From Kineosporia corallincola (lineage in GTDB: Bacteria > Actinomycetota > Actinomycetes > Actinomycetales > Kineosporiaceae): a stretch of 64,000 nucleotides of DNA. The position numbers and the translations under genes were made by a program. Shown one piece after another: positions 1 through 64,000 of this stretch (its first letter is position 1; every line of letters begins with the position of its first letter). The notes beneath the pieces were generated by a model, which worked only from the letters and a program-made list of their open reading frames with translations, was not told the DNA's origin and did no database searches. The stretch spans positions 1 through 64,000 of the forward strand of contig NZ_JAHBAY010000016.1 in the NCBI RefSeq assembly GCF_018499875.1. The letters run 5' to 3'.

Positions 1-3
1 CCG

Positions 4-378
4 TCACACGTGATCACCAATGCCGGCAACTGCCCCCGGTACGCCCACACCCGCCCGCGCGACCACCAGAAAATCTTGCCGCTGACGGTGACAGGCCGCC
101 AGGGCGTCCATGAGCTCGTCGTCCAAAACCGCCGTGGCCAGGCACAGATCGACGACACGATGCTCGGCCTCGTGCATCGCCACCGCCGCCGCGATCACCT
201 CGGCCGGCGCCAGAAGACGCAGACGGGTGATGCAGTCCAGCTGCTCCTGATGAGCCTTGGCGATCTGTTCGGTGAGCGGTTCGATCAACGCGTCACCAGG
301 CGGTGCGGCCCTGGCCGCGCGCAGCCGCCGGGCAGCGGCGGTTCGCGAGAAACCGCTGCTCCAGACTGGTGGGGTCAC
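4..378 (-). CDS. Hypothetical protein, 124 aa, translationally coupled
   Basis: I do not recognise a family. The frame starts with GTG at 378-376, which overlaps the TGA of the upstream gene (377-375) as GTGA, and it ends with TGA at 6-4. After an Arg/Ala-rich stretch (about residues 10-25), the middle looks helical and amphipathic (residues about 30-75, rich in Leu, Ala, Ile and Glu), followed by a hydrophobic Gly/Val tail. No signal peptide, membrane span or catalytic motif is visible. The overlap suggests it is made together with the gene ending at 375 and acts with it. The start is inferred from the overlap, as no strong ribosome site is needed there. Confidence 0.6.
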   Translation of the reverse strand: MTPPVWSSGFSRTAAARRLRAARAAPPGDALIEPLTEQIAKAHQEQLDCITRLRLLAPAEVIAAAVAMHEAEHRVVDLCLATAVLDDELMDALAACHRQRQDFLVVARAGVGVPGAVAGIGDHV

Positions 379-704
379 CCGTCGAGCGAGAACTCGCTCT
401 GCTCGCCCCCGGGTACCACCCGGGTCGGAGGTGCGGGCAGGTGCTGTTCCGGTGCGACGGCCTGCCAGCGCATGGCATACCGGTCGTGCCGCACCACACC
501 CTCGCGAGCGAGCTGGTGCAGCGAACGGCTCACCTGGTCGCCGATCACCAGCACCTCCCAGGAGGAACGGACGTCGGCCGGGAGCTCGTCCCACAGCCGC
601 ACGCGGATCTCCCGCAGCGTCATTCCGGCCGGGTTCGTGGCGAGACAGGCCAGGACCCAGGTGTCGGTTCTGGCGCTGAGCTGGTTGTGGTCCATCGGGA
701 CCAT
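375..704 (-). CDS. Small protein with winged-helix-like pattern
   Basis: About 109 residues, starting at ATG 704 (or ATG 695, three codons later). The upstream ribosome site is weak either way. The N-terminal 75 residues have the helix-helix-helix-strand rhythm of a winged-helix domain: a short helix, a TLREIRVRLW-type helix, a charged helix ending in SLHQLAREG, then VVRHDRYAMRW as a possible wing. The last 30 residues are Pro-rich and probably disordered. Its TGA overlaps the GTG of the next gene. A DNA-binding role is an inference from pattern alone, and I could not assign a family. Confidence 0.55.
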   Translation of the reverse strand: MVPMDHNQLSARTDTWVLACLATNPAGMTLREIRVRLWDELPADVRSSWEVLVIGDQVSRSLHQLAREGVVRHDRYAMRWQAVAPEQHLPAPPTRVVPGGEQSEFSLDG

Positions 705-816
705 CACACCACACGCGGCGCCGATCGGGAGGATTCGGCCGCGCAGGAACTCGGAGGCCGGGCCGGTGTGAGGTGGGCTACGTTGAGTGTGAGTGACAAC
801 GACGAGGAGCTCCGGC

Positions 817-1401
<585 letters not shown>

Positions 1402-1510
1402 GACACCGTTCCTTTCGGTACCGTTCACCCGGCGGAGGCGAACCTGCCCACCGGCCGGTGTGGCCGGGCGGTGACCGAACCCGGCTTCCTGAAAGGCCTT
1501 CGGCCGTGGC

Positions 1511-1918
1511 TCAGCCGGAGAACGGTTCCAGGAAGGCGGATTCGACCTCGAGCAGCTGGTCGGGGTGCAGCCGGGGCTGTGCCCAGTCGAGCAGCTCGAG
1601 GTGCAGCACGAACGGCAGAGGCACGGCCACGTGGTACTTCTCGACGTAGTGGGCCAGGTCGCGGGGCCAGACCCAGGCGCCGTCGGTGACCATCTCCAGT
1701 GGGGCCACGCCCTGGGCCGAGGGATCGAGCACGTCGTCGGTCAGGCAGCCGGTGGCCACCAGCACGGTGTTGCCCCAGAGGTGGCGCAGCAGCCTGCTCT
1801 CCTGCGCCTGCGGCAGCGGGTCCGCCCGGCCGGGGCGGGGGAGGGACTCGCGCAAGCTCTCGCCGGTGGGCAGGCCGTGCGGCAGTTCGCGGAAGAATCC
1901 GGCGCGGCTGATGATCAT
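1511..1918 (-). CDS. Possible immunity/partner protein of the toxin-like membrane protein
   Basis: 135 residues, ATG at 1918-1916 overlapping the TGA of the 812-residue gene upstream (1917-1915), so the two are translationally coupled. Visible features: a mixed N-terminus, a central segment LLRHLWGNTVLVATGCLTDDV, then VTDGAWVWPRDLAHYVEKYHVAVP and a C-terminal LHPDQLLEVE helix. From memory, the DGxWVWPxDLAHYVxxYHV pattern recurs in small proteins encoded directly after actinobacterial toxin-like genes. No membrane segment or signal peptide. The immunity role is inferred from coupling and this pattern; a simple accessory protein is equally possible. Confidence 0.7.
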   Translation of the reverse strand: MIISRAGFFRELPHGLPTGESLRESLPRPGRADPLPQAQESRLLRHLWGNTVLVATGCLTDDVLDPSAQGVAPLEMVTDGAWVWPRDLAHYVEKYHVAVPLPFVLHLELLDWAQPRLHPDQLLEVESAFLEPFSG

Positions 1919-4353
1919 CGTCGGGGTCCAGGCTCGAAGGATTCCCAGCGGCCGGAGGGCGCCAGGGGTGAGGGGCCGACGATCAGCCGGCCCGACTCGA
2001 AGACGTGCACGGTGTCGGTGGGGGCCAGCACCCGCACGCCGAGCCGGTCGGCGAGCAGCTGGGCGGTGCCGGCCGGGGCACCGCCGGCGGTGCCGGGGAT
2101 CAGGCGCACCGGGCCACCGGCGTACGAGGCGTCCTTGAGGATCAGCTTCGCCAGGGCGCGGGCACTGGGCACGCCGACGGCCTGCACCACCACGTCGTGG
2201 TGCCCGGGTGCCGGCACGGCCCGGGTGGCGTACTCGGTGAAAACCTCCGCCTTGCCGAGGAAACCGGACAGGCCACCGAGATCGAAGGCGTGCAGGTAGT
2301 CCTCGGCCGTGGTGCGCACACCGCGGGCCTCGACCGCGCCGCCGAAGGTGACCGGGACCATGGTCAGAGCCAGTTCGGCGGCGTCGGCCAGCAGACCGGC
2401 CGGGGTGGCCCGGGCCAGGTAGGTGCGGGTGGCCGCACGGGGCGCCCGCACGAACGTGGCGGCCCCGTACCCGTAGGAGGCCAGGTACACGGCGGTGCCG
2501 GAGACGCCGGGCGAGGCGCCGAGCGACCCGGCCGCCAGCGCGGCCAGCCCGGTGAGTCCGCCGGTCAGCAGGACCTGTTGCCAGACGGCCAGTTCCGTCC
2601 ACCAGGTGCCGGGCCCGGACAGGTCGGCGGAACCCGACGGCGCGTGCACCAGCCACAGCACGGCCAGGGCGGGCAGCAGGGTGAGCACGGCCGCGACCCG
2701 CCAGACCACCACCTGTGAGAGTCCGCCGCCGGACGGGTCACGATGCAGGTCGCTGTGCCAGGCGTAGGCCTCCTGCCGGGCGTGGCGGGTCATCTCCATC
2801 GCGGCGCGGCCGCGCACCAGCCGGGTCAGCCGGGACTCGCCGCTCACCCCCGCGTGCGCGGCGAGGATCACCGCCTTGTCTCGGATCGCGTAGGCCACGA
2901 GGGAGCAGCACGCGACCGTCAGCGTGTGCCGACCCAGCTGTACCAGCCAGAGGACGACGGCAGCCCTCTCCAGCCCCGCCCTCCGAACCCTCGCACCGCG
3001 GGACGAACCGGAGGACGCCCGGCGCCGCCCGTGGTCCGGGACGGTAGCGGTGTGGTTGCTGCGGGAGGTGACCGGTGTGGTGGCCGGTGTGGTGACCGGG
3101 TCTGCGGGCGGGCTCGGCGGATCGTGCGGAGGCTTGGGGGGAGAGACGCTGGAGGACACGGCCGGCGGATGCGCGGCGCCGGGGGAGGCAGTGTCGGGGG
3201 AGGCAGTGCCGGGCTGGGCGGTGTGCGGGGGTGTGATCGTGGGGGATGTGGTGGCCGAGGGTGCAACCGGCCCGGGTGAGGGAGCGGTGAGGGGCGACGT
3301 GGTGGGGGACGGAGCCGCGGGGGGCGGAGCTGCGGGATCGGCGTCGCCGGGCGAGATATCTTGCGGCGCAGGGTATGTGGGGGCCGGGGCCAGGCGGTTC
3401 GACCAGGCGCGGGCCCACCGGGCCGCGCGCCAGGGCACGGGCAGGACGGTCAGGTCGCCGCGGCACTCGTCGGCGGTGAGCAGGTGCCGGGCGTCGACCA
3501 GCACGGCCAGCAGCACCACCAGCACGGCCGCCACCCGCAGGCCGGTGCGCAGCGGCAGCTCGCCCACCTGCCCGGCCCACCCGAACGGTTCCGGGAGGGA
3601 TCCCGTGAGGGTGAGGACGGCGTCCACCATGGGTGTGCCGACGGCGACCGCCCAGACCAGGGGAACCACCAGCAGCCAGGACACGCGGGAGACCAGGCGT
3701 GCCGCGCGGCCGGCCGACGCGGCCGCGCGCCAGCCCACCACGGCCAGCCCGAGGGTGCCGCAGACCACGACCGCGGCCACGAACCCGGGCCCGGGCACGG
3801 CCGGTGCCCCGAGACCCCGCGCCAGTTCCCGCACCGCCCGGAAACCCAGGCCGGCCGCGAGACCCAGCAGCACCCAGTCGCCCACCGCGAACCGGCGCGC
3901 CCGTCGCGGCGCCACCAGCGCCACAGCGGCCGGCGGCACCAGCTGGGCCAGGGCGGTTCCGGCCACCTGGAGCGCCGCCGGACGGGGCTCGGGCAGCACG
4001 AGCAGCAGGGTCACGGCGGTGGCGGCGGCCCAGACCAGGGACGCCGCGAACACCAGGCCCAGGGCGGCCCAGCGCACCGTACGGGTGACCGTCAGCAGAA
4101 AACCGGCCACCATCAGCACGAGCACCGGCACGAACTGCGCCACCGCGGAACGTGCCCCGGGCAGCAGGACCACGGCCAGGAGCAGCCAGGCCAGCGCCGT
4201 CCACAGAACCACCGACCGCACCAGCCGCAGCCGGGGGACCAGGCCGGGCCGCACCCGGAAACGCCGCCGGGAGACCGGGCCGGGCTCCGGGTCGTGGATG
4301 TCGTCCGGGGTGTCCGTGATGCCGGTAGGGGTCTGTGCTGTCTTCGTCGCCAT
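1915..4353 (-). CDS. Large polytopic membrane protein with toxin-like C-terminal module
   Basis: 812 residues, ATG 4353 preceded by AGGAA. Residues about 45-295 hold roughly eight hydrophobic spans. Residues about 320-430 are a low-complexity linker of Pro, Ser, Thr and Ala in repeats such as SPTTSP and TASPDTASP. About three or four further hydrophobic spans follow (about 460-610), then a soluble tail. The last 90 residues carry VRLIPGTAGG, QLLADRLGVRVLAPTDTVHVFESGR and GRWESFEPG. From memory, this resembles a module (C/P-x-TG...AQxLADxLGxxVxAPTDxV...GGWxxFxPG) found at the ends of actinobacterial polymorphic-toxin-like proteins. The following gene overlaps it by ATGA. Not a recognised transporter; the toxin interpretation is inference. 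Confidence 0.75.
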   Translation of the reverse strand: MATKTAQTPTGITDTPDDIHDPEPGPVSRRRFRVRPGLVPRLRLVRSVVLWTALAWLLLAVVLLPGARSAVAQFVPVLVLMVAGFLLTVTRTVRWAALGLVFAASLVWAAATAVTLLLVLPEPRPAALQVAGTALAQLVPPAAVALVAPRRARRFAVGDWVLLGLAAGLGFRAVRELARGLGAPAVPGPGFVAAVVVCGTLGLAVVGWRAAASAGRAARLVSRVSWLLVVPLVWAVAVGTPMVDAVLTLTGSLPEPFGWAGQVGELPLRTGLRVAAVLVVLLAVLVDARHLLTADECRGDLTVLPVPWRAARWARAWSNRLAPAPTYPAPQDISPGDADPAAPPPAAPSPTTSPLTAPSPGPVAPSATTSPTITPPHTAQPGTASPDTASPGAAHPPAVSSSVSPPKPPHDPPSPPADPVTTPATTPVTSRSNHTATVPDHGRRRASSGSSRGARVRRAGLERAAVVLWLVQLGRHTLTVACCSLVAYAIRDKAVILAAHAGVSGESRLTRLVRGRAAMEMTRHARQEAYAWHSDLHRDPSGGGLSQVVVWRVAAVLTLLPALAVLWLVHAPSGSADLSGPGTWWTELAVWQQVLLTGGLTGLAALAAGSLGASPGVSGTAVYLASYGYGAATFVRAPRAATRTYLARATPAGLLADAAELALTMVPVTFGGAVEARGVRTTAEDYLHAFDLGGLSGFLGKAEVFTEYATRAVPAPGHHDVVVQAVGVPSARALAKLILKDASYAGGPVRLIPGTAGGAPAGTAQLLADRLGVRVLAPTDTVHVFESGRLIVGPSPLAPSGRWESFEPGPRR

Positions 4354-4377
4354 GCCCGGTTCCTGTTGACCTGCTCA

Positions 4378-4426
4378 CTCCCCGGAGTTCACGGGCCTGC
4401 GGTCGGTTCAGGCCTTCTCCGGGGAG
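4378..4426 (-). terminator. Hairpin after the GH42 gene
   Basis: CTCCCCGGAG (4378-4387) pairs exactly with CTCCGGGGAG (4417-4426), and GGCCT/AGGCC forms an inner stem. It lies between the end of the GH42 gene and the start of the next leftward gene, where it would end the GH43-MFS-GH42 transcript. No T-run follows, which is usual in this kind of genome. Confidence 0.55.
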
Positions 4427-4496
4427 CGAACCAGGATGCTGGCGTCCCGGGTGTTATCTGTGCGCTGTTTCAGGGGTATGTCCTGCTCAAGAACCG

Positions 4497-6617
4497 CTAC
4501 GCGGGGGTGACCAGCACCACCACGTCCCACGGGCCGAGCGTCAGCGTGTCACCCTCGGTCACCCGGTCGCCGGTGTGCAGGTTCTCGGCGGCCAGCGGCA
4601 CCACCACCGAGGCACTCTCCCACGACCAGTTCTGCACCACCCACAGCCGTTCACCCCGGCCGTTGACCGCCGAGTGGACGCGCACGGACGGGGCGTCCGG
4701 CGTCCACACGTTCTCCAGCGAACCGGCAGAATCGGCGGAACCGGCGGAACCGGCGGCCCAGGACAGCACCGACGAGGCGAGCTGCGGGTTGGGCAGGCAG
4801 CCGACGGCCGACACCCGCCCGGCGCCGTGTTCGCGGGTGGTCACGGCGGCGTAGTCGCCGTGGAACGGATGGTCGTAGCGGGCCACCACGGTGCCGTCGG
4901 TGACCTGGTACGACTCGATCCACTCCCGGGCCCCGGCGCCCTCGGCCAGGGTCAGACCCGAACCGGGGACGGCGAGGACCGGGACCGTCTCCTCCAGGTT
5001 CGTGTACTCGTCGTACCAGGCGCCCGCCGCCTCGTGCAGCCCGCCGCCGGGCGCGATCTCCGGACGGGCGCGGGCCTCGGTGTCGGCGTAGCCGGTGCGC
5101 GGCCCGAGCACGAGATGCCCACCGGCGGCGGCGTAGTCGAGCAGCCAGGCGAGCACCGCGTCGTCGGCCACGTAGTACGCGGAGACGACGAAGACCGGCA
5201 GTTCCCGGGCCACCTCGGCCGGGTCGGCGTCGAGGATCTTGCTGGCGTGGTACACGCGGGTCTGGAGCCCGGCGTCGAAGGCGCCGCGGGAGAACGCCTC
5301 CACCAGCGGGCCGTAGGAGTCCGGCACCGGCATGCCGTCGGGAGCGGCCAGCGGGCCCCACTTCTCGAACGACCACTTGCTTGCGTGGTCGTACAGCAGG
5401 CCCACCTGGGCGTCGGGACGCAGGCCGACGATGCGGTCGCCGAGGCCGGCCAGTTCCTGCCCGATCGCGGCGATCTCACGGTAGGTGCGGCCCGGCCGCT
5501 GGCTGTGCGGAAGCACGCCGCCCCAGTAGGTTTCCGGGCCGAAGTGCAGGGTGTGCCAGTGCCAGTACTCGATCATCTGGGCGCCCCGGCTGATCAGGGC
5601 CCAGGCCGCCTGCCGGCGCTGGCCCGGGTAGCCGGGCTGGTTCATCGACGAGAACCCGATGGACTGCGCGCCGACCTCGGTGACCAGGAACGGCTCGTGC
5701 CGGGTGCCGAACATCCAGTCGGCGCTGTGGTAGAGCGCCCAGGTGCCCTGCGTCCACCAGGTCTGCGGCTTCACCGCGGTGTCGGGCAGGGCCAGGGCGT
5801 CCTGCGCCTTGAAGTAGGGGTTGCCGGCGGTCACGGTGAACAGCTCACCGAGCGCGTCGTCCCGCACCGTCGGCCGACTGTACGACATGCAGGTCATCAC
5901 GAAACGATCACCGGCGTACTCGTTCACGATTCCGGTCTGCCAGGCGATGAACTCGGTGAGCAGGTCGGCCTGGAACAGCCGCCAGGCCAGGTCGTACTGC
6001 GGCAGCGCGTTGGCGTCGGGCCGCCACAGGTCGCTCCAGTCGCTCAGCCGGTGCGACCAGTAGGTGAGACCCCAGGCCTCGTTGAGCTTCTCGACCGTTC
6101 CGTACCGGTGCCGCAGGTGGTCGCGGAACCGCTCGAACACCCCCGGGTTGTGCAGAACCCAGGCCCCTGGCTCGTTGTCGACCTGGAACCCGACGATCGC
6201 CGGGTGCTGGGCGTGCCGTTCCAGGATGCGCCGCACCACCCGCTCGGCGTGGAACCGGAAGGCGGCGTGGGTGACGTCCATCTCCTGCCGCATGCCCCAG
6301 CCGAACTTCTTCCCGGTGGCGATCTCGGCGTTGATCTCCGGGTAGCGACGCTGGAGCCACGGCGGCACCGCGTAGGTCGGGGTGCCGAGAATGACCGCGA
6401 TGCCGTGCCTCCCGGCGGCGTCCAGCACCGGGGTGATCCATTCCAGGTCGAAGACGCCGTCCTCGGGCTCCCAGGTGGACCAGACCGACTCGCCGATCCG
6501 GATCACGCTGAACCCGGCGGCCTTCATCTCCTCGAAGTCCTGCTCCAGCCGCGGGGTGGGCTGGTACTCGTGGTAGTAGGCCGCGCCGTAGAGGACCTGG
6601 GACGGTGTGTAACTCAT
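4497..6617 (-). CDS. GH42 family beta-galactosidase
   Basis: 706 residues, the full length of glycoside hydrolase family 42, a TIM-barrel retaining enzyme that releases beta-galactose (some members act on alpha-L-arabinopyranosides). The acid/base Glu is E149 in FQVDNEPG and the nucleophile is E314 in FLVTEVGAQS. The N-terminus LYGAAYYHEYQP and the ESVWSTWEPEDGVFDLEW segment are classic. After the barrel come the trimerisation domain (about residues 390-600, with VVSAYYVADDAVLAWLLDYAAAGGHLVLGPRTGY) and a small C-terminal beta domain. No signal peptide, so it is cytoplasmic and acts on imported oligosaccharides. It is the last gene of the GH43-MFS-GH42 set, 16 bp after the transporter, and is presumably controlled by the divergent LacI protein. 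Confidence 0.95.
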   Translation of the reverse strand: MSYTPSQVLYGAAYYHEYQPTPRLEQDFEEMKAAGFSVIRIGESVWSTWEPEDGVFDLEWITPVLDAAGRHGIAVILGTPTYAVPPWLQRRYPEINAEIATGKKFGWGMRQEMDVTHAAFRFHAERVVRRILERHAQHPAIVGFQVDNEPGAWVLHNPGVFERFRDHLRHRYGTVEKLNEAWGLTYWSHRLSDWSDLWRPDANALPQYDLAWRLFQADLLTEFIAWQTGIVNEYAGDRFVMTCMSYSRPTVRDDALGELFTVTAGNPYFKAQDALALPDTAVKPQTWWTQGTWALYHSADWMFGTRHEPFLVTEVGAQSIGFSSMNQPGYPGQRRQAAWALISRGAQMIEYWHWHTLHFGPETYWGGVLPHSQRPGRTYREIAAIGQELAGLGDRIVGLRPDAQVGLLYDHASKWSFEKWGPLAAPDGMPVPDSYGPLVEAFSRGAFDAGLQTRVYHASKILDADPAEVARELPVFVVSAYYVADDAVLAWLLDYAAAGGHLVLGPRTGYADTEARARPEIAPGGGLHEAAGAWYDEYTNLEETVPVLAVPGSGLTLAEGAGAREWIESYQVTDGTVVARYDHPFHGDYAAVTTREHGAGRVSAVGCLPNPQLASSVLSWAAGSAGSADSAGSLENVWTPDAPSVRVHSAVNGRGERLWVVQNWSWESASVVVPLAAENLHTGDRVTEGDTLTLGPWDVVVLVTPA

Positions 6618-6633
6618 CGAATTTCCTTAGGTT

Positions 6634-7959
6634 TCAGCGGACCGACGTGATCCGGGTGATCGAGAGTGCGCCGATGACGGCCATCGCGATCGAGATCGGG
6701 AAGATCAGCCCGTAGGCGCCGGTCGAGACCGCCACGGTGGAGGTGATGATCGGGCCGATGGTCTGGCCGAGCGTGGTGGCCAGGTTGAGGATGCCCAGGT
6801 CCTTGCCCGCCTCCTCCTTGCTCGGCAGCACGTCGACGTTGATCGCCTGGTCGACGGAACCGAAGACGCCGTAACCGAATCCGGCGATCGCGGCGTAGAG
6901 GAACATGCCCATGGACGACGGGAAGATCCACGGCATCGCCACACCGACGGCGAACAGCCCGGCGGCGACCACGGCGGGGGCCTTGCGGCGGCCGATCCGG
7001 TCGGTGATCGGGCCCGAGCCCAGCGAGGCGACCAGCCCGACGACCAGGGTGATGATCGACATCGTGGAGATGGTGGCGGCCGACTTCACCGTGGACTGGC
7101 CCACGTAGTTCTGCACGATGTAGAGCTGGTAGGCGGCGATCATCTGGTAGCTGATCAGCATGAACAGCCGGCCGACGAACGCCTTGTAGAAGTCCGGCGC
7201 GCTCCTCGGGGCGGGCGGCCGGAAGGAGGCCAGCAGGTCCCTGAAACCGCCGGCCACCGCGGCCTGCCGCTCGGCCGAGCGCTCGCGCGGCCAGACGAAC
7301 AGGGTGAGGACGCCGGACAGGCCGAGCAGCACGGCGGCCAGGACATAGCCGGGGGTGGTGGCGGTGATGAAGGCCGCGCCGATCAGGGCGCCGAGCGGGT
7401 AGCCGATGGTGGCGCCGCCGCCGAAGAAGGCGGACATGGTGCCGCGCACGTTCAGCGGCACCCGGTCGGCGATCACGGCCAGGGCGGGCGCCAGCATCAT
7501 GTTCAGGCCGACCATGGTGACGCAGTAGATGACCATGATCGCGACCGGGCTGCCGACCACGCCGACCAGGAAGATCGAGACGGCGGCGATGATCCCGCCG
7601 AACAGCAGCCACGGGCTGCGGCGGCCGAAGCGCGATCGGCTGCGGTCGGAGAGGTTTCCGAACACCAGGTTGGCGACCAGCGAGACGATCGCGGTGACCG
7701 AGTTGATCGTGCCGAACCAGGCGTCGGGGGACGAGACGCCGATGTCGGTGAGGCGCTGCGGCAGCAGGACGTTGGCGACCATGGCCAGGCCGATGGCCCA
7801 GCAGATGCCGAAGAACAGGTAGCCGGCGCCGAAGCGGGCGATCGTCGCGCGGCTGGGGACCTGACCGGTGTCGGGTGCGACGTCGTCCGGAATCTCCTGG
7901 ACGACGGGGTTTTCCGGGTTCTCGGGGGAGAGCTCGGGGACGGAGGCAGGGGAACTCAT
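6634..7959 (-). CDS. MFS sugar/oligosaccharide transporter
   Basis: 441 residues, about twelve membrane spans after a 35-residue Pro/Glu-rich cytoplasmic N-tail. The loop between spans 2 and 3 reads NLSDRSRSRFGRRSPW, the motif of MFS/GPH-type sugar carriers, and GSGPITDRIGRRKAP repeats it in the second half. The start ATG 7959 has AGAAGG upstream. It sits between two glycoside hydrolase genes, so it probably imports the oligosaccharide or glycoside they cleave. A perfect 15-bp hairpin separates it from the GH43 gene upstream, which may set different expression levels within one transcript. Substrate is inferred from context only. Confidence 0.9.
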   Translation of the reverse strand: MSSPASVPELSPENPENPVVQEIPDDVAPDTGQVPSRATIARFGAGYLFFGICWAIGLAMVANVLLPQRLTDIGVSSPDAWFGTINSVTAIVSLVANLVFGNLSDRSRSRFGRRSPWLLFGGIIAAVSIFLVGVVGSPVAIMVIYCVTMVGLNMMLAPALAVIADRVPLNVRGTMSAFFGGGATIGYPLGALIGAAFITATTPGYVLAAVLLGLSGVLTLFVWPRERSAERQAAVAGGFRDLLASFRPPAPRSAPDFYKAFVGRLFMLISYQMIAAYQLYIVQNYVGQSTVKSAATISTMSIITLVVGLVASLGSGPITDRIGRRKAPAVVAAGLFAVGVAMPWIFPSSMGMFLYAAIAGFGYGVFGSVDQAINVDVLPSKEEAGKDLGILNLATTLGQTIGPIITSTVAVSTGAYGLIFPISIAMAVIGALSITRITSVR

Positions 7960-8040
7960 GTCAACCTTCTTTGGTTGTGCCCCGGATCGCCCCAGTGACG
8001 GGCGGCCCGTGACGGTTCTTCATTGAACAGGATGAGTCCG

Positions 8041-8074
8041 GCTCCCGGCGGCCGTGACGACGGCCGCCGGGAGC
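8041..8074 (-). terminator. Perfect 15-bp hairpin between GH43 and MFS genes
   Basis: GCTCCCGGCGGCCGT (8041-8055) and its exact complement (8060-8074) enclose a GACG loop. It follows the GH43 stop by 15 bp, inside what looks like one operon. It could be a partial terminator or a 3'-end stabiliser that raises GH43 mRNA over the genes behind it. Confidence 0.6.
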
Positions 8075-8088
8075 GGTGGTGGGGCTGA

Positions 8089-9615
8089 TCAGCTCTCGGA
8101 GCCGGAGGCCTGGTAGCCGGTGAAGGTCACGGTGCCCTCGACCGCGTACAGGCCGATGACCCGGCCGGTGAACGACGCGGCGGTCTCCGCGGACAGGTAG
8201 CGGCCGTCGACCCGGGCCAGGTCCAGCGTCTGCCCGCCCGCCTCGGCGCGGAGCACGACGTGATCGCTCGTCATCATCTCCGCGCTGAACCCGGCGGGCT
8301 GCGGGCGCACCGCGTCCAGGTGCAGGGTGACCGGTCCGGCCGGCAGCGTCCCGGTCCATTCCTGGCGCAGGCCGGGCACCTTCGCGCGGGCGGTGACCAC
8401 GACGCCGGCGCCCTCGGCGCGGGCCTCGATCTCGTAGTGGTGTTCCTCGTCGTAGCGCACGGCCAGGCCGCCGGTGCCCGCGGAGACGTCGACGGTGGTG
8501 CGGGACTCCACCGCGAAGGTGAGCTGCCGGCGTCCCACGAAGGAGGGCCGCAGGTCGTCGAGGGTGGAACCGTCGCCCTCGATGCGCAGCGCACCGTTCT
8601 CGACCGTGCCGATGACGGAGGGCAGGCGGCGCGGGGCGATCCAGCGGTTGTCGAGCGGCCCGTCGAACGTCACCACATCGGTCAGCGGCGAGCGTGGGGC
8701 GAGATGCACCGGCTCGGCCACCGGCCAGCCGTCGACCCAGGTCACCCGGGTGACGAAGGTTTCGCGGCCGAGCGGGGAGAACGCCCGCGTGCCGCCGCCG
8801 GGGCGGACGCCGAGCATCACCATCAGGGTCTCGCCGTCCGGGCCCTCGACCAGGTCGCCGTGGCCGGTGTTCTGGATCGGCCGGATCGTGCTGCGGGCGG
8901 TGAGGAACGGGTTGGCGGGCCCGGCCTCGAACGGGCCCTCGGGCGAGGTGGAGCGGGCGATCGAGACGCCGTGGCCGCGCTCGGTGCCGCCCTCGGCGAT
9001 CATCAGGTACCAGTGGTCGCCGCGGTGGTACAGGTGCGGGGCCTCGGGGAACATGAAGCCGGAACCGGACCAGATCGAGCGCGGTTCCTCCAGCAGCGTG
9101 CCGGTTTCCAGATCGACGCGGGCCTGGAGGATGCCCAGGTGCTCGCCCACCCTCTCGCCGCTGAGCACCAGGCCGGAGCAGGTGACGTAGGCCTGGCCCT
9201 CGTCGTCCCAGACCAGGTCGGGGTCGATGCCGTCGAGGCCCTCGATCACGGTGCCGTCGCTCCACGGGCCGGCCGGGTCGGTGGCGGTGAACACGACGCA
9301 GCCGCGGCCGGAGGGCACGGTGACGATCACGTGGAAGACGCCGTCCCGGTGCCGGATGGTGGGGGCCCAGACGCCGAGGTTGGTCGCGACCTCGCCCAGG
9401 TTCAGCTGCTCGGGGCGGGTGCCGACGTTGCCGATCTGCTCCCAGGTGACGAAGTCGGTGCTGCGGTACACCGGGAGGCCGGGCAGGTACTCGAAGGTGG
9501 AGGTGACGATGTAGTACACGTCGTCGACCCGGACCACGGACGGGTCGGGGTTGAAGCCGGGAAGAAGGGGATTCGGGTAGGGGGCTCCGATGCCTCCGAA
9601 CGTTTCTGGCGTCAT
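8089..9615 (-). CDS. GH43 family glycosidase (beta-xylosidase/arabinofuranosidase type)
   Basis: 508 residues. The N-terminal five-bladed propeller of family 43 carries the three expected acidic residues: the base Asp in PGFNPDPSVVRVDD (near the N-terminus), the pKa-modulating Asp in GIDPDLVWDDEG, and the acid Glu in FMFPEAPHLYHRG. The C-terminal about 200 residues form a beta-sandwich domain like that of fungal-type beta-xylosidases (FDGPLDNRWIAPRRLP onward). No signal peptide, so intracellular. Start ATG 9615 is preferred because AAGGGA lies 8 bp upstream; ATG 9621 is too close to it. First gene of the operon; the operator GAAACTGTTTC lies 28 bp upstream. Likely substrate is xylan- or arabinan-derived oligosaccharide. 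Confidence 0.93.
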   Translation of the reverse strand: MTPETFGGIGAPYPNPLLPGFNPDPSVVRVDDVYYIVTSTFEYLPGLPVYRSTDFVTWEQIGNVGTRPEQLNLGEVATNLGVWAPTIRHRDGVFHVIVTVPSGRGCVVFTATDPAGPWSDGTVIEGLDGIDPDLVWDDEGQAYVTCSGLVLSGERVGEHLGILQARVDLETGTLLEEPRSIWSGSGFMFPEAPHLYHRGDHWYLMIAEGGTERGHGVSIARSTSPEGPFEAGPANPFLTARSTIRPIQNTGHGDLVEGPDGETLMVMLGVRPGGGTRAFSPLGRETFVTRVTWVDGWPVAEPVHLAPRSPLTDVVTFDGPLDNRWIAPRRLPSVIGTVENGALRIEGDGSTLDDLRPSFVGRRQLTFAVESRTTVDVSAGTGGLAVRYDEEHHYEIEARAEGAGVVVTARAKVPGLRQEWTGTLPAGPVTLHLDAVRPQPAGFSAEMMTSDHVVLRAEAGGQTLDLARVDGRYLSAETAASFTGRVIGLYAVEGTVTFTGYQASGSES

Positions 9616-9643
9616 CGCCATGCTCCCTTGCATTCGTTGCTTT

Positions 9644-9654
9644 GAAACTGTTTC
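9644..9654. promoter_or_regulatory. LacI-type operator, copy 1
   Basis: GAAACTGTTTC, a near-palindrome around a central base, 28 bp before the GH43 start. An identical copy lies 87 bp away in front of the lacI-family gene. LacI-family sites are typically such short palindromes, so this is the probable binding site for the regulator encoded at 9785. A further half-site, TAAGTTTCGCT, follows at about 9657. Confidence 0.75.
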
Positions 9655-9730
9655 GCTAAGTTTCGCTGGTGGAGTGACTGTAGAGAGGGTCAATAGCCGA
9701 AGCAAGAGGTCTAATGCACTCGACAGGAAC

Positions 9731-9741
9731 GAAACTGTTTC
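9731..9741. promoter_or_regulatory. LacI-type operator, copy 2
   Basis: A second exact GAAACTGTTTC, 43 bp upstream of the regulator's start codon. Two identical sites in a divergent region imply autoregulation and possibly DNA looping between the two promoters. Confidence 0.75.
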
Positions 9742-9784
9742 AACGCTGATAGGCTGCTGACCCGCCGTGCAGGGGAGTGACCAC

Positions 9785-10819
9785 ATGTCCAGGGGGCCGC
9801 AAGAGCGGGCCACGCTCGACTCGATCGCGGAGCTGGTCGGGGTCTCCAAGGCCACGGTGTCCAAGGTGCTGAACGAGCGGCCAGGGGTGTCCGAGGCCAC
9901 CCGCCGGCGGGTGCGCGAGGCCTTCCGGCAACTCGGCTACATGCCCACCACGCGCACCCCCGACCCGCTGGGAAGACGAACCGTGGTGGCGCTTTTCGAC
10001 ACCCTGGCGAACCTCTACGCGCTGCGCATGCTGGACGGCCTGATCGCCGAGGCGCAGCGGGAGGGGTTCGAGGTGGTGCCCGACGTCACCTCGCCGCTCG
10101 ACCCGGGCCCGGGCGCGCTGCTGCGGCCGGAGCGGGTACGGCAGATGCGCGAGCACGGCCATCAGGGCCTGCTGGTGGTGACCACGCAGCTGTCCGACGA
10201 GGTGACCCGCACCTGTGCCGAGATCGGGCTGCCGGTGGTGGCGATCGACCCGCCCAACGCGCTCGACCCGGCGGTCGCGAGTGTGGGCTCCAACAACTGG
10301 TCGGGCGGCTACCAGGCCACCGAGCACCTGGTGTCGCTCGGGCACCGGCGCATCGGGTTCGTCGGCGGCTCGGCGGCGCACGCCGGGCTGCGGGAACGTC
10401 GCGGCGGCTACCGGGCCGCGCTGGAAGAGGCCGGGATCAGCGAGGATCCGGAACTGGTCGGCGAGAGCGGCATGGGGGCGGCGGGCGATGACGCGGCCCG
10501 CATGCTCGAACTACCCGATCCGCCAACGGCTTTCTACGCCTCCAGTGACCCGGGTGCACTGGCGGTGCTGCGTCAGGTCACCGAGAAGGGGCTGCGGGTG
10601 CCGGAAGACATCAGCATCGTGGGCTACGACGACACCTACACCTCGCTGCCGCTCCCGATTCTGCTGACCACCGTGCACACCCCGATCGTCGAGATCGGCC
10701 GGGTGGCCATGGCCACCGTGGTCGGCATGACGCAGGGCCGGCCGCCGGTGTCGAGCCATCTCCAGCTGGCCACCTCGCTGGTGGTGCGGGAGTCGAGCGC
10801 CCCGCCGCCGGTGCGTTAG
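9785..10819 (+). CDS. LacI family transcriptional regulator
   Basis: 344 residues. The N-terminal helix-turn-helix (LDSIAELVGVSKATVSKVLNERPGVSEATRRRV) and hinge helix are canonical, followed by a periplasmic-binding-protein-like sensor domain from about residue 60 (VVALFDTLANLYALRMLDGLI...) ending with the usual YDDTYTSLPLPILLTTVHTP segment. Start ATG 9785 is chosen because AGGGGAG precedes it. Divergent from the GH43-MFS-GH42 operon, with identical operators in front of each, so it most likely represses both and is relieved by a sugar from the pathway. Its stop overlaps the convergent gene end by 4 bp. Confidence 0.95.
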   Translation: MSRGPQERATLDSIAELVGVSKATVSKVLNERPGVSEATRRRVREAFRQLGYMPTTRTPDPLGRRTVVALFDTLANLYALRMLDGLIAEAQREGFEVVPDVTSPLDPGPGALLRPERVRQMREHGHQGLLVVTTQLSDEVTRTCAEIGLPVVAIDPPNALDPAVASVGSNNWSGGYQATEHLVSLGHRRIGFVGGSAAHAGLRERRGGYRAALEEAGISEDPELVGESGMGAAGDDAARMLELPDPPTAFYASSDPGALAVLRQVTEKGLRVPEDISIVGYDDTYTSLPLPILLTTVHTPIVEIGRVAMATVVGMTQGRPPVSSHLQLATSLVVRESSAPPPVR

Positions 10820-11178
10820 AAGTCGTCTTGCGGGGCGGTCAGGGCGAACCACCCGTCGGGGGCGGGCGGGTGCACGACGACCGGCACCACGCTGCCGTCG
10901 CCGAAGGTCAGGGTGACCTCCGGATCGGCCTCGCGCAGGAGCTCCAGCGCCTCGGCCACGCGCGGGTCCGCGTGGGTGAGGCGTCCACGTGCGCGCCAGT
11001 TCCCGGACGTTCCGGCCGGTTCGGCCGGCTCGCTCGGCTCGGTCGTCCTGGCCGGCTCGGTCGTCCTTGCCGGCTCGGTCGTCTCGCTGACGACGACCTC
11101 GATCTCGTCGCCGCCGAAGGCGGTGAGCTGGTTGACCTGCCAGCTCAGGCGGGCGGTCAGCTGGTGACGGGTCTCCAT
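10816..11178 (-). CDS. Hypothetical protein with TTEPAR repeat linker
   Basis: 120 residues, family not recognised. It has an N-terminal strand-rich stretch (residues 1-32, WQVNQLTAFGGDEIEVVVSE), a low-complexity linker of repeated TTEPAR units (about 33-57), and a C-terminal segment with FGDGSVVPVVVHPP and PDGWFALTAPQDDF. The linker is encoded by an 18-bp DNA repeat (around 11035-11090), present about two and a half times, which keeps frame and may vary between strains. No signal peptide or membrane span. It converges on the LacI gene, overlapping its stop. Confidence 0.6.
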   Translation of the reverse strand: METRHQLTARLSWQVNQLTAFGGDEIEVVVSETTEPARTTEPARTTEPSEPAEPAGTSGNWRARGRLTHADPRVAEALELLREADPEVTLTFGDGSVVPVVVHPPAPDGWFALTAPQDDF

Positions 11179-11211
11179 GCCGCATTCAACCGCGGGTGGG
11201 GCGGGAACGCC

Positions 11212-11244
11212 GAACGGCGCCGGGTCGCAGACCCGGCGCCGTTC
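11212..11244 (-). terminator. Perfect 15-bp hairpin after the PRC-barrel gene
   Basis: GAACGGCGCCGGGTC (11212-11226) and its exact complement (11230-11244) around a 3-base loop, starting 13 bp after the PRC-barrel stop. A very stable stem without a T-run, as is usual for intrinsic terminators in such GC-rich genomes. Confidence 0.75.
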
Positions 11245-11257
11245 GTGGATCTGCTGG

Positions 11258-11623
11258 TCACAGACCCTTGTCGTACTGGCCGTAGTAGGTGCCGACCTCG
11301 TCGCGGTGCGTCGTGTCGGACCAGGTGCCGCCCTCCTCGAACTTCGGGGAGCTCTTGATCTGGTCCTTCGTCAGGTCGACGTAGATGTCCTTCTTCTCCA
11401 CGTCGACCGAGCGGACCACCGCGGCGGGCAGCAGGACCTTCTTGCCGAAGATCCACGGGCCGGTGTCGACCACGAGGTAGCTGCCGCCGGTCTCGTAGGT
11501 GGCCTCGTCGACCTTGCCGATGTGACCGTCCGTGGCCTGGACCGACAGACCCGCCAGGTCGTGGCCGGTGCCGAAGTCCGAGCCGGAGCGGTAGTTCCAG
11601 GGGTCCCAGCTGTTCGTGCTCAC
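11258..11623 (-). CDS. PRC-barrel domain protein
   Basis: 121 residues with a PRC-barrel at about residues 22-85 (DLAGLSVQATDGHIGKVDEAT ... YLVVDTGPWIFGKKVLLPAAVVRSVD). PRC-barrels are small beta domains found in photosynthetic reaction centre H subunits and RimM; the stand-alone actinobacterial versions are abundant, often stress-induced, and of unknown biochemical role. The C-terminal 35 residues (DLTKDQIKSSPKFEEGG...YYGQYDKGL) are typical of this subgroup. Cytoplasmic, no signal peptide. Start ATG 11623 has AAGGAGG upstream. Monocistronic, flanked by a hairpin in its leader and a strong terminator. Confidence 0.9.
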   Translation of the reverse strand: MSTNSWDPWNYRSGSDFGTGHDLAGLSVQATDGHIGKVDEATYETGGSYLVVDTGPWIFGKKVLLPAAVVRSVDVEKKDIYVDLTKDQIKSSPKFEEGGTWSDTTHRDEVGTYYGQYDKGL

Positions 11624-11662
11624 CGTGAGTGCCTCCTTGCGTGTGGCGGTTTGGGCTACGGA

Positions 11663-11694
11663 GGAGCTTTCGCCGAAACTCAGGCGAAATCTCC
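11663..11694 (-). promoter_or_regulatory. Hairpin upstream of the PRC-barrel gene
   Basis: GGAGCTTTCGCC and GGCGAAATCTCC form a 12-bp stem with one mismatch and an 8-base loop, about 40 bp before the start codon. It could be a 5'-leader structure or the operator of an unknown regulator. Confidence 0.35.
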
Positions 11695-11735
11695 GTGTGA
11701 CATCCAGTTGATCGCGGTCTGCGAGTTCCGCAACG

Positions 11736-11936
11736 TCAGATGTCAGCCCTCGCGCCCGGCCGGTACGGCCCGTTCCCGTTCTTCCCGTTGGTGGAGGTGG
11801 GGCACGCGAACCGGGAGCAGTGCTCGACGTAGGGCGGCTTCTCGAGTATCGCGGTGGACCGCCGCACGAACGTCACCTGGTCGGTGGCCGGCGGAAACGT
11901 TGGCCCCGCGAGGCAATTGATCGGCCGTGCCGTCAT
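11736..11936 (-). CDS. Possible small Cys-containing protein, 66 aa
   Basis: A short frame from ATG 11936 to TGA 11738-11736. About nine in ten of its codons end in G or C, as in the real genes around it, which is the main reason to list it. Three Cys residues (NCLAG, EHCSRFACP) and a Gly/Asn-rich tail could bind a metal. No clear ribosome site and no family. The rest of the roughly 480-bp gap between 11624 and 12106 holds two hairpins (11663-11694 and 12006-12025) and nothing else I can support. Confidence 0.35.
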   Translation of the reverse strand: MTARPINCLAGPTFPPATDQVTFVRRSTAILEKPPYVEHCSRFACPTSTNGKNGNGPYRPGARADI

Positions 11937-12106
11937 CGGTGCGGGTGCGCCCGCCGCGCCCCGTCCGGGTTCGTGCTCTCGCTGGGTGCCGGCGACCTTC
12001 GGACACCGTCCCGGTGTGGGGACGGAAGGTGCCACGTCCACTACGGTTGCCAGGTCAGGCGCCGGACCCCGGCCGGCCCGTCGTCGTCCGTTGATTGTGA
12101 GCTCTG

Positions 12107-12583
12107 GTGGAATCCGTCACACCGCAGGACATCTCGTACCTGGAGCGGGCCGTCGCCCTGGCCTGGGAGGCCCGTGAGCGGGGAGACCACCCGTTCGGCG
12201 CGCTGCTGGTGACGCCGGGCGAGGAGGTGGTCGAGGCCCGCAACAGCGTGGTCACCGGCTCCGACCCGACCGGTCACGCGGAGAGCAACCTGGTGCGGCT
12301 GGCCGGCCGGCTCGACCGGGGAGCGCTGAGCCGCGGCACGCTGTACACCAGCACCGAGCCCTGCGCGATGTGCGCCGGGGCGATCTACTGGTCGGGCATC
12401 GGCCGGGTGGTGTTCGCGCTGTCCGAGGCCGAACTCGGCACCCTGGTCGAGGAGGAGGAGGGCGTGCCCCCGCTCGACCTGCCCTGCCGTGAGGTGTTCG
12501 CCCGGGGCGGCCGGTCGATCGTGGTGGACGGGCCGGTCGGCCTGCCGGCCGCCGTCGAGGTGCATCAGGGGTTCTGGAACTAG
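12107..12583 (+). CDS. Nucleoside/guanine deaminase (cytidine deaminase superfamily)
   Basis: 158 residues of the zinc-dependent CMP/dCMP deaminase fold, close in pattern to guanine deaminases and TadA-like enzymes. Zinc ligands and catalytic Glu are in GHAESN (His and Glu) and PCAMCAGAIYWSG (two Cys). It opens with a helix ERAVALAWEARERGDHPFGALLV, as in guanine deaminase, and ends LPAAVEVHQGFWN. It probably hydrolyses an amino group from guanine or a related base; the exact base cannot be read from the motif. GTG start at 12107. It converges with the Lrp gene, 3 bp apart. With hpxO and xdh nearby, guanine salvage to xanthine would fit, but they are not in one operon. Confidence 0.85.
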   Translation: MESVTPQDISYLERAVALAWEARERGDHPFGALLVTPGEEVVEARNSVVTGSDPTGHAESNLVRLAGRLDRGALSRGTLYTSTEPCAMCAGAIYWSGIGRVVFALSEAELGTLVEEEEGVPPLDLPCREVFARGGRSIVVDGPVGLPAAVEVHQGFWN

Positions 12584-12586
12584 CCG

Positions 12587-13042
12587 TCAGAGAAGCTGTT
12601 CCATGCGCCGGGGGATCACCTGGCGCAGCACGAACGAGGAGTCGGTGCGGCGGATCCCGCGGCAGCGCATGATCCGCTGGGTGACCCGGTAGACGTCGTC
12701 CGGGTCGGCGGCGACCAGCTCGATCAGCAGGTCGCTGCCGCCCGACACCGCCGAGCACTCAATGATCTCCGGCACCCGCTCCAGGTCTTCCACCAGGCCG
12801 TCGAAGCGGTTCTGGTCCACCTCGGCCCGCACGAACACCCGCAGCGGCTTGCCCACCACCGCGCCGTCGAGGCGGCTGGTGGCCGGGGCCAGCAAACCGC
12901 TCTCGGTCAGCCGCCGCAGATGGGCGAGCACCGTGCCCCGGGCCAGTTTGAGGTCCTGAGCGATGTACTGCGTGGTGGCCCGGGGGTGGCGGTCCAGCAC
13001 CCGGAGGATGTCGCGGTCGATGCCGTCGAGGCTCGCGGGCAC
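12587..13042 (-). CDS. Lrp/AsnC family transcriptional regulator
   Basis: 151 residues: N-terminal winged HTH (LDGIDRDILRVLDRHPRATTQYIAQDLKLARGTVLAHLRRLTESGLL), a short hinge, then the RAM ligand-binding domain (VFVRAEVDQNRFDGLVEDLERVPEIIECSAVSGGSDLLIELVAADPDDVYRV). Typical AsnC length. It probably senses an amino acid or small amine and controls the divergent MFS gene and itself; the shared upstream region contains a 13-bp inverted pair (13061-13174). Confidence 0.92.
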   Translation of the reverse strand: MPASLDGIDRDILRVLDRHPRATTQYIAQDLKLARGTVLAHLRRLTESGLLAPATSRLDGAVVGKPLRVFVRAEVDQNRFDGLVEDLERVPEIIECSAVSGGSDLLIELVAADPDDVYRVTQRIMRCRGIRRTDSSFVLRQVIPRRMEQLL

Positions 13043-13060
13043 GAAGATCTCCCTGGTTGA

Positions 13061-13174
13061 TCGTTCTGACCACTGGCGCGGCCGGGATCGGCCGTCGGCT
13101 GACCATTATGGCCAGCCCTCCCGGTGACGGTTGATGCGGACGGTGCCGATTGCCCATCGTTGTGGTCAGAACGA
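13061..13174. promoter_or_regulatory. Lrp-type operator pair in the divergent region
   Basis: TCGTTCTGACCAC at 13061-13073 and its exact reverse complement at 13162-13174 lie about 100 bp apart. Between them CTGACCATTATGGCCAG (13099-13115) carries the same half-site again as a partial palindrome. Each outer copy sits about 20 bp upstream of one of the divergent genes. Lrp/AsnC octamers wrap DNA over several such sites, so this is the likely target of the adjacent regulator. Confidence 0.65.
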
Positions 13175-13193
13175 CGAGCAACCGGAGGATTCA

Positions 13194-14459
13194 GTGCGTG
13201 AGGGTGACGTTCGGGCGGGCCGTGCCGTCGTCTGGCTGTTCTGCGCCGTCACCGCCGGGGTGAACGTGCCCAATGCCCTGGTGCCGCAGTACGCCTCGCG
13301 TTACGACCTGCCGCCGGACGGTCAGGCACTGCTGCTGTCGATCTACATGGCGACGCTCGTGGGCACCCTCCTGCTGCTGGCCCGCCGTCCGCGGCCGGGT
13401 GGGGCGCGGCGGCTGCTGCTCGCGGCCGGGGTGGTGTCGATCCTGGCGGACACCCTCATCGGGCTGGGTGCGCTGGCGTTCGGTTTCGTGCTGGCCGGGC
13501 GGGTGCTGGCGGGGCTGGCGATGGCCCTCGGCACCAGCGCCGCCGCCGGGCTGGCCCTGGCCCACCTCGGCGAGCGCGGGCGCACGGCGATCGGGACGGG
13601 GACCGTTCTGGGTTCTCTGGCGGGCAATCTCGGGGCCGGGGCGGTGGCGGCCGCGGGCGGCGCGGTGCTGGTGACGGTGCCGTTCGTGCACGCGGTGCTG
13701 ACCGGGGTGGTGCTGGCGGGCGCGGCGGTGCTGGTGCCGGGCGGCGATGTGCTGCGCGGCACGGCCCGGCGTGGTGCGGTGCCGGGTGAGTGGAGCGGGA
13801 CCTCCGCCGGGGTGCGTGAGATCCCGCCTGCCGTCGTTCTTCCGGTGTACTCGCCGCGGCAGCGGGTGGCCGGTTACATCGTGGGGGCCGCGTCGTGGCT
13901 GGCGGCCGGGCTGGTGCTGGCGCTGGTGCCCGCCGCCGTGCGGCAGGCCCGGCCGGACAGCTCACCGGTGGAGTACATGCTGCCCTGCGCCGCCCTCCTG
14001 GTGACCGCGTGGCTGGCGCAGCGGGCGCTGGCGCCGCGTCTGCACCGGGTGCGGGCATGGGCGGTGTCGGCCGGGATCGTGGCCGGCACCACGGCCGTGG
14101 CCCTGAGCCTGACCGGGGGTTCGCTGCCCCTGGTCACCGCGGCCTGTGCGCTGCTGGGCCTGGCCCAGGGGCCGGCCTACACGCTCGGCATGATCACCGT
14201 GACCAACCGGCTCGGCCCGGCCGAGCAGGCCACGGTGACCGCCCGGTATGCGGCCTGGGCCTATTCCACCTGTGCCGCAGGGGTTCTGGTGACCGGGGTG
14301 CTGGCCGCGCGGATCGGGCTGCCGGCCGGGCTGTGCCTGGTCGCGGTCTCGGCGGCGGTGGCCGGGGTGGTGGCCACCGGGCTGGCCGGGCGCGCCCGGT
14401 CGGCGGAGGCGCGGGCGCTGGACGAGCTGGCCGTCACGGCCCTCAGGCCTGCGGGGTGA
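13194..14459 (+). CDS. MFS transporter
   Basis: 421 residues, about twelve membrane spans, best matching the sugar/drug-exporter branch of the major facilitator superfamily. Start GTG 13194 is preferred over an upstream frame extension because GGAGG lies 5 bp before it. The first span begins AVVWLFCAVTAGVNVPNALVPQYASRYDL. The loop GLALAHLGERGRTAIGTGTVLGSLAGNLGAG is typical. The middle loop (residues about 200-230) is Arg-rich. Regulated presumably by the divergent Lrp protein, so an amino-acid or amine exporter is a reasonable guess. Its 3' end overlaps the convergent oxidoreductase gene by 17 bp. Confidence 0.88.
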   Translation: MREGDVRAGRAVVWLFCAVTAGVNVPNALVPQYASRYDLPPDGQALLLSIYMATLVGTLLLLARRPRPGGARRLLLAAGVVSILADTLIGLGALAFGFVLAGRVLAGLAMALGTSAAAGLALAHLGERGRTAIGTGTVLGSLAGNLGAGAVAAAGGAVLVTVPFVHAVLTGVVLAGAAVLVPGGDVLRGTARRGAVPGEWSGTSAGVREIPPAVVLPVYSPRQRVAGYIVGAASWLAAGLVLALVPAAVRQARPDSSPVEYMLPCAALLVTAWLAQRALAPRLHRVRAWAVSAGIVAGTTAVALSLTGGSLPLVTAACALLGLAQGPAYTLGMITVTNRLGPAEQATVTARYAAWAYSTCAAGVLVTGVLAARIGLPAGLCLVAVSAAVAGVVATGLAGRARSAEARALDELAVTALRPAG

Positions 14460-15393
14460 TGACGATGCGCCGGTCGCTGTCGCGTGCCCGGCCCCAGGCC
14501 TGCTCGACGCCGGCGAGCGGCACGGTGGTGACGTCGACGGTGATCCGGCCCTCGGCCACGGCCGCGGCGATCTGCGTGAGCTCGGCCAGGATGTCGCGGG
14601 TGGGCACGGAGCCCTGCCCGCTGCCGACCACGGCCAGGCGGGCGGCACGCAGCGCGGCGGAGGGAATCGCCGCGGTGGGCCCGGCCATCGACCCGATCTG
14701 CACCCAGGTCAGCGGCTCGCCCCGGTCGGCCCGGTCGGTGACCAGGGTGGTCATGACGGCGGTGGCGGGTTCACCCCACAGGTAGTCGAGCACCACGTCC
14801 ACCCCGGCCGCGACCCGGCCCAGCCGGGAGGTGCCCTCGCCGAGCGCCACGGTGTCGGTGGCGCCGAGAGCGGTCAGCGCGCCGAGCTTTTCGGGGTCCC
14901 GGCCGACGGCGACGATCTGGCCGGCGCCGAACAGCCGGGCCACCTGCACGGCCGTCCGCCCGGCGTTGCCGGTGGCGCCGAGCACGAGCACCTTCTGCCC
15001 GGCGGTGAACTCGATCCGGCGGCGCAGCGCGACCCACGACGACATGGCCGGGTTCATCACGGCGGCCACGGCGACCGGGTCGGTGCCGTCGGGCAGCACG
15101 ATGCTGCGGCGGGCGTCGATCACGGTCTGCTCGGCCATCGCGCCGAGCGGGGTGTCCGGCAGCACGAAGTAGCGCAGCCGGCCCTCCCGGTCGCGGCCGA
15201 CGCCGTCGATGCCGGGCACCAGCGGCAGTTCGTCGGTGCTGGTGTAGTGCGAACCGCCGGCCTGCGACAGCACCCGCGGGTGCAGCCCGGTGGCGATCAC
15301 GTCGACCACCAGCTCGCCGTCGGCGGGATCGGGCAGGGGGAAGTCCTGGTAACGGGGAGCGGCGTCGAACGACGAGACCACGGCTGCCTTCAT
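14443..15393 (-). CDS. Quinone oxidoreductase-like zinc-free alcohol dehydrogenase (MDR) family
   Basis: 316 residues of the medium-chain dehydrogenase/reductase superfamily, quinone-oxidoreductase branch. A GroES-like N-domain (VVDVIATGLHPRVLSQAGGSHYTSTDELPLVPGIDGVG) is followed by a Rossmann domain with VLVLGATGNAGRTAVQVARLFGAGQIVAVGRDPEKL for NADPH. The structural-zinc Cys cluster of true alcohol dehydrogenases is missing. Start ATG 15393 is chosen for its GGAGG; an upstream in-frame start lies inside the operators. Divergent from a MarR regulator, with three palindromes between, so it is probably induced by an electrophile or phenolic that MarR senses. Confidence 0.9.
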   Translation of the reverse strand: MKAAVVSSFDAAPRYQDFPLPDPADGELVVDVIATGLHPRVLSQAGGSHYTSTDELPLVPGIDGVGRDREGRLRYFVLPDTPLGAMAEQTVIDARRSIVLPDGTDPVAVAAVMNPAMSSWVALRRRIEFTAGQKVLVLGATGNAGRTAVQVARLFGAGQIVAVGRDPEKLGALTALGATDTVALGEGTSRLGRVAAGVDVVLDYLWGEPATAVMTTLVTDRADRGEPLTWVQIGSMAGPTAAIPSAALRAARLAVVGSGQGSVPTRDILAELTQIAAAVAEGRITVDVTTVPLAGVEQAWGRARDSDRRIVITPQA

Positions 15394-15409
15394 GGCGACC
15401 TCCGATGGG

Positions 15410-15477
15410 TTGGTTGGGAACACCAACCAAAGTAGGTGGCATTGCCAACCAACGTCAAGTGGTTGGCAATGCCAACC
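15410..15477. promoter_or_regulatory. Three palindromic MarR-type operators
   Basis: TTGGTTGG-N5-CCAACCAA at 15410-15430, AGGTGGCATTGCCAACC at 15434-15450, and the perfect GGTTGGCAATGCCAACC at 15461-15477. All three share the half-site TTGGCA/TTGGTT and fill the 102-bp gap between the two divergent genes. MarR dimers bind palindromes of this size, so these are likely sites for the adjacent MarR protein, covering both promoters. Confidence 0.8.
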
Positions 15478-15495
15478 ATGAACTAGGATCGGCGC

Positions 15496-15939
15496 ATGTC
15501 ACCCGAACCGGTGGTGGAGCCGCTCGTGGACGTGCTCGTGCAGACCACCTTCCGCATCACCACCGCGCTGATCCGGGTCGGCGCCGAGCACGACCTGTCG
15601 CTCACCCAGCTGCGCGTGCTCGGCATCCTGCGCGACCACCGCGTACGGGTGACCGAGCTGGCGGCCCACCTCGGCCTGGACAAGTCCACGATGTCCGGCC
15701 TCATCGACCGCGCCGAGAAGCGCGGCCTGGTGCGGCGCGAGCGCAACGCCGAGGACCGCCGCGCCGTCGACGTGATGATCGCCCCGGCCGGCCTGGCACT
15801 GGCCGAGACCGCCTATCGCGAGGTGACGCAGGCCGTCTCGGCCGAGACCGGCCGCCTCGACCCGGCCCAGGCCGACGAGCTGGCCGGCCTGCTGCGGATC
15901 ATGCTCTCCGCCCCCCAGGCCGTGGTTCAGCGTCCCTGA
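15496..15939 (+). CDS. MarR family transcriptional regulator
   Basis: 147 residues with the MarR winged helix: RVLGILRDHRVRVTELAAHLGLDKSTMSGLIDRAEKRGLVRRERNAEDRRAVDVMIAPAG, including the DRR wing tip. Flanking helices form the dimer interface. Typical MarR length. Divergent from the oxidoreductase and autoregulated by the palindromes just upstream, in all likelihood. A shared hairpin (16004-16040) ends this gene and the convergent hpxO. Confidence 0.93.
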   Translation: MSPEPVVEPLVDVLVQTTFRITTALIRVGAEHDLSLTQLRVLGILRDHRVRVTELAAHLGLDKSTMSGLIDRAEKRGLVRRERNAEDRRAVDVMIAPAGLALAETAYREVTQAVSAETGRLDPAQADELAGLLRIMLSAPQAVVQRP

Positions 15940-16003
15940 ACCGTCCGCGGCGGCGTCCTCTCCCCGAGACGCCGCGTGGGGGAGCGGACGGCGCAAAAAT
16001 GAT

Positions 16004-16040
16004 GGACGACGGCGAGCCCGTGACGCGCTCGCCGTCGTCC
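16004..16040. terminator. Bidirectional terminator between marR and hpxO
   Basis: GGACGACGGCGAGC (16004-16017) pairs perfectly with GCTCGCCGTCGTCC (16027-16040) around a 9-base loop. An AAAAA run at 15995-15999 on the left serves as the T-tract for the leftward transcript. The same GGACGACG stem start recurs at two other gene ends in the window. Confidence 0.85.
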
Positions 16041-16058
16041 GTCAATTCGGCTGCCGGG

Positions 16059-17216
16059 CTACCCCAGTGGATTGCCCACCATGTTGCCCACGATGCCCCG
16101 GATCACCCCGGTGCCGTCTTCCCGCCGCAGCTCCTCGTACCAGGCTTGGGTGATCTCCGGGTCCTTGGCGTGGGTCACGTCGGCGCGCTTGCGGGCCCAC
16201 ATCACCAGGTCGCCGGCCCGCTGGGTGCGGGCCGCCTGGTAGCGGCGCAGGCTGTCTTCCACGCCGAGGGTGGTGGTGGCCAGCACCCGCTCCAGCACGA
16301 TCGTGTCTTCCAGGGCGGAGCAGGCGCCCTGCCCGATGTCGGGCGTGGTGTTGTGGGCGGAGTCGCCGAGCAGCGCCACCCGCCCGCGCACCCAGGTGTG
16401 GAACGGGTCGATGTCGAACACCTCGACTCGGTTGGTGCTGGCCGGGTCGATCCGCTCGATCAGCCGCTGCACGCCGGGCGCCCAGCCGCTGAAGTGCTTC
16501 GACAGCACCGCGCGGGCGTCCGCGCGGTCGTAGGGCAGACCGGCCGGCTCGACCACGTCGAAGAAGAAGTAGAACCGGTCGCCCGCCACGGGCATCACCG
16601 AGACCCGCTGCCCGTCGGCCACATACGTCGTCCACTGGTCGGCCGGCCCGACCTCCGGGTCGATCTCGACCAGGCCGTTGTAGTTCACGTATCCGGCGTA
16701 GCGGCGTTCCAGCTCGGCGCCCACCACGTAGGAGCGGATGCGCGAGCGCGCCCCGTCGGCGCCGATCAGCATGTCGCCGGTGGCCGTCTCACCGTTGGCG
16801 AAGGTCGCCGTGACCGTGTCGCCGTGCTGCTCCACACCCTCCAGCCGCATGCCGAAGCGGATGCGGTCCAGCCCGAACGCCTCCATCAGCGCGGCCTGGA
16901 GCTCGGCGCGCGAGACCGGGTAGGGGCGCTGCCCCATCTCCTCGGTGACCGGCGCCAGGCTGAACCGGCACATCGTGTCGCCGGTACGGCCGTCGCGGTA
17001 CGACATGTTGTCCATGCGCCCGCCCAGCCGCGCGGTCACCTCGCCCAGCCCCAGGTGGTTGAGCGCCTTCACCCCGTTGGGCCACAGCGACAGCGCGGCC
17101 CCCACCGGCCGGTTCTCCGTCACCTGCTCGTAGATCTCGACCTGGTGACCGAGGCGCGTGAGCGCGGTCCCGGCACTGGTGCCGCCGATTCCCGCGCCGA
17201 TGATGATGATTCGCAT
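16059..17216 (-). CDS. hpxO: FAD-dependent urate hydroxylase
   Basis: 385 residues, matching the Klebsiella HpxO type from end to end. It has the FAD-binding GAGIGGTSAGTAL at the N-terminus, then PVGAALSLWPNGVKALNHLG, the RYAGYVNYNGLVEID segment typical of urate hydroxylases, FYFFFDVVEPAGLP, and the second FAD motif ALLGDSAHNTTPDIGQGAC. It converts urate to 5-hydroxyisourate with NAD(P)H and oxygen, replacing uricase. Cytoplasmic. It is divergent from xdhABC, whose product makes urate, which fixes the assignment. The two promoters share a 17-bp element (17281-17297 and 17397-17413), so they are probably co-regulated. Hydroxyisourate hydrolase and decarboxylase genes are not in the window. Confidence 0.93.
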   Translation of the reverse strand: MRIIIIGAGIGGTSAGTALTRLGHQVEIYEQVTENRPVGAALSLWPNGVKALNHLGLGEVTARLGGRMDNMSYRDGRTGDTMCRFSLAPVTEEMGQRPYPVSRAELQAALMEAFGLDRIRFGMRLEGVEQHGDTVTATFANGETATGDMLIGADGARSRIRSYVVGAELERRYAGYVNYNGLVEIDPEVGPADQWTTYVADGQRVSVMPVAGDRFYFFFDVVEPAGLPYDRADARAVLSKHFSGWAPGVQRLIERIDPASTNRVEVFDIDPFHTWVRGRVALLGDSAHNTTPDIGQGACSALEDTIVLERVLATTTLGVEDSLRRYQAARTQRAGDLVMWARKRADVTHAKDPEITQAWYEELRREDGTGVIRGIVGNMVGNPLG

Positions 17217-17280
17217 GGAGACCCTTCTGAGCTGCCCGAATCCGGTGCGATTTTTATGGCACCGGTCGTGCGGGCCACTG

Positions 17281-17413
17281 TAGAGCCATAGGTCCCGCGG
17301 GCCTGCGGCCGGCGGAAATCATTGCCGCAGCGGAATTAACGAGCCGGAAACAAAAACGTGCCGATGGTCCGGAAGGTGCAACCTCGCTTGTCAGGCCGGG
17401 ACCTATGGCTCTA
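17281..17413. promoter_or_regulatory. Shared 17-bp element in the hpxO/xdh divergent promoters
   Basis: CGGGACCTATGGCTCTA occurs twice, exactly: on the minus strand at 17297-17281, 64 bp before hpxO, and on the plus strand at 17397-17413, 124 bp before xdhA. Each copy runs into a -10-like hexamer: TACAGT for hpxO and TACGGT for xdhA. For xdhA a -35 TTGTCA lies 18 bp upstream (17388-17393). A common regulator of purine catabolism probably binds here. The rest of the 321-bp gap shows nothing else I can support. Confidence 0.7.
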
Positions 17414-17537
17414 CGGTACCCGCCATGGACCTCCGCTCCCGCACTCACAGCACCGCATGGGTGCGGGGCCGCGTCGCGCACGGGAATCGGCGGCATCTGC
17501 CCAGCCACCCGTCCACGCCGACCCCGGAAGCCGGAGC

Positions 17538-18916
17538 ATGCCTACCACCATCGTCAATGGAAAATCCCTTCAGCTAGGCGATTTTCCCGCCAACGGCTCC
17601 GCCCTCGACGCGCTGCGCGCGCAGGGCCTGCTCGGGGCCAAGGAGGGGTGCGCCGAGGGGGAGTGCGGCGCCTGCGCCGTGCTGGTGGCCCGCCCGGGCG
17701 TGGCCAGTGCCACCGAGTGGACCGCCGTCAACGCCTGCCTGATGCCCGCCGGTGCCCTGGCGGGCATGGAGGTGCGCACCTCCGAAGGTCTCGCCGGGCC
17801 GGACGGCCTGCACCCGGTGCAGCGTGAGCTGGCCGAGCGGGGCGGCTCGCAGTGCGGCTACTGCACGCCCGGGTTCGTGTGCAGCATGGCCGCCGAGTAC
17901 TACCGGCCCGACCGCGGCGAGCACTTCGACCTGCACGCGCTCAGCGGAAACCTTTGCCGCTGCACCGGATACCGGCCGATCCGCGACGCCGCCACGGCCC
18001 TCGGCCGGCCCGCGCCCGGCGACCCGCTGGCCGAGCGCTGCTCGCACGCGCCGCCCACCCCCGAACCCGGTGGCGGTGCCGGCTTCCTGCGCCCGGCCAC
18101 GCTGGCCGAGGCGCTCGACGTGCTCGCGCGCGACCCCGCGGCCACCGTCGTGTCCGGCGCCACCGACCTCGGTGTCGACATCAACCTCAAGGGTTTACGG
18201 CCGGAACTGATCGTCTCGATCGGCCATCTCGACGAACTGCGCACACTGGAGATCACGGACGAATCCGTCCGGTTCGGTGCGGCACTCACCCTGACCGAGC
18301 TGGAACGCCGCCTGGACGGCCGGGTCCCGCTGCTGGCCGAGCTGTTCCCGCAGTTCGCCTCCCGGCTGATCCGCAACTCGGCCACCGCGGGCGGCAGCCT
18401 CGGCACCGCCTCGCCGATCGGCGACCTGGCCCCGGTGCTGCTGGCCCTGGACGCCGGCCTGGTGCTCACCTCGGCCGCCGGCGGCGACCGGGAGGTGCCG
18501 CTGGCGGACTACTTCACCGGCTACCGCGCCACCGTGGCCCGGCCCGGCGAGATCATCCGCGACATCCGGGTGCCGCTGCCCCTGCCGGGGCACACCGCCT
18601 TCCAGAAGATCGCCAAGCGCCGCTACGACGACATCTCCAGCGTCGCCGTGGCGCTCGCCCTCGACCTGGACGACGACGGTGTGGTCACCCGCGCCCGCAT
18701 CGGGCTCGGCGGCGTGGCCGCCACCCCGGTGCGCGCCCTGGCCACCGAGGCCGCGCTGACCGGCCGCCCGTTCACCGAGGACACGATCGAGGCCGCCGCC
18801 GCGGTGCTGGGCGGTGAGGGCACGCCGCTGGACGACCACCGGGCCAGCGCCGCCTTCCGCTCGGCCATGCTCGGCGAGTCGCTGCGCCGGTTCGGCGCCG
18901 GAATGCTGGAGGCACG

Positions 18917-18920
<4 letters not shown>
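17538..18920 (+). CDS. xdhA: Xanthine dehydrogenase, iron-sulfur/FAD subunit
   Basis: 460 residues. The N-terminal plant-type [2Fe-2S] domain has Cys at 38, 43, 46 and 67 (EGCAEGECGACAVL...NAC). The second [2Fe-2S] domain has C106, C109, C140 and C142 (QCGYCTPGF, NLCRCTGYRPI). From about residue 178 comes the FAD domain (GFLRPATLAEALDVLARDPAATVVSGATDLG, then NSATAGGSLGTASPIGDLAP) and a CO-dehydrogenase-flavoprotein-like C-terminus. It passes electrons from the molybdenum centre in XdhB to NAD. Start ATG 17538 has GGAAGCCGGAG upstream. It overlaps xdhB by ATGA. The operon makes urate for HpxO. Confidence 0.95.
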
Positions 18921-21183
<2,263 letters not shown>

Positions 21184-21196
<13 letters not shown>

Positions 21197-22005
21197 GCGG
21201 GATCGAGCAGCTGCGCCGCCGCCACGAGAGCGGGGTGCTGGTCACCGTGGCCGCCGTGCGCGGTCACGCCCCGCGTGAGGCGGGCGCGAAAATGCTGGTG
21301 TCGCAGCACGAGACATGGGGCACCGTGGGTGGCGGCAACCTGGAGGCGGTGGCGATCGAGCGGGCGCGCGGTGCGCTGCCGGCGCCCGAGCTGATCACGC
21401 TGTCGCTGAACGACAAGGTGCCCACCCAGCACGGTGTGCAGTGCTGCGGCGGCGAGGTGACGCTGCTGCTGGAGCCGCTGAACGTGGCCCCGGCCGTGGC
21501 GATCTTCGGAATCGGCCACGTCGGGATGGAACTCGCCCGCATCATGGCCCGCCACGACCTCGACCTGCACCTGGTGGACACCCGGGCCGGACAGCTCTCC
21601 CCGGAACGGCTCGCCCCGCTGCACGACGCCCGGGCCCGGGTGCGGGTGCACGCCGTGCCGATCGCCCCGGAGCAGGTGCTGGCCGAACTGCCGCAGGGCA
21701 CCCATGTGCTGGTGATGACCCACGACCACGCCGAGGACCTGGCGATCTGTGACCAGGCCCTGCGCACGGCTCGGGTCGGCTCGATCGGCCTGATCGGGTC
21801 CACCGCCAAGCGCGGCAACTTCCGCAGGCGGCTGGAGGACGCCGGCCATCCCGATCCGCTGTCGCGGATCCGTTGTCCCGTCGGCATTCCCACGGTCACC
21901 GGCAAGAACCCGGCCACCGTCGCGGTCAGTGTGGCCGCCGAGCTGCTGGTGCTGATGCAGGCCGAGTTGCGCACGCCCGAGCCACTGGCCGCGCCCCGGC
22001 CGTGA
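21184..22005 (+). CDS. xdhC: Xanthine dehydrogenase accessory protein
   Basis: 273 residues. The N-terminal XdhC/CoxI domain (VLVTVAAVRGHAPREAGAKMLVSQHETWGTVGGGNLEAVAIERA, then QCCGGEVTLLLEPL) binds the molybdopterin cofactor. The C-terminal Rossmann domain starts AIFGIGHVGMELARIMARHDLDLHLVDTR and includes GLIGSTAKRGNFRRRL and IGLPTVTGKNPATVAVSVAAELL-like endings. XdhC inserts sulfurated cofactor into XdhB. ATG 21184 lies inside the end of xdhB, and its TGA overlaps the GTG of the next gene. Confidence 0.94.
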
Positions 22006-22454
22006 CGATCGTCTGCGGGTGGCGCGCACCGTTCCGGAACGAGGATGTGAACGCGCTGCACGCAGCGGCTTTCGGCAGTGACCCGGAAGACTGGTGGGGC
22101 CGGGTGAACCGGCACAGCCTGGGCTGGGTGTGCGCGCACGAGTCCGGCCGGCTGGCCGGGTTCGTCAATGTCGCCTGGGACGGCGGTGCCCACGCCTTCC
22201 TGCTCGACACCGTGGTGGCGGACCACCTGCGGCGCGGCGGGCTGGGCCGGGAGCTGGTGGCCGTCGCGGCCCGCGGCGCCCGCGCGGCCGGCTGCGCCTG
22301 GCTGCACGTCGACTTCGAGGAGCGGCTGCGGCCGTTCTATCTGGGTGCGTGCGGCTTCGGTTCCACCGCCGCCGGGCTGATCGCGCTGCGGTCAACGGTG
22401 GACGACGAGGAGCAACCGCCGGGCTCCTCGTCGTCCGTCATGGACCGACCGTGA
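22002..22454 (+). CDS. GNAT family N-acetyltransferase
   Basis: 150 residues with a GNAT core: FVNVAWDGGAHAFLLDTVVADHLRRGGLGRELVAVAARGARAAGCAWLHVDFEE, where the RRGGLGREL loop is the acetyl-CoA pyrophosphate site (Q/RxxGxG/A), followed by LRPFYLGACGF. It acetylates an unknown amine. GTG 22002 overlaps the xdhC stop as GTGA, so it belongs to the xdh operon and may act on a purine-derived amine, though that is speculation. Its last 18 codons contain a terminator hairpin (22400-22436), which makes the extreme C-terminus unusual (DDEEQPPGSSSSVM). Confidence 0.85.
   Translation: MTIVCGWRAPFRNEDVNALHAAAFGSDPEDWWGRVNRHSLGWVCAHESGRLAGFVNVAWDGGAHAFLLDTVVADHLRRGGLGRELVAVAARGARAAGCAWLHVDFEERLRPFYLGACGFGSTAAGLIALRSTVDDEEQPPGSSSSVMDRP
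22400..22436 (+). terminator. Hairpin at the end of the xdh-GNAT operon
   Basis: GGACGACGAGGAGC (22400-22413) pairs perfectly with GCTCCTCGTCGTCC (22423-22436) around a 9-base loop. It sits inside the last codons of the acetyltransferase gene. It belongs to the same GGACGACG hairpin family as 16004-16040 and 34834-34870. Confidence 0.75.
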
Positions 22455-22732
22455 CTGTGATGCCGGATACGGTTTTTCGTGGCCCCAAATGCCTGCAACA
22501 TTCTTTTTGCCTGCCGTTCGCGGGTTCTGCGGCCCACTGAACGATCACCGAACCCGGACGGCGGCGTCCCGCTCGGTCACGGATCAGCCGTCCAATTCCG
22601 GAGGGCTCCCCGGAAGGCCCCTAGTCTTTGTGGGCAAATTCGTATGCGAAGCGGCATGCGCGCATGACGTGCTGGGGCGGGGGTTCACGACGGCTACCGA
22701 TCCCACGTGCGTGGAGTACGAGGAGTTGGGCA

Positions 22733-23818
22733 ATGAACCGCAGCGCGATGTCCCGTCGCGGCTTTCTCGGCCTGGGGGCGGGCAGTCTGCTGGGACTGGC
22801 CGGATGTGGCGTGGCCGGAATCGGTTCCGGGTCGGGCGACACCTCCCTGACGATGTTCCACTGGGCCGGCGACCAGGCCACGGTGCCGGTGAGGGTCGGT
22901 GACGAGTACGCCGCCGCGCACGGGGTGAAGATCAGCTACATCGAGGGCACGAACGCCGAGACCTTCCCCAAGCTGGTCAGCTCGGTGCAGATCGACGCGG
23001 GCGACCCGCTGCTGAACCTGGGCTTCTTCAACGCGCAGTCGTTCGCCACCGGCGAGAACAGCGACTTGTGGCTCGCCGTGCCGGATTCGGTGGAGAACCT
23101 GGCGAACGTGCTGCCGGACTACCGGATCGTCAGCGGGCACGGCGCCTTCATGGTGATGGACGCGATGGGCCTGATCTACAACACCGAGGCCTTCCCGACG
23201 CCCCCGGCCAGCTGGATGCAGCTCTTCGACAGCAAGTATCAGGGCAAGGTGACCACCTGGGACGCACCGGCTTTCGGCCTGAACGGGCTGCCGGTGATCG
23301 CGCGCATCCAGGGCGGCGACGAGGGCGACTTCACGCTCGGCATGGACGAGTACGCCAAAGCCGCCCGGCGGGGCCAGTTCAGCGGGTTCGTCGCGTCGAA
23401 CGACCAGCTGCGCAAGCAGCTCAAGGCCGGTGAGGTGGTGCTGGCCCCCGGTTTCCAGGGAGTGGCGCAGAGCTGGATGGACGCCGGCGACCCGATCGGT
23501 TTCGCGGTGCCGGAGGAGGGCGTGATGGCCTTCCCGGAGGGGTTCCAGATCATCAAGGGCTCGACCGAGGGGCAGGTCGACGCGGCCGCCGGGCTGATGG
23601 ACGAGATCTTCGACCCGGCCAACGTCAGCGCCTACTGCGCGGCCACCGCCACCATCCCGCTCGTCGACGGGGCCACGCTGGACAAGAAGTACGCCGACCT
23701 GAAGAGTTTCCAGCTGGAGACCGTCACCTCGTCGATCCAGCTGGACTGGGCCACCCTGGTGGCGGCGACCGAGGACGCCACGACCGTGTGGAACGACGAG
23801 GTCAAGTCGAGGATGTGA
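22733..23818 (+). CDS. Tat-exported ABC transporter solute-binding lipoprotein (polyamine type), orphan
   Basis: 361 residues. MNRSAMSRRGFLGLGAGSLL carries a twin-arginine motif followed by the lipobox LAGC, so the protein is exported folded by Tat and lipid-anchored. The mature part looks like the spermidine/putrescine-binding (PotD-like) class: LTMFHWAGDQATVPVRVGDEYAAAHGVKISYIEGTNAETFPKLVSSV, AMGLIYNTEAFPTPPASWMQLFDSKYQGKVTTWDAPAFG. Start ATG 22733 has AGGAG upstream. No permease or ATPase gene lies on either side, so its transporter must be elsewhere, or it acts as a sensor. The 278-bp gap in front holds AT-richer sequence with no gene I can support. Confidence 0.88.
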   Translation: MNRSAMSRRGFLGLGAGSLLGLAGCGVAGIGSGSGDTSLTMFHWAGDQATVPVRVGDEYAAAHGVKISYIEGTNAETFPKLVSSVQIDAGDPLLNLGFFNAQSFATGENSDLWLAVPDSVENLANVLPDYRIVSGHGAFMVMDAMGLIYNTEAFPTPPASWMQLFDSKYQGKVTTWDAPAFGLNGLPVIARIQGGDEGDFTLGMDEYAKAARRGQFSGFVASNDQLRKQLKAGEVVLAPGFQGVAQSWMDAGDPIGFAVPEEGVMAFPEGFQIIKGSTEGQVDAAAGLMDEIFDPANVSAYCAATATIPLVDGATLDKKYADLKSFQLETVTSSIQLDWATLVAATEDATTVWNDEVKSRM

Positions 23819-23828
23819 GCCGCTGCCG

Positions 23829-24299
23829 TCAGTCGCGGGGGGCGCGGCGCCGGCCGCTCAGCGGGCCGTGCCAGAAGTCGCCGGGGACGGTGGCGAAGCG
23901 GCGGCCGCTGACCTCGGTCGGCACGATCCGCAGGAAGCGGTGCTTGGGGGACGGGTGGAGAGGGCTGAGGGGCAGGTCGTCGGCGTCGAGCAGTTCCTCC
24001 AGCTCGACCATCTCCTCGGCCTGGCCCTGGATCATCACGCTCCAGGCCACCTGGCTGCCGCGGTCGTGGGCATCGGCCTCGAAGGCGACGGCGTCACTGG
24101 TCAGCGCGGCGGCCAGTTTGGTGCCGGGGGCGGTGCGCAGCACCACGCAGCCGTGGTCGACGGCGTAGTTCACCGGGAAGATCAGCGGTGCGCCGCCGGT
24201 GGTGACGGCCAGCCGCCCCAGGTCCTGGCTGCGCAGCAACGCCCAGCACTCGGCCGGGGAAAGCTCTTTCATGGTGCCGGTTTCCAGATGTTCGGACAT
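23829..24299 (-). CDS. PNPOx-like split-barrel flavoprotein
   Basis: 156 residues. The pattern MKELSPAECWALLRSQDLGRLAVTTGGAPLIFPVNYAVDHGCVVLRTAPGTKLAAALTSDAVAFEAD is that of actinobacterial PNPOx-like proteins that bind flavin or F420; RLAVTTGGAPLIFPVNY is the cofactor-side strand pair. The C-terminal FLRIVPTEVSGRRF helps form the dimer. No known substrate. ATG 24299 is chosen for the GAGG 6 bp upstream; GTG 24302 is the alternative. It converges on the lipoprotein gene. Confidence 0.88.
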   Translation of the reverse strand: MSEHLETGTMKELSPAECWALLRSQDLGRLAVTTGGAPLIFPVNYAVDHGCVVLRTAPGTKLAAALTSDAVAFEADAHDRGSQVAWSVMIQGQAEEMVELEELLDADDLPLSPLHPSPKHRFLRIVPTEVSGRRFATVPGDFWHGPLSGRRRAPRD

Positions 24300-24375
24300 C
24301 ACTCACCTCGCTGCTGGCCGACCTGACCCACACAGCCTCGCGTTCCGGACGGCCCGGGGTGCAGGGCCGGAGGTC

Positions 24376-24813
24376 CTAGCCCGGGCCGCCGGAGGTGCGG
24401 TCCTGATCCTGGTCCCAGGCCCGGGCGATCTCGCCGGCCCGCCGGTGCTGGTCCGGCTCCACCACCAGCACCAGGCGGTGGTCGTGGTCGCTGTACTGCA
24501 CCAGGATGCTGATCCCGGCCTCGCCGAGGCGGCGGGTGAAGGCGCCGAGCTGCCCCGGCACGTCCTGGCGCAGGCGCACGGTGAGCACCCGGTTGACGGT
24601 GACCGGCCCGATGTTCGCTGCTGTCAGCGCTTCTCGTGCCCTCTCGGCGTCGTCCACCAGGAAGTGCGCGATCGCCAGGCCGGCGTGGGTGAACACCCCG
24701 CCGCCCTCCAGGCCGACCCCCGCGGCGCCCAGCACCTGCCCGAAGTCGGCGAGCGCGCCCGGCCGGTCCTCCAGCAGCACCGCGACGTCGCGCCAGGCCG
24801 GTGGTGCGCTCAC
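24376..24813 (-). CDS. Tandem ACT domain protein
   Basis: 145 residues with two ACT folds. The first runs from DVAVLLEDRPGALADFGQVLGAAGVGLEGGGVF; the second from RVLTVRLRQDVPGQLGAFTRRLGEAGISILVQYSDHDHRLVLVV. ACT domains bind amino acids as regulatory ligands; stand-alone pairs have no catalytic part and may regulate a partner enzyme. GTG 24813 overlaps the stop of the OsmC gene as GTGA, so the two are co-translated. The C-terminus (DQDQDRTSGGPG) is likely disordered. Confidence 0.85.
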   Translation of the reverse strand: MSAPPAWRDVAVLLEDRPGALADFGQVLGAAGVGLEGGGVFTHAGLAIAHFLVDDAERAREALTAANIGPVTVNRVLTVRLRQDVPGQLGAFTRRLGEAGISILVQYSDHDHRLVLVVEPDQHRRAGEIARAWDQDQDRTSGGPG

Positions 24814-25268
24814 GCCGTCACCACCGTGGCGTCGATCGTGACCGCACCGGACAGGGAGTTCGCGACGAAGCAGCCGCGGTGCGCGAGATCGACCAGCCGG
24901 AGCACCTTCTCGTGGTCCGTGCCGGGGGCGACGCCGATGGTGGGACGCAACTCGACGACGGCGACGCGGGCCGGGCGCTGTTCGTCGTCCATGCGCCCGG
25001 TCGGCCGGTCGGTGTAGGAGAGCACGTCGACGCCGCGGTGCGCCGCGACGGCCAGGAACGACAGCAGCTGGCAGGAACCGGCCGCCAGCACCAGCAGCTG
25101 CTCCGGGTTGAGCAGCCCCGGGTCGCCGCGGAAGGCGGGGTCGGCGCTGAGCGCGAGGGTGTGGTCGCCGGGAGCGGTCCCGGCGGAATGGCCACGCGGG
25201 TAGGCGTCGTAACCGGCGCCGGTCGAGCCCTGCCAGCTGATCGACGCGGGGTAGGTGTGCACCGTCAT
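24810..25268 (-). CDS. OsmC family peroxidase-like protein
   Basis: 152 residues of the OsmC/Ohr fold, thiol-dependent peroxidases or related proteins acting in the cytoplasm. LNPEQLLVLAAGSCQLLSFLAVAAHRGVDV holds one reactive-type Cys (GSCQLLSFL), and DLAHRGCFVANSL carries the second near the C-terminus, so both Cys positions of the family are kept. Opening TYPASISWQGSTGAGYDAYPRGHS is that of the YhfA-like branch. Start ATG 25268. It is divergent from an ArsR-type gene, across a 20-bp palindrome. Confidence 0.88.
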   Translation of the reverse strand: MTVHTYPASISWQGSTGAGYDAYPRGHSAGTAPGDHTLALSADPAFRGDPGLLNPEQLLVLAAGSCQLLSFLAVAAHRGVDVLSYTDRPTGRMDDEQRPARVAVVELRPTIGVAPGTDHEKVLRLVDLAHRGCFVANSLSGAVTIDATVVTA

Positions 25269-25275
25269 GCCGCGC

Positions 25276-25327
25276 ACCGTAGACCGGGGACGTTTCGGCC
25301 GGGGCCGAAACGCCGTGCGCCTACAGT
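25276..25327. promoter_or_regulatory. Divergent promoters around a perfect 20-bp palindrome
   Basis: GTTTCGGCCGGGGCCGAAAC (25292-25311) is a perfect palindrome. On its left a -10 TACGGT (25281-25276, minus strand) faces the osmC-like gene; on its right TACAGT (25322-25327) faces the ArsR-like gene and lies only 6 bp from its ATG, implying a leaderless transcript. The palindrome thus sits where both -35 regions would be, the expected place for a repressor site. Confidence 0.7.
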
Positions 25328-25333
25328 CGGGAC

Positions 25334-26050
25334 ATGAGCCGTGACCTGTCCACGATCGGCCGGGCCCTGGCGGCGCCCGCGCGGGCGACGTTCCTGGCGG
25401 TGCTGATGGACGGTTCCACCCGCCCCGCCGGGGAACTCGCCCGGGCGGCCGGGGTCAGCGCCGCCACCGCCAGCGAGCACCTGGGAGTGCTGCTCGACGC
25501 CGGGCTGGTGGACTGCGTGCCGCGGGGCCGTCACCGGTTCTACCGGATCGCCGACGACTCGGTGGCCGCGGCCCTGGAACAGCTCGGCCACCTCTGCCCG
25601 CCCGCCCCGGTCCTGACCCACGCCCAGCACCGCGGCCGGCGCGACCTGCTGCGCGCGAGGCTGTGTTACGACCATCTGGCCGGCCGGCTGGGCATCGCCC
25701 TGACCCGCTCGCTGACCGGCCGCGGCTGGCTCGACCCGGCGGACCTGGCCCTGCGCGACGACGGGGAGCGGGCGATGACGGCGCTCGGGATCGACGTCGC
25801 CGCCCTGCGCGCGGGCCGCCGCCCGCTGACCCGGTCCTGCCCGGACTGGACCGAGCGGCACCCGCACCTGGCCGGCGCGCTCGGCGCCGCCCTCGCCACG
25901 CACTTCACCGGGCAGAACTGGCTCACCCGGAGGCCCGGCGGCCGGGGCCTGGACGTGACGGCGGCCGGGCGCCGGGCGCTCACCGGGACGTGGGGGCTGG
26001 ATCTCAGCGGGCTGGAGACGGCTCCCGGATCGCTGCGGACGGCGGGCTGA
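25334..26050 (+). CDS. ArsR-type winged-helix regulator with extended C-terminus
   Basis: 238 residues. The first 95 are an ArsR/SmtB-like winged helix: STIGRALAAPARATFLAVLMDGSTRPAGELARAAGVSAATASEHLGVLLDAGLVDCVPRGRHRFYRIADDSVAAALEQL. The remaining 140 residues are a C-terminal extension (RLCYDHLAGRLGIALTRSLTGRGWL..., CPDWTERHPHLAGALGAALATHFTGQNWL), also seen in a known actinobacterial ArsR subgroup, with conserved Cys-Pro-Asp-Trp. No metal-binding ELCVCDL motif, so it probably senses something other than metal. Start is only 6 bp after the -10 box, so it is leaderless. It likely represses itself and the divergent OsmC/ACT genes. Confidence 0.88.
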   Translation: MSRDLSTIGRALAAPARATFLAVLMDGSTRPAGELARAAGVSAATASEHLGVLLDAGLVDCVPRGRHRFYRIADDSVAAALEQLGHLCPPAPVLTHAQHRGRRDLLRARLCYDHLAGRLGIALTRSLTGRGWLDPADLALRDDGERAMTALGIDVAALRAGRRPLTRSCPDWTERHPHLAGALGAALATHFTGQNWLTRRPGGRGLDVTAAGRRALTGTWGLDLSGLETAPGSLRTAG

Positions 26051-26062
26051 ACCGCCGGGGGC

Positions 26063-26998
26063 ATGGCAGAACCCGCGCCCGCCCCGCAGACTGAGGCGAT
26101 GATCCGTACCCCCGAGCAGCTGGAGGCCCTGATCCCGGCCGCGGCGCTGCGGGCCGACGACTCCTGGTGGCCCCGGCCCGGGCCGGACCCGTTCCGGCTG
26201 GTGGTGGGGGCACGCACGCTGCCGGCGGAGCAGTGGCTGCGGCCCCGTCCGCACGACGCGGCCCTGGTCACCTGGCGCCGGGCGCTGCTCGACGAGCAGG
26301 GGGAGGCGGCCTTCCAGGCGCTGCCCGGAACCACGGCGGCGGGGCGGGCCGTGCTGGATCTGGTGTGCGGGGTGACGGGAGACGTCTCGTCGTCCTCCAT
26401 GACCGGCCGGCACCCGCTGGACCTGGCCGGGCGGCTGGTGGCGGAGGACCTGTGCCTGGTCGACCTCACCGGTGGCCGGCCCCGGCTGACCGGCGCGAGC
26501 CTGGCCATGCCGAACCGGTGGCTGCTGGCCGACAAGCTGGGGCGCGACATGCTCGCCGTGCACGTCCCGGTTCCCGGCTACGCCGGGCAGCTCGCGGCGG
26601 TGGTCGACCGGTTCCTCACCGGGCTGCGGGAGCACCGGATCATGACGCGCGCCAACTGGGCGATCACCGACGACCCGCGGCTGTTCCAGCCCGCCGCCGA
26701 CTCCCGGGCCCGGCAGGGCGACCGGATCCGCACGCCCGCCCAGGCAGCCGTCTCGCTGCACGTGCGGGTGGAGTACCAGACGCTCCGGTTGCTGCCCGAA
26801 CCGGCGCGCGACAGCGCGCTTTTCACCATCCGCACCGCGCACGAGCCGCTGTCGGCGCTGGCCGACCGGCCCGCGGTGGCCGGAGGGCTGGCGGCCACGA
26901 TCGCCGTGATGCCCCCGGCCGATCTCGACTACAAGGGCGTACTGCCCTACCGGGAGGCGGTTCTGGAGCTGCTGCGCGGGTACGCCGGCCAGACCTGA
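26063..26998 (+). CDS. DUF3445 family (haem-dependent oxidative N-demethylase-like)
   Basis: 311 residues. The family signature is clear: PNRWLLADKLGRDMLAVHVPVPGYAGQL, REHRIMTRANWAITDDPRLFQP and LHVRVEYQTLRLLPEPARDSALFTIRTAHEPLSAL. DUF3445 proteins include the alpha subunit-like haem N-demethylases that remove methyl from tertiary amines; the fold is PAS-like and self-contained. Cytoplasmic. ATG 26063, 12 bp after the ArsR-like stop, so the two form an operon and this gene may be the regulator's target. ATG 26099 is a possible alternative start. The amine substrate is unknown. Confidence 0.85.
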   Translation: MAEPAPAPQTEAMIRTPEQLEALIPAAALRADDSWWPRPGPDPFRLVVGARTLPAEQWLRPRPHDAALVTWRRALLDEQGEAAFQALPGTTAAGRAVLDLVCGVTGDVSSSSMTGRHPLDLAGRLVAEDLCLVDLTGGRPRLTGASLAMPNRWLLADKLGRDMLAVHVPVPGYAGQLAAVVDRFLTGLREHRIMTRANWAITDDPRLFQPAADSRARQGDRIRTPAQAAVSLHVRVEYQTLRLLPEPARDSALFTIRTAHEPLSALADRPAVAGGLAATIAVMPPADLDYKGVLPYREAVLELLRGYAGQT

Positions 26999-27002
26999 GG
27001 CA

Positions 27003-27052
27003 GGTCCGGCGGAGCCGTGTCCGAACGTGGTTCCGGCCCGGACCGCCGGACC
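27003..27052 (+). terminator. Long-range hairpin after the DUF3445 gene
   Basis: GGTCCGGCGG (27003-27012) and CCGCCGGACC (27043-27052) form a perfect 10-bp stem with a 30-base loop just after the stop. Probable terminator; weaker evidence than the tight hairpins elsewhere. Confidence 0.45.
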
Positions 27053-27108
27053 GTCGGCAGGGGCTTTCCCTCTTGTCCGGTTCTGTCCGGGCCTCCAGGG
27101 TGTGACGG

Positions 27109-28884
27109 GTGAGCTCGACGTCTCTGGTCGCGGCGTCGTCCCCGTCGTCGCTGCCGCCCTCGGCCACCCGTCAGTGGTGGCGCACGCTGGCGATGACGGC
27201 TGCCCTCTCGCTGCTGGGCGCCGTGGTGATGGGACCGCTCTGGCAGGAGTACCCGCTGGTGGCCGCCGGCAGCCTGCTGTTCGGGGCGATGTTCACCTGC
27301 GCCGGGGTGATCCTCTGGGGCGAGCCGGGGCACCGCCGCACGGCCGTGCTGCTGATCGCCGCGGCCCTGCTGTGGTCGCTGGGCTGGAGCGAGGAGTGGG
27401 CCTTCGGGCCGATGCCGTTGCTGTCCGGGCCGTCCAGCTTCCTGGCGCTCTCGCTGGCCGTGTGGGCGATGTTCCGCTACCCCGAACCGGCGCTGATGAA
27501 CCGCGTGGAGCGGGTGTTCGTGCTGGTGCTCGGGGTGGTGGTGGTCGGCGGCATCCTGGCGCAAGACCTCACCATGCGCCCGGAGTGGAAGGACTACGAC
27601 CCGGGCTCGTGGTGGATCACGCTGCACGCCGACCGTACCCTGAACGACGCGGTGATCCAGCTGAACAGCGCCTGCCAGCTGGTGCTGGCCACCGGGTTCA
27701 CGGCGCTGTGGGTGGTGCGCATCCGGCGCATGCGCGGGCTCGACCGCGACCTGCTCGCCCCGATGGCTGTCAGCGCCCCGGCCGCCACCCTGGCCGCGGT
27801 CACCGTGCCGGTGGTGCAGCTGCTCGGCTGGCACGGCGCCGGGCGCGACGTCGCGTTCGCGGTGCAGGCCGCGGTGTTCGCCAGTGTCCCGGTGGCGTTC
27901 CTGGCCAGCGTGGTGCGGCGGCGCCTGGCCGACGACGCGGTGCTCACCCTGGTGCGGCGGGTGCAGCGCCACCCCACCCCCGAGGCCGTGCAGAGCGCGC
28001 TGCGCTCGGCGCTGCTCGACGACTCGCTGCGGGTGCTCTACTGGGCGCCGGAGCTGAACACCTACGTCGACGTGTCCGGGGTGCCGGGGGGCGAACCCGG
28101 CTCCGGTGATCGCCTGCGGTTGCCGGTCACCTCGGCGGTGGGCGCCTCGCTGGCCCTGATCGACACCGACCCGGTGCTGCGCCGGCACCCGAACGTGGTC
28201 ACCAACGCCGTGGCGGCCAGCGGCCTGGCCCTGGAGAACGCCCAGCTCCAGGCCGCGGTGCTGGGCCGGCTCAGCCAGGTGCGGTCGGTGCGCATGCAGG
28301 CGGTGCAGGCCGGGGTGACCGAGCGCCGCCGGGTGGAGCGCGACCTGCACGACGGCGCCCAGCAGCGTCTCCTGGCCCTGAAACTCTTTCTGGCGGCGTC
28401 CGACTCGCCCACCCTGCCGGATCCCTCGCGCGAGCGGCTGCGCGGCATCAGCCAGGAGCTCTCCCTGGCCCTGGACGAGCTGCGCGACCTGGCGCGCGGC
28501 ATCCACCCGGCGGTGCTGAGCCAGGCCGGGCTGGGCGCGGCGGTGGAGGCGATGGCCCAGCGGCACCCGGTGGCCGTCGACGTGGCGCTGCCCGGCGGCC
28601 GGTTCCCGGCGGCCACCGAGGAGACCGCCTACTTCCTGGTGTGCTCGGTGCTGGACACGATGAGCGAACCGGACGGGGACGCCCGGGTGGAGGTGCGGGG
28701 GCACACCAGCGAGGGGGTGCTCACCGTGGAGATCGAGATCCACGACGACCGCCCGACACCCCTGCGGCTGGGCGCCGAGCTGCCGGGCATGCTCGACCGG
28801 GTGCGGGCGCTCGGCGGTGACATCATGTTCTCCGCGCTGGGGCGCGGCGGGTCGCTGATGGTGGCGGCGATTCCCTGTTCCTAA
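27109..28884 (+). CDS. Sensor histidine kinase-like protein with degraded ATPase domain
   Basis: 591 residues. Residues about 25-265 hold roughly seven membrane spans, then a GAF-like segment (about 290-395, LRLPVTSAVGASLALIDTDPVLRRH) and the HisKA_3 dimerisation helix with phospho-accepting His in RRRVERDLHDGAQQRLLAL (about residue 415). The ATPase domain is poor. The N-box reads YFLVCSVLDTM rather than ...EALTNxxxHA, and the usual DDGxGG is HDDRPTPLRLG, though the later GMLDRVRALGGD survives. It may be unable to phosphorylate itself. No response regulator is adjacent. GTG start. Its last 62 bp overlap the convergent TetR gene. Confidence 0.85.
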   Translation: MSSTSLVAASSPSSLPPSATRQWWRTLAMTAALSLLGAVVMGPLWQEYPLVAAGSLLFGAMFTCAGVILWGEPGHRRTAVLLIAAALLWSLGWSEEWAFGPMPLLSGPSSFLALSLAVWAMFRYPEPALMNRVERVFVLVLGVVVVGGILAQDLTMRPEWKDYDPGSWWITLHADRTLNDAVIQLNSACQLVLATGFTALWVVRIRRMRGLDRDLLAPMAVSAPAATLAAVTVPVVQLLGWHGAGRDVAFAVQAAVFASVPVAFLASVVRRRLADDAVLTLVRRVQRHPTPEAVQSALRSALLDDSLRVLYWAPELNTYVDVSGVPGGEPGSGDRLRLPVTSAVGASLALIDTDPVLRRHPNVVTNAVAASGLALENAQLQAAVLGRLSQVRSVRMQAVQAGVTERRRVERDLHDGAQQRLLALKLFLAASDSPTLPDPSRERLRGISQELSLALDELRDLARGIHPAVLSQAGLGAAVEAMAQRHPVAVDVALPGGRFPAATEETAYFLVCSVLDTMSEPDGDARVEVRGHTSEGVLTVEIEIHDDRPTPLRLGAELPGMLDRVRALGGDIMFSALGRGGSLMVAAIPCS

Positions 28885-29518
28885 TGGTGGACGTCCGACC
28901 GCCCGGTTCCGGGGTGGTCAGGATCAGGCCGGGAAGGGTTTCGCACAGCCACTTCTCGGACTCGTCGAGCGTCCACCCGAGGTCGTCGGTGCGGATGAAG
29001 TAGGCCGCGTTGCACAGGTGCAGCCAGAGCAGGTCGACGGCCCGCCCGGCCGGCACGCCCAGCGCGCCGAGCTCGTCGAGGCGGTGCGTGGTGAGCTCCA
29101 GCCCGGCCCGCATCGAGCGGTGCGCGATGTCCTGGCTCTCGCGCACCGCCGGATCCTGCGCCGCCGCGGCCGCGACCTGGCGCATGAGCGGTGACCAGGC
29201 CTCGAACTGCTCGCGGGTGACGTGCACCGTGTAGGCCAGCAGCTCGGCCGGGTCGGTGGCGGTGCGCAGGCGTTCCAGGATGCCGGCGATGTCTTCGGAC
29301 TCCGTGCCGGCCAGTAGCAGGGCCCGCAGCAGGCCGCTCTTGCCCCCGCCGACCGCGTACACGGTGGCCGGGGCGACCCGGGCGGCGCGGGCGATCTCGT
29401 CGACCTTGGTGGCGAAATAGCCCTGGGAGATGAACAAGTCGCGGGCGGCCTCGGTGATCGCCTGCCGGGTGAGCTCCGCGTACTCGGCCCTGCGTCCCTT
29501 ACCTGCCTCTTTCGCCAC
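28823..29518 (-). CDS. TetR family regulator
   Basis: 231 residues. The N-terminal HTH is standard: LTRQAITEAARDLFISQGYFATKVDEIARAARVAPATVYAVGGGKSGLLRALL. The ligand domain (about 65-200) is helical, with LLWLHLCNAAYFIRTDDLGWTLDESEKWLCETL near the end. The last 25 residues are Arg/Pro-rich and encoded over the end of the kinase gene, so the natural stop may be a recent extension. Divergent from the glycosyltransferase, with a near-perfect palindrome (29549-29568) between, which it probably binds. Confidence 0.9.
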   Translation of the reverse strand: MAKEAGKGRRAEYAELTRQAITEAARDLFISQGYFATKVDEIARAARVAPATVYAVGGGKSGLLRALLLAGTESEDIAGILERLRTATDPAELLAYTVHVTREQFEAWSPLMRQVAAAAAQDPAVRESQDIAHRSMRAGLELTTHRLDELGALGVPAGRAVDLLWLHLCNAAYFIRTDDLGWTLDESEKWLCETLPGLILTTPEPGGRTSTIRNRESPPPSATRRAPARRT

Positions 29519-29548
29519 CCCCGGATCCTAGCTGCTATGTTCGCCAGA

Positions 29549-29568
29549 GTTGACTCTGATGAATCAAC
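29549..29568. promoter_or_regulatory. TetR-type operator before the glycosyltransferase
   Basis: GTTGACTCTGATGAATCAAC is a palindrome with a single mismatched pair, just downstream of a -10-like TATGTT (29536-29541). A repressor bound here would block the glycosyltransferase-azoreductase transcript. Confidence 0.65.
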
Positions 29569-29594
29569 GAAACTCCAGAAAGGGGAGTTCGCTC

Positions 29595-30743
29595 TTGCGT
29601 ATCCTGATCAGCAGCTGCCCGGCGCACGGCCACCTGCTGCCGATGCTCCCGCTGGCCCGGGCCGCCCAGCAGGCCGGTCACCAGGTCGCCCTGCTCAGCC
29701 ACCCGTCCGTCGGCGGGCTCGCGCCGTTCCTGCCGCTGCTGCCCGCCGGGCCCTCGGTGCCGGAGACGCTGGCCGAGGTGATGCGGCGCTCCGGCGTCGA
29801 CGCCCGCGACGTGCCGATCGACGAGTCCGCCGAGAACGCGCAGCAGGGCCCGATCGACTTCTTCGTGCACGCCCGCATGGACCTGGGGGCGGAGCAGGCC
29901 CTGGCCGCGGCCCGCGACTTCGCGCCCGACCTGGTGGTGGCCGACATCGCCGACCTGTACGGCCCCTACGTGGCCGCGGCGCTCGGCGTGCCCTGGGCCG
30001 CGCACGGCGCCAGCCTGCCGTTCAACGAGCAGCTGGCGCGGTTCTTCGAGGCCGCCACGATCGAGCGGTTCGCCCGGGAGAACGTCCATTTCACCGGGCC
30101 GGTGGCCTATCTCGACCCCTGGCCGGACCTGCTGCTGCGCCCGTCCGACGTCTACCCGGCCCCGCGCATCCCGGTGCGCGCGCAGCCGCACGCCGGTGAC
30201 GGGCCGGTCTGGCAGCGCCCCGCCCACGGCGAGCGGCCCACGGTGCTGCTGACGCTCGGCACGGTGGTGGAAGACCCGCAGGCGCTCGGCGGGGCGCTGG
30301 ATTCGCTGCTGGAACTCGACGTGGACGTGATCGTGGCCCCGCACGCCGCCGGCGACCTGGGCGGCCGCACGCCCGACCCGCAGCGGGTGCACGTGGCCGG
30401 GTTCGTGCCGATGAAAGACCTGCTGGACAGCGGCGTCGACGTGGTGGTGACGGCCGGCGGAGCGGGCACGGTGCTGTCCGCGCTGTCGGCCGGGGTGCCG
30501 CTGGTGCTGCTGCCGCTGGGGCTGGACAAGCCGATGAACGCCGACCGGGTGGCCTCGGTGGGCGCCGGCACGGTGGTGAACGCGCCGGGCGAGATCGCCC
30601 CGGCCGTCGCCGAGGTGCTCGCCCACCGGCACTACGCCGAGGCCGCGGCCCGGGTGGCCGACAGCGTCTGCTCCTCCCGGCCGGCCCCGGCCGCCCTCGA
30701 CCTGCTCATCGAAACCGCTCTGACGACAAGGAAGTCCCGCTGA
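29595..30743 (+). CDS. MGT-type glycosyltransferase (GT1 family)
   Basis: 382 residues, GT-B fold, family 1. The N-domain begins RILISSCPAHGHLLPMLPLARAAQQAGHQVALLSH, with the acceptor-side catalytic His in HGH. The C-domain has VLLTLGTVVEDPQ, VHVAGFVPMKDLLDSGVDVVVTAGGAGTVLSALSAGVPLVLLPLGLDKPMNADRVASVGAG, the nucleotide-sugar motif, with H-x-G replaced by TAGGAGT. It is like macrolide-inactivating and antibiotic glycosyltransferases. TTG 29595 is taken as start, since AAAGGGGAG lies 8 bp upstream. It shares TGATG with the azoreductase and is under TetR control, which suggests a drug or xenobiotic response. Confidence 0.88.
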   Translation: MRILISSCPAHGHLLPMLPLARAAQQAGHQVALLSHPSVGGLAPFLPLLPAGPSVPETLAEVMRRSGVDARDVPIDESAENAQQGPIDFFVHARMDLGAEQALAAARDFAPDLVVADIADLYGPYVAAALGVPWAAHGASLPFNEQLARFFEAATIERFARENVHFTGPVAYLDPWPDLLLRPSDVYPAPRIPVRAQPHAGDGPVWQRPAHGERPTVLLTLGTVVEDPQALGGALDSLLELDVDVIVAPHAAGDLGGRTPDPQRVHVAGFVPMKDLLDSGVDVVVTAGGAGTVLSALSAGVPLVLLPLGLDKPMNADRVASVGAGTVVNAPGEIAPAVAEVLAHRHYAEAAARVADSVCSSRPAPAALDLLIETALTTRKSR

Positions 30744-31372
30744 TGACCCTGCTCCGTATCGACGCCAGCATCCTCGGGCCGTACTCGGCCGGCAGCGAGC
30801 TGGCCGACCTGGTGCTCGAGGCCTGGAGCGAGCGGCGCCCGCACGAGCCCGTCGTCACCCGGCACCTGGGCACCGACCCGCTGCCGGCGACGGCCTGGGC
30901 GGCGGCGGTGTCGTCGTTCTCGGTGCCCGAGGAGCAGCGGACCCCGGCCCAGCGCGAGGCACTGGCCCTGGCGCACGAGCTGATCACGGAGGTGCGCTCG
31001 GCCGACGCCCTGCTGCTGGCGTTCCCGCTGTACAACTGGGGTGTTTCGCAGAACGTCAAGGTCTGGATCGACCTGCTGGTGGCCGGCGGCGCCGCCACCG
31101 AACGGGTGCTCGAGGGCAAGCCGGTGGTGTTGGTGAGCACCCGCGGCGGCGCCTACGGGCCGGGCATGCCGCGCGAGGGCTGGGACCACAACACGCCGTA
31201 CCTGCGGCAGGTGCTCGCCGGGTTCTGGGGCGCCGACCTGACCGTGGTGGAGCGCGAACTCACCCTGGCCGGAACGGATCCCGCGCTGGACCGGCTGGCC
31301 GCCGAGGCCGAGGCGGAGCGGCTGCGGGCGCGTGCGGAGGCCACGGCGGCGGGCAGGGCGCTGGCAGGCTGA
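30743..31372 (+). CDS. FMN-dependent NADH-azoreductase-like flavoprotein
   Basis: 209 residues of the flavodoxin-like AzoR family. LLRIDASILGPYSAGSELADLVLEAW is the FMN phosphate loop region (normally S-x-R/S-xx-S-S), FPLYNWGVSQNVKVWIDLLV holds the F-P-x-Y/M-N-W flavin motif, and VSTRGGAYGPGMPREGWDHNTPYLRQVLAGFWG the second flavin loop. It reduces azo dyes and quinones with NADH. It shares TGATG with the glycosyltransferase upstream, so both respond to the TetR protein. Confidence 0.92.
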   Translation: MTLLRIDASILGPYSAGSELADLVLEAWSERRPHEPVVTRHLGTDPLPATAWAAAVSSFSVPEEQRTPAQREALALAHELITEVRSADALLLAFPLYNWGVSQNVKVWIDLLVAGGAATERVLEGKPVVLVSTRGGAYGPGMPREGWDHNTPYLRQVLAGFWGADLTVVERELTLAGTDPALDRLAAEAEAERLRARAEATAAGRALAG

Positions 31373-31382
31373 GCGGGTCTGC

Positions 31383-31997
31383 TCACTCCTGGGTCATGTC
31401 GCCGTAGGTGGGCACGCCGATCCGGTCGTAGGTGAGCTGGACGGTGCCGCCCGGGTGCACGATCCCCTCGGCCAGGTGCAGGGCCGCGGGGATCGTGCCC
31501 TCGCCGAACACCCGCTTGCCGCTGCCCAGCAGCACCGGGTACTGCCACAGGTGCAGCCGGTCGACCAGGTCCAGGCGCAGCAGCGACTGCACCAGGCCGA
31601 GACTGCCGATCACGTGGACGTGTTCGTGCCGTTGCCTGAGCTCGCCGACGGCGGTGGCCAGGTCGCCGGGGATCAGCGACGAGTTCTGCCAGCCCAGGTC
31701 GCCGGACAGGGTGCGGCTGGCGACCCGCTTGGGCACGGCGTTGAGCAGGGACGTCCAGGGGATACCGGCGGGGGCCTGGGGCCAGTAGGCGGCGAAGATG
31801 TCGTAGGTGCGGCGGCCGAGCAGCAGCACGTCGAGGGTCTTGGCCTGCTCGAACACGGCGTCGGCCCGATCCTCTTCGAGCAGCGGGGCCTGCCAGCCGC
31901 CGTGGGTGAAGCCGCCCTCCGGATCCTCCTGGGGGCCGCCGGGTGCCTGCGCCACACCGTCGAGGGTGATGAACTCGGTGACGACGAGCCTGCCCAT
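31383..31997 (-). CDS. RibD C-terminal/dihydrofolate reductase-like protein
   Basis: 204 residues of the stand-alone RibD_C domain family common in actinobacteria: RLVVTEFITLDGVAQAPGG at the start, LLLGRRTYDIFAAYWP, KRVASRTLSGDLGWQNSSLI, HVIGSLGLVQSLLRLDLVDRLHLWQYPVLLGSGKRVFGEG. It is a NADPH-dependent reductase fold whose substrates are mostly unknown. Not the folate enzyme. AGGAGG precedes ATG 31997. Convergent with the azoreductase. Confidence 0.92.
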   Translation of the reverse strand: MGRLVVTEFITLDGVAQAPGGPQEDPEGGFTHGGWQAPLLEEDRADAVFEQAKTLDVLLLGRRTYDIFAAYWPQAPAGIPWTSLLNAVPKRVASRTLSGDLGWQNSSLIPGDLATAVGELRQRHEHVHVIGSLGLVQSLLRLDLVDRLHLWQYPVLLGSGKRVFGEGTIPAALHLAEGIVHPGGTVQLTYDRIGVPTYGDMTQE

Positions 31998-32144
31998 GGT
32001 TCCTCCTGCGGTCGAGTCCGGATCCGCTGACCTCCAGGAGACCGCCCGGCCGGGCGGAACTCATCGCCTTGCGGCGAAACCGTCCGGGCGCCGGCCGGCG
32101 CGGATATTCTCGGGGGCACCGGACCTGCCGACCGAGGGAACGAC

Positions 32145-32717
32145 ATGTCCATGCCGCAACACACCCCGGTGCGCCGACGCGACTGGGAGAGGATCGGCGC
32201 CGTCGCCGGGGTGGTCGGCGTCGTCATCGCGCTGGTGGCGATCCTGGTCAGCCACTCCGACGCGAGCAGCGGCGACACCACCGGCACGCAGCAACCGGCG
32301 GTGCAGGGGCAGAACCCGGTTCAGGACGAGGACACCTCGCCCGGGACGGAGCGGACCACCTCCGGGCAGGACCTGCTCGATGCCCTCGACCTGCCCCGGG
32401 CCTACGTCGGCACCTGGCGGGGCATGGTGAAACAGGGCGACCAGAAATACCTGGCCGTGCTCCGGCTCACCGCCGGCTCGGCGGGGGAGTCGGTCGGCGG
32501 CAGCGAGTACCCCACCCTGGAGTGCACCGGCGAGCTCCAGCTGATCAGCGGGGGCGACGACGTGGTGGTGAAGGAGGACGTGGACTCCACGGGCTGCGTC
32601 GACGTCGAGATCCGGCTGGCCCTGCGCGACGACGGCACGCTCGACTACCGGGTGGAGGGGAACGGTTTCCTGGTGGAAGCCTGCCACGGCGTGCTGGCCC
32701 GGGAACGCGAGAAGTGA
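32145..32717 (+). CDS. Single-pass membrane protein with extracellular domain
   Basis: 190 residues. One membrane span at about 17-37 (IGAVAGVVGVVIALVAILVS) follows a basic RRRDWER start, so the rest is outside. A Ser/Thr/Gln linker precedes a beta domain: YVGTWRGMVKQGDQKYLAVLRLTAGSAGESVGGSEYPTLECTGELQLISGGDDVVVKEDVDSTGCVDVEIRLALRDDGTLDYRV. That pattern, with two Cys likely paired, is familiar from actinobacterial extracellular domains, some fused to Ser/Thr kinases. Function unknown. The MITE-like element begins only 4 bp after its stop. Confidence 0.75.
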   Translation: MSMPQHTPVRRRDWERIGAVAGVVGVVIALVAILVSHSDASSGDTTGTQQPAVQGQNPVQDEDTSPGTERTTSGQDLLDALDLPRAYVGTWRGMVKQGDQKYLAVLRLTAGSAGESVGGSEYPTLECTGELQLISGGDDVVVKEDVDSTGCVDVEIRLALRDDGTLDYRVEGNGFLVEACHGVLAREREK

Positions 32718-32720
32718 CCG

Positions 32721-32892
32721 CCTAGGGCGTGTTTTGGAATTCCATGCCTACTGCGGGGCACCCGTGACGCCGTCTGACCGCGTCCGGCGTGGCCCCACGT
32801 AGAACACCGCTACGAGGGGCCCCACCGGCCGCGTCAGCCGACGCCCCGGGCACCTCCTCGCTACGGCAGCGAATTCCAAAACAAGCCCTAGG
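32721..32892. mobile_element. MITE-like element, 172 bp, 22-bp terminal inverted repeats
   Basis: The ends CCTAGGGCGTGTTTTGG... (32721-32742) and its inverse (32871-32892) match at 21 of 22 bases, each running on to GAATTC. Both ends carry CTAG, which reads as a target duplication, as for IS5-type transposases with YTAR targets. The interior has no reading frame and many short inverted repeats (for example GGGGCCCC-like stems at 32818-32824). Together these are the marks of a non-autonomous transposable element. It lies between two gene ends; the TAG stop of the flavodoxin gene lies within its right end. Confidence 0.75.
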
Positions 32893-33370
32893 ACGGCACC
32901 GGCGCGAGCGACGCGGCCAGGTTCTCTCCCCAGCGCTGGGCGTGGTCCAGTTCGCCGTCCTCCATCGGCCCGAGAACGCCCTTCGCGCAGAAGGATTCGT
33001 GGCCGCGCAGCTGAAGACCCAGACGCCGCAGGCGATGACTGACGGTGCGCGCCGGCCGGCCGGTGAACGGCCCGCCGGCGTGCGTGTCGAACGACGCCGC
33101 GGGAATGCCCGCCGGGTGCAGGGTCTCGAGCCAGTCCCGCACGCTCGCGCAGGCGTACCGGTCCACCCCGTCGCCCTCCGGGACGCCGTGGCCCAGGGCG
33201 TGGGTGGGGGCGCCGACCACCAGCAGGGCGACGTCGTCGCCGAGCACGACCGGGGCGCTCGCCGGGGTGTGGATGTCGACCCGCACGACCGTCCCGAGCC
33301 CGGCGGCGACCGCCCGGGCCACCGACTCGGTGTTGCCGAACCTGGACTCGTACACCAGCAGTGCCCTCAT
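32888..33370 (-). CDS. Flavodoxin domain protein
   Basis: 160 residues. The FMN phosphate loop VYESRFGNTESVARAVAAGL at the N-terminus is exactly flavodoxin, with LLVVGAPTHALG the second flavin loop; the mid-part GPFTGRPARTVSHRLRRLGLQLRGHESFCAKGVLGPM is that of actinobacterial flavodoxin-domain proteins. It carries electrons or acts as a quinone reductase. Its stop TAG lies in the CCTAGG at the right end of the MITE, so the insertion kept the frame intact. Divergent from the P450 gene, for which it might be a redox partner. Confidence 0.88.
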   Translation of the reverse strand: MRALLVYESRFGNTESVARAVAAGLGTVVRVDIHTPASAPVVLGDDVALLVVGAPTHALGHGVPEGDGVDRYACASVRDWLETLHPAGIPAASFDTHAGGPFTGRPARTVSHRLRRLGLQLRGHESFCAKGVLGPMEDGELDHAQRWGENLAASLAPVPS

Positions 33371-33572
33371 GGCTGCCCTCTGAACCTCGGTGGATCATGA
33401 TGTTTCGGTGACACCAGTCTGGACGGCACGCCGGACCGGACGGAGGGGCAGAAGTCCCCGCACACCCGACCGGAAGTCTCCGATTACCTCGCCGGTAACC
33501 CTTGGGGATGTGGCAGTCTCGAGTCGCGGAACGCGGTGACCAGGTTGCTACACCGATGACGACGGGGGCCCG

Positions 33573-34832
33573 ATGAACCGGACGACCATGCGGGAGACGG
33601 AACCGGACCGGCCCGCCCTGATCTTCACGCCCGAGGTCAAGGCCGACTCGCCCCGGGTGCTCGCCGAACTGCGGGCCCGCGGCCCGGTGCAGCGGGTCCG
33701 GCTGGGCAACGGCCTGGCCGCCTGGGCCGTGCTGTCGTACGAGGAGGCCCGCGCCGCCCTCACCCACCCGGACCTGCGGCACGACCCCACGCCGTCCGAG
33801 AAGGCCCTGGAGGCGGTGGGTTACACGGTGCACAAGCCGGGCCACGGGGTGGGCGGCTCGATGCTCCAGCTGGATCCGCCCGACCACACCCGGTTGCGCC
33901 GCCTGGTGGCGCCCGCCTTCAGCCCGCGTCGCACCCGGCTGCTGACCGAGCGGGTGCACGAGATCACCGCCGGGCTGCTCGACGCGATGGCGCCGCGCGG
34001 TGAGGCAGACCTGGTCGAGGCGTTCACCGCGCCGCTGCCGGTCACCGTGATCTGCGAGCTGCTGGGCATCCCGGCGGCCGACCGCGACAGCTTCCGGCGC
34101 TGGACCGGCGACTTCCTCGGGCTGCCCTCCGACCGGCAGCGGGCGGCGGGGCTGAGCCTGAACGGCTACGTCGCGGAGCTGGTGGAGCGCAAGCTGGCCG
34201 AGCCCGCCGACGACCTGCTGTCCGACTTGACGCTCCAGTCCAGCACCCAGGACGGCCGGCTGTCGCGGGCCGAGTTGATCGGCACGGCGGTGCTTCTCGT
34301 CATCGCCGGGCACGACACCACGGTGAACCTGATCGGCAACGCGATGGTGGCGCTGTTCCGGGCGCCGCACCAGGCCGACCTGCTGCGGGCCCGGCCGGAA
34401 CTGGTGGAACAGGCCGTGGAGGAGTTCCTGCGCCTGGACTCGTCGGTGGAGGCGTCCACGCTGCGGTTCGCGGCGAACGACCTGGAGCTGGCCGGGGTGC
34501 GCATCCGGCGGGGTGACGTGGTCGCCGTGTACCTGGGGCAGGCCAGCCGGGACGCGCCGCAGGCGGAGGGCACCGACCCGGCCGTTCTCGACGTCACCCG
34601 GCCCGGCCCGCGGCACGTGGCGTTCGGTCACGGCATCCATCACTGCCTGGGCGCGCCGCTGGCCCGCATGGAGGCGTCCGTCGCGATCGGCGCTCTGCTG
34701 CGCCGGTTTCCCGACCTGCGCCTGGCGGTGCCGCTCGACGACCTGTGCTGGATCCCGGTCGGCATGATGCGGGGTCCGCTGGAGCTGCCGGTGCGGTTCA
34801 CGCCACGCCCGCACGGTACAACGGTCCGATGA
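33573..34832 (+). CDS. Cytochrome P450 (CYP107-like)
   Basis: 419 residues, a soluble class I P450. The I-helix reads [19 protein letters not shown] with the oxygen-activating Asp-Thr pair, the K-helix EEFLRLDSS keeps Glu but has Leu-Asp where most have xxR (ExLR: E-F-L-R), and the haem loop is [20 protein letters not shown] with Cys358 as the iron ligand. Substrate unknown; CYP107-type enzymes often oxidise polyketides or macrolides. No ferredoxin gene adjoins, but a flavodoxin gene is divergent 202 bp away. TTACC...GGTAA (about 33485-33499) in the gap may be an operator. Confidence 0.94.
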
Positions 34833-34833
34833 G

Positions 34834-34870
34834 GGACGACGGGGAGGCCGTGCCGGGCTCCTCGTCGTCC
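34834..34870. terminator. Bidirectional hairpin between P450 and MFS genes
   Basis: GGACGACGGGGAGG (34834-34847) pairs with CTCCTCGTCGTCC (34858-34870) with one G-U pair. It starts 2 bp after the P450 stop and ends 2 bp before the convergent MFS stop. Third member of the GGACGACG hairpin family. Confidence 0.7.
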
Positions 34871-34871
34871 A

Positions 34872-36317
34872 TCATTGGTTGCCGGGTGACGGGAGGGCTG
34901 TGAGGATGGCTGGATGCGAATCCTGCTGGTCCTGGTCGTCATTGCCGTCGCGTTCGTGCTCTACCAGCGGTTCGTGCGGTGACCTGTACCGCCACAGGGC
35001 GGGCACGGTCAGGGCGATGACGACGACGGCCAGCACGGTGGCCGCGCCGCCGGCCGCCACCGTGGCCCTCGGCCCGATCCCGGGCGAGACCAGACCGTGC
35101 AGCACACCCGCCAGCTGCGGCCCGCCGATGAGCAGCACCGTCAGCGAGCCCTGGATGCGCCCGCGCAACGCGTCGTCGGTGTACTGCTGGCAGACGGCGT
35201 TACGGAAGGTGCTCAGCACGAAGTTCACACCGCCCCCGGCCACCAGCGCGGCCAGCGCCAGGGGCAGTCCCGGCGCGAAACCCAGCAGCACCAGGCTGAT
35301 TCCCCAGGCGACGGCCGCGCCGGTCAGCCACACGCCGTGCCGGCGGGCGCGGGTGAAGCCGCCCGACACCGGACCGGTGGCGAGCGTCCCCACCGGATAC
35401 GCCGCGCAGAGCAGGCCCAGGGCCGGGCCGCCCCCGGGCGGGTCGCCGAACATGTCCACCGCGAGCTCGGGGAACAGGCTGAAGGGCAGGCCGAACGCCG
35501 TCGCGGCGAGGTCCACACCCATCACGGCGGCCAGCACCCGCTGCGCCGCCAGGTAGCGGAAACCCTCCAGCACCCGGCCCGAACCGTGTGCCGATTCGAT
35601 GGCGGGCAGCAGGGGCGGCGCGGGCAGCGCAGGCAGCAGGAACACCGCCCACAGCACCGTGAGCAGGGCGGCACAGTCGAGTAGGTAGAGGGTGGACAGC
35701 CCGGCCAGCGGGATCAGCGCGCCGGCCAGCAGCGGCCCGGTCACCGACCCCAGTCCGCGGCTGAGGGAGCTGAGAGCGGCTGCGGCGGGCAGAAGTTCGC
35801 CCGGCACCAGACGCGGCACCACGGCCCCGGTGGTGGTCATGACCGCGCCGAGCGCGACGCCCTGGGCGGCCACCAGCACCAGCATCAACGGCACCGACCG
35901 CACGTCGAGCACCCCGCGCAGCCAGAACAGGCCGAGCACGAGAGCCAGCACGGAGTGGGCGGTCAGGAGCAGACGACGCCGGTCCGTGGTGTCGGCGAGC
36001 ACCCCGCTGCCCAGCGACGACACCAGCAGGGCGACGAACGAGACGGTGGACGACGCGGCCATCACCGCCGACGACCCGGTCAGCTGGAACAACTGCGCCG
36101 GCACGGCCATCACGGCGAACGACCCGCCGACCGCCGCGACCACCCCGGCCGCCCACAGCCGCCGGAACTCCGGCACCGCCAGCGGACGCAGGTCGACGGT
36201 CAGCCTGTCCCACCGGCCGTTCTCCCACCGGCCGCTGCCCCGGTGTCGGTGACTGCCACGGTGTCGGTCACTGCCCCGGCGTCGGCCGCCCGGGTGCCGG
36301 CCCGGCCGGCTCGTCAC
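34872..36317 (-). CDS. MFS exporter (EntS-like)
   Basis: 481 residues. A basic, repetitive N-tail (SDRHRGSHRHRGSGRWENGRW) is followed by twelve membrane spans of the EntS/siderophore-exporter-like branch: LRPLAVPEFRRLWAAGVVAAVGGSFAVMAVPAQLFQLTGSS, GSGVLADTTDRRRLLLTAHSVLAL, FRNAVCQQYTDDALRGRIQGSL. The C-tail is acidic (HERDGNDDQDQQD). GTG 36317 overlaps the stop of the MerR-PP2C gene as GTGA, so phosphatase-regulator and exporter are co-translated. Substrate unknown; siderophore or macrolide export are the usual roles. Confidence 0.9.
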   Translation of the reverse strand: MTSRPGRHPGGRRRGSDRHRGSHRHRGSGRWENGRWDRLTVDLRPLAVPEFRRLWAAGVVAAVGGSFAVMAVPAQLFQLTGSSAVMAASSTVSFVALLVSSLGSGVLADTTDRRRLLLTAHSVLALVLGLFWLRGVLDVRSVPLMLVLVAAQGVALGAVMTTTGAVVPRLVPGELLPAAAALSSLSRGLGSVTGPLLAGALIPLAGLSTLYLLDCAALLTVLWAVFLLPALPAPPLLPAIESAHGSGRVLEGFRYLAAQRVLAAVMGVDLAATAFGLPFSLFPELAVDMFGDPPGGGPALGLLCAAYPVGTLATGPVSGGFTRARRHGVWLTGAAVAWGISLVLLGFAPGLPLALAALVAGGGVNFVLSTFRNAVCQQYTDDALRGRIQGSLTVLLIGGPQLAGVLHGLVSPGIGPRATVAAGGAATVLAVVVIALTVPALWRYRSPHEPLVEHERDGNDDQDQQDSHPAILTALPSPGNQ

Positions 36318-37492
36318 CGGAGCGACTCGTGGATGTCGGCGACCACGCAGCTCACGTTGTCCGGGGCGCCGGCCTCGTGGGCGGTGTCGATCAGGGCGGT
36401 GGCCGCCGTCGCCGCGTCGGTGGTCCGTAGCAGCACGTCCCGCACGCGGCCGGGGCTCACCACCGAGGTGAGGCCGTCGGAGCAGAGCAGATAGCGCTCG
36501 CCGGCCCGGACCTGGTGCAGGCTGATGTCGACCCGGGGATCGGCGCTCCCGTCGAGGGCCCGGGTCAGCAGACTGCGCTGCGGGTGCGAGCGGGCCTCCT
36601 CGGGACTCAGCCGGCCGGAGTCGACCATGAACTGCACCACCGAGTGGTCGTGAGTGATCTGTGAGAGCACGCCGTCGCGCAGCACGTAGGCCCTGGAGTC
36701 GCCGATGTGGGCCAGCGCCAGCCCGGACCCGGTCCAGAGCAGGGCGGTGAGCGTGGTGCCCGCCGGGACGTCGTGCCCGCCCCGCGGCAGCCGGCCGATT
36801 CCGGCGTTGACCTCGTGCACGGCATCGAGAAGGGCGTCCTGCATGGCGTTGATCAGGTCGGCCGGCTGCACCCCGGCGCCCGGCGGCGGGCCGGACTCCA
36901 GCAGCCGCAGTGCCCGCACCGCACCCGCGCTGGCCGGTGCGCCGCGGGTGCCGAAACCGTCGGCCACCACCAGCAGACGCTCACCGGACCAGGCGGCGTC
37001 CTGGTTGCTCTCGCGCACCAGACCCACGTCGGTGCGGGCGGCGTGGTCCACGAAAAATCCACGCACGGACGACGAAACCCGCCCGTCCACCACCAGATTC
37101 ACCACGCCGCTCCCCGCGGCCCCCTGCCGGGCGAGCTCTTCCACCAGCGTCCGGGCCAGCTCGCGGCGCTCGGCCACGTCGGCCTCCACCCGGGCCCAGA
37201 AGCCGGCGATCTCCCGCGACGCCAGGCCCGGTTCCAGGTCGCAGACCAGCCGGATCTGAGCCAACGGCATGCCGAGCCGCCGCAGCCAGGCCACCAGCCG
37301 GGCGCGTTCCAGCTGCCCGGCGGTGTAGAAGCGGTACCCGGTCACCGGGTCCACACTGGCCGGAACCAGCAGCTCCAGCTCGGCGTACAGACGCAACGCC
37401 TTCGCCGACAGACCCGCCGCCCGCGCGAACGTGCCGATGGTCAGCCGGTCCGGCATCCGGTCGTCTCCCGCGCTCGCCGTCACGCCGGACAT
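36314..37492 (-). CDS. MerR HTH fused to a PP2C protein phosphatase
   Basis: 392 residues. Residues about 14-120 are a MerR regulator: LTIGTFARAAGLSAKALRLYAELELLVPASVDPVTGYRFYTAGQLERARLVAWLRRLGMPLAQI, then a coiled-coil helix. Residues about 150-390 are a PPM/PP2C phosphatase with its metal sites: RESNQDAAW, LLVVADGFGTRGAPASAGA (usually DGMGG), LALAHIGDSRAYVLRDG, LLCSDGLT and DNVSCVVAD. It could be a DNA-binding protein controlled by phosphatase activity, or a phosphatase steered by a ligand of the MerR part. Start ATG 37492 follows AAAGG. Coupled to the MFS gene. Confidence 0.9.
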   Translation of the reverse strand: MSGVTASAGDDRMPDRLTIGTFARAAGLSAKALRLYAELELLVPASVDPVTGYRFYTAGQLERARLVAWLRRLGMPLAQIRLVCDLEPGLASREIAGFWARVEADVAERRELARTLVEELARQGAAGSGVVNLVVDGRVSSSVRGFFVDHAARTDVGLVRESNQDAAWSGERLLVVADGFGTRGAPASAGAVRALRLLESGPPPGAGVQPADLINAMQDALLDAVHEVNAGIGRLPRGGHDVPAGTTLTALLWTGSGLALAHIGDSRAYVLRDGVLSQITHDHSVVQFMVDSGRLSPEEARSHPQRSLLTRALDGSADPRVDISLHQVRAGERYLLCSDGLTSVVSPGRVRDVLLRTTDAATAATALIDTAHEAGAPDNVSCVVADIHESLR

Positions 37493-37685
37493 CGTGGACC
37501 TTTCCCCAGGGACAAGGTCAATGCCCTGCGCACGAGCCGGCCTCCTGGACCTCCTGGACCACTGGTGCTGGGGCGGCGGATCGAGCGGGCAGCCGACGGG
37601 GATGCGTTTCGTTTTTGACACCACCCAGGGCGTCTGGCCGGTGTGAAAAATCGAAGGGTGGGCAAGGGGGAGGGCAATGATGCTT

Positions 37686-37725
37686 GGGGCTTGGGGCTTG
37701 GGGCTTGGGGGGTGGGGGGTGGGGG
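37686..37725 (+). repeat. Potential G-quadruplex tract with GGGGCTT repeats
   Basis: Six runs of four to six G within 40 bp, three of them in a GGGGCTT tandem, on the plus strand. It lies in the 270-bp gap upstream of the MerR-PP2C gene, so the leftward transcript would be C-rich and the non-template strand G-rich. It could fold into a quadruplex and affect transcription, or simply be a slippage-prone tract. Confidence 0.7.
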
Positions 37726-37762
37726 TCACCGACTGCACGGGCGGGTGGTGGGGGAGCAGAGG

Positions 37763-38146
37763 TCAGGTTCCCGGCGGCCGCACCCGCCGGATCCGGATCG
37801 GCCCGCGCGCGGTGGAGGGGTCGACCACCCGCCCCTGCTGGGTGATCTCGACCTGGCCGGCCGCGGTGAGCCGCCGGGCGGCGGCGCGGGCGGGTTCCAT
37901 CAGGTCGCGCCAGTCCTCGCCGCCGATCGCCCGGGCCGCCTCGGACGGGCAGATCGTGGCCCCGTCGCGCCGCGCGGCCAGCAGGTCCAGCACGGTGCGC
38001 TCCAGCCGGGCGCCGGTGTCCGCGGGCTTGTTCCGGCGGCACCGCTGCGAGCAGTACCGCACCTGGTCCCAGTCGGCCGCCCACTTCCTGCGCCAGGCGA
38101 ACGCGCGGCCGCACGAGGCGCACACCTTGGGGTCGGGGGTCTTCAC
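37763..38146 (-). CDS. DUF2256/DUF3253 fusion protein
   Basis: 127 residues. The first 45 are DUF2256, a zinc-ribbon-like domain with Cys in [12 protein letters not shown] and [12 protein letters not shown] (CxxC...CxxxC). The rest is DUF3253, a winged-helix-like domain: [63 protein letters not shown]. The combination is known in bacteria without an assigned role; nucleic acid binding is plausible. GTG 38146 with AGGG upstream. Confidence 0.88.
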
Positions 38147-38320
38147 GGCACCACCCTGAGGCCCTGGTCACGTGGCCGCGATCCGGAGCGGTTCTTTTCG
38201 TCGTCCACTGTTGTTCAAAGTGTGACGAAACGTGCGTCAAGGGGCACAGGTCGTCACTTGGTCGCCAAAGTTCCAGGTCAAAGGGACTGGCGCCGGGGCG
38301 GCCAGTGGATCTACGGTCAC

Positions 38321-38340
38321 TAAGGTTAGGCTCACCTATG
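38321..38340. promoter_or_regulatory. IdeR/DtxR-type iron box before efeUOB
   Basis: TAAGGTTAGGCTCACCTATG agrees closely with the IdeR/DtxR consensus TTAGGTTAGGCTAACCTAA. It lies 47 bp before efeU. The first six bases (TAAGGT) or the TACGGT at 38312-38317 could be the -10, so an iron-loaded repressor here would shut off the iron-uptake operon. Confidence 0.82.
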
Positions 38341-38386
38341 AGGGCTTAACCCAGGTAAAACGATCGCCGACCCACTGGAGTTCCAG

Positions 38387-39970
38387 ATGCTGCCCACGTT
38401 CGTGATCGGGCTGCGTGAAGGACTCGAGGCGGCTCTCATCGTCGGCATCGTCGCGGCCTTCCTCACTCAGCGCGGCCGCCGGGACCTGCTGCGCTGGGTC
38501 TACCTCGGCGTCGCCACCGCCGTCCTGCTCTGCGTCGCCGCCGGTATCGCCCTGGAGCTGGTCTCCCGCGAACTGCCGCAGCGCCGGCAGGAGGGCCTGG
38601 AGACCGTGATCGGCGTCTTCGCCGTGGCCATGGTCAGTTACATGGTCGTCTGGATGCGCCGCCACTCCCGCGACCTCAAGGGCGACCTGGAAGGCGCCGC
38701 CGGGGCCGCGCTCGCCCAGGGCTCGGGCTGGGCGCTGGTGGCCATGGCCTTCCTCGCGGTCATCCGCGAGGGCCTGGAGACCGTCGTCTTCCTGCTGGCC
38801 GCCTTCAACGAGAGCGGCTCCGGCCGCAGCGCCTGGATCGGCGCGCTCCTCGGCATCGTCGTCTCGATCGTGCTGGGCTGGGCCGTCTTTCGCGGCGGCA
38901 TCCGCCTCAACCTGTCCAGGTTCTTCCGGATCACCGGTGTGGTGCTGGTGCTGGTCGCCGCCGGCCTGGTGGTCAGCGCCCTGCACACCGCGCACGAGGC
39001 CGGCTGGGTCAACTGGGGTCAGCAGAGCACCCTCGACCTGACCGCGATCGTGCGGCCGGGCAGCGTGCAGTCGTCGATCCTCACCGGCATGCTCGGCCTC
39101 CAGCCGCGTCCGGTGCTGGTCGAACTCGCCGCCTGGCTGGTCTATCTCGTGCCCATGCTGGTCTACGTGGCCTGGCCGCCGAACCGGGTCCCGGGCCGCG
39201 CCACGCAGATCCGCCTGGCCGCCGCGCTCGCCGTGACCAGCGCCGTGGCCGCCGTCGCGCTGCTGGTGCTGCTGCCCGCGCGACCGGCCTCCCGGCCGGT
39301 CACCACCTCCGGCGAACTGTCGGCACAACACCTGTCCGGCAACCGGTTCCAGGTCGCTGTTCCCTCCGGCACCAGCATCGGCGACACCTCCGACCTGTCC
39401 GCGGCGCGCACCCTGCTGCCGTCCGCCACCAGCACGCTCACCCTGGAGCCGGGCGCGCGGACCACGCGTGACGGCGTCACCGTGCAGACCTTCTCGGAGA
39501 AGGACGACGAGGTGCCCCTGACCGGCCCGGCCGAGCTCAGCTACGCCGACCTGGCCACCGCCAACGGCGGCCGGCTGCCGCTCGGCGTGCGCGGCGCCGG
39601 GGAGTCCGGGGACGGCTCGGTTCCCGTGACTTACTCCGCCACCGGCGAACTCACGCTGACCGTCGCCGCCGACACCGGCCGCGTGGTCGACCTGGTCTGG
39701 TCGCAGGGGCTGACCCTGACCACCACGTCGTCCATCGGCTCGGTTCCGGTCACGGCCGGCACCACCACCTCCCGCTTCGACGACGCCGACGTCGCCGCCG
39801 CGCTGACGGCGGCCCGTTCCGACACCGCCGACCGCGAGCACCGGCACACCATGACCGTGACGGCCGTGCTGCTCGGCCTTCTCGCCGCGGCCGGCGCGCT
39901 GACCGCGTCGGCGCTGGCCACCACCCGGCGCCGCGTGGCGCCGGTGCCCGAGCCGGAACCCGCCGGCTGA
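38387..39970 (+). CDS. efeU: Ferrous iron permease EfeU with extra extracytoplasmic domain
   Basis: 527 residues. The first 290 are the FTR1/EfeU iron permease with seven spans and two REGLE motifs (residues 10-14 and 127-131), the iron-conducting glutamates. Unlike most EfeU proteins it continues: about 190 residues (300-490) rich in Thr, Ser and Val without Cys, then one more membrane span (about 495-515) and a short tail. The extra part should lie outside the cell and looks beta-rich. First gene of efeUOB behind an iron box. Start ATG 38387 with TGGAG upstream. Confidence 0.94.
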   Translation: MLPTFVIGLREGLEAALIVGIVAAFLTQRGRRDLLRWVYLGVATAVLLCVAAGIALELVSRELPQRRQEGLETVIGVFAVAMVSYMVVWMRRHSRDLKGDLEGAAGAALAQGSGWALVAMAFLAVIREGLETVVFLLAAFNESGSGRSAWIGALLGIVVSIVLGWAVFRGGIRLNLSRFFRITGVVLVLVAAGLVVSALHTAHEAGWVNWGQQSTLDLTAIVRPGSVQSSILTGMLGLQPRPVLVELAAWLVYLVPMLVYVAWPPNRVPGRATQIRLAAALAVTSAVAAVALLVLLPARPASRPVTTSGELSAQHLSGNRFQVAVPSGTSIGDTSDLSAARTLLPSATSTLTLEPGARTTRDGVTVQTFSEKDDEVPLTGPAELSYADLATANGGRLPLGVRGAGESGDGSVPVTYSATGELTLTVAADTGRVVDLVWSQGLTLTTTSSIGSVPVTAGTTTSRFDDADVAAALTAARSDTADREHRHTMTVTAVLLGLLAAAGALTASALATTRRRVAPVPEPEPAG

Positions 39971-40022
39971 CCACCCAGACCCTCCACCTCCCGTATCACC
40001 CCGATTTTCGAAGGAGCCACCC

Positions 40023-41201
40023 ATGCCCGTCCGCTCAGCCCGGCAGCTCACCCTGGCCGCCGTCACCGCCGGCCTGGTCGTCGGCGTCACCGCCTGCGGC
40101 GGCTCGTCGTCCGGCACCGGCAGCACCTCGGCGGCGGCCTCCGGCGACGCCCACACCGCGAACGTCACGGTCACCGCGGCCGACGGCTGCACGCCCGACC
40201 GCACCGAGTTCGAGGCCGGCGCCATCACCTTCAACGTCACCAACCAGGACGCCACCGCCGTCAGCGAGGTCGAGCTGCTCGGCGGCCAGCGCATCATCGG
40301 TGAGAAGGAGAACCTGCCGCCCGGTTTCGACGGCACCTTCTCGGTCAGCGTGCCGGCCGGCAGCTACACGCTCTACTGCCCCGGCGCGACCACCGAGAAC
40401 ACCACGCTGACCGTCACCGGCACGGCGAGCAGCTCGGCCGACAGCAGCCTTGACGACCTGTACGAGACCGGCACCACGCAGTACGCGGCCTACATCAACG
40501 ACCAGGTCGGCTACCTGGTCACCACGACCGCCGACCTGGCCGAGGCGCTGCACGGCACCGACCTGGAGGCCGCGCAGGAGGCCTACGCCAAGGCCCGCCC
40601 CTACTACGAGAAGGTCGAGGCCGTCGCCGAGTCGTTCACCGCCGGCGACACCGACCTGGACGCCGCGATCGACGCCCGCGACGGTGACGTGCCCGCCGCC
40701 GACTGGACCGGGTTCCACCCGATCGAGAAGGGCCTGTTCGACGACAAGAGCCTGGACGGGCTGGGGGATCTCGGCGACGGACTGGCCGAGAACGCCACGA
40801 AGCTCCAGGAACTCACGAAGGACCTCACCTACCAGCCCTACGAGCTGGCCAACGGCGCGCAGGAACTGCTCGACGAGGTGGCGAGCTCGAAGATCACCGG
40901 TGAGGAGGAGCGGTACTCGCACATCGACCTGCTCGACTTCTCCGGTAACCTGGAGGGCGCCCAGCAGGCCTTCGCCGACCTGGAACCGGCCCTCGACGAG
41001 ATCGACTCCAGCCTCTCCGACCAGGTCGCGACCAACTTCAGCGCGCTGTCCGACCTGCTCAAGAAGTACGAGGACGCCGACGCGCTGGGCGGTTACACGC
41101 TCTACGGCGACCTGAGCTCCTCGGACAAGAAGGCCTTCGCCGCGGCCGTCAAGGCCGTGCAGGAGCCGCTGTCCAGGGTCGCCGCCAAGGTCACCCACTG
41201 A
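40023..41201 (+). CDS. efeO: Iron uptake lipoprotein EfeO
   Basis: 392 residues. A lipoprotein signal ends in GVTAC, with Cys25 as the anchor. Residues about 45-135 are the cupredoxin-like domain (VTVTAADGCTPDRTEFEAGAITFNVTNQD...GSYTLYCPG), then the M75 peptidase-like helical domain with the iron-binding GFHPIEKGLF motif (H232, E235). It delivers or oxidises ferrous iron for EfeU at the outer face of the membrane. AAGGAG precedes ATG 40023; 52 bp after efeU. Confidence 0.95.
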   Translation: MPVRSARQLTLAAVTAGLVVGVTACGGSSSGTGSTSAAASGDAHTANVTVTAADGCTPDRTEFEAGAITFNVTNQDATAVSEVELLGGQRIIGEKENLPPGFDGTFSVSVPAGSYTLYCPGATTENTTLTVTGTASSSADSSLDDLYETGTTQYAAYINDQVGYLVTTTADLAEALHGTDLEAAQEAYAKARPYYEKVEAVAESFTAGDTDLDAAIDARDGDVPAADWTGFHPIEKGLFDDKSLDGLGDLGDGLAENATKLQELTKDLTYQPYELANGAQELLDEVASSKITGEEERYSHIDLLDFSGNLEGAQQAFADLEPALDEIDSSLSDQVATNFSALSDLLKKYEDADALGGYTLYGDLSSSDKKAFAAAVKAVQEPLSRVAAKVTH

Positions 41202-41202
41202 G

Positions 41203-42474
41203 ATGGCTGGCGAACCCGCATCCCCGAGCCGCCGGCGTTTCCTCGGCGGCGCGCTCGGGGTCGCCGGTGCCGGGGCGGCAGGGGCCGCGGGCTTCGGTGT
41301 GTCCCGCATGGTGGACGACGAGGAGCCGGCCAGTACCGCTGCCGGCAGCCAGGTCTCGCTGTACGGCACGCACCAGGCCGGCATCGCCACGCCCGCCCAG
41401 GACCGTCTGGCCTTCGCCGCGTTCGACGTCACCACCACCGACGTCACGGCGCTCCAGACCATGCTGGGGCTGTGGGCCGCGGCGGCGCACCAGATGTCGA
41501 CCGGGGAACCGGTCGGCGGCACCGGCAGCGCGAACAGCAACCCGGCCGCGCCGCCCCTCGACACCGGTGAGGCCTTCGACCTGGATCCGGCGAACCTCAC
41601 CGTCACGGTGGGTTTCGGCCCGTCGCTGTTCGACGACCGGTTCGGGCTGGAGAACCGGCGACCGGCCGCCCTGGCCGACCTGCCGGCATTCCCCGGTGAC
41701 ACCCTCGACGCCAACCGCAGCGGTGGCGACATCGGGGTGCAGGCCTGCTCGAACGACCCCCAGGTGGCCTTCCACGCCATCCGCAACTTCGCCCGGATGG
41801 CCCGGGGAACGGCCGTGATGCGCTGGACCCAGCTGGGTTTCGGCCGCACCTCGACCACCTCGAAGACCGAGAGCACGCCCCGCAACCTGATGGGGTTCAA
41901 GGACGGCACCAACAACATCCTCGCCGAGAACACCGCCGACCTGGACGATTACGTCTGGGTCGGCCCGGATACCGACCAGCCGTGGATGGCCGGCGGCAGC
42001 TACCTGGTCGCCCGCCGTATCCGGATGCTGATCGAGTCCTGGGACACCGACTTCCTCTCCGACCAGGAGGCGGTGTTCGGCCGCACCAAGAACACCGGGG
42101 CCCCGCTGGGCGGCACGGCCGAGTTCGACACCGTGGACCTGGACGCGAAGGACGCCGACGGCGGACCGGTGATCCCGGCCACGGCGCACATCCGGCTGGC
42201 CGCCCCCGCCACCAACGGCGGCATGAAGATCCTGCGCCGCGGCTACTCCTACACCGACGGAATCGACGCCGACACCGGTCTGCTCGACGCCGGGCTGTTC
42301 TTCATCTGCTACCAGGCCGACCCGACGAAGCAGTTCGTGCCGATCCAGCAGCGGCTGGGGCACGGCGACGCCCTGAACGAGTACATCCGGCACACCGGCA
42401 GTGCGGTGTTCGCGGTCCCGCCCGGCCTCAGCGGCCCGGGGGACTGGTTCGGCAAGAAGCTGTTCAGCACCTGA
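41203..42474 (+). CDS. efeB: Deferrochelatase/Dyp-type peroxidase EfeB
   Basis: 423 residues. Twin-arginine signal SRRRFLGGALGVAGAG, so it is exported folded with its haem by Tat. The Dyp-type fold shows VTVGFGPSLFDDRFGLENRRPAAL, NLMGFKDGTNNI with the catalytic Asp of GxxDG at about residue 234, and the proximal His in AHIRLAAP at about 329. EfeB oxidises ferrous iron or extracts iron from haem at the membrane. It begins 1 bp after the efeO stop. Confidence 0.95.
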   Translation: MAGEPASPSRRRFLGGALGVAGAGAAGAAGFGVSRMVDDEEPASTAAGSQVSLYGTHQAGIATPAQDRLAFAAFDVTTTDVTALQTMLGLWAAAAHQMSTGEPVGGTGSANSNPAAPPLDTGEAFDLDPANLTVTVGFGPSLFDDRFGLENRRPAALADLPAFPGDTLDANRSGGDIGVQACSNDPQVAFHAIRNFARMARGTAVMRWTQLGFGRTSTTSKTESTPRNLMGFKDGTNNILAENTADLDDYVWVGPDTDQPWMAGGSYLVARRIRMLIESWDTDFLSDQEAVFGRTKNTGAPLGGTAEFDTVDLDAKDADGGPVIPATAHIRLAAPATNGGMKILRRGYSYTDGIDADTGLLDAGLFFICYQADPTKQFVPIQQRLGHGDALNEYIRHTGSAVFAVPPGLSGPGDWFGKKLFST

Positions 42475-42512
42475 CGCGAGCGGCCCGGACAGCGGTGTGC
42501 GAGGCTGTCCGG

Positions 42513-43247
42513 GTGCGCCGCCCGGTCCTCCGCCTCGCCGGACTCCTCACCCTGCTGTGCGTGGCCGGGCTGCTGACGGCGGCGTTCCTGCCGGTGAGCC
42601 CCGACGGCCTGGAAGGCCTGGTGCAACGCTTCGGACTGCTCGCGGCGCCGGTGTTCGTGGTGGTCTCGGCGCTGCTGGCGCTGGTGTTCGTGCCCGGCCC
42701 GCTGCTGTCCGCCGCGAGCGGCGCGATGTTCGGTACCGGCCTCGGATTCGCCTGTAGCGTGGTCAGTTCCACGCTCACCTCGGTGCTGGCCCTGCTGATC
42801 GCCCGGCGCACGGGCGGTTCCGCGGTGCGGGAGCTGAGCGGTGAGCGCGCCCTCGCCCTGATCGACCTGGCCCGCCGGCACGGCACGGTCGCGGTGGTGG
42901 TGCAGCGGCTGATCCCGGGAGTGCCCGACGCGCCGCTGTCGTACGCCTTCGGCCTGCTCGGCGTGCGCGCGGGGCAGATCGCCCTGGGCACGCTGGTCGG
43001 GTCGGCGCCCAGGGCGTTCGCCTACACGGCGCTGGGTGACGCCGCCGTCTCCGGCGACCGCACCCTGGCCGTGGTGGCCACCGTGGTGGGGGTGGCGGTG
43101 AGCGTGCTGGGTCTGGTGCTGGGCTGGCTGCTGACCCGCCGCCGTCGTTCTACCGGGGACGACGGCCGGCCGCCCTCAGATGTCGCGCCGGGAGGGCGTT
43201 CTCACGCTCCGGACGCGGTGAGCAGGAACGCCGGCGAGGACCAGTAG
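42513..43247 (+). CDS. TVP38/TMEM64 (VTT domain) membrane protein
   Basis: 244 residues, about five or six membrane spans, VTT/SNARE-associated family (DedA superfamily). The signature region VVSALLALVFVPGPLLSAASGAMFGTGLGFACSVVSSTLTSVLALLIARRTGG, then RHGTVAVVVQRLIPGVPDAPLSYAFGLLGVRAGQIALGTLVGSAPRAFAYTALG, matches the core with its Pro-Gly-x-Pro re-entrant loop. Members are lipid scramblases or polyprenyl-phosphate flippases. GTG 42513 is preferred to GTG 42495, as GAGG lies 8 bp before it. The tail overlaps the convergent methyltransferase by 46 bp. Confidence 0.85.
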   Translation: MRRPVLRLAGLLTLLCVAGLLTAAFLPVSPDGLEGLVQRFGLLAAPVFVVVSALLALVFVPGPLLSAASGAMFGTGLGFACSVVSSTLTSVLALLIARRTGGSAVRELSGERALALIDLARRHGTVAVVVQRLIPGVPDAPLSYAFGLLGVRAGQIALGTLVGSAPRAFAYTALGDAAVSGDRTLAVVATVVGVAVSVLGLVLGWLLTRRRRSTGDDGRPPSDVAPGGRSHAPDAVSRNAGEDQ

Positions 43248-44107
43248 CCGTACAGCGGCCGCACGACGACGTCGCGATAGCCCGCGGCGGTGAGCTGCTC
43301 CCGCCACTTGTCCTGGCTCTGCTCCCAGGTGACGCGCTCGGCCCCGGGGCGCAGCTGCCCGGTCAGCACGGGCATCAGGAATCCCTGGGCCACCAGGTCG
43401 CGGTCGTCCTGGTACTCGGCCAGGCCGCGTTCGTAGGTGTCGGCCAGGAACCGCAGGTGTTCCGTCTCGCCGACAGGATGGCCGGGCACGTCGAACTCCG
43501 CGACGGCCAGCACGCCCACGTGCGGCCGCAGCCGCTCCAGCACGCGGGTGCGCTCGTCGTGGGGGATCGTGTGGAGCGCGAACGTGGACTCGGCCAGGGG
43601 CCAGTGGGTTCCGGGCTCCACGTCGTCCAAAAACTGCTGCACGCCGGTGGGCCAGGTGCGGACGCTGCCGGCCGGCAGACCGGCGGACGCGGTCGCCAGC
43701 AGGGCCGCGGAGGGTTCGACCAGGTCGATGCGGTGCGGGGCGTGCTGCGCCGTGGCCAGGGCCGGGCGCAGGGCCCGGCCGTTCCCGCAGCCGACGTCGA
43801 GCAGGGCCTGGGGCCGGTGCTGGTCGTAGAGCTCGGCCAGAGCGTCGGAAACCGCCTGGTAGAGCGGGACGTTGCCGCCGCCCTCGATGAACGCCTCGAA
43901 TGCGGCCGGCGCCGCGTACACGGACTCCTTGCGCCCGGTGGACTCCTCGGGCCCGGTGGTCAGGAACTCGGCCAGGGCCGCGCCGAGCAGGCTGCCCCCG
44001 TCCGCGGCCCGGGCCGCCAGATCCCGTGCGGTGGGCACGTCTCCCGTGCTCACCGCTCGCAGCGCCTCCAGGTTTGTCGTCCGGGTGTCGTTGATCATGC
44101 GCGTCAT
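43202..44107 (-). CDS. SAM-dependent methyltransferase
   Basis: 301 residues. The SAM-binding glycine loop is ALLDVGCGNGRALRPAL (about residues 100-117), followed by IDLVEPSAALLATA with the acidic residue for the ribose. A helical cap of about 90 residues precedes it (EALRAVSTGDVPTARDLAARAADGGSLLGAALAEFLTTG), and the C-terminal half shows LYGYWSSPAFLLTASGA. Probably a small-molecule O- or N-methyltransferase; the substrate cannot be read. ATG 44107 or 44098. Confidence 0.85.
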   Translation of the reverse strand: MTRMINDTRTTNLEALRAVSTGDVPTARDLAARAADGGSLLGAALAEFLTTGPEESTGRKESVYAAPAAFEAFIEGGGNVPLYQAVSDALAELYDQHRPQALLDVGCGNGRALRPALATAQHAPHRIDLVEPSAALLATASAGLPAGSVRTWPTGVQQFLDDVEPGTHWPLAESTFALHTIPHDERTRVLERLRPHVGVLAVAEFDVPGHPVGETEHLRFLADTYERGLAEYQDDRDLVAQGFLMPVLTGQLRPGAERVTWEQSQDKWREQLTAAGYRDVVVRPLYGYWSSPAFLLTASGA

Positions 44108-44498
44108 TATCTGCCGTGGGCCGCCGGCTGTCGCCTGTTCCGGCGATCCCGGGACGCTTCGGGTGGGATCGGAGTCTTGGGGGCACGATGTGTGTACACG
44201 AGAGCATGCGCAGGGTCATGGTCCTGAGGCTTCGTGACGGCCCGATGTGCCGCACGCTCCAGGTGCTTTCGGGCCTCGCCCACCGATCATCGTCATGGCC
44301 GGGGCGTCAGGTTTCCGGGTCTCGCGCCGGAAGTTCTGCCGCATGACCTTCCGCACGTGAGCGCGTCCTCGGTGGTCGATCACCGATTGACGCATCCGCC
44401 GCCGACCTGAGAGAGTTCTAGAAGAGTTGGCGATCTGGGAGGCACGCATGCGTGAGCCGGTCATGATGGACGTCCTGGCGGAGAAGGAGGGTTCCCTC
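44108..44498. other. 391-bp gap between the methyltransferase and trpB genes
   Basis: Divergent promoter region. A -35-like TTGACG lies at 44387-44392, without a convincing -10 at the right distance. I looked for a Trp-rich leader peptide and a T-box and found neither. Nothing else I can support. Confidence 0.4.
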
Positions 44499-45659
44499 AT
44501 GCGTGAACCGTCCGGCATCGGCCGATTCGGTGAGTACGGTGGGCGTTTCGTCCCCGAATCGCTGATCCCGGCCTGCCGGGCGATCGAGGAGGCGTTCCGG
44601 GATGCCTGGGCCGATCCGGGCTTCCGCGGTGAGCTGGACCGGCTGCTGTCGGTCTACGCGGGCCGGCCGACACCGATGACGCCGGCCACGAACCTGTCCG
44701 CCGAGCTCGGCGTCCATCTTCTGCTGAAGCGCGAGGATCTGGCGCACACCGGCTCGCACAAGATCAACAACGTGCTCGGGCAGGCCCTTCTCGCCCGGCG
44801 CATGGGCAAGACCCGGCTGATCGCCGAGACCGGTGCCGGCCAGCACGGCGTCGCGACCGCCACTGCCGCCGCGCTGCTGGGCATGGAGTGCACCGTCTAC
44901 ATGGGCGCGAAAGACATCGAGCGGCAGGAGCTCAACGTCTTCCGGATGAAGATGCTGGGCGCCGAGGTCGTCGCGGTGCACAGCGGCAGCCGCACGCTCA
45001 AGGACGCCTGCAACGAGGCCATGCGCCAGTGGGTGTCTCGGGTCGAGGACACGCACTACTGCCTGGGTTCCGTGATGGGCCCGCACCCCTACCCGTGGAT
45101 GGTGCGGGAGTTCCAGCGGGTGATCGGCGAGGAGTCGCGCGGGCAGGCCGCTTCCGCGCTCGGCGCCGGGGTGCCGGACTATGTGGTGGCCTGCATCGGG
45201 GGCGGCTCCAATGCCGCCGGCACCTTCGCCGGATTCGTCGGCACGGCTGCCCGTCTGGTCGGCGTCGAGGCGGCCGGCGGGGCCGCGATGGCCCACGGCG
45301 AGCAGGGCATCGTGCACGGTTTCCGCTCGAAGGTGCTCCAGGACGAGCACGGCCAGATCGCCGAGGCGCACTCGATCTCGGCAGGCCTGGACTACCCGGG
45401 CATCGGGCCGGAGCACGCCCACCTGGGTGACATGGGCCGGGTCCGCTACGTCACCGTGGACGACGGCGAGGTGCTGGACGCGGTGCACCGGCTGGCCCGC
45501 AGCGAGGGCATCCTCTGTGCCCTGGAGTCGGCTCACGCCGTGGCCTGGGTGATGCGGGCCGCCGGGACCGACGAGCTCCCGGCCGGTTCGACCGTGGTGC
45601 TGACGCTGTCCGGCCGCGGTGACAAAGACATGGCGACCCTGATGGAGCACACTCGGTGA
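44499..45659 (+). CDS. trpB: Tryptophan synthase beta chain
   Basis: 386 residues. It joins indole and serine to tryptophan with PLP. The PLP lysine is K88 in LAHTGSHKINNVLGQALLARRMGKTRLIAETGAGQHGVATATAA, where the Glu of AETGAG is the catalytic acid; the phosphate-binding GGGSNAAG and the C-terminal SEGILCALESAHAVA are also present. ATG 44499 is chosen for the AAGGAGGG 8 bp before it; upstream in-frame starts add an unrelated peptide. The GTG of trpA overlaps its stop. Only trpB and trpA are here, with no trpC or trpE nearby. Confidence 0.96.
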   Translation: MREPSGIGRFGEYGGRFVPESLIPACRAIEEAFRDAWADPGFRGELDRLLSVYAGRPTPMTPATNLSAELGVHLLLKREDLAHTGSHKINNVLGQALLARRMGKTRLIAETGAGQHGVATATAAALLGMECTVYMGAKDIERQELNVFRMKMLGAEVVAVHSGSRTLKDACNEAMRQWVSRVEDTHYCLGSVMGPHPYPWMVREFQRVIGEESRGQAASALGAGVPDYVVACIGGGSNAAGTFAGFVGTAARLVGVEAAGGAAMAHGEQGIVHGFRSKVLQDEHGQIAEAHSISAGLDYPGIGPEHAHLGDMGRVRYVTVDDGEVLDAVHRLARSEGILCALESAHAVAWVMRAAGTDELPAGSTVVLTLSGRGDKDMATLMEHTR

Positions 45660-46459
45660 ACATCCTCGAAAAGACCCTGCGCACGGCCAGGGACGGCGGG
45701 CGCAAGCTCCTGGTCCCCTACGTGACCGGCGGCATCACGGCGGACTGGACCGATCAGCTGCTGGCCTTCCAGGAGGCGGGGGCGGACGCGATCGAGGTCG
45801 GGCTGCCCTTCTCCGACCCCATGCTCGACGGCCCGACCATCCAGCGGGCGTCCGACCAGGCCCTGGCCCGCGGGACGACGCTCGACGAGATTCTCGCCGG
45901 CCTCGCCGCGATCCGGGACCGGGTGCGCGTCCCGCTGGTGGCGATGACCTACGCGAACCTCGTGGTGCGGCAGGGCTACCGGGAGTTCTGCGGGCGTCTC
46001 GCCGAGGCCGGTGTGGCCGGCCTCATCGTGCCGGACCTGCCGCTGGACGAGCTCGACGGCCTGGGCGAGGTGGCCGATGCCGCCGGGATCGACCTGGTAC
46101 TGCTGGCGGCGCCGTCCACCACCCCGGAACGGATGGACGAGATCTGCCGTCACGGGCGCGGTTTCGTCTACGCGGTGAGCGTGATGGGAACCACCGGGGA
46201 ACGCTCCGACCTGGCCGCCACCGGCACCGAGCTCGCCGCGGCCGTCACGGCGCGTACGGATCTGCCGGTGCTGATCGGTTTCGGCGTCTCGTCGCCGGAG
46301 CACGCCGTCACGGCGGCGACCACGGCCGACGGGGTGGTGGTCGCCTCGGCGCTGATGCGGCGGGTGCTGGAGGGATCGTCCCCGGCCGAGGTCGCGCAGG
46401 ACGTGGCCGCGATCCGGCGGGCGCTCGACGCCGCGGTGACGAGTGCCGTGGCTGGGTAA
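45656..46459 (+). CDS. trpA: Tryptophan synthase alpha chain
   Basis: 267 residues, TIM barrel that splits indole-glycerol phosphate and channels indole to TrpB. The catalytic pair is E47 (DAIEVGLPFSDP) and D58 (MLDGPTIQRAS); the phosphate loop is GFGVSSPEH near residue 206. The start is GTG 45656, overlapping the trpB stop as GTGA. A 15-bp tandem repeat starts 13 bp after its stop codon. Confidence 0.96.
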   Translation: MNILEKTLRTARDGGRKLLVPYVTGGITADWTDQLLAFQEAGADAIEVGLPFSDPMLDGPTIQRASDQALARGTTLDEILAGLAAIRDRVRVPLVAMTYANLVVRQGYREFCGRLAEAGVAGLIVPDLPLDELDGLGEVADAAGIDLVLLAAPSTTPERMDEICRHGRGFVYAVSVMGTTGERSDLAATGTELAAAVTARTDLPVLIGFGVSSPEHAVTAATTADGVVVASALMRRVLEGSSPAEVAQDVAAIRRALDAAVTSAVAG

Positions 46460-46471
46460 CCGTTCCCGGGC

Positions 46472-46620
46472 ACGGAGGGCTCGTGTACGGAGGGCTCGTG
46501 TACGGAGGGCTCGTGTACGCCGGGCTCGTGTACGCCGGGCTCGTGTACGCCGGGCTCGTGTACGCCGGGCTCGTGTACGCCGGGCTCGTGTACGGAAGGC
46601 TCGTGTACGCCGGGCCCATG
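46472..46620. repeat. 15-bp minisatellite, nine copies plus a decayed one
   Basis: Unit ACGCCGGGCTCGTGT, with ACGGAGG variants at the left end and one ACGGAAG. Nine copies fill 46472-46606; a tenth is degraded. The unit is a multiple of three, so all frames on both strands stay open and give low-complexity peptides, but codon use gives no sign of a real gene. Confidence 0.9.
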
Positions 46621-46849
46621 CTCCGGGGCCTTGTGGATCAGGGCCTGGTGGATCGGGATCTTGTGGGCCAGGGCTTCGCGGACCAGGGCGTCGTGGATCC
46701 GGGGCTCGTGCACCGGCTCAGGTGAACAGCCCCACGGCCTTGCTCGGTGCCGGCCTCGGGGAAGCGGCCGAGCAGCGACAGGGTCATCGGGGCGGCGCCG
46801 ACGAACGGGGTGGCGTCGCACCAGCAGCACACCGGCCAGGCCGAGGTGC

Positions 46850-47510
46850 ACCAGGCCGGGGTGAATCCGGGGAACACGTCGGCCACGGATCCCATCCGCA
46901 CCGCTTCCCCAGCGCCTCGGCCACGGTGGAGCCGTAGTCGGTGGTGCCGGCCGGGTCGCCGTCCACCCGGTCGCCGGCGGTCAGGCCGGGCCAGGCCGGA
47001 TCGGGCCGGATCGGGCCGGATCGGGCCCGGCCAGGCCGGATCGGGCCCGGGCCATGTCCCGTGCACGCCCTTCCTCAGCCGCCGCCGAGCAGCAGTACGG
47101 CGTTGCCGTGGCCGTGATCCAGCCCGCCGGAACCGTTCTCGTCGAACCGCCGGCCGAACCCGGACAGGATGATCGGCGTCGTCCTGTTCCGGCCGGCGGC
47201 GCCCAGGTGCTTCGCGAACGGGGCCAGGGCGGTACTGGCCGCGGTGAGCCGGCGGTGCATCCAGCCGGAGTCGGACCTGCCCAGGTCGAGCGTCGCCACG
47301 CGCAGGCCAAGGTCGTCCCTTGATCGGCCGGGCGGTGTCTTACAGGGCGTTGCCCAGGGCCCAGGGCCCGGGTCCGGGTCCGGGTATCCGTAGGTCTTCG
47401 GGTCACTGCTCTCCGCTGCCGGGCCGCCGAGGATTCCGGCCGCCTGGCACGCCGCGGAGCTGCCGGACGAGATGCCCGCCGCGGCGACGTCGGCGACCTC
47501 GGTGAGCGAG
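46850..47510 (-). pseudogene. Decayed DUF1501 family protein gene
   Basis: Reading leftward, fragments of one DUF1501 protein appear in order but in different frames. About 47510-47350: SLTEVADVAAAG, then SSDPKTYGYPDPD and GNAL, then a TAA stop. From about 47315: IKG/DLGLRVATLDLGRSD after a one-base shift. About 47200-47080: ILSGFGRRFDENGSGGLDHGHGNAVLLLGGG. After another shift LRKGVHGTWPG; after the GC-rich repeat GTTDYGSTVAEALGKR in a third frame; and finally VADVFPGFTP. An internal stop and at least four frame changes make it dead. The N-terminal third is missing. DUF1501 proteins are Tat-exported sulfatase-like proteins, usually beside DUF1800 genes; no such gene is here. Confidence 0.8.
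46984..47050. repeat. 10-bp repeat inside the DUF1501 pseudogene
   Basis: Unit GGATCGGGCC, four clear copies (46998-47047) with diverged copies reading GGCCAGGCCG between and before them. It interrupts the pseudogene where one of its frame changes occurs, so expansion of this tract may have caused the break. Confidence 0.8.
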
Positions 47511-47550
47511 ACCCGATGTGCCGGTGGGGCGCATCAGCAGCGTGGCGGTG

Positions 47551-47620
47551 GCACCGAGCGGCACCGAGCGGCACCGAGCGGCACCGAGCGGCACCGAGCG
47601 GCACCGAGCGGCACCGAGCG
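47551..47620. repeat. Exactly seven copies of a 10-bp repeat
   Basis: GCACCGAGCG repeated seven times without a single mismatch, upstream of the pseudogene remnant. The identity implies recent expansion. The flanking stretches 46621-46850, 47100-47350 (outside pseudogene fragments) and 47621-47940 show no gene I can support. Confidence 0.95.
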
Positions 47621-47949
47621 GCCGCGGCGGCCGTTCACCCGCCGGCACCAGGCTGCGGCGTGAGGTGCCGGCCCTCTGGGGGATGGCTCGCCTGGACCGC
47701 GGGGGAGGTTCCTGTGTCGTCCGGGGATCCCTTCGGCGGTTCTCGTCGTCCTCTGGTGGAAAGTCGCAGGTCAGATCAAGCCACAGGGGCTGTTTCGCCA
47801 ACCTCACGGACGGCTCAAGGAAGTTTTGACGCAGCTGCGGAGGTGCGGATATCGCCCAGTGAGTCGTTGTCGCAGAGGCCTTTTCGTCGAACCCGCGGAG
47901 AGGGATGACGATCGCGATGCCGATGGTGCGATCTGCGCGGCGACGGCCG

Positions 47950-47997
47950 TTGACAGGCGCTGGCTAATTCGTTTAGCTTTTAGCTAACGCAGTTAGC
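47950..47997 (+). promoter_or_regulatory. Promoter with two TetR-type operators
   Basis: -35 TTGACA (47950-47955), 18-bp spacer, -10 TAGCTT (47974-47979). Two copies of GCTAA-N5-TTAGC lie at 47963-47977 and 47983-47997, exactly 20 bp apart, one covering the spacer and -10 and the other the likely transcription start. It drives the hydrolase-TetR pair and should be repressed by that TetR protein. Confidence 0.85.
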
Positions 47998-48019
47998 CAC
48001 GGACTTCACGGAGGACGCC

Positions 48020-48856
48020 ATGACCGAGTACCTGGAGCTCGACGAGGGCACCATCGCCTACGACCTGACCGGGCAGGGGCCGCTGGTCGTGCTCGCCCAC
48101 GGGATGGGCGACAGCCGCCACTCCTACCGTTTCGTGGCCCCGGCCCTGGTCGCCGCCGGCTACCGGGTGGCCAACGTCGACATCCGCGGCTGCGGCGACT
48201 CCGGCGTGGACTGGAAGGGCTACAGCCGCACCGACATCGCCGGTGACCTGGTGGCCCTGGTGCGTCACCTGGGCGGCCCGGCCGTGCTCGTCGGCCAGTC
48301 GATCAGCGGGGGTGCCGCCACGATCGCCGCGGCCACCGCGCCCGACCTGATCTCCGGCGTGATCGAGCTGGCGCCGTTCACCCGGGCGCAGTCCGTCGAC
48401 CTGGGCGGGCTGTTCACGGCGAAGGGTTACCGCACCGGGTCGCTGCTGCTGATGCGGGTGCTGGCGGCCGGCAGCCTGACGGCCTGGACGCGCTACCTCG
48501 ACCTGGCCTACCCGGCCCGGCCCGCCGACTGGGACGCCGAGCTGGCCCGCATCGAGTCCAAGCTGCGGGAACCTGGCCGGATGAAGGTGCTCCAGAAGAT
48601 GATGCAGTCGAGCCCGGCCGACGCCGGCGCGCGGCTGGCCGACGTGCGCTGCCCGGTGCTGGTGGTCCAGGGCGGCGCCGACCCGGACTGGGCCGACCCG
48701 CGCGCCGAGGGCGAGAAGATCGTCGCCGACCTGGCTCAGGGGCTGGGTGAACTGGCCGTGATCGACGAGGCGGGCCACTACGCGCACGCCCAGACTCCCA
48801 CCCGCGTGCTCGATCTGGCCCTGCCGTTCCTGGCCCGGACGCTGAACGTTGCCTAG
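48020..48856 (+). CDS. Alpha/beta hydrolase
   Basis: 278 residues. The oxyanion loop is VVLAHGMGDSRHSYRFVAPALVAAGYRVANVDIRGCGDSG, the nucleophile Ser sits in VLVGQSISGGAATIAAA (G-x-S-x-S/G), the acid in VVQGGADPDWADP, and the His in IDEAGHYAHAQTP. Cytoplasmic, no signal. The substrate (ester, epoxide or lactone) is unknown. It is the first gene after an operator-covered promoter and overlaps the TetR gene by 8 bp; the two form a self-regulated pair, so the substrate or product may be the TetR ligand. Confidence 0.92.
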   Translation: MTEYLELDEGTIAYDLTGQGPLVVLAHGMGDSRHSYRFVAPALVAAGYRVANVDIRGCGDSGVDWKGYSRTDIAGDLVALVRHLGGPAVLVGQSISGGAATIAAATAPDLISGVIELAPFTRAQSVDLGGLFTAKGYRTGSLLLMRVLAAGSLTAWTRYLDLAYPARPADWDAELARIESKLREPGRMKVLQKMMQSSPADAGARLADVRCPVLVVQGGADPDWADPRAEGEKIVADLAQGLGELAVIDEAGHYAHAQTPTRVLDLALPFLARTLNVA

Positions 48857-49427
48857 GGCCGGACTCGACCCGGCCGCCGTCACCGCGGCCGCGGCGGCCC
48901 TGACCGACGAGATCGGGTTCGACCGGCTCAGCATGGGGCTGATCGCCGAGCGGCTCGGGGTGAAGACGCCGTCGCTGTACAAACACGTCGACGGCCTGGC
49001 CGACCTGTCGCACCGGATCGCGGTGCTGGCGATGGACGAGTTCGCCGACACCCTGCGCGACGCCATCCAGGGCCTGGCCGGTGGGGACGCGCTGGCCGCC
49101 GCGGCCCAGGCGATCCGCGGGTTCGTGCTGGAGCACCCGGGCCGCTACGCCGCGGCCAACCTGGCGCAGCGGAGCGGGGACGACGATCCGCTGGTCCCGG
49201 CGAGCGGGCGGGTGCTGGCCTCGCTCGCGGCGGTGCTGAACGGGTATCACCTGGAGCCCGGGCAGCAGATCCACGCGATGCGGATGCTGCGCAGCGTGCT
49301 GCACGGGTTCGCGACGCTGGAGGCCGGCGGCGGATTCCAGATCGACGCGGACGTCGAGGTGAGCTTCCGCTGGATGATCGACTTCGTCGATCGGGGGCTG
49401 CGGGCGATCGCCGCTGAAAAGGGCTGA
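48849..49427 (+). CDS. TetR family regulator (WHG domain type)
   Basis: 192 residues. HTH: LDPAAVTAAAAALTDEIGFDRLSMGLIAERLGVKTPSLYKHVDGLADLSHRIAVLAM. The C-terminal domain is of the WHG type (ADTLRDAIQGLAGGDALAAAAQAIRGFVLEHPGRYAA...MRMLRSVLHGFATLEAGGGFQ). TTG 48849 lies inside the end of the hydrolase gene, giving tight coupling. It probably represses the shared promoter through the GCTAA-N5-TTAGC sites. Confidence 0.92.
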   Translation: MPRAGLDPAAVTAAAAALTDEIGFDRLSMGLIAERLGVKTPSLYKHVDGLADLSHRIAVLAMDEFADTLRDAIQGLAGGDALAAAAQAIRGFVLEHPGRYAAANLAQRSGDDDPLVPASGRVLASLAAVLNGYHLEPGQQIHAMRMLRSVLHGFATLEAGGGFQIDADVEVSFRWMIDFVDRGLRAIAAEKG

Positions 49428-49480
49428 GAAGCTGTCGATTTGCTGTGTCCTGCCGGAGCCGGTCCGGCCGCCGTCGGAGA

Positions 49481-49551
49481 TTTAAAAAGGACTTAGCGTC
49501 CTTTAAAGGAGTTGGAACCGACAAACAAGACATATCAACCAATTGGTTGAT
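49481..49551. promoter_or_regulatory. AT-rich hairpin and 18-bp palindrome before the Tad operon
   Basis: TTTAAAAAGGAC-TTAGC-GTCCTTTAAA (49481-49507) forms a stem and ATCAACCAATTGGTTGAT (49534-49551) is a perfect palindrome. This is the most AT-rich stretch of the region. The hairpin may end the TetR transcript; the palindrome is a good operator candidate for the pilus operon. No other feature is visible in the 347-bp gap. Confidence 0.6.
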
Positions 49552-49774
49552 GATCTCTTGATCCCGTACTGGCAGACTGCCGCGCAGCGATGCGGATCGT
49601 GCCCGTTCCGTCACGCAGGCAGTGCGTGGCATTCCCCGGCCGGGGGGCCGTGGGGGTGGGGACACGCAGCGGGCGGGGCCGACGGTGGTCCAGCGGCGCC
49701 GGACCCGAGGGGGCCGGTGGCGGCGGCCGGTCGCTTCCGGCGGTGCAGGCTAGACGAAATGGCGGTTGCAGGGC

Positions 49775-50467
49775 ATGACGACGGCGGACACCGTGCGGGC
49801 AGGGGCGTCCGGTGCGGCCCAGGACGGCGACCGGGCCACGGCCACGGGTGCTCCGGGTGGGGCCGGGTCACCGGTCCGCACCCGCAGGCGCCCGGTGCTG
49901 GTGGCGATGTCCATCCTCTTCGTGGTGGTCGGCGCCCTGCTGATGGCCTGGCTGGTCACGATGCTCGGCGACACCCAGCCGGTGGTCGGGGTGCGCCAGA
50001 ACGTCGCCCGCGGCGAGGTGATCGAGGAGAGCGACCTGGTCGTGCTCGACCTGGCCGGCGCACCCGGGCTGGACACCGTTCCAGGCTCACGACTTTCGAC
50101 GCTGGTGGGCAAGCGGGCCGCGCAGGACCTGAGCGCCGGCGGCGTGGTCACCCCCGGCCAGGTCACCGACGAGGTGCTGCCCGCCGACGGCGAGTCCGTG
50201 GTCGGCGTCAGCCTGACCAGGGGGCAGCTGCCCGCCACCCCGCTGCTGGCGGGCGACACCGTGCGGGTGGTGTTCACCCCCGGTCAGCAGGACGACGTGC
50301 CCCGCGCCCAGCCGCAGACCGTCACCGCCACCGTCGTCTCACCGGGCGTCGCCGACGACCAGGGCCAGGTGGTGGTGGACGTCAGCGTGCCGCAGATCTC
50401 CGCGGCCCGCCTGGCCGCCGCGGTCGCCACCGGCCGGGTCGCCGTCGTGCTGGACAGCAACAACTGA
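49775..50467 (+). CDS. cpaB: CpaB/RcpC-like pilus assembly protein (SAF domain)
   Basis: 230 residues. One membrane span (about 43-65, VLVAMSILFVVVGALLMAWLVTML) then the SAF domain (VVGVRQNVARGEVIEESDLVVLDLAGAPGLDTVPGSRLSTLVGKRAAQDLSAGGVVTPGQV) outside, typical of Tad locus RcpC/CpaB proteins. In these loci it precedes the CpaE-like and TadA genes, as here. ATG 49775, CAGGG upstream; the next ATG overlaps its stop (TGATG). First gene of the Flp/Tad operon. Confidence 0.88.
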   Translation: MTTADTVRAGASGAAQDGDRATATGAPGGAGSPVRTRRRPVLVAMSILFVVVGALLMAWLVTMLGDTQPVVGVRQNVARGEVIEESDLVVLDLAGAPGLDTVPGSRLSTLVGKRAAQDLSAGGVVTPGQVTDEVLPADGESVVGVSLTRGQLPATPLLAGDTVRVVFTPGQQDDVPRAQPQTVTATVVSPGVADDQGQVVVDVSVPQISAARLAAAVATGRVAVVLDSNN

Positions 50468-51270
50468 TGGCCGTCATCACGCTCGCCTCCGGATCGGGCT
50501 CCCCGGGTGTCACCACCACCGCGCTGGCCCTGGCCGTCGCCTGGCCCCGGCCGGCCCTGCTGGTCGAGGCCGACCCCAGCGGCAGCTCCGCGATCAGCGC
50601 CGGCTGGTTCCGTGGCAGCCCGCCCCACGACGGCGGCCTGCTCAGCCTCGTCATGGCGCACCGGCAGGGCCGGCTCGCCGAGGCCGTGCCCGAGGTCGCC
50701 GTCCCGGTCGAGGGCAGCGGCGCGCAGATCCTCGCCGGCACCCGCTCCCCGGCCCAGGCCGCGTCGCTGGCGCCGGTCTGGGAGGCACTCGCCGCCGAGC
50801 TGCGGACGATGGACGCCCGGGGCATGGACGTTCTGGTGGACGCCGGCCGGCTCGGGCTGACCGGCACGCCGGAGCCGCTGCTGACCGCCGCCGACGCGGT
50901 GCTGCTGGTCAGCCGCACCTCGCTGCCCGCGGTCGCCGGGGTGCGTGGCTGGGCCTCCCGGCTCCAGCGTGACTTCGCCGCCCGCGGCACCGAACACCAG
51001 ATCGGGCTGCTGACCGTCGGCGACAAACGTCCCTACACCGCCGCCGAAACCGCGCGCACCCTGCGGATTCCCGCCGTCGCCAGCATCACCTGGGACCCGG
51101 ACGCCGCCGAGGTGTACTCCGACGGCAGGCCGTCCGGCCGCACGTTCGGCCGCGGCGGTTACGCCCGCAGCGTGCGCGCGGCGGTCTCGGCCGTGCAGGA
51201 GTTCGTCGCCGCCAACCGGTCCCGCCTCGACGCCGGGAACCTGCTCGACGTGGGGGAGACCACCCGGTGA
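50467..51270 (+). CDS. CpaE-like MinD/ParA-type protein with altered P-loop
   Basis: 267 residues, MinD/ParA fold: MAVITLASGSGSPGVTTTALALAVAWPRPALLVEADPSGSSAISAGW at the start, then VLVDAGRLG and VLLVSRTSLPAVAGVRGW. The P-loop reads GSPGVTTTA where ParA has KGGxGKT/S: both lysines of the deviant Walker A motif are missing. It probably binds nucleotide weakly or not at all and acts as a scaffold placing the pilus machine. This form is regular in actinobacterial Tad loci. Overlaps the neighbours on both sides. Confidence 0.85.
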   Translation: MAVITLASGSGSPGVTTTALALAVAWPRPALLVEADPSGSSAISAGWFRGSPPHDGGLLSLVMAHRQGRLAEAVPEVAVPVEGSGAQILAGTRSPAQAASLAPVWEALAAELRTMDARGMDVLVDAGRLGLTGTPEPLLTAADAVLLVSRTSLPAVAGVRGWASRLQRDFAARGTEHQIGLLTVGDKRPYTAAETARTLRIPAVASITWDPDAAEVYSDGRPSGRTFGRGGYARSVRAAVSAVQEFVAANRSRLDAGNLLDVGETTR

Positions 51271-52856
51271 GCGACCGCAGTCACCAGCCCGGGCAGGGCC
51301 TCGACGACCTGCCGCTCTTCCGTGACCTCGGCCCGGCCACCGCCGGCACCGGGCTGCGCGTGGTCGGCACCGATCCCGCGGCCGTCCAGGGTCCCGAAAC
51401 CCCCTGGGCCGGAATCGGTCTGCCCCGTCCCGGGGTGGGCCGGCCGCTGAACCGGCGGGACTCCCGGCGCGCCGCGCAGGCCACCGGCCCGCTGCGTGCC
51501 TCGGTGCCGAACCACGACGCCGGCCTGGACTGGGCCCTGGTGGCCGCCTTCCGCGACCGGGCCTCGCGCCGGCTCACCGAGGCCCTCACCGCCTCCCCCA
51601 CGCTGACACCCGGCCAGCAGCGGGAACTCGCCCGCAAGATCGTGTTCGACCTGCTCGACGACGCCGCGCGCGACGACATCGCGACCGGCTCCGCGGCCTG
51701 GCGTCCCGGCCTCCAGCAGCGGATGGCCGAGACGGTCTTCGACGCGCTGTTCGGCCTCGGGCGGTTGCAGCCGCTGGTGGACGACCCGGACGTCGAGAAC
51801 ATCATGATCACCGGCTGCGACCGGGTGATGCTGGAGTACAACGACGGTCAGCTGCGTCCCGGGCCGCCGGTGGCCGAGAGCGACGACGAGCTGATCGAGT
51901 TCCTGGCGTTCCTGGCCTCCCGCTCCGAGGTCAACGCCCGCAGCTTCAGCGAGTCCCAGCCGCGTCTGCACCTGCGGCTCGACGGCGGTGCCCGGCTGGC
52001 CGCCACCGCCTGGGTCACGCCCCGCCCGGTGGTGGTGATCCGGCGGCACCGGCTGGTCGACATCTCGCTCGACGACCTGGTGGACCGGCAGATGCTCTCC
52101 CCGCTGGCCGCCGGCTTCCTGGCCGCCGCGGTGCGAGCCCGCAAGAGCATCGTGGTGTCCGGGCCGCAGGGCGCCGGCAAGACCACGATGGTGCGGGCCC
52201 TGTGCGCCGAGATCCCGCCGTGGGAGCGGATCGGCACGTTCGAGACCGAGTACGAGCTGTTCCTGCACGAGCTGCCCGGCCGTGAGGGCACGGTCATCGC
52301 CTACGAGGCCCGGCCCGGCACCGGCGAGCGCGCGGCCGGCGGACGGCAGGCCGGCGAGATCACGCTCGACGAGCTGCTGTACGACTCGTTCCGGTTCAAC
52401 CTGCAACGCCAGATCGTGGGTGAGGTCCGCGGCAAGGAGATCATCGCCATGATCAAGGCGATGCAGTCCGGCGCCGGGTCGATCTCCACCACCCACGCCG
52501 CCACCGCGGTCGGCGCGATCCGCAAACTGGTCACCTGCGCGATGGAGGCCGGCCCGCACATCACCGAGTCCTACGCCCAGCGCGCCGTGGCCGAGGACAT
52601 CGACGTGATCGTCCAGGTGCACCTGCACACCGACCCGGGCAGCGGAGACGGCCGCGACCAGCCGGTGCGCACGCGCTGGGTGAGCGAGATCGTCGCGGTG
52701 CACCCGGGTGAGCAGGGACCGGCCCGCACCACGGTCTTCGGCACGGAGAGCTACCGCGAGGCCCGGGCCCTGGCCTCGGTGCTGCCCGACGAGTATCGCG
52801 AACTGGCCGCCTACGGCTTCGATCTCGACGCGTTCGCGCGGGAGGCCGGCTCATGA
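51267..52856 (+). CDS. tadA: Tad secretion ATPase (TadA/CpaF)
   Basis: 529 residues, VirB11/GspE superfamily. After an N-terminal stretch of about 90 residues comes the alpha/beta N-domain (LTPGQQRELARKIVFDLLDD, LFGLGRLQPLVDDPDVENIMITGCDRV), then Walker A SGPQGAGKTTMVRAL near residue 298, and the Asp/His boxes (EITLDELLYDSFRFNLQRQIVGEVRGKEIIAMIKAMQSGAGSISTTHAATAVGAIRKLVT). It is the motor for pilus extension at the cytoplasmic face. GTG 51267 overlaps the previous stop and its own stop overlaps tadB by ATGA. Confidence 0.95.
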   Translation: MSDRSHQPGQGLDDLPLFRDLGPATAGTGLRVVGTDPAAVQGPETPWAGIGLPRPGVGRPLNRRDSRRAAQATGPLRASVPNHDAGLDWALVAAFRDRASRRLTEALTASPTLTPGQQRELARKIVFDLLDDAARDDIATGSAAWRPGLQQRMAETVFDALFGLGRLQPLVDDPDVENIMITGCDRVMLEYNDGQLRPGPPVAESDDELIEFLAFLASRSEVNARSFSESQPRLHLRLDGGARLAATAWVTPRPVVVIRRHRLVDISLDDLVDRQMLSPLAAGFLAAAVRARKSIVVSGPQGAGKTTMVRALCAEIPPWERIGTFETEYELFLHELPGREGTVIAYEARPGTGERAAGGRQAGEITLDELLYDSFRFNLQRQIVGEVRGKEIIAMIKAMQSGAGSISTTHAATAVGAIRKLVTCAMEAGPHITESYAQRAVAEDIDVIVQVHLHTDPGSGDGRDQPVRTRWVSEIVAVHPGEQGPARTTVFGTESYREARALASVLPDEYRELAAYGFDLDAFAREAGS

Positions 52857-53737
52857 CGTCCACCACGCTGATCGCGCTCCTGGCCGGGCTGCTCCTGCTC
52901 GGCGGCCTCACCGGCGTCGTCGCCGGGCTGCGCCGCACGCCGGTGCCGCCGGCCGGCCCGGCCACCGCCGCCCGGCCCTCCCGTCTGCATGGCCTGACCC
53001 CGCGCACGCGACAGCTGCTGCTGGCCGGGCTGGTGGCCGGGGTGGTGGCGGCGCTGGTGTCCGGCTGGCTGATCGCGCTGATCGTGCTGCCGGTGGCGTT
53101 CGCCGGCCTGCCCTGGCTGCTGTCGGCCCCCGAGACCTCGCTGCGGATCGAGCGTCTGGAGGCGATGGAGGAGTGGACGCGGTCCCTGGCCGGAGTGCTG
53201 ACCGTCGGCCTGAGCCTGGAGAACGCCCTGATCACCGCCCTGCGCTCGACCCCGCCGCCGATCCGGGCGGAGGTCGCCACGCTGGTGGCCCGGCTGAACG
53301 CGCGCTGGCCCACCGACCGCGCGCTGCGGGCCTTCGCCGACGACATGGACGACCCGACCGCCGACCTGATCGCGATGAACCTGGTGCTCGCCGCCCAGCG
53401 GCGCGGCACCGGCCTGGCCGCCGTGCTGGAGGGGCTGTCCGAGTCGGTGGCCGCCGACGTGCGCTCGCGCCGGGCGGTGGAGGCCGACCGGGCCAAACCC
53501 CGGGCCACGGCCCGGGCGATCACCGTGATCACGATCGGGGTGCTGGTGCTGCTCACCTTCAACGGCAGTTACATCGCTCCCTACGGAACGGCCGCCGGGC
53601 AGCTGGTTCTCGTGCTGCTGCTCAGCCTGTTCGTGGCCACCCTGGTCTGGCTCCGCAGCATGGCCAGGGGTGAGCCGCTGCCCCGCATCATCGGCACCGG
53701 CCTGGACCGGCCCGGCGGTTCGGGGGCGGGCCGATGA
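52853..53737 (+). CDS. tadB: Tad inner-membrane protein TadB
   Basis: 294 residues. Two N-terminal spans (about 5-22 and 50-85), the GspF-like cytoplasmic core (RIERLEAMEEWTRSLAGVLTVGLSLENALITALRSTPPPIRAEVATLVARL...ADLIAMNLVLAAQRRGTGLAAVLEGLSESVAADVRSRRAVEADRAKPRATAR) and two C-terminal spans. It forms the pilus platform with TadC. ATGA overlaps at both ends. Confidence 0.92.
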   Translation: MTSTTLIALLAGLLLLGGLTGVVAGLRRTPVPPAGPATAARPSRLHGLTPRTRQLLLAGLVAGVVAALVSGWLIALIVLPVAFAGLPWLLSAPETSLRIERLEAMEEWTRSLAGVLTVGLSLENALITALRSTPPPIRAEVATLVARLNARWPTDRALRAFADDMDDPTADLIAMNLVLAAQRRGTGLAAVLEGLSESVAADVRSRRAVEADRAKPRATARAITVITIGVLVLLTFNGSYIAPYGTAAGQLVLVLLLSLFVATLVWLRSMARGEPLPRIIGTGLDRPGGSGAGR

Positions 53738-54636
53738 CCGTCGTGCAGATCGCGCTCGCCGCGGGCGGTCTCATCGGCCTGGGCGTCTCGCTGGTGGTGT
53801 GGCGGCTGGCCCCGGCCACGCCCGACCTGGCCTCGGCGCTGGAGAATCTCGACCCGGAGCGGTCGCTGCGGCGCAGCGGCTACACCGGGCCGGTGCTGCC
53901 CGCGGGCGCCCAGGACCGGGCCGGGCTGTTCGTCATGCGCACCCCGATCGCCGCGGTGTGGAACGTGCCGGTGCGCGAACTGGCACTGCTCCAGATCCCG
54001 GTGCACCGGTACTGGGGCGAGAAGGCGCTGTACTTCCTGATCGGCCTGATCTTCCCGCCGGTGGTCACGCTGCTCGCCACGCTGCTGGGGATCGGCCTGC
54101 CGTTCGTCGTCCCCCTGCTCGCCTCGCTCGTGCTGGCGGTGGGGCTGAGCCTGCTGCCCGACTACAACGCGCGCTCCGACGCGGCCGCCCGCCGCCACGA
54201 GTTCGCCCGGGCGCTGGGCGCCTATGTCGACCTGGTGGCCCTGGAACGGGCCGGCGGCTCGGGTCCGCGGCAGGCCATGGAGAAGGCCGCGAGCGTCGGG
54301 GACTCCTGGGTGTTCCGGCGGATCGCGGAGGAACTGGCCCGTTCCGGCTGGAGCGGCCTGCCGCCGTGGGACGCCCTCAGCGCGCTGGGCGACGAACTCG
54401 GCCTGGCCGAGCTCGGGGAGGTCGCGGACATCATGCGGCTGTCCGGCGAGGAGGGGACCGCGGTGTACACCACGCTGCGGGCCCGTTCGGCGTCCATGCG
54501 CAATGCCCTGATGAACACCGAGCTGGCCAAGGCCAACGCGGTGGGCGAGCGGATGAGCATCCCGGTCTCGATGCTCGCCCTGGTGTTCCTGCTCATCCTC
54601 GTGGCACCGGCGGTGCTGCGGGTGCTCGGTGTCTGA
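53734..54636 (+). CDS. tadC: Tad inner-membrane protein TadC
   Basis: 300 residues, partner of TadB with the same GspF-like core (ARRHEFARALGAYVDLVALERAGGSGPRQAMEKAASVGDSWVFRRIAEELARSGWSGLPPWDALSALGDELGLAELGEVADIMRLSGEEGTAVYTTLRARSASMRNALM) and spans near residues 5-25, 105-145 and 275-295. It shares ATGA with tadB. Confidence 0.92.
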   Translation: MTVVQIALAAGGLIGLGVSLVVWRLAPATPDLASALENLDPERSLRRSGYTGPVLPAGAQDRAGLFVMRTPIAAVWNVPVRELALLQIPVHRYWGEKALYFLIGLIFPPVVTLLATLLGIGLPFVVPLLASLVLAVGLSLLPDYNARSDAAARRHEFARALGAYVDLVALERAGGSGPRQAMEKAASVGDSWVFRRIAEELARSGWSGLPPWDALSALGDELGLAELGEVADIMRLSGEEGTAVYTTLRARSASMRNALMNTELAKANAVGERMSIPVSMLALVFLLILVAPAVLRVLGV

Positions 54637-54669
54637 CCTGTGAAACCAACCATGGAGGGAACTCTCATC

Positions 54670-54873
54670 ATGCTCCGCCCCGTCGCCGTCGTCCACCTGT
54701 TCGTCATCGCCCTGGTCGCCCGTCTGGTCGCCGCCACCGAACCGCGCCGGGACGAGCGCGGCTCGGTCACCCTGGAGCAGGTCGTCATCGCCCTGGGGCT
54801 GTTCCTGCTCGCCGTCGCCGTGATCGCCGGCATCAAGGCGGCGGTGGACAACCGGATCGGGCAGATCAACTGA
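54670..54873 (+). CDS. Flp-type pilin
   Basis: 67 residues. A 30-residue leader ends in ERG, cleaved before SVTLEQ, with Glu at +5 as in type IVb pilins, followed by the hydrophobic helix VVIALGLFLLAVAVIAGIKAAVD. The mature pilin would be about 35 residues. ATG 54670 is chosen because GGAGGG lies 9 bp upstream, though a longer leader from ATG 54652 is possible. Its stop overlaps the proposed CTG start of the next gene. The prepilin peptidase (TadV/CpaA) that must cut it is not in this cluster. Confidence 0.85.
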   Translation: MLRPVAVVHLFVIALVARLVAATEPRRDERGSVTLEQVVIALGLFLLAVAVIAGIKAAVDNRIGQIN

Positions 54874-55268
54874 CGCCCGCCGGAACGGCCCGCGCGGCCC
54901 GCGACCGGGGGTCCACCTCGCTGGAACTGGTGGTCATCTTCCCGGCGGTACTCCTGGTCATCTTCGCGGTCGTGCAGGGTGCGCTGTACTACTTCGCCAG
55001 CTCCAGCGCCCTGGCCGCGGCCCAGGAGGGCGCCCGCACCGCCGCGGGCGAGAACTCCAGCGCGGCAGCCGGTCAGCAGGCGGCGGGCGCTTTCTCGGCG
55101 CGGGTCGCGGGCAACATGCTCCAGACGCCGGGGGTGGTGGCCTCGCGCACCGCCACGACCGCCACCGTCACCGTCAGCGGGCACTCGCTCAGCGTGCTGC
55201 CCGGGTTCGCCGGGATCGGGATCTCCCAGACCGCCTCGGTTCCGGTCGAGCGGCTCACCGGCGGATAG
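54870..55268 (+). CDS. TadE-like pseudopilin, probable CTG start
   Basis: 132 residues. The frame has the TadE hallmark DRGSTSLELVVIFPAVLLVIFAVVQGALYYFASSSALAAAQEGARTAA, with prepilin-like cleavage after Gly and Glu at +5. No ATG, GTG or TTG lies between the previous stop and this motif. The only suitable codon is CTG at 54870, which overlaps the pilin stop as CTGA, the same geometry as the ATGA/GTGA couplings elsewhere in the operon. Either a CTG start, or the frame depends on reinitiation at some other codon. Confidence 0.82.
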   Translation: MTPAGTARAARDRGSTSLELVVIFPAVLLVIFAVVQGALYYFASSSALAAAQEGARTAAGENSSAAAGQQAAGAFSARVAGNMLQTPGVVASRTATTATVTVSGHSLSVLPGFAGIGISQTASVPVERLTGG

Positions 55269-55299
55269 CCGTGCCCGAGAACAGATCACAGGGGGAACG

Positions 55300-55725
55300 A
55301 TGAGCCGGGACGCCCCGGACCGGGGATCCATGACGCTGGAGTTCGTGGTCGTCGTGCCCGGGCTGCTGCTGGTGCTGTCACTGGTGATCTTCGGGGGGCG
55401 GCTCGCCCTGGCCCACCAGGCGGTGGAGGCCGCCGCGGCCGAGGCCGCCCGCACCGCGTCCATCGCCCGGCAGGCGTCCACCGCCGCCGGCGACGCCCGG
55501 GCGGCCGCACAGAACACCCTCGACGAGGAGAGGCTGCGGTGCAGCAGCACCACCACGAGCGTCGACACCAGCGGGTTCGCCGCCCCGGTGGGCACCGCGG
55601 CGACCGTCTCGGCCACCGTCACCTGCGTGGTCAACCTCTCCGACCTGGCCCTGCCCGGGCTGCCCGGCAGCCGCACCGTGACGGCCACCGGCGACAGCCC
55701 TCTCGACACCTACCGGGAGCGCTGA
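55300..55725 (+). CDS. TadE/TadF-like pseudopilin
   Basis: 141 residues. MSRDAPDRGSMTLEFVVVVPGLLLVLSLVIFGGRLALAHQAVEAAAAEAARTASIARQ: the G-SMTLE site and the following helix mark a TadE-type minor pilin, with about 80 residues of exported domain holding two Cys. ATG 55300 has GGGGGA upstream. The stop overlaps the next ATG (TGATG). Confidence 0.88.
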   Translation: MSRDAPDRGSMTLEFVVVVPGLLLVLSLVIFGGRLALAHQAVEAAAAEAARTASIARQASTAAGDARAAAQNTLDEERLRCSSTTTSVDTSGFAAPVGTAATVSATVTCVVNLSDLALPGLPGSRTVTATGDSPLDTYRER

Positions 55726-56153
55726 TGATCCGGGGTTCCGGGCGCGACGACCGCGGCTCCGTCAGTCTTTTCGCGGTCGTGGTGGTGGTCGCCCTGCTCG
55801 TCGCCACCGGTCTGGTGGTGGACGGCGGGGGCATGATCGCCGCCCAGCAGCGCGCCCAGTCGACCGCCCGTGAGGCGGCCCGCCAGGGTGGCCAGCAGCT
55901 CCAGGCGTCTCTGGCGGTGCGCGGTATCGCGGTGCGCATCGACTCCTCGGCCGCCGAGCAGGCCGCGCGCACCTGGCTGGCCGCCGCGGACGTCGACGGC
56001 AGCGCCTCGGTGCAGGGCGGCGACACCGTGGTGGTCGACACCAGCACCACCTACAGCCCGATCTTCCTCAACCTCATCGGCGTGGGCACGCGCACCGTCA
56101 CCGGTCACGCCGAGTCCCGTGTCGCCCGGACCGTCGACGGAGCCGCCCAGTGA
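55725..56153 (+). CDS. TadG-like/Flp pilus assembly membrane protein
   Basis: 142 residues. DDRGSVSLFAVVVVVALLVATGLVVDGGGMIAAQQRAQSTAREAARQGGQQL is the TadG/Rv3660-like N-terminus, where the RGSVSLFAVV site may also be processed by prepilin peptidase (although Phe stands at +5 instead of Glu). The exported part has TVVVDTSTTYSPIFLNLIGVGTRTVTGHAESR, as in its homologues. Overlaps at both ends. Confidence 0.88.
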   Translation: MIRGSGRDDRGSVSLFAVVVVVALLVATGLVVDGGGMIAAQQRAQSTAREAARQGGQQLQASLAVRGIAVRIDSSAAEQAARTWLAAADVDGSASVQGGDTVVVDTSTTYSPIFLNLIGVGTRTVTGHAESRVARTVDGAAQ

Positions 56154-59100
56154 ACCGACCCTCGCCCCGCGACCGGCTGGCCGGCCTGGCCGCGCTCGTC
56201 GTTCTGCTGGCCGTGGTGGCCGGCGTGCCGGTGCTGCTGCTCGCGCTCGGCGCCTCGCCGGTGCCGGGCGCGGTATCGGTGGACGGCGTTCTCGATGCCC
56301 TCACCAGCCCCGACGACGGCACCGCGCTGATCGTGGCGTTGCGTGTGATCGCCTGGCTGGCCTGGGCTTTCGTCACGGTTTCGGTGGTGGTCGAGGTTCC
56401 GGCCCAGCTGCGCGGGGTGCGGGCGCCACGGCTGCCCGGGCTCTCCCTGCCGCAGGGAATGGCACGGGGGCTGGTGGCTGCGGTGATTGTGCTGATCGCC
56501 AGTCCGGTGGCGGCACAGGCCGCGGCTGCCCCTGCGTCAGCCGGTGTGCCGGTGCCGGTTTCGGCTGCCGTGTCTGCCCCGGCTTCGGCTCCGGCTCCTG
56601 CTTCGGCTTCGGCTTCGAAAGGGGTGCCGTCCGGGTCGGGGGCGGCGGCCGAGAGTTCTTCGGAAACCGGCGATGCCCAGGGGGATCTGGTTCACACGGT
56701 GGAGTCCGGTGACTCGCTGTGGGCGCTGGCCGAGCGGTATCTGGGGAACGGGGCGCAGTACCAGTTCATCGCCTCCGCGAACTACGGCAGGACCCAGCCC
56801 GACGGCGCCTCGCTCGGCGACGATCACTGGCTCCGGCCCGGCTGGAAGCTGACCATTCCCGGCGCCACCGCGCAGCAGACGCCCGGGAAGCACACCTACA
56901 CCGTCGATTCCGGGGACACGCTGTGGCAGATCGCCGAGGACCAGTTGGGTGACGGGAAGGACTACCCGCGACTGCGGCAGGCCGACGGCACCCGGATCAG
57001 TGATCCCGACCTGATCCGTCCGGGGGAGGTGCTGCGTCTGCCGGGCGAGAAGGGGCATACGGCCGAGCGGCCTGTCTCGTCGTCCACACCTGAGGACGAC
57101 GGGAGGACCGATCAGGCTCCCGGTGCGGAATCCGCTGACGCGTCTGCCGAAAGGTCAAAACCGGTGCCGGACGAGGCTCCGGTCGGGACGGTCACGGCCC
57201 CCTCGACCCGCACCGCCGCTCAGGCGCCCGGCGAGACGCCGGTGCGAACGGCGTCCACCGTCGGGGACAGGGCCGTCGGCGCCGAGCCGGCGGACGACGT
57301 CGCCGTCCAGCCGGCCGTCGTCATGGCCGGTGCCGGAACCGCTCTCGCGGTGGGACTTCTCGGTCTGCTCGCCGTGCGCCGCAGGCGTCAGCAGCGGCGG
57401 CGGCGACCCGGCCAGCGGATGCTGCTGCCGGAGGGTGACCTGGTCGCGGCCGAGCGGGAACTGAGGGCCCAGGCGGACCCGGTCACCGTCACGACCGTGG
57501 ACCGGGCCCTGCGCTCGCTGGCCGTGCACCAGGCCCGCACCGGCGGGCGGATGCCCGCGCTGCTGGCCGTGCGGCTGACCGGAACCCAGCTGGAACTGTT
57601 CCTCGACGGGGCGCCGGAGACCGCCCTGCCCGCTCCCTGGGAACCGGCGGGGGACGAGATCATGTGGGTGCTCCCGGCCGAGACTGCCTCCACCGTAGAG
57701 GAAGTCGACGTTCCGGCGCCGTATCCCGGTCTGGTGACCGTCGGTTTCGACGAGGCCGGGGGTCAGCTCCTGGTCGATCTGGGGCACATCGGGGTGCTGT
57801 CGGTGGCCGGCCCGGTGGAGCGCTCGCGTGAGATCGCCACCGCGCTGGCCGTCGAGCTGGCGACCTCGGCCTGGGCCGACGACCTCCAGGTCTCGGTGAT
57901 CGGCCCGCCTGCCGGGCTCGAGAACGACCTGAGGACAGGGCGTCTCACGCACCGCCCGCAGATCGGGCACGTGCTGGACGATCTGGAGGAGAGGGCGGGA
58001 GCGGACCGGCAGGCGTTCCTGGACGCCGGGGTCGCCGACGTGCAGGAGGCGCGTACGCGGGGTCTGGTGCCGGACGCCTGGGCGCCCGACGTGGTGGTGA
58101 TGACGTCGCCGCCCGGCCCGGAGCAGCGGGCGCAGCTGTCCCGCGTCGTCCTGGGTGAGCGGCGGGCCGCGGTCGCGGCCGTGGTCTGTGGCGAGGCCCC
58201 CGGGGACTGGGTGCTGAGACTCGACGACGACGGCTCGGGCGGCACCGTCGAACCGATCGGCATCCGGGTCCGGCCGCAGCACGTTCCCGCCGCGGCCCAG
58301 CAGGCCGTCGTCGATCTCCTGGAGCTCACCGAGGCCGATACTCCGTCGGTGGCACCGGTTCTCGAGCTCGTGCCGGACCTCGCGCCCGACCACCCGGACC
58401 CCGCGACGGTGGCCTCGGCGGTGGACGGCTCACGGGCACCGGTGGTGCGGGTGCTGGGAACCGTGGACGTCCTCGGTGCCGGCGGGGACGTGGAACCGGA
58501 CGCGCGGGCTCACCTGACGGAACTCGCGGCCTACCTGGCGCTGACCCGTGGCGCCTCGGCGGAGGAGACCGACGCGGCGATCTGGCCCCGGAATCCGGCG
58601 GCCGGCAACCTGAGGGTGAGGAACACCGCCACGTCGAGACTGCGCTCGTGGCTGGGCCGGGACCGGGACGGGAACGACTGGCTGCCCAGGCATCAGGGCG
58701 ACGTGCACCGGCTGGACGGGCGGGTGCGCGCGGACTGGGACGTGTGGCGGGAGTTGCTGCCCGACGGTCCGCTGCGTGGTTCGTCGCAGGCCCTGGAGCT
58801 GGCTCTGGGACTGGTGCGGGGGCGTCCGTTCCTGGACGTGCACCCGCGGCGGTACGTGTGGGCGGATCCGTTCGCGCAGCGGATGATCGCCGAGATCGTG
58901 GACGCCGCCTGGGAACTGGGGCGTCGCCGGCTGGCCGAGGGGCGCCTGCCGGAGGCGGAGAACGCGGTGTCGGCCGGTCTGGCGATTCTGCCTGAGCTGG
59001 AACGACTCTGGCGTCTGCGGATCCTGGTCGCCCGGGAGGCGGGGGACGCGGGCCGGGTCGAGGAGGTGGTGGCGCGGATGCTGGTCGAGACCGATGAGCA

Positions 59101-59185
59101 CGGTGGTGAGCTGGAGCCGCAGACGCGGGCGATGCTCGAGAACCTGGGGGCGGGGCGTCGGGTCGGTCTTGCCGAGGCTCTGTGA
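56150..59185 (+). CDS. Membrane LysM protein fused to a BTAD (SARP-type) domain
   Basis: 1011 residues. Three N-terminal spans (about 10-35, 60-85, 105-130), an Ala/Pro/Ser stretch, then two LysM domains at about 180-235 (VHTVESGDSLWALAERYLGNGAQYQFIASAN) and 245-305 (TYTVDSGDTLWQIAEDQLGDGKDYPRLRQAD), which bind peptidoglycan. A linker leads to a further span at about 388-407 and an RRRRQQRRRRP stop-transfer signal, so what follows is cytoplasmic: a middle domain and, from about 760, the winged-helix-like segment and BTAD repeats (VRVLGTVDVLGAGG..., AYLALTRGASAEETDAAIWP...). GTG 56150 overlaps the previous stop. It could tie cell-wall state to pilus gene expression or assembly. Confidence 0.88.
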   Translation: MNRPSPRDRLAGLAALVVLLAVVAGVPVLLLALGASPVPGAVSVDGVLDALTSPDDGTALIVALRVIAWLAWAFVTVSVVVEVPAQLRGVRAPRLPGLSLPQGMARGLVAAVIVLIASPVAAQAAAAPASAGVPVPVSAAVSAPASAPAPASASASKGVPSGSGAAAESSSETGDAQGDLVHTVESGDSLWALAERYLGNGAQYQFIASANYGRTQPDGASLGDDHWLRPGWKLTIPGATAQQTPGKHTYTVDSGDTLWQIAEDQLGDGKDYPRLRQADGTRISDPDLIRPGEVLRLPGEKGHTAERPVSSSTPEDDGRTDQAPGAESADASAERSKPVPDEAPVGTVTAPSTRTAAQAPGETPVRTASTVGDRAVGAEPADDVAVQPAVVMAGAGTALAVGLLGLLAVRRRRQQRRRRPGQRMLLPEGDLVAAERELRAQADPVTVTTVDRALRSLAVHQARTGGRMPALLAVRLTGTQLELFLDGAPETALPAPWEPAGDEIMWVLPAETASTVEEVDVPAPYPGLVTVGFDEAGGQLLVDLGHIGVLSVAGPVERSREIATALAVELATSAWADDLQVSVIGPPAGLENDLRTGRLTHRPQIGHVLDDLEERAGADRQAFLDAGVADVQEARTRGLVPDAWAPDVVVMTSPPGPEQRAQLSRVVLGERRAAVAAVVCGEAPGDWVLRLDDDGSGGTVEPIGIRVRPQHVPAAAQQAVVDLLELTEADTPSVAPVLELVPDLAPDHPDPATVASAVDGSRAPVVRVLGTVDVLGAGGDVEPDARAHLTELAAYLALTRGASAEETDAAIWPRNPAAGNLRVRNTATSRLRSWLGRDRDGNDWLPRHQGDVHRLDGRVRADWDVWRELLPDGPLRGSSQALELALGLVRGRPFLDVHPRRYVWADPFAQRMIAEIVDAAWELGRRRLAEGRLPEAENAVSAGLAILPELERLWRLRILVAREAGDAGRVEEVVARMLVETDEHGGELEPQTRAMLENLGAGRRVGLAEAL

Positions 59186-59228
59186 CGTGACGGGGTTACG
59201 AAAATTTAAGGACTGCTGAGGAGTGAGA

Positions 59229-59843
59229 ATGGATAGTTCCAGAGCTTGGTGCAGGACGGCGGGCAGGGCTGTTGCGGCCGTGGCGATCACGGTCGGCGTT
59301 GCCGGGTGTTCGTCGGAGTCGGTTGCGGTCGGGGCTGCCGGTTCGGAGGCGGTGAGTTCTGCCGTGGCGACCACCACCTCAACTGCTCTCTCCCCGCGCG
59401 ATGAAGCCGTTGCCGCCGCGAAAAAGACCTATGAGCAGTACACGCTGGTAGCGAATGACGTTGCTCATGGGGGAGGGAGCGACACCGCGGCCCTGGACGA
59501 TGTGGCCGTGGGAGAAGCACTGCTGGCTCAGAAAAATATCGCCAAGCTGCTCTCCGAAAAGAAGTATCGCGGTGTCGGCGACATCGAGGTCGTGTCGATG
59601 GAGGCGGTGAAAGTGAACCTCAAGACCGATCCCGATACCTACACTGTTCCGGAAGTGATTCTGAATGTTTGCGAGGACCAGTCAAATATTGATGCGGTGA
59701 ATGAGGCCGGCAAGTCGGTTCGCGGGGCCGATTCTCCGGATTACCGCCAGGCAAAGATTTCGGTCTCTTATTACCCTGATCGAGGCGGCGTGGACGGGTG
59801 GTTCGTCAACTCCGACCGAGACACTGGTACCGAAAAATGTTGA
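59229..59843 (+). CDS. Lipoprotein, unknown family
   Basis: 204 residues. The signal MDSSRAWCRTAGRAVAAVAITVGVAGC ends in a lipobox, so the mature protein is anchored outside the membrane. Residues about 60-195 look like a small NTF2-like fold (AVAAAKKTYEQYTLVANDVAHGGGS...VKVNLKTDPDTYTVPEVILNVCEDQSN). Codon use is more AT-rich than its neighbours (AAA, AAT, GAT frequent), which may mean recent arrival. It follows the LysM-BTAD gene by 43 bp with GAGGAG at the start, so it probably belongs to the pilus operon. No confident family. Confidence 0.78.
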   Translation: MDSSRAWCRTAGRAVAAVAITVGVAGCSSESVAVGAAGSEAVSSAVATTTSTALSPRDEAVAAAKKTYEQYTLVANDVAHGGGSDTAALDDVAVGEALLAQKNIAKLLSEKKYRGVGDIEVVSMEAVKVNLKTDPDTYTVPEVILNVCEDQSNIDAVNEAGKSVRGADSPDYRQAKISVSYYPDRGGVDGWFVNSDRDTGTEKC

Positions 59844-60730
59844 GGGTTTTCGGCATGGCGGCCATCGTCTCCACCGTCCTTGTCATCGTTTCGGCTGGAG
59901 TCTCCACGGCCGACAGCCCCGTGGACTGTGTCAAGAATGCAGGCTGGATCGCTGACTGTGGGTTGGCGGCTGCCGACCCCGCACCGCAGGGCGATGGGGA
60001 GCAAGAGACCTCGACGGGCGGAAGTGAGCGTGTCTGCATCGACCTGAATAAACAAAAGGTCCCTTGCACATCCGAGTATGGAACATGGCTGTCGTCACGT
60101 TCCTGCTACGCGAAACTCCTGGATCCGCAGCCGGCCAAGAATTCGGAGGTCTGGGACGGTCATGACACCGGAGGCATCTATTCCTGCGCGGGAGTCGATG
60201 GTCTGGGAATAGGCGTGTATGCGTACTTCTGGATGGCGGAGGGGCCGGGTCCGGCCGTGGATCCGGAGGAGCTGGCGCGGCAGGCCCTTGCTCAGATGGG
60301 GTTGAAGGCGATCACGATCGGTATGACTCCGGAGCCCGGCGCGGGCCGGGTGGGTCTGGTGGGTCTGCCGAACTGGTTGTGGGCGGAGAACCCGAATGTC
60401 AGCACGGTGGGGCCGATCACGAAGTCGGTGACGGCGGGGTCGGTCACGGTGACGGCCACGGCGGAGCTGGATCGGATCGTGTGGGACATGGGGGACGGGG
60501 AGACGGTCGTCTGTCACGGGGCGGGGACGCCGTACGAGGACTCGGACGGTAAGTCCTCGTCGCCGGACTGTGGTCATACGTATGACGTTCCGGGGACGTA
60601 TTCGGTGACGGCCACGTCGTACTGGACCGTGTCGTGGAGTGGCGCCGGGCAGACGGGCGAGATTCCGTTGCAGCTGGAGCGGACGGCTGACTCCGTCGTC
60701 ATCGGGGAGGCGCAGGTCGTCACTCAATAA
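59837..60730 (+). CDS. Secreted PKD-like domain protein
   Basis: 297 residues. A signal peptide (LRVFGMAAIVSTVLVIVSAGVSTAD) precedes a Cys-containing region (VDCVKNAGWIADCG, VCIDLNKQKVPC, SRSCYAKL, YSCAGV) and a C-terminal PKD-like domain (KSVTAGSVTVTATAELDRIVWDMGDGETVVCHGAGTPYEDSDGKSSSPDCGHTYDVPGTYSVTATSYWTVSW). Actinobacterial Tad loci usually end with such a protein. ATG 59837 overlaps the end of the previous gene; GTG 59798 is an alternative start. It may sit in or on the cell wall as part of the pilus apparatus. Confidence 0.82.
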   Translation: MLRVFGMAAIVSTVLVIVSAGVSTADSPVDCVKNAGWIADCGLAAADPAPQGDGEQETSTGGSERVCIDLNKQKVPCTSEYGTWLSSRSCYAKLLDPQPAKNSEVWDGHDTGGIYSCAGVDGLGIGVYAYFWMAEGPGPAVDPEELARQALAQMGLKAITIGMTPEPGAGRVGLVGLPNWLWAENPNVSTVGPITKSVTAGSVTVTATAELDRIVWDMGDGETVVCHGAGTPYEDSDGKSSSPDCGHTYDVPGTYSVTATSYWTVSWSGAGQTGEIPLQLERTADSVVIGEAQVVTQ

Positions 60731-60761
60731 GTGGGTGCCTGCGTCCGGCGGGCGGATAAAG

Positions 60762-60798
60762 GCCTCGGTGAAGGGGGATGAGCCGGCTTCACCGAGGC
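60762..60798 (+). terminator. Terminator of the Tad operon
   Basis: GCCTCGGTGAAG (60762-60773) and CTTCACCGAGGC (60787-60798) make a perfect 12-bp stem with a 13-base loop, 32 bp after the last gene of the pilus operon. The rest of the gap to 60955 shows nothing I can support. Confidence 0.8.
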
Positions 60799-60955
60799 AT
60801 CCTGACCGTAGTGACCCGGCGCCGTGGGTCAGCGTCCTGTCTGCGGCAGATGCCGATGTCCGAGGGGGTTCGGAGCCGGTGACCGGCCCGGGGTAAGGTC
60901 GGCGTCGATACGGATCACAAGGTGTCGAAGCCGCACATTCGAGAGGTCATGAGAT

Positions 60956-61480
60956 ATGACGTCCGGGCGCGAAAACTCCACGCCGGCCAGCATTCTGGTC
61001 GGCGAGTCTGCTCACGGCCCGGAATCGGCAGCCCCGGCCCTCCCGCCCTTCCTGGAGCCGGAGGACGAGGAGGCGGCCCGGGGCACGACGGCTGCTGGTG
61101 CGATGGCGCTGGTCGTCAGTCCTGCGGGCATTGTGTTGCATCTGCGGGACGAGAAGGACTGGATTCCTCATCCGGGGTGCTGGTCGTTGTTCGGTGGTGC
61201 GGTGGAGGAGGGTGAGTCTGCGGTTGAGGCGTTGCGGCGGGAGCTGGAGGAGGAGATCGGTCTGGTCGATTTCGAGGCTCGTCCGTTGTGGCGGGTGGTG
61301 GACCGGGGTGGGGACGGTCGGTTGCTGACGGTTTTCGAGGTTCGTACTCCGGTGGCGCCTGAGGATCTGGTGCTGAACGAGGGGCAGGGGCTGGCGGCCT
61401 TCGAGCGGGAAGAGGCTCTGCGGCTCAAGCTTTCGCCCTTCTGCCGCAAGATTCTGGAAGCGACGCCGATTCCGGTATGA
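60956..61480 (+). CDS. Nudix hydrolase
   Basis: 174 residues. The Nudix box GGAVEEGESAVEALRRELEEEIGL (about residues 79-102) has all the catalytic residues (G-x5-E-x7-R-E-U-x-E-E-x-G-U). Around it are AMALVVSPAGIVLHLRDEKDWIPHPGCWSLFG and the post-box WRVVDRGGDGRLLTVFEVRTPVAPEDLVLNEGQGLAAF. It hydrolyses a nucleoside diphosphate linked to some group. ATG 60956 with AGAGG upstream. The sequence WSLFGGAVE is like Nudix enzymes acting on nucleotide-sugar or ADP-ribose, but that is not certain. Confidence 0.92.
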   Translation: MTSGRENSTPASILVGESAHGPESAAPALPPFLEPEDEEAARGTTAAGAMALVVSPAGIVLHLRDEKDWIPHPGCWSLFGGAVEEGESAVEALRRELEEEIGLVDFEARPLWRVVDRGGDGRLLTVFEVRTPVAPEDLVLNEGQGLAAFEREEALRLKLSPFCRKILEATPIPV

Positions 61481-61673
61481 GACAGACGGCGGTCCGCGTC
61501 TGATCTCAGGCGTCCACCGCCGCCAGCTCGTCGACCTGAGGCGCCGCCGGCCCATGGGCCCGGCTGGTGATCCAGGCCGCCGCCATCAGCGCCTGCATGC
61601 GGGTCCGGTCGAATCTGCCGGCACGCCGTCCGGCTAGTCTGGTCTTCCGGAGTAGACACCGGGAGGGACCGTC

Positions 61674-62300
61674 ATGGACAAGTACGACCCCAAGAGGGCC
61701 TTCAAGCATCTGTATCTGCCGTCGAAGCGCGAGTTCTCGCTCGTCGACGTGCCACAGATGCGGTTCCTCGCGGTCGACGGTGAAGGCGACCCGAACACCG
61801 CCCGGGCCTACACCGAGGCGGTGGAGGCGCTGTTCTCCGTGTCGTACACCGTCAAGTTCCAGAGCAGGAACGAGCTGGGCCAGGACTACGTGGTGGGCCC
61901 GCTGGAGGGGCTGTGGCGCGCCGACGACGTCACTGCGTTCACCAGGCGGGTCAAGGACGCCTGGCAGTGGACCATGCTGGTCTCACAACCGGGCTGGATC
62001 AACCAGGCGATGATCGACGAAGCCCGCACGAAGGCCCAGGCCAGGAAGGAACTTCCGGCTGCTGGACGGCTTCGGCTGATCGACCTCACCGAGGGGCCGA
62101 GCGCGCAGATTCTGCATGTCGGCTCTTACGAGGACGAGGCTCCGGTGCTGGCCCGCCTGCACGGGGAGTTCATGCCGGGCCGGGCGCTCACGTTCAACGG
62201 CGATCATCACGAGATCTACCTGAGCGATCCGCGCCGTACCCCGCCGCAGAAGTGGCGCACCGTGCTGCGGCAGCCGGTCAGGCCGGTCGGGCCGGCCTGA
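61674..62300 (+). CDS. GyrI-like small-molecule-binding protein
   Basis: 208 residues of the GyrI-like/SOUL-related fold: FSLVDVPQMRFLAVDGEGDPNTARAYTEAVEALFSVSYTVKFQSRNELGQDYVVGPLEGLWRADD and IDLTEGPSAQILHVGSYEDEAPVLARLHGEFMPGRALTFNGDHHEIYLSDPRRTPPQKWRTVLRQP. Stand-alone GyrI-like proteins bind or hydrolyse small, often electrophilic compounds and may give drug tolerance. ATG 61674 with GGGAGGGACC upstream. It converges on the lanthipeptide precursor gene, separated by a hairpin. Confidence 0.9.
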   Translation: MDKYDPKRAFKHLYLPSKREFSLVDVPQMRFLAVDGEGDPNTARAYTEAVEALFSVSYTVKFQSRNELGQDYVVGPLEGLWRADDVTAFTRRVKDAWQWTMLVSQPGWINQAMIDEARTKAQARKELPAAGRLRLIDLTEGPSAQILHVGSYEDEAPVLARLHGEFMPGRALTFNGDHHEIYLSDPRRTPPQKWRTVLRQPVRPVGPA

Positions 62301-62342
62301 CCGCCCTGCCCGGGCCGCCAGAAAGGCGGTCGGGCAGGGCGG
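62301..62342. terminator. Bidirectional terminator between GyrI-like and lanthipeptide genes
   Basis: CCGCCCTGCCCG (62301-62312) and CGGGCAGGGCGG (62331-62342) form a perfect 12-bp outer stem, with an inner CCGCC/GGCGG stem. It starts straight after the GyrI-like stop and ends 8 bp before the precursor stop on the other strand. Confidence 0.8.
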
Positions 62343-62350
62343 CGACAGAC

Positions 62351-62473
62351 TCAGGACGCCGGAGGCGAACAGATCAGCAGGCTGAGGGTGCTCGATTCGC
62401 CGAGGCTGAGCACGTCCGTCTCTTCGGACCGGTTGGTGACGGCGATCATCTGGAGGTCGAGCAGCTGGTTCAT
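62351..62473 (-). CDS. Class III lanthipeptide precursor (RamS/SapB-like)
   Basis: 40 residues, directly after lanKC. The leader opens MNQLLDLQMIAV, holding the LLDLQ motif that class III synthetases bind, followed by an acidic stretch (RSEETDVLSLGE). The core carries Ser28-x2-Ser31-x3-Cys35 (STLSLLIC), the labionin pattern Ser-x2-Ser-x2-5-Cys with the same spacing as SapB's RamS. Further Ser and Thr (S27, T29, S36, S40) could be dehydrated. ATG 62473 is the likely start, as GGGA lies 6 bp upstream; ATG 62488 gives five more residues and overlaps the lanKC stop as ATGA. The product would have one ring. No peptidase or ABC exporter is in the window. Confidence 0.88.
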   Translation of the reverse strand: MNQLLDLQMIAVTNRSEETDVLSLGESSTLSLLICSPPAS

Positions 62474-62484
62474 CTCATATCCCT

Positions 62485-64000
62485 TCATCGTGTGAATTCT
62501 CTTTCGGCACTGCGGTTCGGTGTCAGATCGAACCTCCTGGGGGACGTCAGCAGTCCCGGTATCGGGAACGCGGGTGCGGGAAGACCGTGAACCGCCCCGG
62601 CGTACGCACGCAGGGCGGTGAGCAGGCCGGCCGAGCCACTGGCCCAGTCCACCGAGGCGCGCAGCATCTGCTCACCCGGCAGATGAATACCGGTGCCGTG
62701 GACGAGGGCGTACAGCCGTAGGTCGCGGGTGTGCCGGATCAGGTCGGAGCGGGTCCGCTCGTCGGCGAACGGCGAGTTCAGCACGGCCGCGAGAAACAGC
62801 ACGTAACCGGCTCGGCCGTTGAAAAGCCCCGGCTGCACGGTGAAGCCGGCCCGGGTCAGGCGGATGACCTTGCGGACGGTGAGGTGCAGGTGTTCGTCGT
62901 CCACATGGTGCAGCAGGCGCATCGCCACCAGGGCCACCCCGATCGACCCGGCACCCAGATAGGGCATCGTGCGCCGGGATCCGCCGATCTGGAGCGAGCC
63001 GTCGGGCCGCTCGACGCATGCCGTCACGTCAGCCGCCAGCGCCTGCTGGGCCAGGTCGAGATCGGCCGGATCGCCGGATGTCTCGTAACTGCACAGCCAG
63101 AAGAGGGCCGATCCGGTGGGCCCGTGCAGGAGGCCGGAGGGCCTGGACCGGGGGCTAGGCGGTGTGCCGGGCGCCTGCGTCGCACTCCGGGTCTCCCGGT
63201 GGGCGCGGCCACGTAACACCGCCCGGATCGCCTCGATCGCGTCGGTGATCTGGTGGTCACGGACCCGATCGAGCCGGTGCAGAAGGCCCACGCCGATTCC
63301 CGCCAGCCCGCCGTACAGATCGCCGGGAAGCCGGTCGAACGGTAGCGTGCAGATCTCCTGGTACAGCCGGTCGGCCACCGAGGCGCGGCCGAAATCATCC
63401 ATGGCACAGGCAATTCCGGTGATGCCGTCAAGCAGACCGGGTCGCGGGGAGAGCCCGTGCAGCGCCGTCTCCACCCGGTTCAGCACCGCGTCGCGGTCGC
63501 CGTGCCGGCTGGCCAGCAGCACGCCGCAGGCACCGTGCGCGATCGACAGCGCATCGTGCGTGAACTGACGGATGTCGCCGGGGAACATCCGGTGCGGGCG
63601 GGACAGATCCAGGCTTTCCCAGATGCCCTGACTGATCGCCGATTCCAGACGGCGCACACCGTCGGCCGAGTCGATCGGCCACTCGTGCACCAGATCACGC
63701 ACCTGGACGCACTCGTCACCGACGGCATGGTCACCGTCGAGCTCACGGAGCACTGCCGCGGACCAGGACGGATCGAGGCCGAACCGGAGCGCGGCCTCTT
63801 CGACCAGTCGCCCCGCGGCCCGCCGGTCCAGGGGGAGCAGCATGGTCAACGGTATGAACAGTGCCAGTTTCAGGCAGGCCAGCGAGTACCGGTCGGCGGG
63901 GATGCCGGTGCGACCGTCGGGTGCGGTGTATCCCGGGGCTCCGCCCACGGCCGGGCGGGAACTGCCGACAGGACAGGACATCTCCAGGTCGACGAACCGG
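62485..64000 (-). CDS. lanKC: Class III lanthipeptide synthetase, C-terminal part
   Basis: 505 codons visible; the gene runs off the right edge, so its lyase and most of its kinase are outside. At the edge stands RFVDLEMSC, the kinase metal-binding Asp segment (VxLIDFE), then GGAPGYTAPDGRTGIPADRYSLACLKLALFIPLTMLL, the activation-loop and last kinase helices of RamC/LanKC proteins. From about visible residue 140 comes the cyclase-like domain with its double-helix repeats (HGACGVLLASRHGD, DGITGIACAMDD, GDLYGGLAGIGVGLLHRL, LHGPTGSALFWLC, GRAGYVLFLAAVL, WASGSAGLLTALRAY). The zinc ligands of LanC (Cys and CHG) are missing, as expected in class III. Its stop is coupled to the precursor gene. Confidence 0.93.
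   Translation of the reverse strand, partial: RFVDLEMSCPVGSSRPAVGGAPGYTAPDGRTGIPADRYSLACLKLALFIPLTMLLPLDRRAAGRLVEEAALRFGLDPSWSAAVLRELDGDHAVGDECVQVRDLVHEWPIDSADGVRRLESAISQGIWESLDLSRPHRMFPGDIRQFTHDALSIAHGACGVLLASRHGDRDAVLNRVETALHGLSPRPGLLDGITGIACAMDDFGRASVADRLYQEICTLPFDRLPGDLYGGLAGIGVGLLHRLDRVRDHQITDAIEAIRAVLRGRAHRETRSATQAPGTPPSPRSRPSGLLHGPTGSALFWLCSYETSGDPADLDLAQQALAADVTACVERPDGSLQIGGSRRTMPYLGAGSIGVALVAMRLLHHVDDEHLHLTVRKVIRLTRAGFTVQPGLFNGRAGYVLFLAAVLNSPFADERTRSDLIRHTRDLRLYALVHGTGIHLPGEQMLRASVDWASGSAGLLTALRAYAGAVHGLPAPAFPIPGLLTSPRRFDLTPNRSAEREFTR

Follow-up and report, generated by a model that had tools for sequence, protein, structure and literature searches.

The window (the whole 64,000-nucleotide stretch of DNA that was analysed) is part of contig C16 (214,672 bases) in an assembly of 8.2 Mb, and at the right-hand end of the window the minus strand carries a lanthionine synthetase gene, lanKC, with a small gene, lanA, directly behind it. 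The features of the locus are:

62351..62473, minus strand: lanA, 40-aa class III lanthipeptide precursor, stop codon counted in
62474..62484, minus strand: gap of 11 nt between lanKC and lanA, with AAGGG, a ribosome-binding-like sequence
62485..64000, minus strand: 3' part of lanKC, a class III lanthionine synthetase gene that spans contig 62485-65133 in full
Window 49766-56153: Tad/Flp-pilus-type set, with successive matches to SAF, T2SSE, T2SSF (twice), TadE and Tad
Left of the pair: GyrI-like protein, NUDIX protein, a weak PKD match below cut-off and a LysM protein
Contig 65280-66854, right of the pair: TAP-like alpha/beta hydrolase
Further right: second alpha/beta hydrolase, PBP-family protein, AraC-type regulator, MmyB-type regulator and GDSL lipase
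About 6 kb beyond lanKC, other strand: BTAD/response-regulator gene
Right of the BTAD gene: putative hybrid histidine kinase, from a by-eye reading only

The product of lanA, MNQLLDLQMIAVTNRSEETDVLSLGESSTLSLLICSPPAS (40 aa), is read from a minus-strand frame with its ATG at 62473 and its stop codon at 62351-62353, where the original prediction had placed a 40-residue precursor with an LLDLQ leader and an S-x2-S-x3-C core. The leader begins with MNQLLDLQ, the core holds one S-x2-S-x3-C motif (S28, S31 and C35, the only cysteine, with no second ring motif found in the core), and five residues, SPPAS, follow the ring cysteine. The peptide thus combines an LxLQ leader with an SxxSx(2-5)C core, as class III precursors do. 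Starting instead from an ATG at 62488, which overlaps the lanKC stop, would lengthen the peptide by MKGYE (to 45 aa); the start at 62473 is preferred because both orthologous precursors from the genus begin at MNQ (with ATG in one and GTG in that of Kineosporia babensis) and because AAGGG stands shortly before the MNQ start of lanA itself.

The frame of lanKC runs past the window edge at 64000 and encodes 882 aa beginning with MDMRY. The original prediction would have failed had the synthetase frame continued as a non-kinase protein beyond the edge; it continues as a kinase and cyclase, with the Pfam domains RamC_N (lyase), Pkinase and LANC_like in that order. LanKC scored 866 bits against the class III model NF038151 (cut-off 575) and 407 bits against the class IV model (cut-off 650), so that by sequence comparison its predicted class, class III, is clear, and the placing of lanA right behind a LanKC held good. 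The motif HGDLHPGN was found in LanKC and both of its genus orthologues, and a sequence check for the Cys-His pair among the zinc ligands showed that it is absent from all three, as expected since class III cyclases are described as lacking the zinc ligands of other LanC-type cyclases (PMC10604976). Combined into a profile, the three LanKCs from the genus matched the solved LanKC chains 8sap, 8sam and 8sao near full length (E about 3e-106).

The same two-gene unit is present in 3 of the 6 genus genomes examined, namely our own (G000), G003 and G004 (K. babensis), with gaps between lanKC and lanA of 11, 10 and 11 nt respectively. LanKC showed 64 and 63% identity to the G003 and G004 orthologues respectively (search of 58 genomes), and identity among the precursors was 47–51%; lanKC is an open full-length frame without stops in all three. 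With LanKC as sole query no relative was confirmed in the genome contigs, and the three-row LanKC alignment returned nine loci there, one of them K. babensis. Relatives with this lanKC had been expected to keep the small frame, and each of the three genus genomes does; conversely, the precursor was found only in genus genomes with this lanKC (three of six). A model built from the three precursors recovered them at E values of 6e-20 (G000), 2e-21 (G003) and 2e-18 (G004), these being the rows from which it was built; its matches in the remaining genus genomes, three in number, all had E values above 1. The class III synthetase model was exceeded in four of the six (G000, G003, G004 and G001), G001 carrying two more distant synthetases with 36% identity to LanKC.

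The G003 precursor (MNQILDLQTLTPDEQPEDLSLLNLCGQPSTASLLLCG; locus L036) and the K. babensis precursor (MNQILDLQMLDAEERTEGLSILCDASVLCNASNLSLLAC; loci L037/L039) share the MNQ.LDLQ leader and the C-terminal ring motif with lanA. Across the three, MNQ, LDLQ and the ring motif S-x2-S-L-L-x-C are invariant and the flanking residues have changed. The SPPAS tail is found in our species only, the sibling precursors ending in CG or, in K. babensis, in Cys, and unlike lanA they carry additional cysteines upstream of the ring motif (one in G003, two in K. babensis). Of the predicted single ring with an SPPAS tail, therefore, the single motif stood, while the tail proved peculiar to one species. Codon differences in lanA at positions 1, 2 and 3 numbered 15, 9 and 14 against G003 and 14, 8 and 17 against K. 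babensis, with no clear third-position excess in either comparison, which speaks neither for nor against selection acting on the peptide.

Membership of lanA in the Pfam RamS family (PF19402, cut-off 24.3) is borderline, as its scores straddle the cut-off (25.5 bits for the 40-aa form, 24.9 for the 45-aa form and 23.7, just below, in the genome search); the three genus precursors scored 25.5, 27.4 and 24.3 bits. Against the NCBIfam SapB/AmfS model NF033212 lanA reached 23.3 bits (under the cut-off of 25) and against NF038159 12.3 bits (cut-off 30), and, in such matches as there were, none of the three genus precursors reached the NCBIfam cut-off for SapB/AmfS, lanthi_III_a or lanthi_III_b. Routine annotation may therefore miss these peptides; about 55% of class III precursors were unannotated according to Walker et al. 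(PMC7268733). For the wider placing of lanA with the class III precursors the support is good.

A short frame scoring below the NCBIfam cut-offs might have arisen by chance behind lanKC. The short-frame pattern L.LQ plus SxxSx2-5C has a single occurrence in the 64 kb window, against seven in a set of 150 first-order Markov sequences modelled on the window (about 0.05 per window), such that the bare motif would be expected in about one window in twenty. Chance is nonetheless unlikely given the position of lanA 11 nt behind LanKC, and a leave-one-out HMM built from the G003 and G004 precursors only, searched against 1106 six-frame segments of at least 20 aa, recovered the window lanA at E 1.9e-8 (next best E 1.2). 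Together with the conserved gap and the co-occurrence of lanA and lanKC, this rules out the chance-frame reading in the main, and we give it a negligible probability. Its conservation settles that lanA is a real gene, and 62351-62473 is confirmed as a class III lanthipeptide precursor gene.

SapB is a surface peptide of Streptomyces, and the ram/amf clusters include an ABC exporter pair and a LuxR or response regulator. The Streptomyces SapB/AmfS (RamS) systems have the same order of LanKC before precursor, the LLDLQ leader, S-x2-S-x3-C and the Pfam RamS match, but carry two motifs where lanA has one. The exporter and LuxR regulator that the original prediction looked for nearby did not materialise in a Pfam scan of genes from contig 49766 to about 72900, a scan that covered some 12.5 kb to the left and 8 kb to the right of the pair and not every small frame; contig 72900-76000 was read by eye only, and three frames at 72.7-75.2 kb gave no Pfam match. 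The surroundings also differ between the three loci: the GyrI-like neighbour occurs in one of the six genus genomes, our own, the G003 locus adjoins a GNAT acetyltransferase, and in K. babensis the neighbours are an amidohydrolase and a DtxR-type repressor. Among the genes looked at, the three loci had neither an exporter nor a protease nor a ram-type regulator in common. With different neighbours at each locus, the lanKC-lanA pair looks like a self-contained unit. In G003, an ABC-2 transporter pair lies on the opposite strand, some 4 kb upstream.

A leader peptidase was sought along two lines, neither of which pointed to one enzyme. The TAP-like hydrolase has matches in G003 and K. babensis that do not stand beside lanKC, and each genus genome has 3 to 15 such matches; Peptidase M1 has four matches in our own genome, which does not single out a protease.

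The rarity of a single ring was assessed across the class, where RamS matches with E no higher than 0.01 were present in 51 of 394 genomes (46 above the cut-off). Reading 45 loci from this search gave 56 precursor frames (two loci gave none), of which 47 had two or three ring motifs and nine, from G172, G313, G173, G092 and G280, had one motif and one Cys. The G172 precursors carry a tail past the ring; one example (MTFILDLQGLETPAAEESAENAYSASYLSLLLCFTGAVEADA; L085), from another family of the class, shares with lanA the LDLQ leader and one S-x2-S-x3-C followed by a tail. Among plasmid records, 81 of 72,556 matched LanKC, the match covering at least 80% of its length in 33 cases, and the top two among the best 10 of these 81 relatives were from Streptomyces sp. 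KN37 and Hoyosella subflava pAS9A-2 (about 42% identity), both with an LxLQ peptide bearing a C-terminal SxxSxxxC directly behind the synthetase. In KN37, lanKC and the precursor gene are followed by two ABC genes and, further on, by a response regulator on the other strand, in contrast to the Kineosporia pair, near which neither was recognised. The Hoyosella plasmid, typed as mobilizable, resembles our locus in that a 36-aa LanA-like frame (MTHILALQDQPTDTKLSHEHGETLLSGWSALSIVYC; L120:6671-6781), absent from the record's gene table, lies behind the annotated lanKC with a single C-terminal SxxSxxxC, and no ABC gene is listed over 10.5 kb of that table, which is incomplete. It differs in that the peptide has no Pfam family match (it matches NF038154 weakly) and a histidine kinase/response regulator pair lies upstream.

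These comparisons bear on whether the pair could be the degenerate remnant of a SapB-type cluster, having lost its second ring and exporter and with a peptide no longer made or used. The predominance of multi-ring precursors (47 of 56), the lack of an ABC gene among the scanned neighbours and the two ABC genes and response regulator of KN37, the top-ranked annotated relative among those listed, would all agree with such decay. However, the synthetase is full-length and stop-free in all three orthologues at about 62% identity, the ring motif is kept in every precursor despite the changes flanking it, and the gap is conserved, which makes a remnant improbable.

A single ring is less common yet not new, given the nine surveyed frames and the single-motif class III precursors already in print, which corrects the original prediction on this point. 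One source lists 179 predicted single-Cys lanthipeptides (PMC11251773), and single-motif class III precursors of Firmicutes (Pre_24; bacinapeptins and paenithopeptins) are described in which each core has a lone S-(X)2-S-(X)2-5-C motif, as here, although in a different phylum and with a methyltransferase and a transporter gene in two studied clusters (PMC8960859). The same survey of single-Cys peptides names lipolanthines as the only characterised single-Cys labionin products (PMC11251773), and the K. babensis precursor ends in Cys, both in keeping with a lipolanthine-like or otherwise further modified single-labionin product; with five residues past the Cys in our own precursor, and no Cys decarboxylase or acyl-chain synthase among the neighbours scanned with Pfam, such a product is very improbable.

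We consider it highly probable (roughly 0.93), judging from sequence, that lanKC-lanA constitutes a two-gene class III lanthipeptide unit whose product would be modified, trimmed and exported, with a likely role of the SapB/AmfS type. In the scheme that we propose, LanKC would bind the LLDLQ leader, its kinase would phosphorylate Ser and its lyase eliminate the phosphate to give Dha, as in the family, and its cyclase would add C35 to Dha31 and then close Dha31 onto Dha28. Class III chemistry is described in these terms, with Ser phosphorylation and elimination, Cys addition and a second Michael-type addition leading to labionin (PMC10604976). The product would be one labionin (S28-S31-C35) or one lanthionine only, between which the sequence does not discriminate, the SxxSxxxC motif having been reported to yield either of them, depending on the peptide (PMC7268733). 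Since none was recognised nearby, leader removal and export would presumably fall to an unclustered peptidase and an unclustered transporter; class III clusters of Actinobacteria are described as usually lacking a protease (PMC7268733).

By analogy with SapB/AmfS, the product most likely serves in surface activity or signalling, and this is the weakest step of the scheme. Durhapeptin is described as evidence that SapB-like peptides, though cryptic, are able to trigger aerial hyphae in related species, and that hydrophobic residues are important (PMC13380574); the hydrophobic LLI ring segment of lanA would fit this picture. A fuller version, wherein the stand-alone pair would yield a one-labionin peptide with unclustered export and processing, disulfides in the siblings by way of their extra Cys and a developmental or surface role outside Streptomyces, is doubtful as a whole.

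The main points of the original interpretation are thus supported, and the Kineosporia pair is an ordinary new case of the known class III lanthipeptides. It extends these, in compact one-ring form, to Kineosporia, for which a full-text search of the available literature found no paper together with lanthipeptides. Having only two genes, the unit lends itself to co-expression, and could serve to probe a minimal SapB-like peptide and its exit from the cell.

Several further loci were noted during the surveys. In G001 a short frame, MSLDQLHSLEIEKDDSAAFLEAMSTFSYFWC (L038:3786-3881, minus strand), lies behind a minus-strand synthetase and has one SxxSxxxC with a C-terminal Cys, making it another possible single-ring class III precursor. 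The same region (G001:C18:74001-94000, positions 3951-18908) holds a daptide cluster between two class III synthetase genes of 773 and 500 bits (cut-off 575, the second falling under it), in which an RRE protein, a methyltransferase, an aminotransferase and an HExxH protease exceed the NCBIfam cut-offs, the dehydrogenase scores 265 (cut-off 300), three daptide-like precursors lie at about 11200-11784 and an F420-type LLM oxidoreductase adjoins one synthetase; LanKC/LanJC pairs in daptide clusters have already been published (PMC10036551). At two Nocardia loci (L045 and L046, about 10600-11160), four and two consecutive short frames, for example VLKLQLQSDPELGDDAPMSSYSEHHC..., follow a LanKC-like gene; most of them contain a single Cys, preceded in several by HH, and similar Nocardia peptides are mentioned in PMC11251773.
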